The position numbers were made by a program, and so were the translations under genes. Shown in pieces: positions 1 through 57,699 of a stretch of DNA of 57,699 nucleotides (position 1 is its first letter; each line of letters opens with the position of its first letter). This DNA is from Paludibacterium purpuratum (GTDB lineage: Bacteria; Pseudomonadota; Gammaproteobacteria; Burkholderiales; Chromobacteriaceae). The stretch lies in NCBI RefSeq assembly GCF_004363805.1, contig NZ_SNZP01000020.1:1-57699 (forward strand), written 5' to 3'. The notes beneath the pieces were generated by a model. It saw only the letters and a list, made by a program, of their open reading frames with translations. It did not search any database and was not told the origin of the DNA.

Positions 1-1097
1 CGGTCGTAGGCCACCACCACGCGGCGATCCAGCGCCACCACGTTATTGCCGTCGTCCCACTGTTCGCGTTCGCGCTGGTAAGCGTCGCCGCCGGTCTGGA
101 TGATGTTGATTTCCTTCAGGCCCAGCGCCTCGCGCACCACTTCGGTCAAGTGCTTGCCTTCGTGACGCTCGAAACGCACTTCGCCCGGCTTGTCGCCAGC
201 GTACATGCTGGTGCAGATGATGGCGTCGACCACGTCCGGGAATACCGACAACAGGTCAATATCCAGGAAGCTGAAGACGGTGTCGAGGTGCATCGCACCG
301 CGGCTCTTCGGCATCTGGCAGGCGATGACGCGGGTTGCGCCGCCTTGCTTACCGAGGATATTGCGCGCTACTTGTACCACGGCTTGCGGGCTGGTGCGTT
401 CGCCCATGCCGATCAGGACCACGCCGTTGCCGATCGGCATTACGTCGCCGCCTTCCAGCGTCGCCAGGCCGTAATCCTTGTCGCTGTCGCCCCACCATAC
501 GTTCACCTTGCCGGCGAAGTACGGGTGGAATTGGTAAACCGCTTGCTGCAGCAGGGTTTCCTGGCGGCGAGCCGGCCAGTACATCGGGTTGAGGGTCACG
601 CCTTCGTACATCCAGCAGCTCGGGTCGCGCTGGAACAGGATATTCGGTACAGCAGGCAAGACGAAATCGGAATGTTCCAGATAGCCGCCGAACAGACCCT
701 TGGCGTCGAACGGCAATTCAAATTTGGCGATACCGCCGATCATATGTTCGGCCAGTTGCGCGGACGGCATTTCGTCCAGCCAAGCACGCAGTTCCTTCTG
801 CATGCCGATGCCGACATTGTCGGGCTTGACCTTGCGGTCCAGCAGCCAGGTACGGCCGGCCTTGTCATCCATCACCTTGGCCAGTGCCTCGGTCAATTCG
901 ATGACATGCACACCGCGGGCACGCATCTGTTCCACCATGTAATCATGGTCTTTCTGCGCACGTTCAACCCAGATCACGTCATCGAACAACATGCTGTCGC
1001 AGTTGCCCGGGGTCAGACGTTTGTGAGCCAGGCCAGGACGGGCAACCATCACACTGTGGAGCTTGCCGCATTCAGAATGGACACCAAACTTGGTCAT
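1..1097 (-). CDS. arcA: Arginine deiminase, 3' end cut by window edge
   Basis: Reading the minus strand from the ATG at 1097 gives a protein starting MTKFGVHSECGKLHSVMV, which I recognise as arginine deiminase. The enzyme hydrolyses arginine to citrulline and ammonia, the first step of the ADI pathway that yields ATP without oxygen. About 365 codons are present. Family members are near 415 residues, so the C-terminal part that carries the nucleophilic cysteine lies outside the window. Visible family motifs include FQRDPSCW, EGGD and HLDTVFSFLD, which hold guanidino-binding and catalytic acidic and histidine residues. A good ribosome site (AAGAAGGA) stands about 6 bases before the ATG. No gene lies between it and its promoter, so arcA appears to be first in its transcript. 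The long plus-strand open frame over this stretch is a shadow. Confidence 0.93.
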   Translation of the reverse strand, partial: MTKFGVHSECGKLHSVMVARPGLAHKRLTPGNCDSMLFDDVIWVERAQKDHDYMVEQMRARGVHVIELTEALAKVMDDKAGRTWLLDRKVKPDNVGIGMQKELRAWLDEMPSAQLAEHMIGGIAKFELPFDAKGLFGGYLEHSDFVLPAVPNILFQRDPSCWMYEGVTLNPMYWPARRQETLLQQAVYQFHPYFAGKVNVWWGDSDKDYGLATLEGGDVMPIGNGVVLIGMGERTSPQAVVQVARNILGKQGGATRVIACQMPKSRGAMHLDTVFSFLDIDLLSVFPDVVDAIICTSMYAGDKPGEVRFERHEGKHLTEVVREALGLKEINIIQTGGDAYQREREQWDDGNNVVALDRRVVVAYD

Positions 1098-1492
1098 CTT
1101 GCTTCCTTCTTATCGCCATATTGTGAAATTGTGCGCGGACACCGCCAAGAGCGGATCCAGCGCCCGGCCTCTCGGGGAAAACCCGATTCGCCGCATGCGC
1201 CGCGAGCATCGGCACATGTCTGGAAACTGAAATTAGAAACCCTGATGCTCAGTCACTGGAAATGTCATTAGAGGTGAAGATTAGAATATTCTAAAACACT
1301 TTAATATTAACATTCCGATTTACTGAGCTGCAATCATAGTAAGGAGAGGACGTTCGAGCAAAGAAGATTTATGTAATACTTGATAAAAATCAATTTATCT
1401 ATATTGCGTTTTATTGACAAACCTTCTTGCAAGCGGTATTAGGCGAAATTTTGCGTCGCATTCACGCAAGTCGATTTATATCCACGACATAT
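1098..1492. other. Intergenic region with long arcA leader
   Basis: This stretch between the ends of arcA (start) and gluQRS (stop) has no gene. It is much more AT-rich than its surroundings from about 1270 to 1430. It holds the arcA promoter described separately, which would leave a leader of roughly 230 nt. The leader contains a perfect 14-bp palindrome, TTAGAATATTCTAA, at 1281-1294. An arginine-responsive ArgR site would be plausible here, but the palindrome does not match the usual ARG-box spacing, so I leave its role open. Confidence 0.6.
1326..1393 (-). promoter_or_regulatory. FNR/ANR-type site and promoter of arcA
   Basis: A perfect FNR/ANR box, TTGAT-N4-ATCAA, lies at 1380-1393. On the minus strand a -35-like TTGCTC (1361-1356) is followed after 17 bases by a strong -10, TATGAT (1338-1333). 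With transcription starting near 1326, the box is centred close to -61, the classical class I activator position. ADI genes are known to be switched on without oxygen by ANR in pseudomonads; applying that here is inference. Confidence 0.72.
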
Positions 1493-2395
1493 TCACATCA
1501 AAACCGGACCTTTTGGCACTTGCGCCAGGCGCCAGTGCTTGTGTGCCCAAGACCACACATCGGAGAGAGAATGAAGCTCGACAGGCGGACGATGACCGAG
1601 CCGGGACAACGCCAGACGCAACTCATCGAGCGCATCGCCGACCGAAATCGATGGCGCCAGCGTCTGTTTGGACAGCTTCTCGCCCGCCGCGTTGACCAAC
1701 AGCGGCAGATGGCAATATCCCGGCGTCGTCGCGTGCAGGCACTGCTGCAACCAGATCTGCCTGGGCGTCGACACCAGCAGATCGGCACCGCGCACGACAT
1801 CGGTCACCCCCTGCTCGGCATCGTCGACCACCACCGCCAGTTGGTAGGCCCAATAGCCATCGGCGCGCAGCAGAACAAAATCGCCGATATCGCACGCCAG
1901 CCGCTGCGCATAGTGTCCCTGCAAGCGGTCGTCGAAGGCCACCTCGCCAGCGCCGTCGACACGCAGACGCCAAGCCAGTGCGGATGCGCCGGTCAAGCCA
2001 CGCTCGCGACAGGTACCGGGATAAACGAAGCCATCGACGCCGCGCGGGGCCTCGGCTTGGATTTCGCGCCGCGAGCAGCGGCAGCCATAAGCCAACCCCT
2101 GGCGGATCAAGCCATCGAGCGCCTCGCGATACAACGCATGGCGGCGGCTTTGGTACTCGACAGGTCCGTCCCAGGCGAAGCCGAAGCGTTCGAGTGTGCG
2201 CAGAATTTCATCCGCCGCGCCCGGCACCATGCGCGGGGTATCCAGATCCTCGATGCGCACCAACCATTGGCCGCCATGGGCCTTGGCTTCGAGAAAACTG
2301 CCGACGGCGGTCATCAGCGAACCGGCATGCATGAGCCCGGTAGGGCTAGGCGCGAAACGCCCGCGATACGGGGAAAATTCGGAATGACGCAACAT
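1493..2395 (-). CDS. gluQRS: Glutamyl-Q tRNA(Asp) synthetase
   Basis: This 300-residue protein is a short glutamyl-tRNA synthetase paralogue that lacks the anticodon-binding domain. Such enzymes load glutamate onto queuosine at position 34 of tRNA(Asp). The N-terminal class I signature FAPSPTGLMHAGSL stands at about residues 14-27 (HIGH-like), and EKLSKQT near residue 240 is the KMSKS-like loop. A cysteine-rich stretch (YGCRCSRR) followed later by a tyrosine and a cysteine (YPGTC) fits the zinc-binding insertion of this family. Length is normal. It diverges from the ferredoxin gene across 43 bases. The stop lies about 100 bases from the arcA promoter, so read-through into arcA is possible but not needed. 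Confidence 0.93.
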   Translation of the reverse strand: MLRHSEFSPYRGRFAPSPTGLMHAGSLMTAVGSFLEAKAHGGQWLVRIEDLDTPRMVPGAADEILRTLERFGFAWDGPVEYQSRRHALYREALDGLIRQGLAYGCRCSRREIQAEAPRGVDGFVYPGTCRERGLTGASALAWRLRVDGAGEVAFDDRLQGHYAQRLACDIGDFVLLRADGYWAYQLAVVVDDAEQGVTDVVRGADLLVSTPRQIWLQQCLHATTPGYCHLPLLVNAAGEKLSKQTLAPSISVGDALDELRLALSRLGHRPPVELHSLSDVWSWAHKHWRLAQVPKGPVLM

Positions 2396-2438
2396 CGATT
2401 AAAATGACTATCAGAACATTCACAAGGAGAAAAACGAG

Positions 2439-2762
2439 ATGGCCTATGTTGTAACGGAAGCCTGCGTCAAATGCAAATATACCGACTGCGTCGATGTCTG
2501 CCCGGTCGACTGTTTTCACGAGGGGCCGAATTTCCTGGCCATCGACCCGGACGAGTGCATCGACTGCACCTTGTGCGTGGCCGAATGCCCGGTCGAAGCG
2601 ATCTATGCCGAGGACGACGTGCCTGCGGGGCAAAAACCCTTCATCGCCCTGAATGCCGAGCTGGCGAAGACATGGCCGGTCATCATCCAGAGAAAGGATC
2701 CGTTACCCGAGCATGCGCACTGGGCAACCGTACAGGACAAACTGGATCTTCTGGAAAAATAG
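2439..2762 (+). CDS. fdxA: 7Fe ferredoxin, FdxA type
   Basis: This is a 107-residue ferredoxin starting [17 protein letters not shown]. Two cysteine clusters, C-X2-C-X4-C-X3-CP and C-X2-C-X2-C-X3-CP, are arranged as in ferredoxins carrying one [3Fe-4S] and one [4Fe-4S] centre. The C-terminal extension (about residues 60-107, ending DKLDLLEK) is typical of the FdxA group. It would act as a soluble low-potential electron carrier in the cytoplasm; its redox partner cannot be read from the context. An AAGGAG ribosome site lies 8 bases before the ATG. It is convergent with cheD across a REP cluster. Confidence 0.93.
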
Positions 2763-2773
2763 CTTATGAGGAT

Positions 2774-2880
2774 GATGCGTTGCTTCGCGAACGCATCCTA
2801 CGCCCCTTACGTAGGTCGCATTCGCCGCAGGCAATGCGACATGTCGCGGGACGGCGCATTGCTTCGCGAATGTTCGCGAC
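2774..2880. repeat. REP cluster, GTAG family (locus 1)
   Basis: Three palindromic units sit between the convergent fdxA and cheD genes. Unit B (2774-2801) is a hairpin around GCTTCGC ending in CTAC. Unit A (2811-2840) begins GTAG and forms a GTCGCATT...AATGCGAC stem. A third, degenerate B-like unit runs from about 2853. The GTAG/CTAC foot next to an imperfect hairpin is the hallmark of REP sequences linked to RAYT transposases. Closely related units recur at 23268-23344 and 30516-30589. Confidence 0.85.
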
Positions 2881-2883
2881 CAT

Positions 2884-3483
2884 TTAATCGAACAAATCGA
2901 CCCCACCCTCCGGCCCCTCCCCGGAGGCGAGGCTGTCGCGATACTGCCGCTCGCGTTGCGCCAGTTTGGCTAGCCTGTCGGTATTGAGACGCCGGATCAT
3001 CACCTTGCCGCTTTCGGTAAAGAAATAGACCTTGCGCGCCGTATCGCCCAGAAGATCGCTGGCGACGATGGGGATACGCTCGACCTCCAGGTAGCGGCGC
3101 ACAAAGGCGGCATTGAGTTCGCCCACATTGACCACATTCATGCCGTCGAGCACCTTGCCGGCGCCGAATACCTTGGCCTGCAACCGGTCGCGCCGGGCGC
3201 CGCGTTTCTGCATATCGGTGATCAATAGCTCCATGGCTTGTACGCCGTAGCGTGCGGACAGGCTTTCGACCGTCGATGTCCCGCCGCCATCCGGCAACAT
3301 GAAATGGTTCATGCCGCACACGCCGACGGTCGGGTCGCGCAGGCAGGCCGCCACGCAGGAGCCTAAAACCGTCACCAGCAGCTTGTCGTTGTGGGTTGCC
3401 ACGAAGTCGCCCGGCAACAGCTTGACTGCCGGCAGATGGAACTGCTGATCGAAGTAGTCGAGCCCGTGCCTGCTGTGCGCCAT
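2884..3483 (-). CDS. cheD: Chemoreceptor glutamine deamidase CheD
   Basis: CheD deamidates specific glutamines in chemoreceptors, tuning adaptation. The 199-residue frame from the ATG at 3483 (MAHSRHGLDYFDQQ) shows the family core: TVLGSCVAACLRDP at about residues 40-53 with the catalytic cysteine, GMNHFMLP with the catalytic histidine, and VFGAG. The open frame extends further upstream, but that part lies inside cheB and gives unrelated sequence; the chosen start leaves a 7-base gap after the cheB stop. It is the last gene of the operon. The C-terminus, GGVDLFD, resembles that of the short receptor encoded at the head of the same operon (GSVDLF). The gene ends in a REP cluster rather than a clear terminator. 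Confidence 0.93.
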   Translation of the reverse strand: MAHSRHGLDYFDQQFHLPAVKLLPGDFVATHNDKLLVTVLGSCVAACLRDPTVGVCGMNHFMLPDGGGTSTVESLSARYGVQAMELLITDMQKRGARRDRLQAKVFGAGKVLDGMNVVNVGELNAAFVRRYLEVERIPIVASDLLGDTARKVYFFTESGKVMIRRLNTDRLAKLAQRERQYRDSLASGEGPEGGVDLFD

Positions 3484-3490
3484 GGCAGGG

Positions 3491-4549
3491 TCACCCGGTC
3501 CGCAATCGTTCCAGCACGCGCGGCGCCAGTTGATCGAGCGGGCAGATCTCGTCGACGCCGCCCTGTGCCACCGCTTCCTTCGGCATGCCGTAGACGATGC
3601 TGGTCGCCTCGTCCTGCGCCAGGGTGTACGCACCGGCGCGGCGCATGGCCAACATGCCGCGCGCGCCATCCTTACCCATACCGGTCATGATCACGGCAAT
3701 GGCATCCTTGCCGACTCGCTCGGCGGCGGAATCGAACAGCGCGTCCACCGCCGGCCGATGGCGATTGATCAGTTCGCCGCGGTCGAGGCCGATATACCAA
3801 CCGGCGCCCGCTCGACGAATGCGCATGTGGGAATGTCCCGGCGCAATATAGGCGGTATTGCGACATACCGGCTCGCCATCGACGGCCTCCTTGACGTGCA
3901 TGGCGCACAGCCCGTCGAGCCGGGCGGCGAAGGATAAGGTGAAGTGTTCCGGCATGTGCTGCACGATCAGGATGGGCGGGCACTCGCCCGGCAAGCCGCC
4001 GAGAAAAGTACGGATCGCTTCGGTGCCGCCCGTGGAGGCACCGACGAACAGCAGCGCGTTCGGATTGATCCGCGGCTGTCCCAGCGCAGGCACAGGCGTA
4101 GATGCCGGCACGGCAACACGGCGCGGCAGTCGGCTCTTGGCCGCGGCGGCCACGCGGATCTTGTCCCGGATCTCGTCGGCATAGGCCTGCATGCCGGCAT
4201 TGACGTTATTGTCCGGCTTGGCGATGAAATCGACCGCGCCAAGCTCCAGGGCGGTCAGCGCGGCCTCCGAACCGGCCCGGGTCAGGGTGGAGATCATCAA
4301 TACCGGCGTCGGGCGCAAGCGCATCAGGCGCCGCAGAAATTCGATGCCGTCCATGCGCGGCATTTCCACGTCCAGGGTGATGACGTCGGGGTTGGTGGCG
4401 CGGATTCGCTCGCGCGCAACTAACGGGTCGGAAGCGGTGGCCACCACCTCCATATCATCGGCCTCGTTGATGATGCTGGTCAGCAGACTGCGAATCAGCG
4501 CCGAATCGTCCACCACCACCACTCTTGTTTTGGCAACAGCAAGCGTCAT
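3491..4549 (-). CDS. cheB: Chemotaxis methylesterase/response regulator CheB
   Basis: A two-domain protein of 352 residues. Residues 9-125 form a receiver with the phospho-acceptor D60 (ITLDVEMP). After a linker, residues 160-350 form the methylesterase domain with the catalytic serine S172 ([10 protein letters not shown]), histidine H198 (QHMPEHF) and aspartate D294 (GMGKDGARG). Once phosphorylated by CheA it removes methyl groups from receptors, opposing CheR. It lies 6 bases after cheR and 7 bases before cheD, so the three adaptation genes are translated together. Confidence 0.96.
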
Positions 4550-4555
4550 GAGCCT

Positions 4556-5383
4556 CTACCCTGCTTTGCGGTAGGCGGTCCTGCCGCAAGGCGTGAATGC
4601 ATCGGTAATCAGTTGAATGTTCTCCGAATGCCCGAGAAACAACAGGGCATGCGGCTGCATGTGTTCGGCCAGCCGCTGCAGGATGGCCCTCTGGGTCTGA
4701 CCGTCGAAGTAGATCATGACATTGCGGCAGAACACCGCATCGAACACACCGATGTCCGGCCAGCGTTCGGCGGCCAAATTGAGTTGGCCGAACCGGATGG
4801 CCGAACTGAGTTCGGGTTTGATGCGTACTTTCCCCTCGTTGCCCCCCTTGCCGCGCAAGAAGTGCGCCTTGATTTGGCGCTCATTCAATAGGGCGATCCG
4901 CTCTTCATGATAGACCCCGGCCGCGGCCGTCTTCAGTACATTGGTATCGATATCGGTCGCCAAGAGCTCAAAGCGACACCATCCCGCAGAGCGTGTCTCG
5001 GCCAGTGTCATCGCCGCCGAATAGGCCTCCTCGCCGGTGGAGGCGGCGGCGCTCCACACTCGGTAAATCTGCCCGTCGGCGTGCATGCGGTAATGCTGGG
5101 CCAGCATCTCGAAATGGTGCGGCTCACGGAAAAACGCCGTCAGGTTGGTGGTCAGGGCATTGACGAACGCCTGCCACTCCGGATGCGCGGGGTCGGCCGA
5201 CAACACGTCGAGATAGACGCTGAAGCGCTTTTCACCCATGGCGCGCACGCGGCGCGCCAGCCTGGCATAGGCCATGTCGCTTTTGGCATCCGACAGCGCG
5301 ATGCCGGCATGGCGGTACACCATATCGCGCACCCGGCGAAAATCCGCGGCGGTAAAGGTCAGATCTCGGTCGTCGATGGGCAT
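4556..5383 (-). CDS. cheR: Chemotaxis methyltransferase CheR
   Basis: This 275-residue protein methylates glutamates on chemoreceptors using S-adenosylmethionine. An all-alpha N-terminal part (about 1-90) precedes the methyltransferase core. VWSAAASTGEEAYSAAM at about 127-143 carries the SAM-binding acidic residue, and FDAVFCRNVMIYF near 212-224 is the conserved motif after the cofactor site. It follows the large receptor gene by 60 bases. That receptor ends in EWEEF, a tail of the type to which some CheR proteins dock through their beta-subdomain, so this CheR probably serves that receptor. Confidence 0.95.
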   Translation of the reverse strand: MPIDDRDLTFTAADFRRVRDMVYRHAGIALSDAKSDMAYARLARRVRAMGEKRFSVYLDVLSADPAHPEWQAFVNALTTNLTAFFREPHHFEMLAQHYRMHADGQIYRVWSAAASTGEEAYSAAMTLAETRSAGWCRFELLATDIDTNVLKTAAAGVYHEERIALLNERQIKAHFLRGKGGNEGKVRIKPELSSAIRFGQLNLAAERWPDIGVFDAVFCRNVMIYFDGQTQRAILQRLAEHMQPHALLFLGHSENIQLITDAFTPCGRTAYRKAG

Positions 5384-5443
5384 ACTCTAAAGGGGAAAAG
5401 GGGGAACGGCCGCCATGCACCGTCCCCAACCACGGTCAATCGT

Positions 5444-7837
5444 TTAAAACTCCTCCCACTCCCCCTCCACGTCGCGCGGCGTCGTTTCGGGCGCGAGACG
5501 AATGGGCGAGGCCACGGCTCGCGGTTCGACGCGCGGCAGTACCCGTTCTGCCGGTGCCGCACGGCCAAGCTGAGCCATCGAAGCCGGCTTGATCGGGGTC
5601 GCGACCGGTTTGCCGATTGGCGCGGCCGATTCGCGACGTGCGGTCATCTTGTCCGCGTCCTTCAATTTGAACAGCGATACGGCGTCGAACAGGTTGCGCG
5701 CCTGCTCTTCCAGCGATTCGGCCGCCGCCGCCGCTTCTTCGACCAAGGCGGCATTCTTCTGCGTGTTCTCGTCCATCTGCGTCACCGCCAGGTTGACCTG
5801 CTCGATGCCGGAGCTCTGCTCGGCCGAGGCGGCGGAAATCTCGCTCATGATGTCGGTCACCCGAGTGATGGCCGTGACGATTTCCTTCATGGTACGACCC
5901 GCCTCGTCCACCAAGCGCGAACCGGACTCGACCTTTTCCACCGAGTTGCCGATCAGCTCCTTGATCTCCTTGGCGGCGCCGGCGGAACGCTGGGCCAGGT
6001 TACGCACTTCGCTGGCCACCACGGCGAAACCGCGCCCCTGTTCGCCGGCTCGCGCCGCCTCCACGGCGGCGTTGAGCGCCAGAATATTGGTTTGGAAGGC
6101 AATGCCGTCGATCACGCTGATGATGTCGACGATCTTCTTGGCACTGTCGTTGATCTCGCTCATGGTCGAGACCACTTGGCCGACCACCTGCCCACCGCGC
6201 GAGGCGATATCGGACGAGCCGATCGCCAGCGTATTGGCCTTCTTGGCGTTATCCGCATTCTGCCGCACGGTACTGGTGATTTCTTCCATGCTGGAGGCCG
6301 TTTCCTCTAGGCTTGCGGCCTGCTGCTCGGTGCGGCTCGACAAGTTGGCATTGCCGGCGGCGATTTCGCGCGAAGCGGTATTGATCGAGTCGGTCGACTC
6401 CTTGATGTTCTGCACGATGTCGCGCAAGCGCTCGACCGTGGTGTTGGTGTCCTGCTTGAGCGTGCCGAACAGTCCCTGGTAGTCGCTGTGGATGGTATGG
6501 GTCAAGTCGCCGCGCGCCACGGCGGAGAGCACCGTGGCAATATCCTGCAGACCGCTGCTGGTGACGTCCAACAGCTGGTTGAGGGTCCCGCTCAGCATTT
6601 TGAAGAAGCCATCCTTGCCTTCCAGCTTGACGCGATGCTCGAAATCGCCGCGTGCGGCGGCGGCGACGATTTCCGCCACTTCTTCTTCGATGTGGACTTC
6701 CAGCGTGCGGTCGCGCCATTCCACCGCCGTGCCCAGCCGGTCGCCACCGGTATTGAACACCGGGCTCGCCGCCAGGGCGAAGGTGTGGCCGCCGACAACC
6801 ACCTGACTACGATAAGTGCCCCGCAAATTGGCCAGCAGATTGCGCTGGTGCGAGGGATTCTTGTGGAAGGAATCGAACGAACGCCCAAGCAGGCTGCGCG
6901 CCTCGAAACTGGGTAGCTCCTGGCGGATATCGGCTTCGGCGGCCTGCATCATGTCCTGCGCGCTACGGTTCAGGTAAATAATGTTGCCGTTCGGGTCGGC
7001 GATCATCACGCTCGTACCGACATTGTCGAGCGCACTGCGAATGCGGATATTCTCGACGGCCTTCTGCGCCGCCTTGCTCATGAAGGCGAACAGGCTACGC
7101 TCGTCGCCCTTCTTCAACGTCAGCGTGGTGGTGACCTCGCCGTTGGCCAATTCCTGCATCAGTTTGCGCGCATCATCCGGTTCGCCGCCCAACTCGCGCA
7201 TCAGCGAACGGGTGATCAGCCAACCGGCCAGCAGGGCCAGCAGCAAGGCAACGATCGCCGAAATGGTCAAGATGCGTTCGGCCTGTGTGGCATCGGTGGC
7301 CGCTTGAGAGGCAATACTTTGGGACTGCGATTCCTCCAAATGGATCAGCTTCTCGACCAGATCCATGTAACTGAGTTGGGTAATGCGCATCTGCTTGAGC
7401 AAAAACTGGCGCGCTTCGTCCTTCTTGCCGGCTTTGAACAACTGCAGGAAAGTCATGTAATCGGCGCGATAGGCGCTACGCGCGGTCGCGACATCCTGTT
7501 GAATACGCATGCTCTCCGGGCTGCCTTGGATGGCGTTCAGCCGATCCATGGCGTCGCTCACCAGTTGGCTGGCCGTGCCGGCTTGCTGAAGCTGGTTGTC
7601 GATCAGCTCCTGCGAGTCGGCCAACAGCGCGGTACGCACCGAGCGGGCATGGAGATTGACCGCGTCGATGATGTCGTTGGCCGCCTTGGCGCGCGGCACG
7701 TGTACGGTCGAAGTTTCCAGGATACCGGCCCGTAAATTGCCGATCTGTGTCACGGCAATGCCCATGCTAGCGGCGATCACCACGATCACCAGGCCAAAGC
7801 CGAGCGTCAGCCGGTGTTTCACTTTCATGCTAACCAT
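5444..7837 (-). CDS. Methyl-accepting chemotaxis protein with PAS domain and EWEEF tail
   Basis: A transmembrane receptor of 797 residues. The first membrane helix spans about residues 11-30, followed by a periplasmic four-helix-bundle-like region with few charged insertions (31-188) and a second membrane helix (189-209). HAMP (210-262), a PAS-like domain (about 268-375), and a second HAMP-like segment (385-435) follow. The signalling hairpin contains [20 protein letters not shown] near residues 585-605. The final five residues, EWEEF, fit the xWxxF CheR/CheB docking pentapeptide. I chose the ATG at 7837 because GGGAGG stands 8 bases before it; the frame upstream lies within cheW. The start overlaps the cheW stop by 8 bases. 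The ligand is unknown. It sits between cheW and cheR, so it is probably the main receptor of this array. Confidence 0.92.
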
Positions 7838-8357
7838 TTGACACACCTCCCTGTTGTTGTCCGTTCTGGGCATGGCGCTCGACTTCCATCAAGCTCATCT
7901 CCGCACTGCTCATCAGGCGTTCGATGTCCATGACGATCACCATGCCGTCGCCCACCGGCATCAGTCCTTCGATATAGGCGGTATCCACTGCGGCGCCGAA
8001 CTCCGGCGCCGGCCGGATGGCGTCGGGCTTGAGTTGGATCACATCGGATACGCCGTCGACCACGATGCCGACGGTGCGCGAGAGCACATTCAGAATGATG
8101 ACCACGGTGAACGGGGTATAACTGGCCTCGCCCAAGTCGAATTTGAGACGCATATCGACGATCGGCACGATGCTGCCACGCAGGTTGACCACCCCTTTAA
8201 TGAAAGCCGGCGCGCCGGCGATGCGCGTCACCGATTCGTAGCCGCGGATTTCCTGCACTTTGAGGATATCGATCGCATACTGTTCGGTACCGAGCGTGAA
8301 GACCAGCAGTTCTCTCACCGTGCTACGCACCGGGTCGGCAATGTCGGTTTGTTCCAT
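7830..8357 (-). CDS. cheW: Chemotaxis coupling protein CheW
   Basis: A 175-residue CheW that bridges receptors and CheA. The fold signatures are [18 protein letters not shown] (about 22-39), [17 protein letters not shown] (about 58-74) and [10 protein letters not shown] (about 103-112). I chose the ATG at 8357, preceded by AAGAGGTG at 5 bases, over a GTG six codons upstream with no ribosome site. It lies between cheA and the large receptor gene, 33 bases after cheA, and its stop overlaps the receptor start. Confidence 0.95.
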
Positions 8358-8390
8358 GCATTCACCTCTTGTCACGCCGCCCCGCGCGGC

Positions 8391-10508
8391 TCATTCGGTC
8401 GTCAGCATCGCCGCGTGGTTCTGGGCCTGCTTCTGGTTGCGCCGCACGATGGTGGTCACATCCAGGATCAGCGCCACGTGCCCGTCGCCCATGATGGTGG
8501 CGCCGGATAGACCTTCGACCTTGTGGTAGTTGGTTTCCAGATTCTTCACGACAAACTGCTGCTGGCCGATCAGATCGTCGACCATCAGCGCCAGCCGGGT
8601 ATCGTCGCTCTCGACGATGATCAGAATGGCTTCAGTCGGCTCGCCGCGCGCGTCCGGCACATGAAACAGCGCGCCAAGCGCCACGATCGGCAGATATTCG
8701 CCGCGTACGTTGACCACTCGGCCACGGCCCGCGACAGTGCGCACGTCCTGCGGCTGCGGCTGCAACGATTCCAGAATGAACGACAGCGGCAGAATGTAGG
8801 TTTCCTGGCCGATGCGTACCGACATGCCGTCCATGATGGCCAAGGTCAGCGGCAGATGGATGCCGATCGTGGTGCCGTAATCGCGCAACGACTCGATCTC
8901 TACCCGGCCGCCCAGCCCCTGGATGTTGCGCTTGACCACATCCATGCCGACGCCGCGACCCGAAACATCGGTCACTTGAGCCGCGGTGGAAAAACCGGGC
9001 TCGAAGATCAGGTTCCACACCTCGGTGTCGCTCATGCCATCGGAGACCGGCATGCCGCGCTCGCGCGCCTTGGCCAAAATCCGCTCGCGGGAGAGGCCCG
9101 CGCCGTCGTCGGTCACTTCGATGACGATGCTGCCGCCTTGGTGGAAAGCGCGCAGCGTCAACTGCCCTTGCGGCGATTTGCCTTTGCTCGCGCGCGCCTC
9201 GGGCGACTCGATGCCGTGATCCAGACTATTGCGCACCAAATGGGTCAGCGGATCGGCGAGTTTCTCGATGAAACTCTTATCCAGTTCGGTGTTCTCGCCC
9301 ACCATCTTCAACTCGACCTGCTTGTCGAGTTTCTGTGCCATATCGCGCACCACGCGCGGGAAACGGTTGAAAACGAAGGCCACGGGCGTCATGCGGATAG
9401 ACATCACCGCTTCTTGCAGCTCGCGCGAATTGCGCTCCAGTTGGCCGATGCCGTTGATCAACCGTTCGTGCGCCACCGGATCGAGCACCGAGCCTGACTG
9501 CATCAGCATCGACTGGGTGATGACCAATTCGCCGACCAGATTCAGCAACAGGTCGACCTTTTCGATGTTCACGCGGATCGAGTTTTCCGCGCCCGTCGCG
9601 CTGGCTTGCTGCACCGTGCGCTCGGCATGCTGCACAACGGCGGGCGCCGTCGACGGGGAGGCCACGGCGTCAAGCGCCAGGTTCGGCGGCAAGGGATGAA
9701 ATAGACCGAAGCCGGCGTCCTCGATCGGCTCCTGGCTCGCCTCCAGCGGCAAAAACAGCCCGAACCCCTCCTCCTCCAGCATCACATCGGCATTGGGCGC
9801 CGCCGGCGCGCCGAGAAACAGGCCGAAGCCATCGCTCTCCTCGGTGCCTTGATCGCGCGAAACGCGGAAGGTCGCCGGATCTAGGGCGAAAGCCAGCGTT
9901 TCGCACATCTCGGTCAGATCCAGGTCGCCGACCAATTGCAGTACCCATGGCTGCGCCGGCTCGGCGCAGCCTTCCTGGATGACGGTCAGCGCGCCGTGAT
10001 GGCCCAGTTCCTCGACCAGCGCCGGGAAATCGACGCCCTCGACCGGGTCAAGCTCGATGACCAGCGCATGCGTCGTCGGTTCGGCCGGCAGCGCGGGTTC
10101 CGGGGCGGCGGGGCCCTCGTCGCCCTGCCCCAAACCGTCGAGCTGCCGTTTGACCGCGTCGACCTCCTCGGGGGCCATTGGCGCGCCGCCACGATGCGCC
10201 GCCAACAACGCGGCCAACACATCTTTGGCGCGCAAAAAAGCGTCGACCATCGGCGCGGTCAAGGCCAGCGTGCCCTTGCGGATCCGGTCCAGCAGGTTTT
10301 CCAGCACATGGGTCAACGCGGCCAGATCGCCGAAACCGAACGTGGCGCTACCGCCTTTGATGGAATGCGCCGCACGGAAGATGGCGTTGAGCGCCTCCGG
10401 GTCGGGGGCATTCAGATCCAGCTCCAGCAACAGGGACTCCATCGAGGCCAGGTGTTCGTCTGTCTCATCGAAGAACACCTGATGAAACTGCGACATATCG
10501 ATCGACAC
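8391..10508 (-). CDS. cheA: Chemotaxis histidine kinase CheA (cluster 1)
   Basis: This 705-residue kinase has the full CheA layout. The P1 HPt domain has H48 in AAHSIKGGSATFG. An acidic and proline-rich linker leads to a small P2-like domain at about 147-217. The dimerisation P3 starts near SIRVNIEKVDLLLNLVGELV. The P4 ATPase has an N box (LVRNSLDHGIE) and G boxes (DDGAGL, GRGVGMDVV). P5 is CheW-like and reaches the end. The oddity is the linker between P2 and P3, where GFGLF occurs three times (227-231, 248-252, 266-270), each in an acidic context. The start MSIDMSQFHQ could instead be the fifth-codon ATG. Paralogous to the CheA at 18151, but with an HPt and linker of different sequence. Confidence 0.95.
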   Translation of the reverse strand: MSIDMSQFHQVFFDETDEHLASMESLLLELDLNAPDPEALNAIFRAAHSIKGGSATFGFGDLAALTHVLENLLDRIRKGTLALTAPMVDAFLRAKDVLAALLAAHRGGAPMAPEEVDAVKRQLDGLGQGDEGPAAPEPALPAEPTTHALVIELDPVEGVDFPALVEELGHHGALTVIQEGCAEPAQPWVLQLVGDLDLTEMCETLAFALDPATFRVSRDQGTEESDGFGLFLGAPAAPNADVMLEEEGFGLFLPLEASQEPIEDAGFGLFHPLPPNLALDAVASPSTAPAVVQHAERTVQQASATGAENSIRVNIEKVDLLLNLVGELVITQSMLMQSGSVLDPVAHERLINGIGQLERNSRELQEAVMSIRMTPVAFVFNRFPRVVRDMAQKLDKQVELKMVGENTELDKSFIEKLADPLTHLVRNSLDHGIESPEARASKGKSPQGQLTLRAFHQGGSIVIEVTDDGAGLSRERILAKARERGMPVSDGMSDTEVWNLIFEPGFSTAAQVTDVSGRGVGMDVVKRNIQGLGGRVEIESLRDYGTTIGIHLPLTLAIMDGMSVRIGQETYILPLSFILESLQPQPQDVRTVAGRGRVVNVRGEYLPIVALGALFHVPDARGEPTEAILIIVESDDTRLALMVDDLIGQQQFVVKNLETNYHKVEGLSGATIMGDGHVALILDVTTIVRRNQKQAQNHAAMLTTE

Positions 10509-10554
10509 TGGAAGCCCTCGCTTGTCGGGATACGAGATCGAGCCTGGATTTAGC

Positions 10555-10920
10555 TCAACCGACTAACCGCTTGACCACGTCCAACAGTTTCTGGGGATCG
10601 AACGGCTTGACCAGCCAGCCGGTGGCACCCGCGGCACGGCCCATGGTTTTCATTTGTTCGCTCGACTCGGTGGTCAGCATCAGGATCGGCGTGGAACCAT
10701 AGGTCGGCAACTTGCGTAAGGCGCGAATCAGCGTTAGCCCGTCCATACCGGGCATGTTCTGATCGGTCAGTACCAGATCGAAGCGCGCGGCTTGTGCGGC
10801 GGCCAGCCCGGCTTGCCCATCGACCGCCTCAACGAGTTCGTAGCCGGCACTCTTTAGCGTGAAACTCACCATTTGCCTGATCGAGGCCGAGTCATCCACA
10901 GCCAGAATCTTCTTTGCCAT
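10555..10920 (-). CDS. cheY: CheY-like single-domain response regulator (cluster 1)
   Basis: A 121-residue stand-alone receiver. Acidic D9/D10 (AVDDSASIR), phospho-acceptor D53 (LTDQNMPGMDG), a threonine/serine switch (LTTES) and lysine in LVKPFDP are all present, so it should be competent for phosphotransfer. It lies 46 bases before cheA and 11 bases after the short receptor gene on the same strand. It is clearly shorter and different in sequence from the CheY at 16905. It could feed a motor or act as a phosphate sink for this array. Confidence 0.92.
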   Translation of the reverse strand: MAKKILAVDDSASIRQMVSFTLKSAGYELVEAVDGQAGLAAAQAARFDLVLTDQNMPGMDGLTLIRALRKLPTYGSTPILMLTTESSEQMKTMGRAAGATGWLVKPFDPQKLLDVVKRLVG

Positions 10921-10931
10921 GATGCATCCCG

Positions 10932-12086
10932 TCAGAAGAGATCGACGCTGCCGCTGCCCATGGCAGTCTGCAGTACCGGAGAATGCGACAGCCGCTCGCC
11001 AATTTCCCGCAGCTGTTGCTGGACATCCGCGGGAGGGGCGTCTCCCAGCAGATCCAGTGCTTCTTCGATACCGCCGAGGCGGCGACGGATGTGGTCGAGC
11101 AACTGGGAGGTCATGTCTTGGAACTGCAGGCAGCGCACCGCATCGCCGACCTCGGTCGAGAGCTTGGCCACACCGACCTGCAGGCTCTGCAGCGATTGCG
11201 TCATGCTGTCGTCGAGCTGGGCAATGCGGGAAGAGGTTTCGGATAGGCGCTGTTTGGCCTGCAAGGTGAACATCATGTCCTGCGAGGCAAGTTGGTTGAT
11301 CAGGCTCTCGGCATCGTTGACCGAATGCCCCACCTTGGCGATCAGTTCGCGAATCTGCCCGCTGAAGGACTCGGTGCGTCCGGAGAGATTGCGGACTTCG
11401 TCGGCCACCACGGCGAAGCCGCGACCGAGCTCGCCGGCACGGGCGGCTTCGATGGCGGCATTGAGCGCCAGCATATTGGTTTGGTTATTGATGCTGCCGA
11501 TTTCGTCCAGCAAGGTGTTGACCGAGTTGACTTCGGTCACGATGCGCTCCATCTGCTCCACCAACAGAATGGCCGATTTGCTGTTTTCCACGGTTTTGGC
11601 GACAAAGGTCTCCATGGTTTGCGCAATTTCGTCGACGAACTGTTTGAAGGAGATGCCGTAGACAGTCGCCTGTTGTTCGGTCGATTCGCCTCGGGCCAGG
11701 CTCTGCGCCAAGTACAGTTGCGCTTCTGCTTCGCGCGCCAGCCCGTCGAAGCTTTGCACCAAAGTGGCGACCGCATCGCCGATCAAAGTTTTGGTGCGTG
11801 CCAGTTCCGTCTGCGCTTCGGAGGTCTGTTCGATGGCGAAATGGCGCGGCGCCAAGCGCCACTCGGCCTGCACCGCCAGGAGATCATCCGGCACGGCCTT
11901 CAGCGTGCGAGCGTGGCTAGCGGCAAGCCGCGTGGCCCCAAACCAGCCGGCCAGCAGCAGGACGACGCCGACGATAGCGGCAATCCAGGCCGAATCGAAC
12001 AATACCGGCATCAGGAGCATCAGCGCACATCCCGCCAACACTACCAAGACAGTACGAGTTTGCACGAACACGCTGCCTGGAGACAT
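10932..12086 (-). CDS. Short membrane-anchored MCP-type receptor
   Basis: About 384 residues. Two closely spaced hydrophobic helices near the N-terminus (about 12-30 and 35-50) form a hairpin with no periplasmic sensor domain. The cytoplasmic part carries the MCP hairpin motif [23 protein letters not shown], then a C-terminal helical extension with [18 protein letters not shown]. The last residues, GSVDLF, echo the CheD C-terminus. No typical adaptation region or EWEEF tail is evident. I prefer the ATG at 12086 (AGGG at 7 bases) over the one at 12092. It is first in the operon, before cheY. With no outside domain it probably senses a cytoplasmic or membrane signal. Confidence 0.85.
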
Positions 12087-12237
12087 TTTCATGCCCTATG
12101 AATGATTATGGATTGTCGTCTTATCTCTTGATCATACATAACCCGACTTAATGCAAGATGTTTAACCAATATCTTATGGTTATGCATAATGACAATATAG
12201 TAGCAACACACCGAAATTTGGCCGGCACCAGTGAAAA

Positions 12238-13257
12238 TCACTGATCATGCAAAATAAATAAGACGATTTGCGAGGCATCATCGAGAATGCCTGTTGATTT
12301 TTTTAGTGGAATACCCTGAAAGAGCAATGACACAGATTGATTGTCGGATTGTTGAGTAAGATCAAAATCGGTCAGGGAATCGCATAGCGCCGCGGCATCC
12401 ACCCCATCGCTGGTCAGCACCCATTGCGTCGCGGGCAAGAGCGGTACGGTGTACAACGGCGGCTCGGGACAAGCAGCCAGCCCGAGCGGCGGCTGCATGG
12501 AGGCATAGGTGGCCATCGGCCGGCCGGATTGTAGAACCAGAATGGCCGGCATACCGGCATTGGCAAGCGTCAGCGTGGCGGCTTCGCGATTGAGTTCGAC
12601 CACCGCGACGGCGACGAAACGTCCCCAGGCCAGCCGTGCCGTCTGACTATGGCAAAGCTGCGCCAGCGAGGTGGATGACAGGCTGGCATCGCGCAATAGC
12701 CGCAATACGTCGAGCATGAATTGCGCCACGTCGAGCGCGGCGGTATCGCCATGCCCGATGGCATCGGCCAACACCGCCAAATCGCGTCCGGGCCTCTGCC
12801 AATACAGCGCCATATCGCCGCCGACCGCGTCGGTCGGGCTGACGGCCATCTGCACCTGGTCGCTATCGGGTTCCCGGGTGGTCAGGCTCATGCAGCCGTT
12901 AAGCAAAGACAGCGTCAAACCGGCGACGCAAGCCGGCGACAATTCGCCCTCGACCCACATCCAGGCCAGCAGGCGGTCGCCGAGCCGCGCGATATCCAAC
13001 GGGGACTCGAACAGGTCGAAATGTGGAGGCAGATCCCAAACACGGGCGCTGACGGCGAAACACCAGCACGGACAAGCGATATCCCGCAGAGCCTGGCCGG
13101 AAGGCAGCAGATCGCCCTCCAGGACAAAAAGCGCGGCCATGCCCGTCGTCGGCACGGCTCCCGGGTGCTCGATGAAATGCCATTCGAAACACGACAACCA
13201 GGGATCCACGCCCATGCGACGGCGCGTGGCCTCGCTGACCAACGCATACAGTTGCAT
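12238..13257 (-). CDS. SpoIIE-type PP2C serine phosphatase
   Basis: A protein of 339 residues from the ATG at 13257 (MQLYALVSEATRRR); the frame extends upstream but into the STAS gene. The first 150 or so residues match nothing I know. The second half has PP2C/SpoIIE landmarks: VGGDMALYW, VLADAIGHGDTAALDVAQ, VAVVELNREAATLTLANAGMP and QWVLTSDGVD. Aspartates in GGDM, DAIGHG and SDGVD match metal-binding positions. Such enzymes dephosphorylate STAS-domain partners (RsbU type), and a STAS gene lies 19 bases upstream. Its regulator is therefore likely the histidine kinase or another input to the N-terminal part. The three genes look like one transcript. Confidence 0.83.
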   Translation of the reverse strand: MQLYALVSEATRRRMGVDPWLSCFEWHFIEHPGAVPTTGMAALFVLEGDLLPSGQALRDIACPCWCFAVSARVWDLPPHFDLFESPLDIARLGDRLLAWMWVEGELSPACVAGLTLSLLNGCMSLTTREPDSDQVQMAVSPTDAVGGDMALYWQRPGRDLAVLADAIGHGDTAALDVAQFMLDVLRLLRDASLSSTSLAQLCHSQTARLAWGRFVAVAVVELNREAATLTLANAGMPAILVLQSGRPMATYASMQPPLGLAACPEPPLYTVPLLPATQWVLTSDGVDAAALCDSLTDFDLTQQSDNQSVSLLFQGIPLKKSTGILDDASQIVLFILHDQ

Positions 13258-13276
13258 GACACAGCCCCTAAGGGGA

Positions 13277-13582
13277 CTACTGAATATTGAACATCTTATT
13301 GAAGCAGGCAATCTCCAGAACTTGCTGCACGGTGTCATGGCAATTGACGAGCGACAGTGACTTCTTCTGCAAGGCGGCCCGCTCCTTCAGGAGCAGCAGC
13401 ATACCCAGCGCCGAGCTGTCGAGAAAGGGAACCTGATCGAAATCGACCTGAATTTCGACAACGTGCTCGTTGTCGAGCAGCTCTTGGCTCGCTTGGCGGA
13501 AGTCCTTGTGCATATTGAAATCAAACTGGCCAAGCAAAACCAGTCTGCCGATATTTCCTTCGACTTTCACTACCGGCTTCAT
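13277..13582 (-). CDS. STAS-domain anti-sigma-factor-antagonist-like protein
   Basis: A 101-residue single STAS domain, MKPVVKVEGNIGRLVLLGQFDFNMHKDF at the start being over-long to quote as a motif; the key part is FDFNMHKDF near residues 19-27 and the switch segment PFLDSSALGML near 56-66, where the serine pair is the expected phosphorylation site. In partner-switching systems such proteins sequester a kinase/anti-sigma when unphosphorylated. Here the flanking genes supply a candidate phosphatase and a histidine kinase. A GGAGA ribosome site supports the ATG at 13582. Confidence 0.88.
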   Translation of the reverse strand: MKPVVKVEGNIGRLVLLGQFDFNMHKDFRQASQELLDNEHVVEIQVDFDQVPFLDSSALGMLLLLKERAALQKKSLSLVNCHDTVQQVLEIACFNKMFNIQ

Positions 13583-13605
13583 CGTGTTCTCCGTTGGTAT
13601 ATCCG

Positions 13606-14757
13606 TTAACCGAGAGGCAAAAAGAAATCGAAACACGCCCCCCCTTCCGCCCGGTTGTGACAATCGACACGGCCACCCAGTTCTTCGGCCACTTTCTTGA
13701 CGATTGCCAACCCCAAACCCGTGCCACCGGATCGAGTGGTATAGAACGGCTCGAAAAGCCGCTCGCGCTCCTGCTGCACAATACCCGGCCCGGCGTCCGC
13801 GACCCGTAGACGCACCATGCCGTCCACCTGGGTCAGATCCAGTTCGATGCAACTGCCTTCCGGGGAGAAAAACACGGCATTTTCCAAGAGATTAGTCATG
13901 GCGCCGACCAATGCTTTGCGATCTCCCATCACCGTTATGGCAGAAGGTTGTACGGAAGCGCAAACGAAATAAATACCACGCGCTTGGCATTGTGGAAGAA
14001 AAACCGCATGCAAATCGTCTAAAACACTCGCCAGATCAAGCGGTTCCCGCTCGGTCACCTGTCCCCGCACAAAGCCCAGCATATTTTGAATCAACCCCTC
14101 CAAAGCCTTGAGGCGCGTCAATATCTTGTCAATAAAACGACTGCGATCTTCCTCTTTCAAATCGGTTTTTTTAAGATTAGATGCGTACAACATTGCAGTA
14201 GATAATGGCGTACGCAATTGATGCGCCAGCGAGGCGGCCATACTGCCCATCGCTGCCAGTTTTTCCTGCCGCGCCAATTCGCCCGACAGTTGATTGAGCC
14301 GGGTCACATCGTGCAATAGGGCAATCCGCCCGCCCGACCCGGGCAGATCTTTGTATTGCAGGGTCAGGTGGCACCCGTTTTCCAGTCGAAAGGACTGATC
14401 GAGCTCGGTGGGCTGTAACAAGGGCAGGATATCCTGCCAGTCGGCGCCTAACACGTGCCGGCCCAGCATCTGGATGGCCGTCGGATTTTCGGAAATCACC
14501 CGGCCCTCGTCCGACAGCTCGATCACCCCGGCCGGCAGCGCCTCAAGCAGCATCCCCAGGCGTTCGGCCAGGTTGGCGTTGGCTTCGACTTGGCGACGCA
14601 GCGCGTTATTGGCCTCGTCCAGCTGTTGATTGAGCACTGCCGCCTGGCCTTCGAGCTGGCGGTAGGCGCCGATCAACTGATCCGAAACGGCGTTGAATTG
14701 CTCGAAAGCCGCTTCGAGTTGCTGTTGATCAGGTAACTTTGAAACATTTTTTTGCAT
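13606..14757 (-). CDS. PAS-containing soluble histidine kinase, FleS/FlrB-like
   Basis: A 383-residue cytoplasmic kinase without membrane helices. A coiled-coil region (about 10-70) leads to a PAS domain (about 72-155), a HisKA segment with H179 in ASLAHQLRTPLS, and an ATPase domain with the N box NLLENAVFF and G boxes ADAGPGI and GGTGLGLAIV. The phospho-acceptor helix and the following LYASNL are very like FleS/FlrB, the kinases that control flagellar class III genes. No cognate FleR/FlrC is adjacent; instead a STAS and a PP2C phosphatase gene follow at 23- and 19-base gaps. The pairing may therefore be a motility-linked partner-switch, or the partner may lie elsewhere. Confidence 0.85.
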   Translation of the reverse strand: MQKNVSKLPDQQQLEAAFEQFNAVSDQLIGAYRQLEGQAAVLNQQLDEANNALRRQVEANANLAERLGMLLEALPAGVIELSDEGRVISENPTAIQMLGRHVLGADWQDILPLLQPTELDQSFRLENGCHLTLQYKDLPGSGGRIALLHDVTRLNQLSGELARQEKLAAMGSMAASLAHQLRTPLSTAMLYASNLKKTDLKEEDRSRFIDKILTRLKALEGLIQNMLGFVRGQVTEREPLDLASVLDDLHAVFLPQCQARGIYFVCASVQPSAITVMGDRKALVGAMTNLLENAVFFSPEGSCIELDLTQVDGMVRLRVADAGPGIVQQERERLFEPFYTTRSGGTGLGLAIVKKVAEELGGRVDCHNRAEGGACFDFFLPLG

Positions 14758-14849
14758 TTGCTTTGCGGTATTTGTAAAAAGCGGTTAATCAGTATGATAA
14801 TGAGACCACGTAATCTGGGTATACTAGACGTATGCCATAGCGCATTCGT

Positions 14850-14875
14850 TAAAAAATATCGGGAACTCCCCATAA
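14850..14875 (+). promoter_or_regulatory. Possible FliA (sigma-28) promoter of cheV1
   Basis: TAAAAAAT at 14850-14857 and CCCCATAA at 14868-14875 resemble the flagellar sigma-28 elements TAAAGTTT and GCCGATAA with a spacer one base short. The predicted start would be about 48 bases before the first cheV. The match is partial, so this is only a candidate. Confidence 0.35.
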
Positions 14876-14929
14876 CTGGCGTATAAAGGGAGTGTATACG
14901 CCACACAACAAGATGCTGCGGAGGTTGCT

Positions 14930-15877
14930 GTGTCAGAGCTTCTAAAAAAAATCGATGCCCGAACCAAGCTGGCTGGTACCAATAAACTCGAAATCCTGCT
15001 GTTTTCGCTAGGTTTTGATCAGCGAACCAACCGCAAGGAAGTTTTCGGCATCAACGTCTTCAAGGTGCGCGAGGTGATGCGCACGCCCGAGATTACCACT
15101 GCGCCGGAAATGCCCTCCTCGGTGGAAGGCATGGTCAGCCTGCGCGGCTCGCTGGTTCCTGTGATCGACTTGGCCAAGTATTCCGGCATCGTGACCAACA
15201 GCAAACCCGAGATCATGATCGTCACCGAGTACAACGGCCATACCCAGGGCTTCCTGGTCGAATCGGTGGATACCATCCTACGCCTGGACTGGTCGGCGAT
15301 GCGCATGCCACCCGACATGATCACCAATCGCATGGCCGGCCTGGTGACTGCCGTCACCGAACTGGACGGCGGTACGCTGGTGATGATGATGGACGTGGAA
15401 AAGGTGCTGGCGGAAACCACGCTCAACGACGACGCCCACCTATACATCAACGTCAAGCCGATCCGCGAAGAACGAATGATTTTCTTCGCCGACGATTCGG
15501 TGGTGGCGCGCAAGCAAATCGAGCGCACGCTCGAGGTCATGAACATCCATTCTGCCCAGGCGATCAACGGCGCCAAGGCCTGGGAAGAGCTGCAGCGCAT
15601 GGCGATGCAAGCCGACCTGGCCGGTAAAAAGCTGAACACCATTCTGCACCTGGTGCTGACCGACGTGGAAATGCCGGAAATGGACGGCTATATGCTGACC
15701 AAGATGATCAAGAGCGACCCGCGTTTCCAAGGCATTCCGGTGCTGATGCACTCCTCCTTGTCCGGCGCTTCGAACCAGAAGCTCGGCGAGTCGGTGGGTG
15801 TGGACGCCTATGTATCGAAATTCGAGCCGCAGAAGCTGTCGATGAAACTGCGCGAAATGCTGAATATTCACGAATAA
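14930..15877 (+). CDS. cheV: Chemotaxis protein CheV, first copy
   Basis: A 315-residue CheW-receiver fusion. Residues about 15-165 form a CheW-like coupling domain (FGINVFKVREVMRTPEI, GMVSLRGSLVPVIDLA), and about 178-315 a receiver (IFFADDSVVARKQIE, LTDVEMPEMDGYML, and a lysine in YVSKFEP). CheV links receptors to CheA and its receiver is thought to dampen or adapt signalling when phosphorylated. The start is a GTG at 14930, preceded by GCGGAGG at 5 bases. It begins the second chemotaxis cluster and is 30 bases from a second CheV. Confidence 0.94.
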   Translation: MSELLKKIDARTKLAGTNKLEILLFSLGFDQRTNRKEVFGINVFKVREVMRTPEITTAPEMPSSVEGMVSLRGSLVPVIDLAKYSGIVTNSKPEIMIVTEYNGHTQGFLVESVDTILRLDWSAMRMPPDMITNRMAGLVTAVTELDGGTLVMMMDVEKVLAETTLNDDAHLYINVKPIREERMIFFADDSVVARKQIERTLEVMNIHSAQAINGAKAWEELQRMAMQADLAGKKLNTILHLVLTDVEMPEMDGYMLTKMIKSDPRFQGIPVLMHSSLSGASNQKLGESVGVDAYVSKFEPQKLSMKLREMLNIHE

Positions 15878-15907
15878 AAATCGAACAGAATCGGGAAGGG
15901 ACAGAAG

Positions 15908-16852
15908 ATGGCAGCCAACGACGCCTCCTTGCTGGCAACTGTCGATGCTCGCACCAAGCTGGCGGGTTCCAACAAAATGGAAATCCTGCTGTTCTCGCTT
16001 GGCACGCGCGAAACATTCGGCATCAACGTTTTCAAGGTCCGCGAAGTGTCGCAGACCCCCGCCATTACCAAATCGCCCAACATGCCGATCGGCGTGACCG
16101 GCGTGCTGTCGCTGCGCGGCAATATCATTCCGGTGATTTCGCTGGCCAAATTCATCTGCCCGGACAATTCGGCGCGACGTTTCGACACGATGATCGTGAC
16201 CGAATTCAACAAGAGCACCCAGGCGTTCCTGGTCGATTCGGTCGATCGCATCATTCGCGTCGATTGGGACAAGGTGCGCGCGCCGGACAATATGATGATT
16301 ACCAGCGCCGCCGTGCAGCAAAATCTGATCACGGCGATCACAGAGTTGGAAGACGGCAAGCTGGTTTCGATCCTGGACGTCGAGCAGATCCTGGCCAGCG
16401 TGGTCGGCGAAGCACGCGTCCCGGATGTGCCGCAAGCCCAGCTCGGCACCGATCAGTACATGTTCTTCGTCGACGACTCGGCGGTGGCGCGTAAGGAAAT
16501 TTCCAGCGTATTGGAAAAGATGGGCATCAAATTCCAGCAAGCGACCAATGGCCGCGAAGCCTGGGAACGCCTGCAAATGTTCGCCTCGCGCAATTGGGTC
16601 GAGGGCGAATCGCTGCATGACTATCTCAAGGTCATTCTGGTCGACGCCGAGATGCCGGAGATGGACGGCTATGTCCTGACGCGACTGATCAAATCCGATC
16701 ATCGCTTCAACGGCATTCCGGTCATCATGCACTCGTCGCTCTCCTCGAACGCCAACCGGGCCATGGGCTCGAGCGTCGGGGTCGACGCCTATGTCGCCAA
16801 GTTCGATCCGGTGGCATTGGCAGAAACTTTGATTCCTTTCTTGCAAAGGTAA
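15908..16852 (+). CDS. cheV: Chemotaxis protein CheV, second copy
   Basis: A 314-residue paralogue of the preceding gene with the same CheW-receiver layout. The coupling part has FGINVFKVREVSQTPAI and GVLSLRGNIIPVISLA; the receiver has FFVDDSAVARKEI, the phospho-acceptor region LVDAEMPEMDGYV, and YVAKFDP. The two copies share long identical stretches in the receiver ends but differ widely at the N-terminus and in the ligand side of the coupling domain, as expected for a duplication that has diverged. Good AAGGGA ribosome site. Different receptor preferences would be a reasonable guess. Confidence 0.94.
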   Translation: MAANDASLLATVDARTKLAGSNKMEILLFSLGTRETFGINVFKVREVSQTPAITKSPNMPIGVTGVLSLRGNIIPVISLAKFICPDNSARRFDTMIVTEFNKSTQAFLVDSVDRIIRVDWDKVRAPDNMMITSAAVQQNLITAITELEDGKLVSILDVEQILASVVGEARVPDVPQAQLGTDQYMFFVDDSAVARKEISSVLEKMGIKFQQATNGREAWERLQMFASRNWVEGESLHDYLKVILVDAEMPEMDGYVLTRLIKSDHRFNGIPVIMHSSLSSNANRAMGSSVGVDAYVAKFDPVALAETLIPFLQR

Positions 16853-16904
16853 TGGTTAGAATTAGCGTTTTTGGATTGACTGAATAATTTCGGGATACAC
16901 CCTG

Positions 16905-17294
16905 ATGGCAGACAAGAATATGCGCTTTCTCGTGGTGGATGACTTTTCCACGATGCGCCGAATTGTACGCAACCTGCTGAAAGAGCTCGGGTTCACTAAC
17001 GTGGACGAAGCCGAGGACGGCCAGGTTGCGCTACACAAGCTCAAGACCCAGCACTACGATTTCGTGGTGTCGGATTGGAATATGCCCAATATGACCGGGA
17101 TTGAGCTTTTGAAGGCGGTACGGTCCGAACCCACCCTCAAGGGACTGCCGTTCATGATGATTACTGCCGAAGCCAAGCGGGAGAACATTATCGAAGCGGC
17201 CATGGCGGGCGCCAGCGGTTACATCGTCAAGCCTTTCACCGCGGCGACGCTGGAAGAGAAGATGAACAAAATCTTCCAGACCATGAACAAATAA
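16905..17294 (+). CDS. cheY: Flagellar-motor response regulator CheY (cluster 2)
   Basis: A 129-residue CheY with the same residue numbering as the enteric protein: D57 (VVSDWNMP), the acid pair D12/D13 ([11 protein letters not shown]), T87 (MMITAEA) and K109 ([14 protein letters not shown]). Phospho-CheY binds the flagellar switch and changes rotation. It sits directly before cheZ, which removes its phosphate. Compared with the CheY of the other cluster, this one is the better candidate for the motor-binding regulator. Confidence 0.96.
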
Positions 17295-17334
17295 GAACCG
17301 GACCCACCAGGGGCCTGTATCAGGAGGAATGATC

Positions 17335-18114
17335 GTGCCGGATCACATCTTGGAAAACGGCGATTCGCCAGAGCTCGAGGAGTTGTTCAACTCCATCGCG
17401 CATCAAGTTCAGGACACTACCGCGGCCGAGCAGGCACAGCCCGCCGCCCCCGCCGTAGAGTCGCCTGCGACGCCTGCGGCGACCGCGCCCATCGACCCAA
17501 GCCAGGTCGATCCAGTAATAATGTACGAACAGATTGGCCAATTGACTCGCAAGCTGCATGACGCCATGCAGTCGATGGGCTACGACAAGTCGTTGGAAAG
17601 CATGGTGGAGTTGCTTCCGGATGCCAAGGATCGACTCACCTACATCGCAACGCTAACCGAGACCGCTGCGGAACGCGTGCTCAACGCCACCGACATCGCC
17701 AAGCCGATTCAGGATGGCCTGGAAACGCAAGCCGATGCGCTGGCCAAGCGCTGGAACATGGTCTTCGCCAACCAGATGTCGGTCGGCGACTTCAAGCAAC
17801 TGGCGGAGGAAACCCGCAGCTTCTTGACCACGGTGCCGGAACAGACTCAGGCGACCAGCACGCAACTGCTGGAAATCGTCATGGCGCAGGATTTCCAGGA
17901 TCTGACCGGCCAAGTCATCAAGAAGATGATGGATATGTTCAAGGGTATCGAGCATGAGTTGGTATCGTTCCTGATTGCCTACTCGCCGACCGTGAAGCAC
18001 GTCCAGGTCGATACCAGCCTGCTCAACGGCCCGGTCGTCAACCCGGAAGGGCGCACCGATGTGGTGACCAGCCAGCAGCAGGTTGACGATCTGCTTGAAA
18101 GCCTGGGGTTCTAA
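17335..18114 (+). CDS. cheZ: CheY-phosphate phosphatase CheZ
   Basis: A 259-residue helical protein. The catalytic helix carries VMAQDFQDLTGQVIKKM at about residues 180-196, with the conserved glutamine that inserts into the CheY active site. The last residues, VDDLLESLGF, are the classical CheY-tethering tail. The N-terminal 60 residues are alanine- and proline-rich. I chose the GTG at 17335 because AGGAGG lies 7 bases before it, whereas the ATG at 17329 is only 1 base from that site. It lies in the expected place after cheY. Confidence 0.95.
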   Translation: MPDHILENGDSPELEELFNSIAHQVQDTTAAEQAQPAAPAVESPATPAATAPIDPSQVDPVIMYEQIGQLTRKLHDAMQSMGYDKSLESMVELLPDAKDRLTYIATLTETAAERVLNATDIAKPIQDGLETQADALAKRWNMVFANQMSVGDFKQLAEETRSFLTTVPEQTQATSTQLLEIVMAQDFQDLTGQVIKKMMDMFKGIEHELVSFLIAYSPTVKHVQVDTSLLNGPVVNPEGRTDVVTSQQQVDDLLESLGF

Positions 18115-18150
18115 CAAGAGTCGTAAGACATTGAGTACGAGGATGTCACC

Positions 18151-20079
18151 ATGAGTGAATTCGGCGGAATGGAAGAGCTGCTGCAGGACTTTCTGATGGA
18201 GTCGAACGACCTGCTGTCGGACGTCGACAACAAATTGGTCGAACTGGAAAAACGTCCAGACGACAAGGCCCTGCTCAACGATATCTTTCGGGGTTTCCAC
18301 ACCATCAAGGGCGGTGCCGGCTTTCTCAACGTGACAGCCATGGTCACGTTGTGCCACCGCACGGAAAACCTGTTCGACAAACTGCGTAACAGCGAATTGA
18401 GCCTGTCGCCCGAAGTGATGGACGTGATCCTCAGCGCCACCGGCGTGGTGCAGGATATGTTCGGCACGCTGGGACAAGGCCTGATGCCGCAACCGTGCGA
18501 TCCGGCGCTGTTGGCCGCGCTTGACGCCGTACTGGCCGGCGAAAGCCCGAGCAGCGCACAAGCCGCCGCACCGGCACCGGCACCCGCTCCAGCCAGCGCC
18601 GCCCCGGCACCGGCTCCTGCACAGCCCGCCGCCGCACCGGCGGATGGCGGACCGGACTGGAACGCGCTGCATCAAAGCGTGACCGGCAGCCAGCCGGCAG
18701 CCCAGGCCGCCCCGGCACCAGCAGCGGCGCCCGCGCCGGCTCCCGCACCGGTGGCCGAGGTCGTCGCACCGGCGGCCGTTCCCGCACCGGTCGCGGCCGT
18801 CCCGCCGCCGTCGCCCGCCAAGACACAGCCCACCGTGGCGCAGGCCAAGGCCGGCGGCAACGTCAGCGGGCCGCAGGAAAACACCATCCGTATCGATACG
18901 GTACGCCTGGACATGGTACTCAACCTGTCCGGCGAAATCGGGCTGACCAAGAACCGCTTGACCACCCTGCGTACCGAAATCCTGCAGGGCAATCACGATA
19001 CCAATACGCTGCGCTCGCTCGACGAATCGATCAGCCAGCTCGATCTGCTGGTCGGGGATCTGCAAAACGCGGTCATGAAGACCCGGATGCAGCCGATTGG
19101 CCGACTGTTCCAGAAATACCCGCGTTTGGCGCGCGATTTGGCGCGTCAGTTGGGCAAGGAAGTGGAGTTGGTGCTCTCGGGCGAGGAAACCGAACTCGAC
19201 AAGACCATGATCGAGGATTTGAACGATCCGCTGGTGCACTTGGTGCGCAACGCGGTCGATCATGGCTGCGAACTGCCCAACGAGCGGATCGCCATCGGCA
19301 AGAAGCCGCAGTCGACCGTGCAACTGACCGCCGAACAAGTCGGCGATCATATCTTGATCGAAATTACCGACGACGGCCGCGGCATGAATGCCGACTCCCT
19401 GCGTCGCAAGGCGATCGAGAAGGGCCTGATCGACGTAGAAACGGCCAACTCGCTGGACGAGAAGCAGTGTCTGCAGTTGATCTTCCTGCCCGGCTTCTCG
19501 ACCAAGGATCAGATTTCCAGCGTTTCCGGCCGCGGCGTCGGCATGGATGTGGTGCGCACCAACATCCAGAAGCTCAATGGCCGCATCGACATCAGCTCGG
19601 TGCCGGGCGAAGGCACGCGCATGAGCATCTCGCTGCCGCTGACCCTGGCGATTTTGCCGGTACTGGTGGTACGCGTCTGCAACCAGGCTTTTGCAGTGCC
19701 GCTGGCGATGGTGCGGGAAATCATCACCATCGATCCGGACGCCATCCAGGAAGTCTCCGGCAAGCCGACCATCGTGGTTCGCGACGAGATCCTGCCGCTG
19801 AAGACATTGGCCGGCCTACTCGGCTGGGAACCGACTCAGAAGCCCTGCTTCGGGGTGCTGATGCAGTCGGCGGAAAAGGCGTTCATCCTGGCGATCGATT
19901 CGTTCATCGGTCGAGACGATGTCGTGATCAAGCCGCTGCAAAACATCCGCCCCAAAGGCGTTGCCGGCGCCACGCTTTCCGGCGACGGCTCGGTGGTTCT
20001 GGTGCTGGACATGGAAGACCTCCTGTCCGCCAACGAGGCCGGCGGCGGTACCCGAATGTCAGAATTAATTTCCATATAA
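18151..20079 (+). CDS. cheA: Chemotaxis histidine kinase CheA (cluster 2)
   Basis: This 642-residue CheA has H50 in the P1 HPt (GFHTIKGGAGFLN). It has no clear P2 domain; in its place residues about 130-240 are an alanine/proline-rich tether. P3 begins near IRIDTVRLDMVLNLSGEI. P4 has the N box LVRNAVDHGCE and G boxes DDGRGMN and GRGVGMDVV. P5 continues to the C-terminus (MEDLLSANEAGG). Loss of P2 is known in some CheA lineages and would mean direct CheY encounter with P1/P4. It follows cheZ by 36 bases and precedes an EAL-HDOD gene by 6. Confidence 0.95.
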   Translation: MSEFGGMEELLQDFLMESNDLLSDVDNKLVELEKRPDDKALLNDIFRGFHTIKGGAGFLNVTAMVTLCHRTENLFDKLRNSELSLSPEVMDVILSATGVVQDMFGTLGQGLMPQPCDPALLAALDAVLAGESPSSAQAAAPAPAPAPASAAPAPAPAQPAAAPADGGPDWNALHQSVTGSQPAAQAAPAPAAAPAPAPAPVAEVVAPAAVPAPVAAVPPPSPAKTQPTVAQAKAGGNVSGPQENTIRIDTVRLDMVLNLSGEIGLTKNRLTTLRTEILQGNHDTNTLRSLDESISQLDLLVGDLQNAVMKTRMQPIGRLFQKYPRLARDLARQLGKEVELVLSGEETELDKTMIEDLNDPLVHLVRNAVDHGCELPNERIAIGKKPQSTVQLTAEQVGDHILIEITDDGRGMNADSLRRKAIEKGLIDVETANSLDEKQCLQLIFLPGFSTKDQISSVSGRGVGMDVVRTNIQKLNGRIDISSVPGEGTRMSISLPLTLAILPVLVVRVCNQAFAVPLAMVREIITIDPDAIQEVSGKPTIVVRDEILPLKTLAGLLGWEPTQKPCFGVLMQSAEKAFILAIDSFIGRDDVVIKPLQNIRPKGVAGATLSGDGSVVLVLDMEDLLSANEAGGGTRMSELISI

Positions 20080-20085
20080 GCAGGC

Positions 20086-21309
20086 ATGACAACAAAGAAC
20101 GCATTCATTGGTAGACAACCCGTCTTAAACCGAAATCAGCAGCTCATAGGTTATGAGCTGCTTTTTCGTCCCACGGCCGTGGCCGATGCCGCCGGTCCGA
20201 CCGCCATTCTCGAAGCCGATACCCAGGTTCTGGTCAACACGCTGAACCACATGGGCACGAGCTGGCTGGTCGGCAATAAGCTCGCCTTCATCAATGTCGG
20301 CGAGGAGATGCTCACGAGCGATTTCCTCGAACTATTGCCGCCGCGCCGCATCATCCTGGAAATTCCGCCGGATATCCCGCTCAGTGCCGAACTACAGTCG
20401 CGCGTGCGCCACTTGCGCTCGATGGGCTTCAGCATCGCGCTGGATAAGTTCCGCTTCGAGGCGCCATCGGCAGCCTTCCTCGAACATGCGAGCTACGTCA
20501 AACTCGATGTGCAGGACACGCCTGCCAACGATTTCCAGATGTGCGCCGCACGCCTGCGCAGCTTCCCGGTCAGCCGCATTGCCGAGCGCGTCGAAACCCG
20601 CGAGCAATTCCATCGTTGCCACGACCTGGGGCTGGACGGCTTCCAAGGCTTTTACTTCGCCCGGCCGGAAACACTGTCCGCCAAGGTCATCAATGCGACC
20701 TTTGCCAACACGCTGACACTGCTCAATTTGCTGCGTCAGGATGCGGACATACGCGCACTGGAAGATGTACTCAAGCGCGACGTCGCCTTGTCGTTCAAAC
20801 TACTGCGCTATGTCAATTCGGCAGCGGCCGGCCTGAATACCTCCATCACCTCTTTCGCGCATGCCGTGACTGTGCTGGGTTACAAGAAGCTATACCGTTG
20901 GCTGACCTTGCTGCTGATCACCGCCGACGACGGCGATGCCGTGCCGCCGGCGCTGCAGAAAACCGTGGTCACCCGCGGCCGTCTGATGGAGCTACTGGGT
21001 CAGGGCAAGGGCTTATCGCCGGAAACCTGCGACAATCTGTTCATCACCGGCATGTTCAGTCTGCTGAACGTACTGTTCGACATGCCGATGGATGCCGTCA
21101 TCGCGCACATGCATCTGCCCGAGACCATCAAGGCGGCGCTACTGGGCGGAGATAGCGACTACACGCCTTATCTGCGCTTGGCGCGAGCCTGCGAGGAACT
21201 ATCGTTGGCCGAAGTCCCGGAACTGTGTACCGAACTCGGCTTGAACAGCGAGCGTTTCAACCTGGCCCACACCTCCGCGCTGGCCTGGGTAGAAGGCCTC
21301 GGCTTATAA
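20086..21309 (+). CDS. EAL-HDOD signalling protein, probably without phosphodiesterase activity
   Basis: A 407-residue protein. The first half is an EAL-like fold (FIGRQPVLNRNQQLIGYELLFRP, then ILEIPPDIPL, IALDKFRF, and VKLDV). The signature is ELL rather than EAL, and the DDFGTG-equivalent is LDKFRF, so metal- and c-di-GMP-handling residues look lost. The second half is an HDOD domain (LNLLRQDADIRALEDVLKRDVALSFKLLRYVNSA), found in regulators of motility such as Vibrio CdgJ and YuxH-like proteins. It is 6 bases after cheA, so it is probably co-expressed with the chemotaxis genes. A role in surface motility control is plausible but inferred. Confidence 0.87.
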   Translation: MTTKNAFIGRQPVLNRNQQLIGYELLFRPTAVADAAGPTAILEADTQVLVNTLNHMGTSWLVGNKLAFINVGEEMLTSDFLELLPPRRIILEIPPDIPLSAELQSRVRHLRSMGFSIALDKFRFEAPSAAFLEHASYVKLDVQDTPANDFQMCAARLRSFPVSRIAERVETREQFHRCHDLGLDGFQGFYFARPETLSAKVINATFANTLTLLNLLRQDADIRALEDVLKRDVALSFKLLRYVNSAAAGLNTSITSFAHAVTVLGYKKLYRWLTLLLITADDGDAVPPALQKTVVTRGRLMELLGQGKGLSPETCDNLFITGMFSLLNVLFDMPMDAVIAHMHLPETIKAALLGGDSDYTPYLRLARACEELSLAEVPELCTELGLNSERFNLAHTSALAWVEGLGL

Positions 21310-21340
21310 TGCCCGGTTCCGACCCGACTCGAGCGCGCTG

Positions 21341-22015
21341 ATGAACTGCCTGGCCATCGACACTTCCACCGACTTCCTGTCGCTCGCACTGCAGTGGCAG
21401 GGACAACTGACGGTACTGCACGAACCGGCCGGACAGGCGCACGCCGAGCGTGCGCTGCCTGGCGTACGGCGATTGCTCGACGACATGGGCGTCAGCCTAT
21501 CGCAATTGGATAGCGTGATTTTCGGCCAGGGCCCCGGCTCGTTCACCGGGCTGCGCATCGCCTGCGGCCTGGCCCAGGGCCTGGCGTTCTCCGCCGACTT
21601 GCCGGTGATCGCCATTCCAACGCTCGACGCCATGGCGATCCAGGCACGGGGGCGCGTGCTGGTTTGCCTGGATGCGCGCATGCAGCAGGTGTATTGCGCC
21701 TGCTACGATACCGAGCACTGGCAACGCCTGACGCCGATCACCCTGCAAAACCCCGAAGATGTCGCACTCCCCGACCAAGCGTGCGACTGGGTCGGCGTGG
21801 GCTCCGGATTCCGCCAATACCGTCAAGCGCTGACAGAACGCCTGGCGGCACAACTCGCTTCGGTCGACGACCAGGTCGTGCCGGCCGCAACCCATCTGAT
21901 CCGACTGGCCGCAAGCGGTCGCTACCCGTCCACCCACGCGCGCGAGGCCAGCCTGCTCTATGTGCGCGACAAGGTGGCATTGACGAGCCAAGAACAACAG
22001 GCGCTGCGCAAATGA
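21341..22015 (+). CDS. tsaB: tRNA t6A biosynthesis protein TsaB
   Basis: A 224-residue ASKHA-type protein beginning MNCLAIDTSTDFLSLAL. Family motifs are GQGPGSFTGLRIACGLAQGLAF near residues 66-87 and the HAERALPG segment. TsaB partners TsaD and TsaE in making the t6A modification of ANN-decoding tRNAs. Its stop overlaps the rimI start (ATGA). The tsaB-rimI-UDG order is a common bacterial arrangement. Confidence 0.95.
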   Translation: MNCLAIDTSTDFLSLALQWQGQLTVLHEPAGQAHAERALPGVRRLLDDMGVSLSQLDSVIFGQGPGSFTGLRIACGLAQGLAFSADLPVIAIPTLDAMAIQARGRVLVCLDARMQQVYCACYDTEHWQRLTPITLQNPEDVALPDQACDWVGVGSGFRQYRQALTERLAAQLASVDDQVVPAATHLIRLAASGRYPSTHAREASLLYVRDKVALTSQEQQALRK

Positions 22016-22452
22016 TCGCCTTTCGCGCCGGTAAACCCGGCGACGTCGAGGAGATGGCGGCGCTGGAAGCACGCGCCACCGCGCACCCCTGGCGTATAGG
22101 GCAGTATCGCGATTCGCTACTCGCCGGCCATCTCTGCCTGGTCATGACGCAGGACGACACGGTGTGCGGCCAGGCATTCGCCATGTTGGTATTGAACGAG
22201 GCCGAAATTCTCAACATCGCCATCGACCCCACTCATCAAGGCCAGGGCTGGGGACGCCAGTTGCTCGATGAACTGCTGACACAGCTTCGCCAGTTCGGCG
22301 CCCACCGAGTCTTCCTGGAGGTGCGCGAGAGCAACCGGGCAGCCCGGAGCTTGTACCAGCACCGCGGCTTCGTCGAAACGGGGTTGCGAAAGCACTACTA
22401 CCCGACCGCAACCGGTCGGGAACATGCCATTCTGATGGAGATTCAGCTGTGA
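22012..22452 (+). CDS. rimI: Ribosomal protein bS18 alanine N-acetyltransferase
   Basis: A 146-residue GNAT acetyltransferase. It shows the acetyl-CoA loop NIAIDPTHQGQGWGRQLLDELL near residues 69-90 and the C-terminal LEVRESNRAARSLYQHRGF with catalytic tyrosine, both typical of RimI. The enzyme acetylates the N-terminal alanine of ribosomal protein S18. I start at the ATG overlapping the tsaB stop; the frame runs open further upstream, within tsaB. Its own stop overlaps the GTG of the next gene. Confidence 0.93.
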   Translation: MIAFRAGKPGDVEEMAALEARATAHPWRIGQYRDSLLAGHLCLVMTQDDTVCGQAFAMLVLNEAEILNIAIDPTHQGQGWGRQLLDELLTQLRQFGAHRVFLEVRESNRAARSLYQHRGFVETGLRKHYYPTATGREHAILMEIQL

Positions 22453-23261
22453 GCCGCAAGCCGCAGATCGTCGAAGCACTTGGACTCGGGCCGATCTGGC
22501 AAGTCCGCGACGCGCGGCTCGCCGCGCATCCGGCCAGCAGTTGGCTGCAGGCGCCCGCCCAGATCGAGGCGCCCGCGCCGCTCCCCATGATCGAGTGCGC
22601 ATCCCAAGAACAGGACATGGCGGTCGCCATGCCCTCCCCCGAGCCCGCCAGTCCGCCGGCAAGCGACTTTACCCAGCAGCCCGCGCCAAACGTCGCGCCG
22701 TCGTCGACCGAGCAACCAAGCTGGGAGGCGCTCGAGAGCGCCGTGCGCTCGTGCCAGCTGTGCCGCCTCTGCAACACCCGTACTCAACCGGTGTTCGGTC
22801 GCGGCAACCGCCACGCACGTTGGATGATCGTGGGCGAAGCCCCGGGAGAGCAGGAAGATCGACAAGGCCAACCCTTCGTCGGACGGGCAGGAAAGCTGCT
22901 CGACAACATGCTGGCCGCGGCCGGACTCTCGCCGCAGGACGACGTTTTCATCGCCAATGTGCTGAAATGCCGCCCACCGGGCAACCGCAACCCAGCGGGC
23001 GACGAAATCGCCGCCTGCCAGCCATACCTGCTGCAGCAGATCGCCCACATCCAGCCCGACATTATCTTGGCGCTGGGCCGGTTCGCCGCGCAAACCCTGT
23101 TGCAGACCGAACTGAGCATCAGCCGCTTACGCGGCAAAGTGCACGATTACCAAGGCCATCCGCTGATCGTCAGCTATCACCCGGCCTACCTGCTGCGCAA
23201 TCCACCCGATAAATCCAAGGCCTGGCAAGACTGGGTACTGGCGAAACGCACGTTGGCGTAG
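22449..23261 (+). CDS. Family 4-type uracil-DNA glycosylase with Fe-S cluster
   Basis: A 270-residue DNA-repair enzyme. After an N-terminal proline/alanine-rich region (about 1-95) with no known fold comes the catalytic domain: CQLCRLCNTRTQPVFG, VGEAPGEQEDRQGQPFVG, NVLKCRPPGNRNP, and SYHPAYLLRN. Cysteines in CQLC, KC and AACQ fit the four ligands of a [4Fe-4S] cluster in family 4 enzymes. It removes uracil from DNA. Start is GTG overlapping the rimI stop. The last codons and stop (TTGGCGTAG) match the flank of a REP unit, so the C-terminus may have been reset by a REP insertion. Confidence 0.92.
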   Translation: MSRKPQIVEALGLGPIWQVRDARLAAHPASSWLQAPAQIEAPAPLPMIECASQEQDMAVAMPSPEPASPPASDFTQQPAPNVAPSSTEQPSWEALESAVRSCQLCRLCNTRTQPVFGRGNRHARWMIVGEAPGEQEDRQGQPFVGRAGKLLDNMLAAAGLSPQDDVFIANVLKCRPPGNRNPAGDEIAACQPYLLQQIAHIQPDIILALGRFAAQTLLQTELSISRLRGKVHDYQGHPLIVSYHPAYLLRNPPDKSKAWQDWVLAKRTLA

Positions 23262-23267
23262 CGGGAT

Positions 23268-23344
23268 GGTGCGTTGCTTCGCGAACGCACCCTACTCATG
23301 AAACGTACATTGGCGTAGGTTGCATTCGCCGCAGGCAATGCAAC
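23268..23344. repeat. REP pair, GTAG family (locus 2)
   Basis: Two inverted units: B at 23268-23295 (hairpin around GCTTCGC ending CTAC) and A at 23315-23344 (GTAG then a GTTGCATT...AATGCAAC stem). They face away from each other, CTAC...GTAG, as in a BIME-like pair. They lie between the convergent UDG and rpmG genes. Confidence 0.85.
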
Positions 23345-23358
23345 AAGTGCAAAAAACA

Positions 23359-23386
23359 AAAAACCCTTCGATTTCGAAGGGTTTTT
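23359..23386. terminator. Bidirectional rho-independent terminator
   Basis: A stem AAACCCTTCGA/TCGAAGGGTTT with a TT loop has a run of T on one side and of A on the other, so it can end transcription from both the UDG and the rpmB-rpmG side. Confidence 0.9.
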
Positions 23387-23414
23387 CATGTGTGCCACGT
23401 CACCGGAGCCAGGC

Positions 23415-23570
23415 TTACTTCAGCTTGGTTTCCTTGTACAGAACATGCTTGCGGGCGACGGGATCGAACTTCTTGATCTCCATCTTTTCCGGCATGGTGC
23501 GCTTGTTCTTGGAGGTGGTGTAGAAATGGCCAGTGCCGGCAGTCGATTCCAGCTTAATCTTGTCGCGCAT
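23415..23570 (-). CDS. rpmG: 50S ribosomal protein bL33
   Basis: A 51-residue minus-strand frame reading [19 protein letters not shown] and ending [11 protein letters not shown], the typical L33 sequence without the cysteine knuckles of zinc-binding forms. It is below the length often used for automated calling. It sits 35 bases after rpmB, the standard rpmB-rpmG ribosomal pair, and ends at a bidirectional terminator. Confidence 0.97.
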
Positions 23571-23605
23571 GGTATACCTCAGTCGCTATCCGTGTTGTCG
23601 CCGAA

Positions 23606-23839
23606 TCAGATCTCGCCGCGAGCGCGCAGATCTGCCAGGACAGCATCGATGCCCAGCTTATCGATCGTGCGCAGCGCAGCATTGGAGATGCGCAGGCGGA
23701 TCCAGCGGTTTTCGCTTTCTACCCAGAACTTGCGATATTGCAGGTTCGGCAGAAAACGACGTTTCGTTTTGTTGTTGGCGTGGGAAACGTTGTTCCCGGT
23801 CATCGGACGCTTGCCGGTGACTTTGCAAACACGCGCCAT
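23606..23839 (-). CDS. rpmB: 50S ribosomal protein bL28
   Basis: A 77-residue L28 ([23 protein letters not shown] at the start, cut here to its key part [16 protein letters not shown]), of normal length. It has one N-terminal cysteine and not the zinc-binding CXXC pairs. It is the first gene of rpmB-rpmG, with a strong promoter 30 bases upstream. Confidence 0.98.
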
Positions 23840-23868
23840 GTTGAACTCCCAAAACCGGTAAAACTGGC

Positions 23869-23898
23869 TTTATACCACAAAATCTGCGTTATATTCAA
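23869..23898 (-). promoter_or_regulatory. rpmB-rpmG promoter
   Basis: On the minus strand TTGAAT (23898-23893) and TATAAA (23874-23869) are separated by 18 bases, a near-consensus housekeeping promoter. The start of transcription would be near 23862, leaving a leader of about 22 bases. Confidence 0.75.
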
Positions 23899-24275
23899 GC
23901 CAGTGCACGCCTTGTGCCCAATATTCGGGGCAATGCGGCGTCGCGTTATTTAAATGGATGAATTGCGCAGTATACCCTCAATTCGGCATTCAAGTCGAAT
24001 CCTCTGCACGAAAGAGGCCGCCCATGTCGCATATTTGTGGCATGCCCGCACGAGCGCCATCCAGCGTCAGCCCCCTCCCTTGCCGCACACCCCGACATCG
24101 TCGGCCTATTTCTCCGACGGCAGAAGATTCTTCTCAAGACAGTTAATGACTTTTCCGATTTTAGTGCGTTGACGGGCTGTGCACGCGCCACCCAAATTGA
24201 CAGCCGCTCGGTGAGCCAATCCGACTTCCGGTTGACCGCGCATGCAAACAACATCTCGCACAAGGAAAAAAACAA
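23899..24275. other. Intergenic region before RTX-like gene
   Basis: No gene is supported here: short frames on both strands lack ribosome sites and family resemblance. Base use is mixed and less GC-rich than the genes. It should contain the promoter of the RTX-like gene, but no -35/-10 pair stands out. Confidence 0.5.
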
Positions 24276-25079
24276 ATGGAAACCCATATCCCAGCCAGCA
24301 GCGCCGACGCGACACAATCTTCTTCAGGCTTGCGCACGAAGCGGGCCACGTTCGCAAAGGCCGACAACACCTCCGGCGCCGATGCCGGCGACGGCGTCGT
24401 CGTCGTCATCGACGGCCAGCGCTGGACTCTCTCCGGCGCAAACGAGGCCGACGTACGCAGGAAGCTGCTCAGCATGGCCTCAACCGATGGCGACGACACC
24501 ATCAACGGTTTCAGCAGCCCCGACATTCTGAAGGGTGGCCTGGGTAACGACGTACTCGCCGGAGGTTCGGGAAACGACAAATACTACTATTACCGCGGCG
24601 ATGGCCACGACACCATTATCGAAAACCGGGACGGGGGCTTTGATTACTTGGAACTCAAAGGCATTCACCCGGACGAGGTGACTGTCGCGCGCAATGGCAA
24701 CGACTACATCGTGCACATCAGGGAATCCTCGCCCGGCGCCAATGACGGCGGTTCGGTCACGCTCAAGGACATGTTCCGCGGCGAGGACTACACGGGCTTC
24801 AACCGTGGCGTGGAGGTCATTGTTTTTCACGACGCAACCACCAGTTGGAACCTGGACACGATGCTCGCCAAGCTGTCGGAGCCAGCCGGCGACGACAACA
24901 TCGGTGGCGGCACATGGGTCCAGGACGTGTTGGACTTCCTCGGCCAGACGCCCCTTCCCGTCGAGGCGCATTTCGCTCCGGCACCCCCCATCGTCCACCT
25001 CAGCGAATGGATGTCGCCCTCTCCGACCGAGGAACTGCAGCGCTTCCTGTCGCAGCCCGCAAGCACCGGTATGCCATAA
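24276..25079 (+). CDS. Small RTX/haemolysin-type calcium-binding protein
   Basis: A 267-residue acidic protein. Residues about 70-105 carry two RTX nonapeptide-like turns (LKGGLGNDVLAGGSGNDKY) preceded by GDDTINGF. They lead into a segment of the kind seen next to haemolysin repeats (GDGHDTIIENRD, then a beta-rich region to about 190). There is no N-terminal signal peptide, which suits type I secretion via a C-terminal signal, though the C-terminus (FLSQPASTGMP) shows no decisive signal and no transporter is nearby. Very short for the family. Only two repeats would bind little calcium, so it could be a remnant or a minimal secreted protein. AAGGA ribosome site 9 bases before the ATG. Confidence 0.72.
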   Translation: METHIPASSADATQSSSGLRTKRATFAKADNTSGADAGDGVVVVIDGQRWTLSGANEADVRRKLLSMASTDGDDTINGFSSPDILKGGLGNDVLAGGSGNDKYYYYRGDGHDTIIENRDGGFDYLELKGIHPDEVTVARNGNDYIVHIRESSPGANDGGSVTLKDMFRGEDYTGFNRGVEVIVFHDATTSWNLDTMLAKLSEPAGDDNIGGGTWVQDVLDFLGQTPLPVEAHFAPAPPIVHLSEWMSPSPTEELQRFLSQPASTGMP

Positions 25080-26894
<1,815 letters not shown>

Positions 26895-26906
26895 AATGGC
26901 TAAAGG

Positions 26907-27031
26907 GGCCGGGCATCGCCCGGCCTCCGCACCGAATACGCAATCGATTCGACGGCCGCGGCCGTCCCTTTCCCTGAGCGCTATCGCTGATTTTGTTTTT
27001 GTCGTTTTGCATGACCCGCCCTTTCGGGGGC
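26907..27031 (+). terminator. Candidate terminator hairpins after pyrG
   Basis: A perfect 8-bp stem GGCCGGGC/GCCCGGCC (26907-26925) and a second weaker hairpin (about 27014-27031, followed by AATAAAATC). Neither has a proper T tract, so termination may be partial, with read-through into eno. Confidence 0.35.
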
Positions 27032-27036
27032 AATAA

Positions 27037-28350
<1,314 letters not shown>

Positions 28351-28362
28351 TATAAATAAAAT

Positions 28363-28653
28363 ATGCGCTGGCTGACCGTGACCCTGATAACACTGCTCGT
28401 TGCTCTTCAATGGCCGCTTTGGCTTGGCAAGGGCAGTTGGTTCAGGGTCTGGCAGCTGGATCGCCAGTTACAGCAGCAACGGGTGGTCAACCAACAACTG
28501 ATTGCCCGTAATGCTGCACTGGACGCCGAAGTACGGGATTTGAAGCAAGGGACGGATGCCATTGAAGAACGCGCCCGAAACGAATTGGGCATGGTCCGCA
28601 ACGGCGAGGTATTTTTCCAGTTGCTGGCCCCTGCAAGCGCAAACCGACAATAG
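28363..28653 (+). CDS. ftsB: Cell division protein FtsB
   Basis: A 96-residue bitopic membrane protein: short cytoplasmic N-terminus, one membrane helix (about 4-22), then a periplasmic coiled coil (about 30-70) ending in [18 protein letters not shown], the conserved FtsB motif. It links FtsL and FtsQ in the divisome. Position directly after eno is the classical ftsB context. Confidence 0.95.
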
Positions 28654-28689
28654 CCATCTTGCGAGGCCGCCCTTTCTCCCGAAAGGCCG

Positions 28690-30519
28690 ATGAGCATGCG
28701 TGGCAACAAGTTCTCCAGGGTATGGGCCATGACGACCAACAATCCGATTGAAGTCGCACGCGAAACGCTCAAGCAGCTCTCGACGCGCAAACTACTTCCC
28801 ACCCCTGAAAACTTCGAGCGGGTGTACAACGAACTCACCCAGAACCCGCAACCCCGCGAGGGGCGACTGGCCGGGCAACTGGTGCGAGCCATCGAATCGC
28901 AGGCCGTCAACACCGTGCAATCGCGCCTGTTGCTGGTCAAACTTCAGCAGGCCGCCGACGCCGAACACTGGGAGCAAATCCCGCAACTAGCGGTCGACTG
29001 CATGCGCGAAGCGCTGAAGGACATCGAGCTGACCCAAAGCTGGGGCACGCTGATCGGCGACCTGATTCGCGCCTGGGAAAGGCATGTGCCCGACCTGCCG
29101 CAACACTTCAAACAGACCGCGCTCGAGCGCGTGTTGATCAACTACGGCAATCAGTCGGAAGAACTCAATCGCAAGCTCAACGCACTGGTCGCCAACTGGG
29201 GGTTGCCGCCCAGCCAACGCGAATCGAGCGGCAATAACGACGTATCCGGCGCCGAGCCGGAAGCGCGCACCGGGCAGCCGCAATGTCAGGACGATAGCTG
29301 GATCACCTGGCAGCGCACACTGGCTTACGCCCTTAAACATGGCCTCGAGCCGCGGCTCATGGATAGCCCGGAACTACAGCAAGACCTCGAGGCCTTGATC
29401 GCCGAACTGGAAGACTTGGCCGACGCCCCGGCGTTGGACGCCTACCTGCCGCGCCTGCGCGCCTTCATGATCAAGCTCGAGCTGCAGACGCAGCAAGAAG
29501 GCCGTCTCGTCAACGGTCTCTCCAGCCTGCTCAAGCTGATGCTCGACAACATCGCCGAACTCAACCAGTCCGATGGCTTTCTACTCGGCCAGGTCGCCAG
29601 CCTGCAGGAACTGTTGGCGCAGCAACCGATGTCGATGCAGCAGCTCTACCAGCTGGAAACCAGCCTGCGCGAAGTCATCCGCAAGCAAGGCAACCTCAAG
29701 CAATCGCTGGACGAAGCGGCCAACTCGCTGCGTAGCCTGCTCGATAGCTTCATCACTCGCCTATCGGCCATCACCGACAGCACCGACGACTTTCAGCAGA
29801 AGATCACACTGCATAGCCAGCGCATCAAGCAGACGACGGATGTGGGCGAGCTCAACCACATCATCGCCGACCTGGTGGAAGACACAGTGGAAATGCAGGA
29901 AGGTCTAACGCATTCGCGCGACGAATTGGTCACTGCGCGCAATCAGGTCGAGGCCGCCGAACAGCGCATCAAGGAATTGGAACAAGCCCTGGAAACCGCC
30001 AGTGCCAAGGTCAAGGAAGACCAACTGACCGGCGCCTACAACCGCCGTGGCCTGGCCGAGCACTTCCAGCGCGAAATCGGTCGCACCGAACGCACCCATA
30101 GCCCCTTGTGCGTGGCGTTGATCGACGTCGACAACTTCAAGCAACTCAACGACCACTACGGCCACCTGACCGGCGACGACGCCTTGATCTACCTGGTCGA
30201 CATCATCCGCAACAACATCCGGCCGGCCGACGTCGTCGCCCGCTTCGGCGGCGAGGAGTTCGTCCTGCTGATGCCCGACACCAGTCACGACGAAGCGCTG
30301 GAAACCATCCGGCGCCTGCAGCGCGAACTGACCAAGACCTTCTTCCTGGCCAACAACGACCGCCTGGTCATCACCTTCAGCGCCGGCGTGGCGCAATGGC
30401 GCCTGGGCGAACGCGACATCGACGTCATCGAACGCGCCGACCAGGCGATGTACCAGGCCAAGCTAGCCGGCAAGAACCGAGTCTGCAGCGCCGAGGAAGG
30501 GATGGGGCAGTTGGCGTAG
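28690..30519 (+). CDS. GGDEF diguanylate cyclase with long helical N-terminus
   Basis: A protein of up to 609 residues. The first 430 residues are helical and glutamine-rich with coiled-coil stretches (EQRIKELEQALETASAKVK) and no membrane helix. The GGDEF domain begins at DQLTGAYNRRGLAEHF and carries an intact GGEEF active site (ARFGGEEFVLLMPD), so it should make c-di-GMP. No RxxD inhibitory site is evident just before it. Starts at 28690, 28696 or 28729 are all possible, the last reading MTTNNPIEVARETLKQL. Its stop TAG is the GTAG of a REP unit, and the protein ends QLA as the UDG ends TLA from the same REP flank. Confidence 0.88.
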   Translation: MSMRGNKFSRVWAMTTNNPIEVARETLKQLSTRKLLPTPENFERVYNELTQNPQPREGRLAGQLVRAIESQAVNTVQSRLLLVKLQQAADAEHWEQIPQLAVDCMREALKDIELTQSWGTLIGDLIRAWERHVPDLPQHFKQTALERVLINYGNQSEELNRKLNALVANWGLPPSQRESSGNNDVSGAEPEARTGQPQCQDDSWITWQRTLAYALKHGLEPRLMDSPELQQDLEALIAELEDLADAPALDAYLPRLRAFMIKLELQTQQEGRLVNGLSSLLKLMLDNIAELNQSDGFLLGQVASLQELLAQQPMSMQQLYQLETSLREVIRKQGNLKQSLDEAANSLRSLLDSFITRLSAITDSTDDFQQKITLHSQRIKQTTDVGELNHIIADLVEDTVEMQEGLTHSRDELVTARNQVEAAEQRIKELEQALETASAKVKEDQLTGAYNRRGLAEHFQREIGRTERTHSPLCVALIDVDNFKQLNDHYGHLTGDDALIYLVDIIRNNIRPADVVARFGGEEFVLLMPDTSHDEALETIRRLQRELTKTFFLANNDRLVITFSAGVAQWRLGERDIDVIERADQAMYQAKLAGKNRVCSAEEGMGQLA

Positions 30520-30589
30520 GTTGCATTCGCCGCAGGCAATGCCACACCCGCAATGACGATTGGCGCGTTGCTTCGCGAACGCACCCTAC
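30516..30589. repeat. REP pair, GTAG family (locus 3)
   Basis: Unit A at 30516-30545 begins with the GTAG that supplies the stop of the diguanylate cyclase; unit B at 30562-30589 ends with the CTAC that supplies the stop of rnfH on the other strand. The units point toward each other, opposite to locus 2. Confidence 0.85.
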
Positions 30590-30870
30590 GGTTTGCCGGC
30601 ACGCGCCCGGCGTCGGCGCACTTCTTTCGGATCGGCCAGCAACGGGCGGTAGATCTCCACCCGATCGCCGGCACGCAACACGTGTTCGACCGGCACCGCC
30701 TTGCCGAACACCCCCAGGCGCAGCCCCTCCGCCGCCACGGCGAACTCGGCGAGTAGCCCAGAGCGTTCCGCCGCCTCGCCCGCACTCGTGCCAACGGGCA
30801 CCGAGAGCGGTACCAGCCGCTGTACCGCCTGCGTGGCATAGGCCACTTCCACCTCGATTAGCTCAGTCAT
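30586..30870 (-). CDS. rnfH: RnfH-family ubiquitin-like protein (RatB)
   Basis: A 94-residue beta-grasp protein from the ATG at 30870 (MTELIEVEVAYATQ); the upstream frame lies inside ratA. Motifs GLRLGVFGKAVP and LRAGDRVEIYRPLLADPKE(V)RRRRA are typical of the RnfH group, found next to ratA and smpB across beta- and gammaproteobacteria. Biochemical role is not settled. It overlaps the ratA stop by 8 bases, and its own stop lies in a REP unit. Confidence 0.92.
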   Translation of the reverse strand: MTELIEVEVAYATQAVQRLVPLSVPVGTSAGEAAERSGLLAEFAVAAEGLRLGVFGKAVPVEHVLRAGDRVEIYRPLLADPKEVRRRRARAGKP

Positions 30871-31300
30871 CGCCATACACCCGGTCGGCTTCCTTGATGA
30901 ACGCATCGACCAGCGATGCGGAAATATGGTCGAACACCGGACCGATCAGCTTTTCCAGGATGCGGCTGGAAAATTGATAGCTCAGCTTGAACTCGATCTT
31001 GCAGCCCAGTTCGCCCAGCGGCGTGAAACGCCAGTTGCCGGACAGTGTTTCGAACGGACCGTCGTCGAGCGACATGGTGATCGACTCTCCCTCGACGCAG
31101 ACATTGCGTGTCGAGAAATGCTGCCGGACCCGGAAATAATCGATATGCAGACGAGCCAGCACCTGGCCGTCCTCACGCGACAGCACCTCGGCACGCGAGC
31201 ACCAGGGAAGAAACGCCGGGTAGCGTTCGAAATCGTTCACCAACGCATACATCTGGCTCGGGGTATGCCCGACCAGCACATTCTTTTCGACAACCTTCAT
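30863..31300 (-). CDS. ratA: RatA-type START-domain protein
   Basis: A 145-residue SRPBCC/START-like protein (MKVVEKNVLVGHTPSQMYALVNDFE; the key motif is YALVNDFERYPAFLPWC). The family includes RatA, described in E. coli as blocking ribosome subunit joining, and coenzyme Q-binding COQ10 homologues, so a quinone-related role is as likely. It is divergent from smpB and forms an overlapping pair with rnfH. Confidence 0.93.
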   Translation of the reverse strand: MKVVEKNVLVGHTPSQMYALVNDFERYPAFLPWCSRAEVLSREDGQVLARLHIDYFRVRQHFSTRNVCVEGESITMSLDDGPFETLSGNWRFTPLGELGCKIEFKLSYQFSSRILEKLIGPVFDHISASLVDAFIKEADRVYGDD

Positions 31301-31400
31301 TGCGCACGCACGGCAAAAAAATTGAACGTTACCCGTTTAGCGCCGGCCAGACAAGAATCAAGCCTGTCCGCCGACCAGAAGCCGCTGAATTTTCGAGGGA

Positions 31401-31429
31401 TTCAGCGAAGCCCCGGAGTCTGCTAAAAT
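31401..31429 (+). promoter_or_regulatory. Candidate smpB promoter
   Basis: TAAAAT at 31424-31429 is a good -10, with a weak -35 (TTCAGC, 31401-31406) 17 bases before it, 35 bases before the smpB start. Confidence 0.5.
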
Positions 31430-31464
31430 AGCGGATTCACCATTAGCAGCCATGCCATCGAACA

Positions 31465-31911
31465 ATGAGCATCATCGACAACCGCAAAGCCTTTCACGAG
31501 TATTTCATCGAAGAGAAACACGAGGCCGGGCTCGTGCTCGAGGGCTGGGAAGTCAAAGCCATCCGCGCCGGACGCGCGCAGATCAAAGAGAGCTACGTGG
31601 TCTGGCAACGCGGCGCCTTCTGGCTGATCGGCGCGCACATCTCGCCGCTGCAGTCGGCATCGACCCACATTCATCCCGACCCGATCAGAAGCCGCAAGCT
31701 GCTGCTCAATCAAGCCGAGATCAACAAACTGATCGGCAAGGTCGAGCGCGCCGGCTACACCCTGGTGGCACTGGATCTGCACTACACCCGCGGTCGCATC
31801 AAGGCCGAGATCGGCCTGGCCAAGGGCAAGAAACTACACGACAAACGCGCCGCGGAAAAAGACCGCGAATGGGCGCGCGAGAAACAGCGCCTGATGCGCG
31901 ATAAAGGTTAA
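31465..31911 (+). CDS. smpB: tmRNA-binding protein SmpB
   Basis: A 148-residue SmpB, needed to bring tmRNA to stalled ribosomes. Landmarks are [29 protein letters not shown] shortened to its core [17 protein letters not shown], the SYV element, and the basic C-terminal tail [25 protein letters not shown] that mimics part of tmRNA in the ribosome. Full length. No tmRNA gene is seen near it. Confidence 0.97.
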
Positions 31912-31976
31912 TCAAGCATTCGGAAACACCCGCCGCACGCAACGGAAATTGCGGCGGGCCACTATCAAGGAACAGC

Positions 31977-33548
31977 ATGGACAAAATCCTCATTCTGGAC
32001 TTCGGCTCCCAGGTCTCCCAACTGATCGCGCGCCGCGTGCGCGAAGCGCATGTCTACTGCGAACTGCACCCGTTCGACATGCCGATCGACGAGATCCGAG
32101 CCTTCGCCCCCAAGGGTATCATCCTGTCCGGCGGCCCCAACTCGGTTTATGAAAGCGATTACCAGGCCGACGCCGAGTTGTTCCAGCTCGGCGTCCCTGT
32201 TTTGGGGATCTGCTACGGCATGCAATGGATGGCGCAAAGCCTGGGCGGCAAGGTCGAGTCCGGCCACACGCGCGAATTCGGCTACGCCGAAGTCACCACC
32301 GTCGCGAGCCGGCTGTTCGACGGCCTGCCGAGCAAAACCCTCCCCAACGGCGAGCATGTGCAAGAGGTCTGGATGAGCCACGGCGACAAGGTCACGGCAC
32401 TCCCGGCCGGCTTTAACGTCATCGGCAGCAACCGCGCCTGCCCGGTGGCCGCCATGGCCGACGAACACCGCGGCTTCTACGCCGTACAGTTCCATCCGGA
32501 AGTCACTCACACCAAGCACGGCAGCGCCATGCTGCACCGCTTCGTGCTCGACATCTGCCAGGCCGCTCCCTCCTGGACCATGCCCAACTACATCGACGAA
32601 GCCGTGGCCAAGATCCGCGCCCAGGTCGGCAACGAAGAGGTCATCCTCGGTCTGTCCGGCGGCGTCGACTCCTCGGTGGCCGCCGCGCTGATCCACCGCG
32701 CCATCGGCGATCAACTGACCTGCGTCTTCGTCGATCACGGCCTGCTGCGCCTGAACGAAGGCCAAATGGTCATGGACATGTTCGCCAAAAATCTCGGCGT
32801 CAAGGTCGTGCATGTCGACGCCGCGGCAGACTTCATGGGCAAGCTGGCGGGCGAAACCGATCCGGAGAAAAAGCGCAAGATCATCGGCGCCGAATTCGTC
32901 GAAGTATTCCAGCAAGAAGCCAAGAAGCTCGGCAACGCCCGTTGGCTGGCGCAAGGCACCATCTACCCGGACGTGATCGAATCGGCCGGCGCCAAGACCA
33001 AGAAGGCGCACACCATCAAGAGCCACCACAACGTGGGCGGCCTGCCGGAAACCCTCAACCTCAAACTGCTCGAGCCGCTGCGCGAACTGTTCAAGGATGA
33101 AGTGCGCGAACTGGGCGTGGCGCTCGGCCTGCCGCACGACATGGTCTACCGCCACCCGTTCCCGGGCCCGGGCCTGGGCGTGCGCATCCTGGGCGAAGTC
33201 AAAGCCGAATACGCCAATTTGCTCCGCCGCGCCGACGCCATCTTCATCGAAGAGTTGCGCAACACCGTCGACGAAGACGGCCTGTCCTGGTACGACAAGA
33301 CCAGCCAAGCCTTTGCCGTCTTCCTGCCGGTGAAATCGGTCGGCGTCATGGGCGACGGCCGCACCTACGACTACGTCGTGGCCTTGCGCGCCGTGGTCAC
33401 CAGCGACTTCATGACCGCGCACTGGGCCGAACTGCCCTACTCGCTCTTGGGCCGCGCGTCGAACCGCATCATCAACGAAGTGCGCGGCATCAACCGCGTG
33501 GTCTACGACGTGTCGGGCAAGCCGCCGGCGACGATCGAGTGGGAATAA
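31977..33548 (+). CDS. guaA: GMP synthase (glutamine-hydrolysing)
   Basis: A 523-residue enzyme that converts XMP to GMP. The amidotransferase domain (about 1-200) has the nucleophile in LGICYGMQ and FHPEVTHT. The ATP-pyrophosphatase domain has the P-loop [17 protein letters not shown] near 222-238, and the dimerisation domain closes the protein (KPPATIEWE). Full length, AAGGA ribosome site. guaB is not adjacent. A strong terminator follows. Confidence 0.98.
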
Positions 33549-33554
33549 ACCACG

Positions 33555-33582
33555 AAAGGCCGACCTCAAGTCGGCCTTTTTT
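33555..33582 (+). terminator. Rho-independent terminator of guaA
   Basis: AAAGGCCGAC, a CTCAA loop, GTCGGCC and six or more T. Confidence 0.92.
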
Positions 33583-33595
33583 ACGTGGGTCGCCT

Positions 33596-33617
33596 GTAGG
33601 AGCGGCTTTTGCCGCGA
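33596..33617 (+). repeat. Single REP-like unit of a second family
   Basis: GTAGGAGCGGCTTTTGCCGC begins this 22-base unit. It matches the GTAG-plus-hairpin REP type widespread in pseudomonads and xanthomonads and differs from the family at 2774, 23268 and 30516. Confidence 0.7.
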
Positions 33618-34007
33618 GTAGAGGCGCAGGTTCGAGGTGCTCGTAACACCGCCGAACCCGCTGGCCACACCAACTGACAAGGAGCTAGTATGGTTGCCGA
33701 TCATGTTAAAGTAGCCCCTGTATTTTCATCAAACCAGGATTCCCGCCAGCAGCAGTTGTTTTCGCTGATTTCCGTGTTGAGCTCACCGCGTCGCAGTCGC
33801 GCAAATTCCGACGAGTGCCGTTTGATCGTCGATAGCCGGTTGTTTTGGGCGCTCGAACCGCTCGATAGCAATATGTCGTGGATGTTTCTGCCCAAGGCCG
33901 CACAGGCGCGTAGTTTGGCGGGGTGCTTGGTACTGACGGCCGACTGACGGCCTTCCAGGAGGCGGAGGGCGAAGCCCTCCGACCCGTTGCCGTCGAAGCG
34001 CCGAGGC
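33618..34007. other. Unexplained intergenic stretch
   Basis: No gene is supported. An open frame of 85 codons on the plus strand (33690-33947) begins after GACAAGGAGC, and longer minus-strand frames read through it into the TetR gene in another phase, but none resembles a known protein. Codon use looks unlike the neighbours and the region is less GC-rich between 33690 and 33900. It could be a decayed mobile element or a small orphan gene. A G/C hairpin (GGAGGCGGAGGGCGAAGCCCTCC region, 33957-33981 in part) may end transcription toward the TetR gene. Confidence 0.4.
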
Positions 34008-34586
34008 TTACTCCGACCGAAGCGGCCCCAGCAACGCCAACTCGGTTGCGCCGGCGATCTGATCGGCGAAGGCCGCGCTTTCCACTGCTCGCGCAAGCGT
34101 GACAGCCCCCACCAATGAAGCCAAGGCCGCGCAAGCGGCGTCAACGCCCCGCGGCGCATGCGGAGAGGCAGGGCCGTCGACGACAGCTTGTGCCACTTCG
34201 CGCAACGCGATTTCGAAAGCCGTTCGCGACGCCAGATCGGAGCGAGACACTTCAATCGGCATCGTCTGCAGCGTGCAGCCTTCCGACAGGTCGCAGGTCC
34301 GCTTGACGCTGAGATAGAACCTGATGAATTCCGGCCACCACGCGTGCCCATGTTGTGCCTGGAAGTAGAGGATGCCCTCGCGCAGATCGGCCATACCTTG
34401 TTTTAGCGACTCGCGGAAGGCCTCGCCCTTGGAGTCGAAGTGGACATAGAAGGCGCCGGACGTGACGCCCGCCTCTTTGGCCAGCGCATCGACGCCCGTT
34501 CCGGCATATCCGCCTTTGCGAAACGCACGCCCCGATCCCTCGAGAATGCGCTGACGCGTGTGCGCCTTCTGTTCAGCTCGTGACAT
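34008..34586 (-). CDS. TetR-family repressor
   Basis: A 192-residue regulator starting MSRAEQKAHTRQRILEG. The helix-turn-helix is at about residues 22-50 (GYAGTGVDALAKEAGVTSGAFYVHF), and the C-terminal part carries CDLSEGC, resembling the TetR_C pattern found in YdhM/NemR-like repressors of electrophile defence. I prefer the ATG at 34586, preceded by GGAGG at 5 bases, over one 15 codons upstream. It is divergent from a tautomerase gene, with two palindromic operator-like sites in between, so it probably represses that gene and itself. Confidence 0.88.
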   Translation of the reverse strand: MSRAEQKAHTRQRILEGSGRAFRKGGYAGTGVDALAKEAGVTSGAFYVHFDSKGEAFRESLKQGMADLREGILYFQAQHGHAWWPEFIRFYLSVKRTCDLSEGCTLQTMPIEVSRSDLASRTAFEIALREVAQAVVDGPASPHAPRGVDAACAALASLVGAVTLARAVESAAFADQIAGATELALLGPLRSE

Positions 34587-34632
34587 GGAAACCTCCAGGT
34601 AAGTCGGCATATCCGCATTGTACTTGATCAAG

Positions 34633-34668
34633 TAACGATCGTTATCTAATATGACATCACGATCGTTA
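34633..34668. promoter_or_regulatory. Twin operator-like palindromes between tetR and tautomerase
   Basis: TAACGATCGTTA (34633-34644) and ACGATCGTTA (34659-34668) place two copies of the palindrome ACGATCGT 24 bases apart, in the gap between the divergent genes. This is the layout expected for a TetR-type operator; binding is inferred. Confidence 0.7.
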
Positions 34669-34731
34669 TGTTAAATATCCTCGGCGGGCAAGACCGCCAA
34701 TCCCCCTCAACCACCTGGCTGGAGGAATCTC

Positions 34732-35133
34732 ATGCCACTCACGCTCACGCTCACCGAAGGCGTTCTCCCCAAGGGGCAAGAAAGCATCGCCTTCGCCCGT
34801 CTCTCGGATGCCATGATCAAATGGCACGGGTTGACTGGAAACTCGGCGATCACGCCGAATATCGTCGGTTCGATCAACGTCTTGCCAAAGGAGCATACGT
34901 TCTCCGGCTCGAAGGAGGCGCCTGTTGTATTCATCGAGTGGAAAGTTCCGGCTTTCGCATTCAATAGCCGCGAGATTCAATTGGGATACATCGAAGAGGC
35001 TACCGACATCATTCATTCGATGTCGGGCGAAAAGCAGCCCAGGGAACGCATCTGGGTCAACGTGGTTCACGCGGTGGACGGCGCTTGGGGAATTGGCGGC
35101 GTGGCGTTGACTAACGCACAGCTCACCGGCTAA
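34732..35133 (+). CDS. Tautomerase-superfamily protein
   Basis: A 133-residue protein beginning MPLTLTLTEGVLPKG. The proline at position 2, exposed after loss of the initiator methionine, is the catalytic base of the 4-oxalocrotonate tautomerase/MIF superfamily. The length suggests a double-unit (beta-alpha-beta twice) member. The C-terminal WVNVVHAVDGAWGIGG fits the second unit. The substrate is unknown. It diverges from the TetR gene and shares its operator region, so it is probably induced by the compound that repressor senses. Confidence 0.82.
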   Translation: MPLTLTLTEGVLPKGQESIAFARLSDAMIKWHGLTGNSAITPNIVGSINVLPKEHTFSGSKEAPVVFIEWKVPAFAFNSREIQLGYIEEATDIIHSMSGEKQPRERIWVNVVHAVDGAWGIGGVALTNAQLTG

Positions 35134-35206
35134 GTGCCGGGCACGTAGTCGAGTAGTGGCAAGGAGAGGCTGATCGCCCCTTCTTGCCTTTTATCTGGAG
35201 CACTCG

Positions 35207-35605
35207 ATGCAGCTTTCGAACTACTTGTTTTTTACCGATACCTGCGAAGAAGCACTGCGCTTCTATGAGGCATGCGGACTCGGCAGAATTGTCGAAATGC
35301 GACGGTACGGCGCAGACGAAATCCCCCTCAAGCACGAGGCCATGCGCGGCAAAGTCAGGCACGCAAAGTTTGAAGGAGTCGGGGTAGCCTTCTACGCCTC
35401 CGACAACGACGACGCCGAACCGATGAGAGGATCCGCGCACCATCTGGCCATGGACGACAGGCAATCGACGGATCGGCTGTTTGGCGCGCTGGGATCGGGG
35501 GGCGTGGTGACGACTGCGCTCGGGATGCAGCCGTGGGGCGATTACTACGGGAAACTGACCGACCGGTTCGGCGTTCAGTGGATGCTGAACTGCCGCCTAC
35601 CGTAG
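35207..35605 (+). CDS. VOC/PhnB-like glyoxalase-fold protein
   Basis: A 132-residue protein beginning MQLSNYLFFTDTCEEALRFY and ending DRFGVQWMLNC, the pattern of the PhnB-like branch of the vicinal oxygen chelate fold. Small cytoplasmic proteins of this branch have diverse and mostly unknown chemistry. It follows the tautomerase by 73 bases on the same strand and has its own ribosome site. A terminator follows, so tautomerase and VOC may form one transcript. Confidence 0.85.
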   Translation: MQLSNYLFFTDTCEEALRFYEACGLGRIVEMRRYGADEIPLKHEAMRGKVRHAKFEGVGVAFYASDNDDAEPMRGSAHHLAMDDRQSTDRLFGALGSGGVVTTALGMQPWGDYYGKLTDRFGVQWMLNCRLP

Positions 35606-35616
35606 CCAGCCCCTTC

Positions 35617-35643
35617 AAGCCCGCAATCATTTGCGGGCTTTTT
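35617..35643 (+). terminator. Rho-independent terminator after VOC gene
   Basis: AAGCCCGCA, a short ATCAT loop, TGCGGGCTT and a run of T. Confidence 0.9.
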
Positions 35644-35684
35644 CGTACTTCGACCGACACAAGGTTATACCATTAACGATATCA

Positions 35685-35822
35685 ATTTCTGGTTTTTCAA
35701 CCGCACAAAAGTACAGAGTCATAGCCAACTCTCGAAAACTACGATAATAAAAGTTTCGAACAAATAAGTTGGTTCCGACGCAGCGGACTGCAGGATGGGA
35801 TTTCAGCATTTCGCGTGCGCGT
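35685..35822 (+). repeat. Diverged direct repeat, left copy, upstream of FMN reductase
   Basis: This AT-richer segment aligns with 36457-36596 at about 70% identity by eye. Shared blocks include TTTCAACC, AAAGTACAG, ACTACGAT, TTCCGACGC, GGACTGC and CAGCATTTCG. The last block ends 22 bases before the FMN reductase ATG. It could be a duplicated promoter/leader or a decayed coding remnant: the minus strand has a 68-codon open frame through it. Confidence 0.78.
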
Positions 35823-35835
35823 GCCGCAAGCATCC

Positions 35836-36390
35836 ATGAATATTCTTGCGCTCTCCGGCAGCCTACGCGCGGCCTCGATCAACTCGGCCTTCTGCCGCGC
35901 GGCGGCGCGCCTCGCCTCGCCACCGTTGCAGGTCGAGGTGTTTACGGGATTAAACGACCTGCCGCTATTCAATCCCGACTTGGAAACATCCCCTGCCAGG
36001 GCCGTCTTGGATTTTCGTCGCGCGGTGGCACAGGCGGACGCCATGATCATTGCCAGCCCGGAGTACGCGCACGGGATTTCCGGCGTCATGAAGAATGCGT
36101 TGGATTGGCTGGTCAGTTTCGAAGGCACGGTCGGCAAACCCATCGCGCTGATCAACACCTCGCCGCGCGCGCAACATGGCTATCAGGCGCTACGGGAAGT
36201 CTTGCTGACCATGTCGACCCGCATTATCCCCGAAGCTTCGATCACCCTACCCTTACTGGGTGCCTGCACGACCGAAGAGGACATGCTCGCCACCCCCGAG
36301 ATCAGCCAAACCATTCGCAACGCGCTGGCGGCCTTAGTGAAGGCCCTGAGTCGCCCGGCGGCCTCCGGCCCCAATTTCCCATTGCAATGA
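35836..36390 (+). CDS. NADPH-dependent FMN reductase-like flavoprotein
   Basis: A 184-residue flavodoxin-fold protein from the ATG at 35836 (MNILALSGSLRAASINSAF). The phosphate-binding loop LSGSLRAASIN (about 6-16) and ASPEYAHGISGVMKNALDWL (about 75-94) are the signatures of the YieF/SsuE/chromate-reductase family. It would pass electrons from NAD(P)H via FMN to quinones, chromate or azo compounds. No strong ribosome site precedes the ATG. It is flanked by the two copies of a diverged repeat. Confidence 0.9.
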   Translation: MNILALSGSLRAASINSAFCRAAARLASPPLQVEVFTGLNDLPLFNPDLETSPARAVLDFRRAVAQADAMIIASPEYAHGISGVMKNALDWLVSFEGTVGKPIALINTSPRAQHGYQALREVLLTMSTRIIPEASITLPLLGACTTEEDMLATPEISQTIRNALAALVKALSRPAASGPNFPLQ

Positions 36391-36456
36391 AGCAGTGCTG
36401 AAAGCCAGGCAGGCAATGCCCCGGGTGCCCTTCTGCTTGCCAGCGTTCAAAAATGG

Positions 36457-36596
36457 ATTCCTGGAATTTCAACCCTCCTAAAGTACAGCGGCCATGCCAG
36501 TCGGTCGGCAACTACGATGATGAAGCATTCCAAATAAATGAGTTTATTCCGACGCTGTGGACTGCTGGATGAGATGCCAGCATTTCGTGTGCCAGC
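36457..36596 (+). repeat. Diverged direct repeat, right copy, upstream of autotransporter
   Basis: Partner of 35685-35822. Its last shared block (CAGCATTTCG) ends 23 bases before the autotransporter ATG, almost the same spacing as at the other copy. In this copy the minus-strand reading frame is broken by a frameshift, so coding is no longer conserved even if it once existed. Confidence 0.78.
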
Positions 36597-36610
36597 ACTG
36601 GGGGAAATGA

Positions 36611-39600
36611 ATGAATCGCATCCATCGTACCGTATGGAACGAGGCACGCCAGTCCTTTGTCGTTACTCACGAAAACGCCGCCACACGCGGTAAACCTTCG
36701 CACACGCACAAAGCCGCCCTCCAGGCGGTGACCGCCGCGCTGCTCGCGCTCGGGGCATCCGATGCCTTGGCCGTGTGTAGCCCCATCAGCAGCAACACGA
36801 CGATCAGTTCCGCCGTGACCGGCCCGTGCACCGTCAGCAACGGTGCCAGCGTCACCGTCTCGGGCAGCGGATCGATCACCGGCGGTACCGACGGCTTGGA
36901 CGGTTTGTCTTTCGGCGCGATCAACAACGCCGGTTCGATCAACGGCGCTTCCTACGGCATCACCAGCTCCGGCGGCTCGCTAAGCGGCGGTATTACCAAC
37001 AGCGGCACCATCGTCGGCACCGGGATCGATGGCATCTATCTGCAATTCCATTCGGCCGTGAGCGGGGATATCGTCAATAGCGGGCTGATTCAAGGCCAAC
37101 ACGATGGCATCAACCTTCGCACCTCGACGGTTGTCGGGAATATCCTCAATACCGGTACCATTACGTCGACGACCGTCGCGGCGGTCGATGTCGAGAATCA
37201 CAGCACGGTCACGGGAGGGGTCGCGAATACCGGGCATCTGTCGGGCGCGACGGGCATCAGGGTGCGTTCCTATTCGAGCATCGCAGGCGGCATTACCAAT
37301 TCCGGTTCGATTGCCGGCGTACAGGCGGGCATCTTCCTCAGAAGCCACGACACGGTATCGGGCGGCATCACGAACGCCGGCACCATCTCCAGCAGCAGCA
37401 GCTCCGGCGTCCTCCTGACGGCATCGACGGTGGTCGGCGGCATCCACAACCTGTCCGGCGGCAACATTACAGGGGTGAAATACAGCATCTACGCCTCCGT
37501 AGGTAGCAGTATTTCCGGCGGCATCGTCAACGACGGCACGCTCATGGGCGGCGGAACGTTCTCCGGCATCGAAGCCGACAGAAACAGCACCATCAGCGGC
37601 GGCATCGTCAACCATGGCACCGTCACCGGCGCAGCGGCGGGTATTGGCGTGGGCAATGTCCCCGGGACCGTGGGGGGAAGCACGGCCAGCAGCATTGCCG
37701 GGGGGATCGCCAACAGCGGTTTAATCTCGGGGACGACGGTCGGGATCGGCGTGGTCAACCACAGTGCCATTGCCGACGGCGTCACCAATAGCGGCTCCCT
37801 GACTGGCGGTGCGTATGGCATTGCCGTCATCAGCCATGGAACGATAGCCGGCGGCGTCACGAATACCGGTACAGTCAACGGCGGCCAGGCCGGGGTGACG
37901 GTTCAGGGAAATGCCACGATCAGTGGCGGCCTGACCAATGCCGGCACGATTCAGTCCGCCACCGCGGCGATTCAACTGCTGACGGGCGGGTCGATCAACG
38001 ACGGCATCTTCAATCAACGCCAAGGACAGATCATCGCCACCGGCGGCGGGTCCGGCCTGTCGATACAAGCGGGAACCATCAATGGCGGCATCCATAACAG
38101 CGGGCTGATTTCCTCCGCCGCGGGTGCGGGGCTGGATATCTATCAATCCACCATCACTGGCGGCATCAGCAACGATGGTACGATTCTGGGCGCCAACTAC
38201 TACGCGCTCGAGGTCGACACCACCACGCTCACCGGCGGCATCACCAACAGCGGGTTCATCCATACGACGTCCGGCGACGGCATACGCCTCAGCGGAACGG
38301 CCACCTTGACATCCGGCGGCATCACCAACCTGTCGGGCGGAACCATCAGCGGCACCAATGGCATTTATGTCGAAACCGGCAGTCACCTGTCCGACGGCAT
38401 CAGTAATGCCGGCCTGATCTCCGGTACGACCAGATCCCTGGATCTGAACAACACCGTCAGCGGCTTTGTCGTCGCCAACAGCGGCATGCTGCAGGGCGAC
38501 GCCAATATCGGCATCAACAGCCTGAATCTGAATGGGACGAGCGCCCGCGTGATCGGCAATGTCACCGGGGCCAGCGGTACGGTCAATGTCAACGGCACAT
38601 TCACCAGCGAAGGCACGTTCAACGTCAACACCTTCAACATCGCCAGCGGCGGCCTGTTCAACATCGCCAACGGCGTGACCGTCGGCGGCGGCCACTTCAA
38701 CAACAGCGGCGTGCTTAACGTCGGCACCACGTCCCAAACCATCACCGGCGCCTATAGCCAGGCCGCGGGCGGCGCCTATCGCATCGGCCTGGTCGATCCC
38801 ACGAGCAACTACGGCAAACTGCACGTCACCGGCAACGCGACACTGGCCAGCGGTACCACCATCGACGTGAACATCGCGGGATCCCCCGCGATCACCAGCG
38901 GCACCACGGTACAAGGGGTACTGGTGGCGGGAGGGACACTGACGGCGACGCCGGCCAACATTACCGTCACCGACAACAGCGCCCTTTATAACTTTACAGC
39001 GTCCACGACACGCAACGCCAAGGAGGTGGATCTGGTCGCCGCCGTGAATCCAACCGCCTTCTCGGGGGCGGTCGATAGCAACAACAATTCGGCGGGCGGC
39101 GGGGCGGCAGGGGCGCTGCAGACCATGCTGAACACCGGCATCCCCACGGGCATGCAACCTGTGTTCGATCGCCTGAGCACCATGACCTCGTCCCAGGTGT
39201 CCAATGCCGTCTCCCAGATGCTGCCGGCGCTGCAGGGCGCCATGCCGCAGGCAGGCATGAGCGCGCTGCATAGCATGAACAAGATCATCCAGTCCAGGAT
39301 CGAGTCGAACCACGGCCTATCCTCGGGCGACGCGGTGCCGGACAAATATCTGTGGGTGCGAGCCTTCGGCAACCACGGCGACCAGGATGACCGCAATGGT
39401 GTCCCCGGCTTCAAATCGAATACCGGGGGTCTGGTCATCGGGGCCGATGCGCCGGTGACCGACCGCCTACGGGCGGGCGGCGCGTTCACTTACGCGCGAA
39501 GTACCATCACCGGCAATTCCGGCACCGCGCAAAACCATGCCGATGTCGATACTTACGAATTGGCGGGATACGCCAGCTACAACCTCGATCAAGCGACCGA

Positions 39601-40168
39601 TATCAATGCCCAGCTGGACGTCGGTCAGAACAAGGCGACCAGTCGCCGGCAGATCGATTTTATGGGCACCACCGCCTCGGCCGACATTGACAGCCTGGCC
39701 TGGCACGGTAGCCTCGGCATCGGGCGGACGCTGACCCTCTCCCCGCAAACCACTGTCACCCCATCGATCCGCCTGGACTACACACAGATGGAGACGGATG
39801 GGTATAGCGAAAGCGGCGCCGGCCCGATGAATCTGCAGGTGCAGAGCAATACCTACCGCGAATTCCTGCTGACCGGCGACATGAAGGGAACCCACCAGCT
39901 GTCGACAGCGCTGAAACTGGTGGGCAACATCAGCGTCGGCTACGACTTCATCAACAAGCAGGCGCAGACCGCCTCGACCTTTACCGGCGGCGGGCCCGCC
40001 TTCGTCACCAATGGCTTGTCGGTCTCTCCATGGGTATACCGCGCCGGTTTCGGTTTGATCAAGGAAGACCGCAAGGGATGGGAATACTCCTTGCGCTACG
40101 ACGTCGAGGGCCGCACCTCCGGCTACCTCAACCAAACGGTCTCGGCCCGTGTCCGTTGGGCGTTCTGA
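36611..40168 (+). CDS. Type V autotransporter with ESPR and beta-helical repeat passenger
   Basis: A surface or secreted protein of 1185 residues. It starts with an extended signal peptide region (MNRIHRTVWNEARQSFVV, residues 1-18), then a hydrophobic core and predicted cleavage after SDALA near residue 55. The passenger (about 55-780) is built from roughly twenty degenerate repeats of 24-26 residues with the core GGI(T/V)N(S/T)G(T/S)I, rich in glycine, serine, threonine and asparagine, and likely to fold as a beta-helix. Residues about 780-905 lead to the beta-barrel (from about DKYLWVRAFGNHGDQ, residue 908) ending VSARVRWAF with terminal phenylalanine, as BAM substrates do. Only two cysteines lie in the passenger start. 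A GGGGGA ribosome site precedes the ATG. Repeats rich in Ser/Thr suit glycosylation; the next genes encode modifying enzymes. Confidence 0.92.
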   Translation: MNRIHRTVWNEARQSFVVTHENAATRGKPSHTHKAALQAVTAALLALGASDALAVCSPISSNTTISSAVTGPCTVSNGASVTVSGSGSITGGTDGLDGLSFGAINNAGSINGASYGITSSGGSLSGGITNSGTIVGTGIDGIYLQFHSAVSGDIVNSGLIQGQHDGINLRTSTVVGNILNTGTITSTTVAAVDVENHSTVTGGVANTGHLSGATGIRVRSYSSIAGGITNSGSIAGVQAGIFLRSHDTVSGGITNAGTISSSSSSGVLLTASTVVGGIHNLSGGNITGVKYSIYASVGSSISGGIVNDGTLMGGGTFSGIEADRNSTISGGIVNHGTVTGAAAGIGVGNVPGTVGGSTASSIAGGIANSGLISGTTVGIGVVNHSAIADGVTNSGSLTGGAYGIAVISHGTIAGGVTNTGTVNGGQAGVTVQGNATISGGLTNAGTIQSATAAIQLLTGGSINDGIFNQRQGQIIATGGGSGLSIQAGTINGGIHNSGLISSAAGAGLDIYQSTITGGISNDGTILGANYYALEVDTTTLTGGITNSGFIHTTSGDGIRLSGTATLTSGGITNLSGGTISGTNGIYVETGSHLSDGISNAGLISGTTRSLDLNNTVSGFVVANSGMLQGDANIGINSLNLNGTSARVIGNVTGASGTVNVNGTFTSEGTFNVNTFNIASGGLFNIANGVTVGGGHFNNSGVLNVGTTSQTITGAYSQAAGGAYRIGLVDPTSNYGKLHVTGNATLASGTTIDVNIAGSPAITSGTTVQGVLVAGGTLTATPANITVTDNSALYNFTASTTRNAKEVDLVAAVNPTAFSGAVDSNNNSAGGGAAGALQTMLNTGIPTGMQPVFDRLSTMTSSQVSNAVSQMLPALQGAMPQAGMSALHSMNKIIQSRIESNHGLSSGDAVPDKYLWVRAFGNHGDQDDRNGVPGFKSNTGGLVIGADAPVTDRLRAGGAFTYARSTITGNSGTAQNHADVDTYELAGYASYNLDQATDINAQLDVGQNKATSRRQIDFMGTTASADIDSLAWHGSLGIGRTLTLSPQTTVTPSIRLDYTQMETDGYSESGAGPMNLQVQSNTYREFLLTGDMKGTHQLSTALKLVGNISVGYDFINKQAQTASTFTGGGPAFVTNGLSVSPWVYRAGFGLIKEDRKGWEYSLRYDVEGRTSGYLNQTVSARVRWAF

Positions 40169-40253
40169 TCGGCGATACGCGGGAGTTTTTTGCAAGCCGG
40201 AAATCTGGCAGTCTTATAGGTATTATCGTCGCAAGCGACAGGATGCCACCTGA

Positions 40254-43200
40254 ATGTCCATGACACTTGCCACACGTCCTGAAAACGACATGGCCTTGGC
40301 CCAAGCCTATGAGCAGCGGGGAGACCTGGCACAGGCCGAGGCCATCTACCGCCGCCTGCTCCAGCAGTCGCCCAACCATCACTCGGCCTGGCATGCCCTG
40401 GGGCTACTCGCGTTCCAGGCCGCCAACCTGCCGCTGGCCGTGCGCTGCCTCGAGGCCGCCATTGCCATCGACGGCAAGGTGGCGATCTACCTGCGCAATA
40501 TCGGCGAGTTGTATCGCCGCCAGGGACAATTCGACCGTGCGATCCGTGCCGGGCGCCGGGCGGTACGGCTGGCCCCGGGCGACCTGGACGCCCATTACAA
40601 CCTTGGACTGGCCTACACCGATGCCGGCGATTATCCGCATGCCATCGTCTCGTACCGCAAAGCGCTAAAAATCGACCAACGGCACAACCTTTCCTGGAAC
40701 AACCTCGGCAGTACCCTGGAGAAAAAAGGCGACAAGACTGCTGCGCTGGCGGCCTACGAGCAGGCCATCGCCATCGACCCCGGCCACGCCGAAGCACAGA
40801 ACAACGCCGGCGCGCTCTGCTTCGAAGCGGGAAGGTTGGAAGAGGCCCGCGCGCATTTCATCGCCGCCATCGCCGCCCGGCCGGACTTCGTCGAGGCGCA
40901 TTACAACCTTTCTTCCTTGAAAAGCTATACGCCCGACGACCCGCATCTGGCCTTGCTGGAACAGCTCTATGCGCGGCGGAATCAACTCAGCGAGCATGCC
41001 CGCATCCGCTATGGCTTCGCCCTGGGCAAGGCGCTGGACGATATCGGGGAATACGACCGGGCCTTTGCGGCCTACGAGGAAGGCAATCGCATCCAGCACG
41101 CCGGGCTACCGATGGACGAGTCCCGGGCCGATCGGCTGATGCGGGCGATCATGACGGTATTCGACGCCGACTTTTTCGCCGAACGGCGTCACTGGCAAGG
41201 CGCCGTCGATGCCAGTCGCACCCCCATCTTCATCGTCGGCATGCCGCGCTCCGGCACCTCCCTGCTGGAGCAGATCCTGTCGAGCCACGCTTCGGTTCAC
41301 GGCGCCGGGGAGCTGACCGAACTGAGCGAGAGCGTGGGCGCCGCAACCGGCGCAGGTGGCGACCGTTCGTTTACCGAGGGGGTTCGGTTGCTGTCCGAAG
41401 CCGAAATGAAGCGCATCGGCGACGACTACCTTCGGCGGGTATGGGCGCTTTCGCCGGAAAGCGCTTACATCACCGACAAGATGCCGGCCAATTTCTTCTA
41501 CCTGGGACTCATCCACCTGGCGCTGCCGCAGGCAAAGATCATTCACGCCATGCGCGACCCCATGGACTCGTGCTTCTCGTGCTACTCCCGTCTCTTCAAC
41601 GAAACCATGGAGTTCGCCTACGATCAGGGGACACTGGGGCGCTATTACCTGCGCTACATCACCTTGATGAAGCATTGGCACCGGGTTTTGCCTCCGGGCA
41701 CCATTCTCGACCTCCCTTACGAAGACATGGTGGCGGATACCGAAGGACAGGCACGCCGCGTCCTGGCGTTCATCGGCTTGCCCTGGGACGAGAATTGCCT
41801 GAAGTTCCATGAGAACAAGCGCCTGGTCAAAACGGCCAGCGTGGCCCAGGTTCGCAAACCCATCTACCAGAGCTCGGTCGCGCGCTGGAAGCACTTCGCC
41901 CGTCACCTGCAACCCCTGCTCGATATCGTCCGCGACCACCGTCCCGCAGACGGAGCCGAAATCTCGGCCTGCGAAGTACCGCCCGCCACCGCGGAAGAAG
42001 TTCACGCCACCGGCATCGCCCTCTATCGCCAGAACCGTTTCGCCGAGGCACTCGCCTGCTACGACCGAGCGCTGGCGATCAAGCCGGATTTCGCGGCGGC
42101 CCTGAATAGCCGGGGTTTCCTGTTGCAGGATCTCGACCGGATGGATGAGGCGCTGACGGACTTCTCGCGCGCGGTGACGCTGGCGCCGGAAATGGCCATG
42201 GCCCGCCTCAATTTGGGCATGGCGCAGTTGAAGCTCGGCGATTTCACCTCGGGCTGGGACAACTACGAGGCGCGCTGGTCGGGCTCCGCCGAGGCGAATT
42301 CCGGCAAGTTGGCAGCCCACGTTTGCCCTTTGCCGCAATGGAACGGCGAAGCCGATACCGCTGGGCTGCGGCTCCTCGTGATCACCGAGCAGGGTTTTGG
42401 CGATACCCTCCAGATGGCGCGCTACCTGCCGCTAGCCGCCCGGCGTTTCGCCAAACTCGGTTTCGCCTGCTCGCTGCCGACCCAACGTTTGATGGAATGG
42501 AGCTTCGGCGAAGAGCTGATCACGCTGACACGGCTGCCGGCGACACCGGATGCCTGGCAGTCCTGGGATCTGCAGTGCCCGCTGATGTCGCTGCCGCGGG
42601 CATTCGGAACCCGGCTCGACAGCATCCCCGCGGACACACCCTATTTACGGATTCCGGAGAAGGCCTTGGCATACTGGCGGGAACGCCTGGAACAAGCCGC
42701 GCCCGGACGGTTCCGCGTCGGCATCGCCTGGGCCGGACGCCAGGGCCACCAGTGCGACCAGCGGCGCAGCCTGCGTTTGGAACAACTCGCGCCCCTCTTC
42801 GACAACAAGCGCGTCACCTGGGTCAGCCTGCAAAAGTGGGCGCCGCAAGCCATGCGCCCGGACATCCCGCAGGCCATCGACTGGCTGGACTGGACCGACG
42901 AGCTGACGGACTTCGCCGACACGGCCGCGCTGGTCGGAAACCTGGATCTGATCATTTCCATCGACTCGGCCATGGTACATCTGGCCGGGGCGCTGGGCCG
43001 ACCGATATGGATGCTCGACCGCTTCGACAACGAGTGGCGCTGGCTGCACCATCGCGCGCACAGCCCCTGGTATCCGAGCCTGCGCATCTTCCGGCAGAGC
43101 GAGTTCGGCGACTGGGCAACGCCATTGGCCGACGCGGCCGATGCACTGGCCCAGTTAGCATCATCCCGCCCCATCCGATCACGAAAATCGGGGAAGCGCG

Positions 43201-45332
43201 CTTCTTCGTCCAAGGCGAACCGGCAACGCGTGCCGTCCAGCGCTGCGCCACCCGCCAGCATGACGGCGGAGACCGCTCTACACGTGGCCGGACAACATCA
43301 GAGCGCCGGACGCCTGATGGAAGCGGAGCAAGTCTTGCGGCAAATACTGCAGATCCAGCCGCGTCATGCCCATGCCCTCCATCTGCTGGGCGTGGTCGCC
43401 TACCAGGCGGGAAACAGCGAACAAGGGATCGGCCTCATCGGACAGGCGATGGAGATCGAACCGAATGTCGCCCTATTCCACAGCAACCTGGCTGAAATGC
43501 GCCGTCAAGCCGGCCGGCTTGACGAGGCCATCCGCCATGGCGAACGGGCGGTCGCGCTCGACCCCTCGATGGCTTCGGCGGTCTCGAACCTGGGTATCGC
43601 CTATTACGACGCCGGCGACTATGCGCGGGCCGAACGCTGCCATCAAACAGCCTTGGCCCTAGCGCCAAGGCTCGTCCAGTCGCTCAACAACCTGGGCAGC
43701 ATCGCCCGGGCGCGCAAAGACAAACGCGCGGCCATCGACTGGTACCGCAAAGCGCTGGCGAGCGCTCCCGACTATCTGGAAGCGCTGTCCAATCTGGGGG
43801 CGGCGCTGGTGGAAAACGAGCAATACAATGACGCGGTCGCGCCGCTGGAACGAGCGTTGCAGTTACAGCCCGCCTATCCGGAAGCCCTGTGCAATCTAGG
43901 TCTGGCCCGATTCAAACAGGATCGGCCAGGGGACGCCGCGGCCCTCCTGCGACGTTCGCTGCAGCTTCGCCCGGATTACCCCGAGGCACTGATCGGGCTC
44001 GCCACGGTGCGCCATGAACAAGGTGAGCTGACCGCCGCCTTCGATTTGCTCCAAGAGGCCATTGCCGTCGCCCCCGACAAGCAGGATGCCTGGACGCTGT
44101 TGGGCACCGTCTGTGTCGAACGCGATGCGCCCGACGAGGCCGAGGCGGCATACCGCCGCGCGCTCGACATCGACCGGGAAGCCACAGGTGCCTTGACCGG
44201 CCTGGGGTATCTGTCTATGGCGCTAGGCCGAACCGAAGAGGCCGAGGCGATCTTGCGCGAGGCGCTTGCGCTCGACCCCGATCAACTCGATGCCCGGTTC
44301 CACCTGGTTCAGGCTAGAAAAGTGGCTTCCCGGGATGAAAATGTCGCCGCCTTGGAAGCCCGCTTGGCCGGCGAATCCGACACCAAGCACCTGATCTCCC
44401 TGCACTACGCGCTCGGCAAAGCCTACGACGATCTCGAGGAGTGGGATCGCGCCTTCCCCCACTTCCTGGCGGGCGCCCGTCTGAAACGCGCCCAACTCGA
44501 CTACGACGCAGGGCTGGCGGCAGCCCGCACCCAACGCATCATCGATGTGGTCGATCAGCGCTTCATCGAACGCCACGGGCACGCCGGCGATCCATCCGAC
44601 GTGCCGGTCTTCATTCTCGGCATGCCGCGCTCGGGCACGACGCTCACCGAGCAGATTCTCGCCAGCCACCCGGCCGTGCATGGGGCCGGCGAATTGCCTG
44701 ACCTGATGGATCTCTGCCAGCGCCAAGGCGCGGGCGGGGAATGGCGGACTTTCCCGGAAAATCTGATCGACCTCGATAGCCAAACGCTGAGTGCTTGGGG
44801 ACGCGACTATGTGGCCGGCGTGCGTCGGCGCGCACAGAAAGCAAAACGCATCACCGACAAGATGCCGATCAACTATCTGGCGCTTGGGCTGATTCCACTC
44901 ATGTTGCCCCGCGCCAAAATCATCCATGTGCGGCGCAACCCGATCGATACCTGCGTCTCCTGCTTCACGAGGCTGTTCAACCGATACCAGGACGCCACCT
45001 ACGATCTGACCGAACTGGGGCGCCACTATGTCGATTACGCTCGCCTCATGAACCATTGGCGAGCGGTCTTGCCATCGGATAGTTTCCTCGAAGTCCAATA
45101 CGAAGACATCGTGGCCGATATGGCAGGACAGGCACGACGGCTGGTCGAATTCATCGGCCTGCCATGGGACGATGCCTGCCTGGCATTTCACACGACGAAG
45201 CGCACCGTCCGTACGGCAAGCATCGCCCAGGTTCGCCAGCCGATCTATTCGAGCTCGATCGAACGCTGGCGCCATTACCAAAGCCACCTGGGTCCATTGC
45301 TCGACGCACTCGGCGAGTTGGCGCCGCGATGA
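40254..45332 (+). CDS. Giant TPR protein with two sulfotransferase domains and a GT-like core
   Basis: A cytoplasmic protein of 1692 residues. TPR units (about 15-235) lead to a Sulfotransfer_3-type domain (about 322-565) with the 5'-phosphosulfate loop PRSGTS at 331-336 and KIIHAMRDPMDSCFS. A second TPR block (about 582-685) joins a domain (about 693-965) resembling the heptosyltransferase/GT9-like part of TPR glycosyltransferases (LLVITEQGFGDTLQMARYLP, SIDSAMVHLAGALG, DNEWRW). A basic serine-rich linker (about 970-1000) leads to a third TPR block (about 1005-1435) and a second sulfotransferase (about 1450-1692) with PRSGTT at 1458-1463 and KIIHVRRNPIDTC. The sulfotransferase halves are clear paralogues. 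PAPS use is inferred; substrates are unknown. It lies 85 bases after the autotransporter with no terminator between, and overlaps the hydrolase start. Confidence 0.9.
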   Translation: MSMTLATRPENDMALAQAYEQRGDLAQAEAIYRRLLQQSPNHHSAWHALGLLAFQAANLPLAVRCLEAAIAIDGKVAIYLRNIGELYRRQGQFDRAIRAGRRAVRLAPGDLDAHYNLGLAYTDAGDYPHAIVSYRKALKIDQRHNLSWNNLGSTLEKKGDKTAALAAYEQAIAIDPGHAEAQNNAGALCFEAGRLEEARAHFIAAIAARPDFVEAHYNLSSLKSYTPDDPHLALLEQLYARRNQLSEHARIRYGFALGKALDDIGEYDRAFAAYEEGNRIQHAGLPMDESRADRLMRAIMTVFDADFFAERRHWQGAVDASRTPIFIVGMPRSGTSLLEQILSSHASVHGAGELTELSESVGAATGAGGDRSFTEGVRLLSEAEMKRIGDDYLRRVWALSPESAYITDKMPANFFYLGLIHLALPQAKIIHAMRDPMDSCFSCYSRLFNETMEFAYDQGTLGRYYLRYITLMKHWHRVLPPGTILDLPYEDMVADTEGQARRVLAFIGLPWDENCLKFHENKRLVKTASVAQVRKPIYQSSVARWKHFARHLQPLLDIVRDHRPADGAEISACEVPPATAEEVHATGIALYRQNRFAEALACYDRALAIKPDFAAALNSRGFLLQDLDRMDEALTDFSRAVTLAPEMAMARLNLGMAQLKLGDFTSGWDNYEARWSGSAEANSGKLAAHVCPLPQWNGEADTAGLRLLVITEQGFGDTLQMARYLPLAARRFAKLGFACSLPTQRLMEWSFGEELITLTRLPATPDAWQSWDLQCPLMSLPRAFGTRLDSIPADTPYLRIPEKALAYWRERLEQAAPGRFRVGIAWAGRQGHQCDQRRSLRLEQLAPLFDNKRVTWVSLQKWAPQAMRPDIPQAIDWLDWTDELTDFADTAALVGNLDLIISIDSAMVHLAGALGRPIWMLDRFDNEWRWLHHRAHSPWYPSLRIFRQSEFGDWATPLADAADALAQLASSRPIRSRKSGKRASSSKANRQRVPSSAAPPASMTAETALHVAGQHQSAGRLMEAEQVLRQILQIQPRHAHALHLLGVVAYQAGNSEQGIGLIGQAMEIEPNVALFHSNLAEMRRQAGRLDEAIRHGERAVALDPSMASAVSNLGIAYYDAGDYARAERCHQTALALAPRLVQSLNNLGSIARARKDKRAAIDWYRKALASAPDYLEALSNLGAALVENEQYNDAVAPLERALQLQPAYPEALCNLGLARFKQDRPGDAAALLRRSLQLRPDYPEALIGLATVRHEQGELTAAFDLLQEAIAVAPDKQDAWTLLGTVCVERDAPDEAEAAYRRALDIDREATGALTGLGYLSMALGRTEEAEAILREALALDPDQLDARFHLVQARKVASRDENVAALEARLAGESDTKHLISLHYALGKAYDDLEEWDRAFPHFLAGARLKRAQLDYDAGLAAARTQRIIDVVDQRFIERHGHAGDPSDVPVFILGMPRSGTTLTEQILASHPAVHGAGELPDLMDLCQRQGAGGEWRTFPENLIDLDSQTLSAWGRDYVAGVRRRAQKAKRITDKMPINYLALGLIPLMLPRAKIIHVRRNPIDTCVSCFTRLFNRYQDATYDLTELGRHYVDYARLMNHWRAVLPSDSFLEVQYEDIVADMAGQARRLVEFIGLPWDDACLAFHTTKRTVRTASIAQVRQPIYSSSIERWRHYQSHLGPLLDALGELAPR

Positions 45333-46165
45333 CACGGATTCCGTTGCTCCTGGCTGCAGCGGTCTTGGCCGCCTGTTCGACGATGCCGACGCCGACCGAG
45401 CGGCGGGCGGCGGCCGATCAACTGGCTCGGGCCAAGAACTGGGAAATCCGATACATCGATGCAGGCCGCTTCCGGCTCGCGGCCTGGCGCCCGGCGCCGA
45501 TGCCGAACAATGTTAGGCTCACCATTTACATCGAAGGCGATGGCTTCGCCTGGGCCAGCCCGTCCCAGCCCGCCATCGACCCCACGCCGCTCGATCCGAT
45601 CGCACTCAAGCTGGCGCTCGCCCAACCGAACGGCAATGTCGCCTACCTGGCCCGCCCGTGCCAGTTCATCGATGCCGAAGCGACACACTGCGCAGTGGCC
45701 TATTGGACTGACCGGCGATTCTCCGAGGAGGTCGTCGCAGCCACCGATCGAGCCATCGGCGTGCTGAAGCAGGAAGCCGGCGCCACCGACCTCACCTTGG
45801 TGGGCTATTCCGGCGGCGGAGCGATTGCGGCGCTGGTGGCGGCGCGGCGCAACGATGTCGATCGCCTGGTGACCGTGGCAGGCAACCTGGATCATTCGGC
45901 CTGGACGGCTCAGCATCGCGTCCAGCCTCTGGAGGGATCGCTCAATCCGGTCGACGAGGTCGCCGCATTGCAGCGCGTGAGGCAATGGCATTTTGTCGGC
46001 GCGCAGGATACGATCGTCCCACCGGATCTCGTCACCGCCTTTGTCGCTCGTTTTCCGCCCGGTCGCCGCCCGACCGTGATCATCGAACCGCTATTCGACC
46101 ATCGCTGCTGCTGGGCGGCACAGTGGAGCAGCCTTTGGCCGCGTTTGGATTTCGACCGCCCATGA
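45329..46165 (+). CDS. Lipoprotein alpha/beta hydrolase
   Basis: A 278-residue protein that begins MTRIPLLLAAAVLAACSTMP, a lipoprotein signal with lipobox LAAC. The nucleophile elbow is GYSGGG near residue 152, the acid is likely in GAQDTIVPP, and the histidine in FDHRCC, so a catalytic triad is present. It could be an esterase, deacylase or thioesterase at the membrane facing the periplasm. Start and stop overlap the sulfotransferase and APS kinase genes by 4 bases on each side (ATGA), tying it to that operon. In this context an action on a modified surface protein or glycan is plausible but unproved. Confidence 0.85.
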   Translation: MTRIPLLLAAAVLAACSTMPTPTERRAAADQLARAKNWEIRYIDAGRFRLAAWRPAPMPNNVRLTIYIEGDGFAWASPSQPAIDPTPLDPIALKLALAQPNGNVAYLARPCQFIDAEATHCAVAYWTDRRFSEEVVAATDRAIGVLKQEAGATDLTLVGYSGGGAIAALVAARRNDVDRLVTVAGNLDHSAWTAQHRVQPLEGSLNPVDEVAALQRVRQWHFVGAQDTIVPPDLVTAFVARFPPGRRPTVIIEPLFDHRCCWAAQWSSLWPRLDFDRP

Positions 46166-46782
46166 CCCAGCATCTTACCTACGTCACCCACCGGCTCGGC
46201 GCCGAAGACCGGCTGCGCCATTACGGCCATGCCGGCGCAGTCGTCTGGCTCACCGGCCTCTCCGCCTCCGGCAAATCGACGCTATCCATGGCTCTGGAGC
46301 AGGAACTGACGCGTAACGGCTATTCCTGCTACGTTCTCGATGGCGACAATCTCCGCCATGGCCTCAATGCCAATCTGGGCTTCAGCCCCGAGGATCGTAG
46401 CGAGAACATCCGACGGGTCGGCGAGGTCGCGGCACTGTTCGCCGACGCCGGCCTCGTCTGCATCACCGCCTTCATCTCCCCCTACCGCGCCGACCGGGAG
46501 CGCGCCCGCGGCGCTTGCCGTCAGACATTTCACGAGGTGCATATCGCCACCGACTTGGCGGTGTGCGAATCGAGGGATCCGAAAGGGTTGTACCGAAAGG
46601 CGAGAATGGGTGAACTGCCGGATTTCACCGGCATCGATGCGCCATACGAGCAGCCCGAAAGCTGCGAGCTCACAATCGACACCTCGGATGAATCGATTGC
46701 GCAAAGCCTGGATAAGCTGATTGCCTATGTCCGCCGGGCGATTCCGCTGGAACGGCAGAAAGCGAATCGACCCGGGGCATAG
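46162..46782 (+). CDS. cysC: Adenylylsulfate (APS) kinase
   Basis: A 206-residue kinase that phosphorylates APS at the 3' hydroxyl to give PAPS, the sulfate donor of sulfotransferases. Walker A is GLSASGKST at 32-40. Other family marks are VLDGDNLRHGLNANLGFS (APS-binding), ENIRRVGEVAALFADAG, FISPYRADRERAR and KGLYRKARMGELPDFTGID. Complete and unfused; no ATP sulfurylase is nearby, so APS must come from elsewhere. Its start overlaps the hydrolase stop, which places PAPS synthesis in the same transcript as the double sulfotransferase. Confidence 0.95.
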   Translation: MTQHLTYVTHRLGAEDRLRHYGHAGAVVWLTGLSASGKSTLSMALEQELTRNGYSCYVLDGDNLRHGLNANLGFSPEDRSENIRRVGEVAALFADAGLVCITAFISPYRADRERARGACRQTFHEVHIATDLAVCESRDPKGLYRKARMGELPDFTGIDAPYEQPESCELTIDTSDESIAQSLDKLIAYVRRAIPLERQKANRPGA

Positions 46783-46821
46783 AAACGGCCACTAGGCCGC
46801 CCCTATGCCATTGCGTGGGAA

Positions 46822-47340
46822 TTACTTGGCCGGTGCTTGCAGCGGCACGGAAGCATCGAGCGGCATCATCATCCCCATGCTGCTCACCAGACACATCGTC
46901 TTCGGATCCTGCGCCAGATGCAGCGCCAAGCGGCTACGCGCCTGGGTGAACTGCGTCGAAATCATGAACTGCACGCTATACAACGGCAGGTAGGCCGGCG
47001 GCGGATTGAAATACTTCGCGAAAGCGTAGACGCCGGCGATACCCAGGGCGGACAACGGATAGCTATGGCCTTCGAAGTACGACTTGGCGCTCATCATCAA
47101 CGTTTTGGTGTTGATCACATACTCGGTCCTGACCTTCTTGCCGAGCAGTGGCTGAAACTCCTTCTGGCAGGCCGCATTCATGGCGGGGTCCGGGGCGCCG
47201 GTTTCGTTAAGCGCGGTGATGGTGCGCAACGGCAGGGTCACAACACCTCGATGCACATCGCCGGCGGCCTGGGCCATAGGGGATAGCAGCATGGAGATTG
47301 CGGCGGCACATAGCAATCTGAACAACGCTTTCATCGACAT
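46822..47340 (-). CDS. Exported protein of unknown function
   Basis: A 172-residue protein with a Sec signal peptide cleaved probably after AQA near residue 25 (MSMKALFRLLCAAAISMLL then SPMAQA|AGDVH). The mature part has two cysteines (NAACQKEF and KTMCLVSS) that could pair in the periplasm. I recognise no family. An AAGGAG site 5 bases before the ATG supports the start. It is convergent with cysC and followed on its own strand by nothing related, so it appears to be a single-gene unit. The AT-rich stretch upstream (47345-47460) probably holds its promoter. Confidence 0.75.
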   Translation of the reverse strand: MSMKALFRLLCAAAISMLLSPMAQAAGDVHRGVVTLPLRTITALNETGAPDPAMNAACQKEFQPLLGKKVRTEYVINTKTLMMSAKSYFEGHSYPLSALGIAGVYAFAKYFNPPPAYLPLYSVQFMISTQFTQARSRLALHLAQDPKTMCLVSSMGMMMPLDASVPLQAPAK

Positions 47341-47484
47341 ATCGACTCCTTCAAGATACGAACAAGGAGTCTTGAATATATTTATGCCATATGCCTATAT
47401 CAATAATATCTTTATATCATAACATAATATTCATATATACCCAGCCAACATCGCATCGCGGATTCAGACCTGCCTGAGCGCCGT

Positions 47485-49380
47485 TCAGCGGGGCCGTCGC
47501 GTCGAGGACGGATCGCCTGTTTCCGCCCCCTGGCGCAATTTGCGATACAGCGTACTGCGGCTGATACCCAGAGCCCGCGCGGCGGCACTGGCATTCCCGC
47601 CAAACTGCGCCAGCAAGCTGGCCACGGCACCGGCTTGCGGCGTTTCGGCGCGCGCCGCCGACATCTCTTCACGCAAGGTGACCGGCAAATGCGCAAGCGT
47701 CAGCACGCTGCCATCATCGACCAAGGCCAGCAATGTCTGCAGCAGGTTGGCCAACTCGCGTAAATTGCCAGGCCAGCGGTAGCGCCGGATCGCCGACGCG
47801 AGCTCGGGCGACAAGGTGATGCCGCGCGTTGCCGCGCCGGCCTCGTCCAAGATCCGCTGCGCCACCCGCGCCACATCGCCACGCTCGCGCAGCGGCGGCA
47901 GACACAGCGGGAAATGGCACAGTCGGTAATACAGGTCGGCGCGAAAAGCCCCGGCCTGCACCATGGCGCGCAGATCGCGGTGGGTGGCGCACACCAAGCG
48001 GATATCGATCGGGTGGGCGCTGCCGCCGCCCAACGGCATCACCACCCGGTCTTGCAGCACGCGTAGCAGACGGGCCTGCATGGCGTGCGGCATATCGCCG
48101 ATTTCGTCGAGAAACAACACGCCGCCATGCGCCTCGCGCAAGCGGCCGCGGCTGCCCTGGCGGCGCGCACCGGTAAAGGCGCCTTCCTCATAGCCGAACA
48201 ATTCGGCCTCGATCAGCCCTTCGGGAATGGCGGCGCAGTTGACCGCCACGAACGGCGCGCCGCGACGGCTGCTTCTGGCGTGCAAGGCCCGGGCGAACTG
48301 ATCCTTGCCGGTACCGGTTTCACCTAAAATCAGCACCGGGATATCCGCTTGCAGCAGTTTGCCGGCGGTCGTCAACAACTCGGACGGCAAGCCGCCGGCG
48401 TCAAGCGGCGAAGGCTCCACCTGGGTTAAACGCACCGGCGGTGCTATGGTTGCCGGGCGCGAAGGCGAAGGCGATGGCGGCCTAGGCGACAGCAGGCGGG
48501 CTGAAAACAGCCGCTCGCCGTGCGCCAATAACGCACGATGCACGTCGGCACGCGCCTGCCAGTGCGCCAACGTCTCCCCGAACAGCTCGCCGAAGGTCAC
48601 CCTGCCCAGCGCATCCCAGCCCAAACGCAAGGTCGCCAACGCCAGCCGGTCGGCGGCCAATAGCCGTTCGGCTTCGTCGAATGCCAGCCTTGCGGCACGC
48701 GGCGTGGCCAATTGCGCCGGATCGCTATGAAACAGCAATGTGCGGGCATGGCCGGCAGCCTGCGCGAACAGCCGCTGTTCGATCAGCCGTGCCGCCGCCT
48801 CCACCCCGGCCGCTTGCGGCGCGCCGAGCTTGCGTGGCGGGCCGGACACGTCCAGCACGCCAATGACCTGGCCGAACGGATCGCGTATCGGACTCGCGTG
48901 GCAGGACAGCAGCCGATTACGCTCCAGATAGTGCTCGCCGCCACGTACCCGGGTCGGCTGGTCGGCCAACAGCGCGGTGCCGATGGCATTGGTGCCGCGT
49001 TGCGTCTCGCTCCAATCCATGCCCGGCGTCAACGCCACACGCTCGGCCTTATCGAGAAACGCCGGGTGCCCTATCTCGTCCAGAATCACACCTTGCCGGT
49101 CGGCCACGATCACCACCAGGCCCTCATCCACCACGCTTTCGAACAAGGTGTCGATCTGCGGACGCGCCAAATGCAGCCAGTCGGCATTGGCCTCGCGTCG
49201 CTCGGCGAGCGCCGTGGCCGTCAGCCGCTCGCCGCCGCGGCCGATGAGCGGCAGGCCGAGCCCCAGGCAGCGACGCCACGAATGCAGGATCGACGCCGGC
49301 ACGCACCCCTCCGGCAACGCGTCGCCATCGAAGAAGCGCTTGCGCGCCTCGGCCAACGGCAAAGACGGGGTCAGGCTCAT
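47485..49380 (-). CDS. Sigma-54-dependent activator, AcoR type
   Basis: A 631-residue regulator. The N-terminal region (about 1-290) has a GAF-like sensory domain ([22 protein letters not shown]) as in AcoR-family activators of acetoin or alcohol catabolism. The AAA+ domain has Walker [16 protein letters not shown], the sigma-54 loop [12 protein letters not shown], and [10 protein letters not shown]. The Fis-type helix-turn-helix is at the end ([22 protein letters not shown]). I chose the ATG at 49380, with GGGAGG just before it. It diverges from an aldehyde dehydrogenase gene that has a sigma-54 promoter, so it is very probably its activator. Confidence 0.93.
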
Positions 49381-49399
49381 GATTCCTCCCATGTGTCAT

Positions 49400-49421
49400 T
49401 GTCGCGCGACAGTTGTCGCAC
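49400..49421. promoter_or_regulatory. Candidate enhancer site for the AcoR-type activator
   Basis: A 12-bp palindrome TGTCGCGCGACA (49400-49411) is followed at once by a further half-site TGTCGCAC (49414-49421). It lies about 170 bases upstream of the sigma-54 promoter, a usual distance for an upstream activating sequence, and just before the activator gene. Confidence 0.6.
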
Positions 49422-49583
49422 GTCGGCACAGTCATCGGCCGTTTGTTTGCTTGAGTATGCATGCTGTTGTCGTGGCCGCAAGCCCTGTCAGGCTTGGCAG
49501 GTGTGCTGCTATGCAAAAACAATTAGAGTAAATGCTTAAATGACGCGCTTCGTCGCATGCTGCGCCGCAAGAACGAAAATTTC

Positions 49584-49599
49584 TGGCACGGCTTGTGCA
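49584..49599 (+). promoter_or_regulatory. Sigma-54 promoter of aldehyde dehydrogenase
   Basis: TGGCACGGCTTGTGCA matches the -24/-12 consensus TGGCACG-N4-TTGCA at all but one base with exact GG-N10-GC spacing. Start of transcription would be near 49611, 47 bases before the dehydrogenase. Confidence 0.88.
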
Positions 49600-49657
49600 G
49601 TAGTAAGCGCACGTCCCGACGGGACCGAAGACAACAAGCGACACAAAGGAGAATGGC

Positions 49658-51163
<1,506 letters not shown>

Positions 51164-51190
51164 ATCGATTCACCCTCGCACCCCCTCTTG

Positions 51191-51220
51191 CCCCGGCCCA
51201 TTGGCCGGGGTTTTATTTTT
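51191..51220 (+). terminator. Rho-independent terminator of aldehyde dehydrogenase
   Basis: CCCCGGCC, a short ATT-type loop, GGCCGGGG and TTTTATTTTT. Confidence 0.93.
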
Positions 51221-51345
51221 TCCCCCTGCGGGGCGAATACCGCCATGCCGTGACAAGCGGGAAAACCGCTTATATGTTGTCTCGCGCGGCGCCACGCTAC
51301 GCGGCGCGCAATCCACCACCTTTGAATGTGCAGAGGAGAACGGAT

Positions 51346-52734
51346 ATGCCCAGACATCTCTTGGCCTATGCTGGCCTGATCGCGGCCTTGTCCCCCTTGA
51401 CGGCGCAAGCCGCCGTCGATACCCCCCGCGTGCGAACCGACTGGACGATCGAGCAAATCGCCAAGGCGACCGCGGCGGCATGGCCGGCGCTGGCGGATGA
51501 AAAGCTGGATATGGCTTTTTATCGCTCGGCGCAGATACTGGCCAGCGATGGCCGGCGCGCCTGGCTGATCGATGCGCACGGCCACCGGGCCATCGATGCC
51601 AAAGCGGTGCGCGCCCTGGATCTCCCTCCTGACGGCGGAACGTACGCTCCGCTTGAGTGGCAGGGGAAACCCACGGTGTATCTCGGTATGGCCGGCGATC
51701 TCGCCGACGCAAAAAACCGCTGCCCGACCCGTGAGCCATGTCATACCTGGGAAGACCTATTTTCGCTCGCCACCCACGAAGCCCTGCACTTCTACGGCCA
51801 GAATAACTGGCACGAACAGGCGGAGACATCGCGCGCCACGCCCTTTCCCATCGAAACGACGCCCAGGCAATACCGCGGCCAGTTGCTGTTACGGTTACGC
51901 GATGCCATCGACGGCAAGCCCCAGGCGTTGGGCCAGGCGAGTTACTGGCTCAAGCGCTGGCAGGCGGAATATCCGGAAGAGGCGCGCAACATCGCCGACA
52001 CCGACCGCATGGAAGGCGTGGCCATGTATGTGGATAGGCTAGCCGTCTTGCTCGCCAACCGGGCCCCGCGTTACTCGGCGCAATGGCGGCGGATCCTGCT
52101 GAAGCAAGCCGATCACGATCTGGAATACCGAGTGGGCATCTCCGTGGACGAAGAAAGCTATACGCTGGGGGCGCTTGCCAGCGCCCTGCTGGATCGGCGC
52201 GGCGTTTCCTGGTGGCAGCGCGTTGCCGCGGGAGCGACGCCGCTGGACCTGTTGTTACAGGGCGAGCCACCCATCGTCAATGACGCGGATCAGGCGCTGA
52301 ACGAGCGGATTCGCCAAGTCGTGCAACGCCGGCTGGGTTGGATCGGTCTGGCGATTTCTCCATTCGTCCAGACTTGGCAAGCGAGCGATAGTCGAATCTT
52401 GCTGCTCCCGGACTCGGCCTTGCGCGGCAGTTATCAGTCAGCCGGGTTTTTCAGCTTGAGCCATGGGCCCAGGACGTTGATCCATCGATTCGACGCCACC
52501 CTCGCGCTGAGCGGAGGCCGAGCCCGGATCAAGTCCGCCACCGTGGCGCAGATCGGCGCCGCCTTCGACTGCGCACCCGGCAGCGACCGGTTTTATGCGA
52601 TCGCGCTGACGCCCGAGGAACTGTCGCCCTCGCGCGATGGCCGCTTACGGCTGGAAAACGAGCGGTTCAGTATCGATATCCCGTTCCCGCAGCAAAGCGG
52701 CGCACAACCCAGGATGTATTGCGCCCAGGCGTAA
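51346..52734 (+). CDS. Exported HExxH protein, putative zinc metallopeptidase
   Basis: A 462-residue protein from the ATG at 51346, with GAGGAG 8 bases before it. The signal peptide (MPRHLLAYAGLIAALSPLTA) is cleaved probably after AQA near residue 22. HEALH at 144-148 fits the zinc-binding HExxH pattern. A conserved-looking glutamate in DTDRMEGVAMY about 75 residues on could be the third ligand, as in gluzincins. The second half is beta-rich and unfamiliar. The upstream in-frame extension into the dehydrogenase region is not real. I cannot place it in a known peptidase family; activity is inferred only from the motif and export. Confidence 0.75.
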   Translation: MPRHLLAYAGLIAALSPLTAQAAVDTPRVRTDWTIEQIAKATAAAWPALADEKLDMAFYRSAQILASDGRRAWLIDAHGHRAIDAKAVRALDLPPDGGTYAPLEWQGKPTVYLGMAGDLADAKNRCPTREPCHTWEDLFSLATHEALHFYGQNNWHEQAETSRATPFPIETTPRQYRGQLLLRLRDAIDGKPQALGQASYWLKRWQAEYPEEARNIADTDRMEGVAMYVDRLAVLLANRAPRYSAQWRRILLKQADHDLEYRVGISVDEESYTLGALASALLDRRGVSWWQRVAAGATPLDLLLQGEPPIVNDADQALNERIRQVVQRRLGWIGLAISPFVQTWQASDSRILLLPDSALRGSYQSAGFFSLSHGPRTLIHRFDATLALSGGRARIKSATVAQIGAAFDCAPGSDRFYAIALTPEELSPSRDGRLRLENERFSIDIPFPQQSGAQPRMYCAQA

Positions 52735-52745
52735 GCGGCGGGCGA

Positions 52746-53171
52746 TCAGGCCTGCCCGGCCAGCCGCTGCCGGCAAACGTCGTACAGCCAGTGGTAGAGG
52801 TAGGTATAGGGCAGGAAAAACAAGTTGAGCCCCACGTCCAGCTTCAGCGCGGCCCACAGGTCGAGCGAGAGCCAAGCCATGGCAAGCGGGATGCAGACCA
52901 GCACCAATCCCCCCTCGAACAGGACCGCGTGCCCGACCCTGACGCGCGCGGTCTTCTCCCACCCCAACGCCGACAGCACCCGATCGAATCCGGCGTTGAA
53001 CAATACGTTCCAGGCCAGCGCCACCAGGCAGTTGGCCAGCGCCAGCCCCCCCATGCTGGTCAGCGATGTGCCCATCAGCCAGGCAAACAGCGGCGTGACC
53101 AGCACCAGCGCCAACATTTCGAAACCGATTGCCTGCAGGCTGCGTTCCAGCGTCGATTTGTGCGCCATCAT
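52746..53171 (-). CDS. PACE-family multidrug efflux protein, AceI-like
   Basis: A 141-residue protein with four membrane helices in two repeats (about 18-38, 45-68, 83-105, 113-133). The start MMAHKSTLERSLQAIGFEM and the segment NLFFLPYTYLYHWLYD are typical of PACE (AceI) transporters, which export chlorhexidine and short diamines. A glutamate in the first helix (GFEML), the essential proton residue of AceI, is present. AAGGAG at 7 bases supports the ATG at 53171. It diverges from a LysR gene, the standard AceI-AceR layout. Confidence 0.92.
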   Translation of the reverse strand: MMAHKSTLERSLQAIGFEMLALVLVTPLFAWLMGTSLTSMGGLALANCLVALAWNVLFNAGFDRVLSALGWEKTARVRVGHAVLFEGGLVLVCIPLAMAWLSLDLWAALKLDVGLNLFFLPYTYLYHWLYDVCRQRLAGQA

Positions 53172-53229
53172 GGACAAACTCCTTGCCAACCCCGTTCGAA
53201 TGCCCCCATTCTCGCGACAAAAACCGATA

Positions 53230-53261
53230 TGATGAAATTAGATACCATCGATAAAAGCGAT
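53230..53261. promoter_or_regulatory. Candidate LysR operator between efflux gene and regulator
   Basis: Inverted ATCG-N7-CGAT (53247-53261) and a further CGAT upstream form repeated half-sites in the 95-base divergent gap. The pattern resembles a LysR T-N11-A site; it is only a candidate. Confidence 0.4.
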
Positions 53262-53266
53262 AGATC

Positions 53267-54124
53267 ATGCCTTCCATCGAAGCGCTACGCATTTTTGTCG
53301 AAGCGGCGGTTCACGGTTCCTTCTCCGAAGCGGCACGCCGCCTGCACAAAAGCCAATCCACCGTCAGCGCCAGCATCGCCAACCTGGAAATCGATCTGGG
53401 CGTGGCGCTGTTCGATCGCCATGCGCGTCTGCCCGTGCTGACCGGCGCCGGCCAGCACCTGCTGGCCAATGCGGAACAGGTGCTGACGGCGCAGGATCGA
53501 CTGCTGCGCGCCGCCGCTGGACTGGCGAGCGGTTATGAACCGCGCTTGAGCATCGCTTTATCCGACACTTACCAACCGGATCGGCTGGAAGCCTTGCAGG
53601 CCGAGTTCGACGCGCGCTACCCGGAGATCGAGCTGGAGTGTCTGATCGCCGAGTGCGCCGACCTGCTGGCATTGATCGAGAGCGGCCGCGCCCAGTTAGG
53701 CTTCGTCGAACGCCAGCCGGACTACCCGCCGGGACTGGCGTACGCACCGGCGGCCGAGCCCAGCGCCATGGACGTCTACGTCTCGCGCCGGCACCCGCTG
53801 GCGCAACGTTCGCATGTCGAGCTGGCACAGTTGGACGACTATCGCGCGCTACGACTGACCACGGTACAGCAGCAAACGCCGCAACGGCCGCGCGGACACA
53901 GCTGGTCGGCGCCGAGCTATCTGATGTTGATGGAAATGGCGCAAGGCGGCTTCGGTTGGGCAGAGCTGCCCTGCTGGCTGGTCGAGCGCTATGGCGCGGA
54001 GAGCCTGCAACGCTTGCCCCTGGCCGGTTGGCCGCGCCTAGTGACCGTCGACGTGGTCTGGTCGCGCGACCGGCCGCCGGGGCCGGCCGGTGTCTGGCTC
54101 CAGACGCGGATGACGGGCCCCTGA
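53267..54124 (+). CDS. LysR-family regulator, AceR-like
   Basis: A 285-residue LTTR. The N-terminal winged helix (about 1-60) has FVEAAVHGSFSEAARRLHKSQSTVSASIANLE, and the effector-binding domain (about 90-280) is of the periplasmic-binding type. Because it diverges from a PACE efflux gene, it probably senses an exported cationic compound or polyamine and activates that gene; in Acinetobacter AceR does this for AceI. A strong terminator ends it. Confidence 0.9.
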   Translation: MPSIEALRIFVEAAVHGSFSEAARRLHKSQSTVSASIANLEIDLGVALFDRHARLPVLTGAGQHLLANAEQVLTAQDRLLRAAAGLASGYEPRLSIALSDTYQPDRLEALQAEFDARYPEIELECLIAECADLLALIESGRAQLGFVERQPDYPPGLAYAPAAEPSAMDVYVSRRHPLAQRSHVELAQLDDYRALRLTTVQQQTPQRPRGHSWSAPSYLMLMEMAQGGFGWAELPCWLVERYGAESLQRLPLAGWPRLVTVDVVWSRDRPPGPAGVWLQTRMTGP

Positions 54125-54130
54125 AACGAG

Positions 54131-54158
54131 CAGGCCCCGGCCAAATGGCCGGGGCCTG
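54131..54158. terminator. Terminator between LysR and permease genes
   Basis: A perfect 12-bp stem CAGGCCCCGGCC/GGCCGGGGCCTG with an AAAT loop between convergent genes. The T tract is weak, but the stem is very strong. Confidence 0.75.
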
Positions 54159-54178
54159 TCATCCCTCACCGTATCGGC

Positions 54179-55414
54179 TTAATGCGCCATGGCGCGCCGA
54201 TGCACCCCCACTTTGCTTTTAAGCGCATACAGCGCCGCCGCCGTGAGCAGGGCATCCAGCGAGGGAATCGCCGTCAACGTCAGCAATTGGCGCGAAGCCA
54301 GGAAGCCGATCAGCGTGGCCACGCCCCAGATCACGAAGGTACCGACCGGCACGGCCGGCTGATGCGCCAGGACGGCCTCGTCGTAACCGCCGCGGCGCGA
54401 GAGCGCGTAGTCGGTCAAATAGATACCGGCGATCGGCGGCACGGCGATGCCGAGGAATACCAGGAAGGGAATGAACCACGACAAGATGTCCAGGCTGCCG
54501 ATCAGGCAAGCCAGCACACCGAGCAGCAAGGTGATCTTCGGCCGCGACAGCAGTTTGACGAAGGTCGAGGTGACCAGCGTCGCCTGGAACAGATTGCCGG
54601 CATTGCCGGTGATCGTGGCGATCAGCAGCATCAGTACCGCCGGCATCGCGGCGCCGGCCAGTGCCATGGCGGCGGCCAACGTCACCTTGCCGCTGAGCGC
54701 GCACGGCACGGCACCGGCGACGAACAGCGCCGGATACGCGACGCCTAGCGCCAAAATCGCGCCGATCAGGGCATGGCGACGGTTGTGCACCATGGAGGCG
54801 AAGTCCGGCATGGTGGTCGCCAGAATCATGAAGGTGCCCACCACCGAAGACGTCGCCACGCCCATGCTCATGGTATCGACGTGGCTACGTCCGGAGAACG
54901 GCGCCACATTGAAGAAACGCTGCAGATTCCACGACAGCAGCAGGATCAACACCGGAATCGCCACCAGCGCGATATTGTCCAGCACCTCGAAACCGAATGC
55001 CGTCGCGCCGATGAACAACACCCCGCCGAACAGCACCAGCGGCAACATCGGCACCTGCCAACCGAACATCGCCAACAACTCCTGCAGTGCGTGGCCACAG
55101 CTATTGGCCGTTACGCAGGTCCAGCCGAACAGCGCCAGCGCGAACAGCGCGTTGATCGCTTTGCTACCTTGGGTACCGAAGGCGAAACGCACGATCTGAT
55201 AAGTGTTCATGCGCGCGCTGACACCGACCCACCCCGTCAGGCAGCCGATGGTGCACAGCACCAGCGAACCGCTGAGGATGGCGCGTAGCGCATCGCCCAT
55301 CACCAGATGACTGCCGAGGGTGGAAGCCGCCAACAACACCGGCGACATGGCAATACCGAGAATAATCAGCGCGATACGATAACCCGGCACGGTAGCGGGG
55401 GAGGATTGAGTCAT
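54179..55414 (-). CDS. NCS1-family purine/cytosine permease (CodB-like)
   Basis: A 411-residue inner membrane protein with about twelve hydrophobic helices. The pattern (GYRIALIILGIAMSPVLLAAS, ARMNTYQIVRFAFGTQGSK, FGWTCVTANSCGHALQ) matches CodB-like nucleobase:cation symporters. No deaminase or other nucleobase gene is adjacent, so the substrate (cytosine, purine or another nucleobase-like compound) is not shown. It lies alone, with an AT-rich 150-base upstream region that probably holds its promoter, and no convincing ribosome site. Confidence 0.87.
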   Translation of the reverse strand: MTQSSPATVPGYRIALIILGIAMSPVLLAASTLGSHLVMGDALRAILSGSLVLCTIGCLTGWVGVSARMNTYQIVRFAFGTQGSKAINALFALALFGWTCVTANSCGHALQELLAMFGWQVPMLPLVLFGGVLFIGATAFGFEVLDNIALVAIPVLILLLSWNLQRFFNVAPFSGRSHVDTMSMGVATSSVVGTFMILATTMPDFASMVHNRRHALIGAILALGVAYPALFVAGAVPCALSGKVTLAAAMALAGAAMPAVLMLLIATITGNAGNLFQATLVTSTFVKLLSRPKITLLLGVLACLIGSLDILSWFIPFLVFLGIAVPPIAGIYLTDYALSRRGGYDEAVLAHQPAVPVGTFVIWGVATLIGFLASRQLLTLTAIPSLDALLTAAALYALKSKVGVHRRAMAH

Positions 55415-55570
55415 GAGAGCGGTACCCGGTTGGCCGCGCGCGGCGCGGACACTGTCAAAATCAGATAATGTTTATATGAAGTAAATCGAATCATAAACGA
55501 ATAATATCTTTACTTCAAAATATCTTGACTTTAACCGTGTCCGGCGCGCGACGCCAAGCTATCCCGCTGA

Positions 55571-56395
55571 TTATGGACGGCTTTCTCCATGCAGCAAGCG
55601 CCACTGCCAACGCAACCATTGTCCGGTGCCGCGCCAAACCGCCACGATCACCTTCCAACCGAAGAAACTGCCCAGGCCGCCGATCAGCATCAGCACCAGG
55701 CCGACCACCAGGATGCCGAACGGCGTCTCAGGCCGCATGTGCCCCAACACGACACGGCCGTGCGCATCGCTCGACATCATCCGGGCGATCGAGCCGTCGG
55801 AGGCGTTCTGCAGCACGAAACTACCGTTGTCGTCGCGCACGGCGATCTGCACCGACCCCGTGCTGGCATCGGTACGAATCGACACATGACCGCGGTTTTC
55901 GCCGTCGCCGTCAATGGTGATATTGGTATTGCCGGCGATCATCATCGGCCCGGTCATGCTGTCATTGAACATCATGTGATTGAATGCCGGCCAACCGGTC
56001 AGCGTATGGCTAAGCCACGCGCCGGTGCACAGCACGCCGGCCAACAGCAGCATCAAAGCGCCCAGCCACAGGCTGGTCAACACCGTCATCACCACCAGAT
56101 AGGGGAATGCCAGCAGCAGGTTGAGCACGCTTAAGCCCGCCAACGCCGACAGCACCTGCCCGAGATTACCGGGCGTCTTATGCGCCTCCCACTGCTTGAG
56201 CTTGCGCTCGGCACACAACTCGCGCGCCAAACGCGTGGGTTCGCCCAGCGCCCGGCAAACCGCCTCCTCATCGCGACCGTCGGCCAGGGCGTCGTCGAAG
56301 TATGCCCGATAGTCGGCCAGGATCTCTTCGCGTTCCGATTGCGGCAGCCCCGCCAGCGCGTGTGCCAACCGCTCGAGAAATTCATCACGCTTCAT
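55571..56395 (-). CDS. DUF1700-type membrane protein
   Basis: A 274-residue protein from the ATG at 56395 (MKRDEFLERLAHALAGLP). The N-terminal helical domain (about 1-75), with LPQSEREEILADYRAYFDDALADGRDEEAVCRALGEP, is the DUF1700/HAAS-like domain common in proteins encoded beside PadR regulators. Hydrophobic helices lie at about 92-118 and 122-145, a beta-rich part (about 155-235) may face the periplasm, and another helix runs at about 238-258. It overlaps the padR stop by 11 bases. The family is thought to take part in envelope stress or anti-sigma-like control; function here is unknown. Confidence 0.82.
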   Translation of the reverse strand: MKRDEFLERLAHALAGLPQSEREEILADYRAYFDDALADGRDEEAVCRALGEPTRLARELCAERKLKQWEAHKTPGNLGQVLSALAGLSVLNLLLAFPYLVVMTVLTSLWLGALMLLLAGVLCTGAWLSHTLTGWPAFNHMMFNDSMTGPMMIAGNTNITIDGDGENRGHVSIRTDASTGSVQIAVRDDNGSFVLQNASDGSIARMMSSDAHGRVVLGHMRPETPFGILVVGLVLMLIGGLGSFFGWKVIVAVWRGTGQWLRWQWRLLHGESRP

Positions 56396-56729
56396 GCTCG
56401 TTTTCTCCAGTTTGTGCGCCGCTTTGCGCCAGCACATCGTTGATTTCCGCCACGAAACTGTCCCATTCGCCGCGCATGCTCGCCAGCGTGCTTCGGCCCG
56501 AAGCGGTCAAGGTGTAATACTTGCGCGCCGGCCCGCTGTTCGACTCGGTCAGATAGGTGCTCACCCACTCGTCGGCTTGCAGACGGCGCATCAGCGGATA
56601 GATCGTGCCTTCGCCGATCTCCATGCTTTGCGCCAGCCGTCCGACGATTTCGTACACATAGCTGTCCTGCCGGGACAGTAGCGCCAGCACGCACATCTCC
56701 AGCGTGCCCTTGCGTAGTTGTGTCTTCAT
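56385..56729 (-). CDS. PadR-family repressor
   Basis: A 114-residue regulator: a winged helix at about residues 8-85 (KGTLEMCVLALLSRQDSYVYEIVGRL, EGTIYPLMRRLQADEWV, ARKYYTLTASGRSTL) and a short C-terminal dimerisation helix. Translation is coupled to the DUF1700 gene, a frequent pairing in which PadR controls its partner membrane protein. Palindromes in the upstream gap could be its own operator. Confidence 0.92.
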   Translation of the reverse strand: MKTQLRKGTLEMCVLALLSRQDSYVYEIVGRLAQSMEIGEGTIYPLMRRLQADEWVSTYLTESNSGPARKYYTLTASGRSTLASMRGEWDSFVAEINDVLAQSGAQTGENEHEA

Positions 56730-56767
56730 ACATCCTCACTGTCTCGCCATACGAGAAACTGCTTTGC

Positions 56768-56823
56768 CATGACGGATACGTCATGTGCCCACTATAGATT
56801 CAAGTACCTTGCATTGCAAGGTA
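56768..56823. promoter_or_regulatory. Two palindromes upstream of padR
   Basis: TACCTTGCATTGCAAGGTA (56805-56823) is a perfect 9-1-9 palindrome, and CATGACG-GATA-CGTCATG (56768-56785) is a perfect 7-4-7 inverted repeat. They lie between padR and the divergent pseudouridine synthase gene. The first is a likely PadR-type operator; the second has no assigned factor. Confidence 0.62.
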
Positions 56824-56898
56824 GCTTTTTATATTCAACTATACGTCGTGCAACTGGAGGCGGATAATCGCCCACCTTCACGACAAGGATATGGCTCA

Positions 56899-57570
56899 AT
56901 GGAACAATCGACAGGCGTGCGCCTGGCCAAGCGGATGGTCGAACTTGGGCTGTGCTCGCGGCGCGAAGCGGACGAATATATCGAGCAAGGCCTGGTCAAG
57001 GTCGATGGCGAGGTCGTGCGCGTGCTCGGTAGCCGCGTCGAGCCGCATCAGCACATCGAATTGACCCGGCCGGCCACGCCGCTGGCGGACGTACCGGTCA
57101 CCCTGCTCTACCACCGGAAACCAGGCGATGGCGGACAGTGGCGTACCCTGCTCAACGTCGACACCCGCTGGCAGGACGACCACGACGAGCAGGTCTTCCT
57201 GCCGCGCCACCTACGCCAGCTGCATGCCTTCGGCGCCACCGACGACACCTGCGGCGGCCTGCTGGCGCTGACCCAGGATCGCCGGCTGCTGAAGAAACTG
57301 GCCGAATGCGAGATGGAGTTTTTGATCGCAGTCGACGCGGCACCTGCGCTCGAAGCGTTGAAACAAGCCACAGTCGGCAAACTCAGCCGCCAGAGCGACC
57401 GCCAACTGAGGCTGGTCATGACGCAGCCGGCCCCTGGCCAGATTGCCGCGCTCTGCGCCGAGCTGGGTGCGCCCGCGCGTTCGATCCGTTGCATCCGTAT
57501 CGGCCGACTCGCCCTGGGTAAGCTGCCGGATGGGCAATGGCGCTACCTGCAAGGCTGGGAGCGGTTCTAA
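56899..57570 (+). CDS. Divergent RsuA-family pseudouridine synthase with S4 domain
   Basis: A 223-residue protein from the ATG at 56899 (MEQSTGVRLAKRMVEL). The S4 RNA-binding domain is at about 8-60 (LCSRREADEYIEQGLVKVDGEVV). The catalytic domain follows, but the usual GRLDxxTxGLLLLT signature reads GATDDTCGGLLALTQD: the aspartate that should be catalytic is kept while the arginine is lost and one residue is missing. It may modify rRNA with altered specificity, or only bind RNA. The upstream frame lacks a ribosome site. No gene follows in the last 129 bases of the window. Confidence 0.8.
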   Translation: MEQSTGVRLAKRMVELGLCSRREADEYIEQGLVKVDGEVVRVLGSRVEPHQHIELTRPATPLADVPVTLLYHRKPGDGGQWRTLLNVDTRWQDDHDEQVFLPRHLRQLHAFGATDDTCGGLLALTQDRRLLKKLAECEMEFLIAVDAAPALEALKQATVGKLSRQSDRQLRLVMTQPAPGQIAALCAELGAPARSIRCIRIGRLALGKLPDGQWRYLQGWERF

Positions 57571-57699
57571 GCCGCCTGTCCCCCCGGCGCACCCCATACC
57601 TGACCCGCTCCTTGTATTGTGGGAAGTGAAGTTGAGAAGGGGGAGGCTGGATGCCGTACCGCTCCTTAGGCCTAATGCCTGTGACGTAGATTTTGCGCC

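Follow-up and report, generated by a model that had tools for sequence, protein, structure and literature searches.

The four genes at positions 36611 to 46782 of the window, which is the whole analyzed stretch of 57,699 nucleotides from Paludibacterium purpuratum, may be read, with a probability of roughly 0.55, as a self-contained system that makes a sulfated, probably glycosylated, surface autotransporter. The cluster contains the following features.

36611..40168, + strand: AT, type Va autotransporter, 1185 aa (PF13018, PF03797, own-genome search, translation)
39350-40060, + strand: C-terminal beta-barrel of AT
40169..40253: gap of 85 bases between AT and the fusion gene
40254..45332, + strand: fusion protein TPR / ST-A / TPR-GT / TPR / ST-B, 1692 aa
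41220..41924, + strand: sulfotransferase A domain (PF13469, 5.8e-49; clade ST-A; tree, motifs)
41997..43209, + strand: TPR and GT9-like glycosyltransferase domain (the GT part begins near 42324)
44595..45308, + strand: sulfotransferase B domain (PF13469, 8.8e-48; clade ST-B; PDB match, tree)
45329..46165, + strand: HYD, predicted lipoprotein alpha/beta-hydrolase, 278 aa (residues invariant in an alignment of 56)
46162..46782, + strand: CysC, predicted APS kinase, 206 aa (PF01583, 2.9e-66; P-loop intact)

Open reading frames, translations, and domain matches placed all four genes where the initial annotation had seen them, and its other statements on the layout were reproduced. Two PF13469 stretches account for the two sulfotransferase domains of the 1692-aa protein, a consensus scan of the + strand from 40169 to 40253 listed no terminator-like site between AT and the fusion gene, and the 4-base overlaps of the last three genes are ATGA sequences in which the starts of HYD (45329) and cysC (46162) are combined with the preceding stop. 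The ORF list contained no further gene inside the cluster, which seems to end at 46782 because the gene-like ORF downstream (46822-47340) is on the opposite strand.

AT unites a signal peptide, a passenger, and a C-terminal PF03797 barrel (residues 914-1150, 2.8e-48) in a single chain, as expected for a type Va autotransporter, and begins with an ESPR (PF13018, residues 1-49, 1.9e-14). The passenger is composed of repeats rich in Ser, Thr, and Gly. The ESPR varies among such clusters: 12 of the 19 loci with a sulfotransferase and an AT barrel gave no ESPR match in a search with a model built in this analysis, some of them because the AT gene is cut, and the ESPR was discarded as a defining feature.

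The fusion protein, with the order TPR, sulfotransferase A, glycosyltransferase, TPR, and sulfotransferase B, displays no signal peptide apparent by eye. Both sulfotransferase domains scored above the curated PF13469 cut-off and carry the 5'-PSB motif PRSGT, a catalytic base between the motifs, and the Arg and Ser of the 3'-PB; in an alignment of 60 ST domains, almost every one retains these PAPS-site and catalytic residues. By family and motifs, the two domains are predicted PAPS-dependent sulfotransferases. They share an N-terminal TPR and a PF13469 domain with the common bacterial TPR-sulfotransferases, which occur without regard to autotransporters in 83 of 369 genomes of the class and 164 of 398 of the phylum, but the sampled tree sets ST-A and ST-B apart as separate clades, with support of 100/99 each. 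The "double sulfotransferase" therefore joins two distinct paralogues, and a recent tandem duplication was rejected.

The GT9-like domain between the two sulfotransferases is an addition to the initial annotation. It scored 21.7 and 20.4 bits with PF01075, below the 22-bit cut-off, and its profile touched LPS heptosyltransferase 1 at an E of 0.034 in the PDB search. Of the 10 further GT domains aligned with it, 8 share 60 to 68% identity with it and the remaining two 33 to 35%. The proposed BAHT type was not upheld. According to the structure paper (PMC4358343), BAHT enzymes possess four conserved iron-finger cysteines and an N-terminal beta-barrel, and TibC assembles into a dodecamer and has the iron finger with its four Cys; the word "TPR" is absent from the paper. 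The domain studied here has TPR repeats at its N terminus, only one Cys is invariant across 11 aligned GT domains, and TibC was not among the PDB profile matches up to an E of 1.

HYD contains a lipobox Cys16, a nucleophile Ser161 in GYSGGG, a putative Asp227, and His258, all of them listed as invariant in the 56 aligned sequences. A PF00561 score of 26.5 bits (cut-off, 25.8) and weak PDB profile matches to cinnamoyl and chlorogenic acid esterases were also obtained, and lipobox and Ser-Asp-His triad together characterize HYD as a predicted lipoprotein alpha/beta-hydrolase. At least 548 relatives of this family were confirmed. HYD is not confined to sulfation, as 59 of 80 HYD loci gave no ST match, and sulfation was therefore rejected as its general role. 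An AT barrel was present within 6 kb of 18 of the 22 HYD genes tallied by their coordinates in 150 genomes, and judged by this neighborhood HYD is a general autotransporter companion. On a quick HYD tree with SH-aLRT support only, the modification label requires 19 changes, at least 4 of them forced by starred branches, which indicates that the modification module and the AT-HYD pair were joined or parted repeatedly.

The fourth protein, CysC, has an intact P-loop, scored above the curated cut-offs of PF01583 and TIGR00455 (244.5 bits versus 138.7 for the latter), and matched the kinase domain of human PAPS synthetase 1 in the PDB, all of which point to an APS kinase. The sole other APS-kinase match above 100 bits in the source genome reached 103 bits versus 224. 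This genome also holds CysN, a CysD-like gene, and a reductase with CC and CxxC cysteines, which we take to be the signature of an APS reductase. Since sulfate assimilation seems to proceed via APS reductase, the PAPS looks dedicated to sulfotransfer. Among 150 relatives, CysC was present in all 17 ST-matching genomes (14 strong matches with E of at most 1e-25; those in G075, G096, and G109 weak, 1e-6 to 6e-10) versus 32 of the 133 others. In the 42 tallied genomes of the family of the source strain without genus g8, the ST-positive and the CysC-positive sets were the same five genomes, and each of the five has CysC no more than 6 kb from an ST according to the coordinates. In genus g8, 13 of the 19 tallied genomes have CysC but no ST match. 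In three Legionellaceae-like loci (L125, L136, and L135), a complete PAPS synthetase, with ATP-sulfurylase and APS-kinase parts, stands in for the kinase; one ST of these loci belongs to ST-A, but the other falls beyond the ST-B clade of 18 rows.

Other genomes also have clusters made up of these parts, so that the arrangement cannot be attributed to chance. A six-frame scan of the 80 HYD loci found an AT barrel in 59 (one match weak, L116, 3e-6), an ST in 21 (two matches partial, L087 and L123), and CysC in 13; CysC was found in 10 of the 21 loci with and 3 of the 59 without an ST (p=3.8e-5). According to the initial annotation, the link would break if homologous clusters never kept the autotransporter, and they do keep it: of 28 loci with HYD and an ST match of more than 100 positions, 19 have an AT barrel below 1e-20, and in 3 more a large protein that begins with an ESPR is cut off by the end of the locus. 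ST-GT-ST fusions with HYD were found in L065, L099, L107, L109, and L140, and the fusion, HYD, and AT recur together across several families. A genome of the same family (G034, L044) carries the split genes AT-ST-GT-HYD-CysC on a single strand with ATGA overlaps at two junctions; related arrangements are split over contigs in G002 and contain ST and GT in broken frames in G014 (L055). Orthology of the window cluster with these three clusters was unsupported, because their HYDs are a separate starred branch, and their single ST is outside ST-A and ST-B in the tree. The same parts may thus have been assembled more than once or have diverged early. Other loci hold fewer parts: in L092, a 20-kb stretch carries HYD and two STs but no AT; neither HYD nor CysC accompanies the best ST-B relative at its locus (G084, L042, 66% identical); and close ST-B relatives occur in L141 and, at a contig end, in L143 without AT, HYD, or CysC in the locus. 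The suggested functional link of autotransporter, sulfotransferase, PAPS supply, glycosyltransferase, and hydrolase is partly supported, without the ESPR as a constant part, the BAHT type, and a sulfation-specific hydrolase.

Most likely, this kit would sulfate the AT passenger in the cytoplasm. CysDN encoded elsewhere in the genome would provide APS, which CysC of the cluster would convert into PAPS. The fusion protein may bind the passenger via its TPRs in the cytoplasm, GT would place a sugar on Ser or Thr (or Asn) of the beta-helix repeats, and ST-A and ST-B would each sulfate a different position, in all likelihood of the sugar. Sec would export the modified product, which its own barrel would then display. 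Once export is complete, HYD may serve as an esterase or peptidase for maturation or surface editing that many autotransporters use, sulfated or not.

Alternatively, ST-A and ST-B may work in the cytoplasm as RaxST/TPST-type enzymes that sulfate passenger Tyr residues, with GT being responsible for a separate modification. In the PDB, ST-B matched a protein-tyrosine sulfotransferase best (8w5z, 7e-10); TPST2 was matched as well (3ap1, 7e-7), and the catalytic Glu and Lys of TPST align with conserved residues of the ST domains here. Moreover, GT was missing from several ST-positive loci (L074, L080, L108, and L126), where sulfation of a glycan would depend on a GT encoded elsewhere. However, heparan-sulfate 3-O-sulfotransferases were also among the PDB matches, and although the nearest solved sulfotransferases act on tyrosine, the passengers did not exhibit the enrichment to be expected. 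In a comparison of 22 composition features between ST-positive and ST-negative loci (passengers of at least 200 aa, kinship ignored), Tyr contributed 1.75% versus 2.10% (p=0.13), and acid-flanked Tyr was likewise not enriched. The 14 Tyr residues of the window passenger have no common context by eye. The strongest features were a lower K+R (p=1e-5), a higher Ile (7e-5), and lower Arg and Phe content (each about 5e-4) in ST-positive passengers; S+T was higher (nominal p=0.008), acidic residues were fewer (p=0.015), and sequons differed (p=0.017), three differences that would fail a correction for 22 tests. The sulfate is probably on a glycan because passenger Tyr is not enriched, and tyrosine sulfation is the less likely reading.

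Somewhat less probable again is a decoration of surface polysaccharide or LPS by ST, GT, and CysC, with AT and HYD as mere neighbors. Many genomes have TPR-STs and CysC without autotransporters. In L049, L050, and L057, CysC is located directly behind TPR-STs that belong to neither ST-A nor ST-B, and these loci contain neither an AT barrel nor HYD, which indicates that the PAPS link is general to TPR-STs beyond the AT clusters. In L140, CysC and the ESPR protein are separated by three extra ORFs, and by eye two or more of these resemble glycosyltransferases. Against a polysaccharide target, the window cluster contains no gene beyond its four, the fusion recurs with HYD and AT as outlined above, and 33 ST loci at 44 to 54% identity, from a hand-picked set of close and distant loci, have no HYD and no CysC, and an AT in 2. 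A modification of another exported protein, for instance HYD itself, with AT as a bystander, is improbable. ST-B adjoins ESPR proteins not shown to be classical autotransporters in L042, L043 (both FHA-like), and L142, but by eye these neighbors, too, are secreted, large, and repetitive, as would suit substrates of one class, and the HYD loci without an ST match disagree with HYD as the substrate. Adjacency of unrelated genes by chance can be dismissed in view of the recurrence of the same parts, the co-occurrence of CysC with ST, and the frequency of AT barrels near HYD genes, compared with 2 barrels in the 4.04 Mb of the source genome.

Sulfation of the AT passenger by such a kit would resemble known dedicated systems in part. 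As described in PMC8151025 and PMC4358343, BAHT systems (AIDA-I/Aah, TibA/TibC) use a dedicated cytoplasmic enzyme, often encoded near a beta-helix autotransporter, that modifies Ser/Thr before export; the window cluster likewise encodes the modifying enzyme beside the autotransporter, but its GT is TPR-linked, GT9-like, and without the four cysteines of TibC, and is accompanied by sulfotransferases and a PAPS supply. The HMW1C/EtpC N-glycosyltransferases are, according to PMC8151025, cytoplasmic, dedicated to type V adhesins, and co-transcribed with two-partner exoproteins. The cluster would share with them the dedicated cytoplasmic modification of a type V secreted protein, with a glycosyltransferase of another kind; the string "sulf" occurs 0 times in that review. 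In Xanthomonas, RaxST is a PAPS-dependent sulfotransferase encoded next to its secreted substrate RaxX and modelled on human TPST2 (PMC6637879), a gene neighborhood similar to that in the window. RaxX, however, is a small peptide with a predicted type I export and PAPS from housekeeping genes, whereas the window cluster encodes a large autotransporter and its own APS kinase, and the absence of an ABC exporter corresponding to RaxAB from the four genes separates it from the RaxX-RaxST type. Full-text literature searches found no paper on autotransporter sulfation and no description of a combined autotransporter, glycosyltransferase, sulfotransferase, and PAPS-supply cluster. To our knowledge, sulfation of bacterial proteins has been shown in very few cases, for example, RaxX.

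A broader reading is more tentative and rather doubtful in its full extent. The cluster may represent a widespread protein sulfation system of type V secretion, in which cytoplasmic TPR-sulfotransferases of two paralogous clades, a GT, and a dedicated PAPS source would equip autotransporter repeats, and those of some two-partner exoproteins, with glycans sulfated at two positions, resulting in a heparin-like anionic protein coat, with the HYD family as a general, so far overlooked autotransporter maturation factor. If so, the type V surface proteins of many Proteobacteria would have sulfation, next to glycosylation, as a dedicated modification, and this would explain why an APS kinase is kept by a genome that seemingly assimilates sulfate via APS reductase. 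Surface charge, adhesion, and recognition would be altered. The pairing of HYD with autotransporters reaches far beyond sulfation and points to a general step that is missing from current accounts of how autotransporters are made.

Reanalysis of the window sequence placed all four genes of the cluster where the initial annotation had positioned them:

36611 to 40168, autotransporter (AT) gene, with an N-terminal ESPR signal and a PF03797 barrel
40254 to 45332, 3' of an 85-base gap, gene for a protein of 1692 aa that carries two sulfotransferase (ST) domains of PF13469
from 45329, gene for a lipoprotein hydrolase (HYD) with a GYSGGG nucleophile, joined to the preceding gene by an ATGA overlap
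from 46162, cysC for an APS kinase (CysC), joined to the HYD gene by an ATGA overlap

No terminator-like site was listed on the + strand in the 85 bases behind the AT gene, and the next gene-like open reading frame 3' of cysC was on the opposite strand. A GT9-like glycosyltransferase (GT) domain between the two ST domains reached 21.7 bits against PF01075, for which the cut-off is 22, and its profile yielded only weak matches to LPS heptosyltransferases in the PDB (E = 0.034). Elsewhere in the window, positions 2884 to 21309 looked by eye like a chemotaxis cluster, with look-alikes of CheR, CheB, CheA, CheV/CheW, and methyl-accepting proteins.

A contig scan confirmed at least 548 HYD relatives, the best 80 of which were kept as loci. 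Cys16 of the lipobox, Ser161, Asp227, and His258 were invariant in an alignment of 56 HYD sequences. A six-frame scan found an AT barrel in 59 of these best 80 loci, on the same strand and less than 1 kb away in 34 of the 59, and several of the remaining loci were cut by contig ends. Among 150 related genomes, 22 HYD genes scored below 1e-50, and the coordinates placed a barrel match within 6 kb of 18 of them. The other four were in genome G002, with the parts on different contigs, in G034 (its second HYD), in G040, where no AT was found, and in G080, for which the place of the AT was not listed. HYD thus commonly occurs together with autotransporters. In L130 (8307-10777) and L133 (2-2337), both from Methylophaga, HYD instead followed a protein with a VPLPA...-type sorting-like C-terminal tail and no AT barrel by eye; the L133 protein contained NSGTI-type repeats and had no Pfam match. 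The partner of HYD may therefore be a repeat protein rather than the barrel.

Within the same best 80 of at least 548, ST was present in 21 loci, GT in 10, and CysC in 13. CysC occurred in 10 of the 21 loci with ST versus 3 of the 59 without (P = 3.8e-5), and two of these three contained GT (L079) or, by eye, a TPR-like gene cut by the contig end (L102). When the window and genome-derived loci were included, HYD and ST occurred together in 28 loci. The proposal that homologous clusters keep the AT beside these genes held, with a barrel in 19 of the 28 and, in three more (L121, L138, and L140), a large protein that opens with ESPR and is truncated where the locus stops. The other six comprised four in which the contig breaks off at the cluster or close to it (L051, L068, L077, and L094), one with a truncated passenger-like start (L098), and L092, with neither barrel nor ESPR start in 20 kb. 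Three loci that are Legionellaceae-like by label or tree (L125, L135, and L136) contained AT, HYD, two STs, and an ATP-sulfurylase fused to an APS kinase, which is a complete PAPS synthetase.

A tree of 50 ST domains assigned the first window domain to clade ST-A (13 members, 100/99) and the second to ST-B (18 members, 100/99). HYD was present in the source loci of all 13 ST-A rows, which in part reflects sampling, since most loci had been reached via HYD; those retrieved following the search of the 150 relatives, which did not rely on HYD, added no further ST-A row. ST-A and ST-B were separate genes in five loci (L077, L080, L092, L126, and L139) and fused with GT in the middle, as in the window, in five others (L065, L099, L107, L109, and L140). 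Nearly all of 60 aligned domains, the 50 of the tree plus ten from L139 to L145, kept the 5'-PSB (PRSGT), the 3'-PB Arg and Ser, and the Glu and Lys that are catalytic in human TPST. The solved structures nearest to ST-B were protein-tyrosine sulfotransferases.

APS kinase (E ≤ 1e-20) was present in 17 of 17 relatives with an ST match (E ≤ 1e-3; E ≤ 1e-25 in 14 of them) versus 32 of the 133 others (P = 6e-10, with no correction for relatedness). Among the 42 genomes that the window's family comprised outside one genus, g8, ST matches and CysC were confined to the same five, less than 6 kb apart by coordinates in all five. In g8, 13 of 19 genomes had CysC without an ST match, and CysC therefore likely serves another use of PAPS there. 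The window's genome contained CysN, a CysD-like gene, and a reductase with the CC and CxxC cysteines typical of APS reductases, so that PAPS should be dispensable for making cysteine. The genome's sole further APS-kinase match above 100 bits was divergent (103 bits, contig C13; L041:9419-9988), with a nucleotidyltransferase-like gene nearby by eye, and its only PF13469 match outside the cluster was a TPR-ST on contig C6. G002, from the window's genus (L045 to L047, L050, and L051), had six ST matches, two as a divergent pair on C49 and one on C105 with cysC directly 3'.

On a HYD tree of 87 rows, built with a quick method, the "with modification genes" label required 19 changes, at least four forced by starred branches. 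G034, G002, and G014 are genomes of the same family as the window; their HYDs branched apart from the window HYD, and the STs of their clusters were outside ST-A and ST-B. Such separate grouping suggests that the same set of parts either arose by repeated assembly or diverged at a very early stage.

HYD-independent searches covered 369 genomes for ST-A and 398 for ST-B, and 20 loci around high-scoring matches and 20 around others were fetched by hand choice. The seven closest (L139 to L145; 58 to 68% identity to ST-A or ST-B) included HYD in three, CysC in two, an AT barrel in two, and an ESPR protein in two more (L140 and L142); none of these was present in L141 or in L143, which lies at a contig end. 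The remaining 33 (44 to 54% identity) contained no HYD or CysC, and an AT in two (L151 and L173). In L049, L050, and L057, CysC came directly after a TPR-ST outside both clades, and the locus contained neither an AT barrel nor HYD; these pairs speak against a strict link. L042, 66% identical to ST-B and with neither HYD nor CysC found, contained beside the ST-B gene an ESPR-like protein (9609-19138), FHA-like by look. This protein and the ESPR-like one of L043 (1514-8173; ST match from 9783), of 2219 to 2363 aa, resembled two-partner-secretion exoproteins in translation, and the modification may thus not be limited to classical autotransporters.

The composition of 20 passengers from loci with ST was compared with 44 without, in 22 features and with relatedness not corrected. 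Tyrosine did not differ clearly (1.75% versus 2.10%, P = 0.13); among the 22 features, S+T (23.2 versus 20.9, P = 0.008) and N-X-S/T sequons per 100 (1.88 versus 1.29, P = 0.017) were higher with ST, and K+R (2.7 versus 4.1, P = 1e-5) and D+E (4.7 versus 6.1, P = 0.015) were lower. From this composition, the putative sulfate acceptor leans away from tyrosine and towards sugar. The highest passenger tyrosine content in the analysis of the 80 HYD loci, 7.5%, was that of a Methylotenera AT beside HYD (L115:695-4711), on a short contig with no ST. Because no signal peptide was apparent on the ST-GT-ST protein or CysC, and BAHT and HMW1C enzymes modify type V proteins before export (PMC8151025), modification would occur in the cytoplasm.

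Among the matches listed from open-access PMC full text, none described sulfation of an autotransporter or such a cluster; the nearest precedents were in PMC8151025, PMC4358343, and PMC6637879, and PMC4237756 turned out to have no bearing on the subject. The cluster is a real, recurrent gene system, and its parts are consistent with a PAPS-dependent modification of the autotransporter, with substrate and chemistry being putative.
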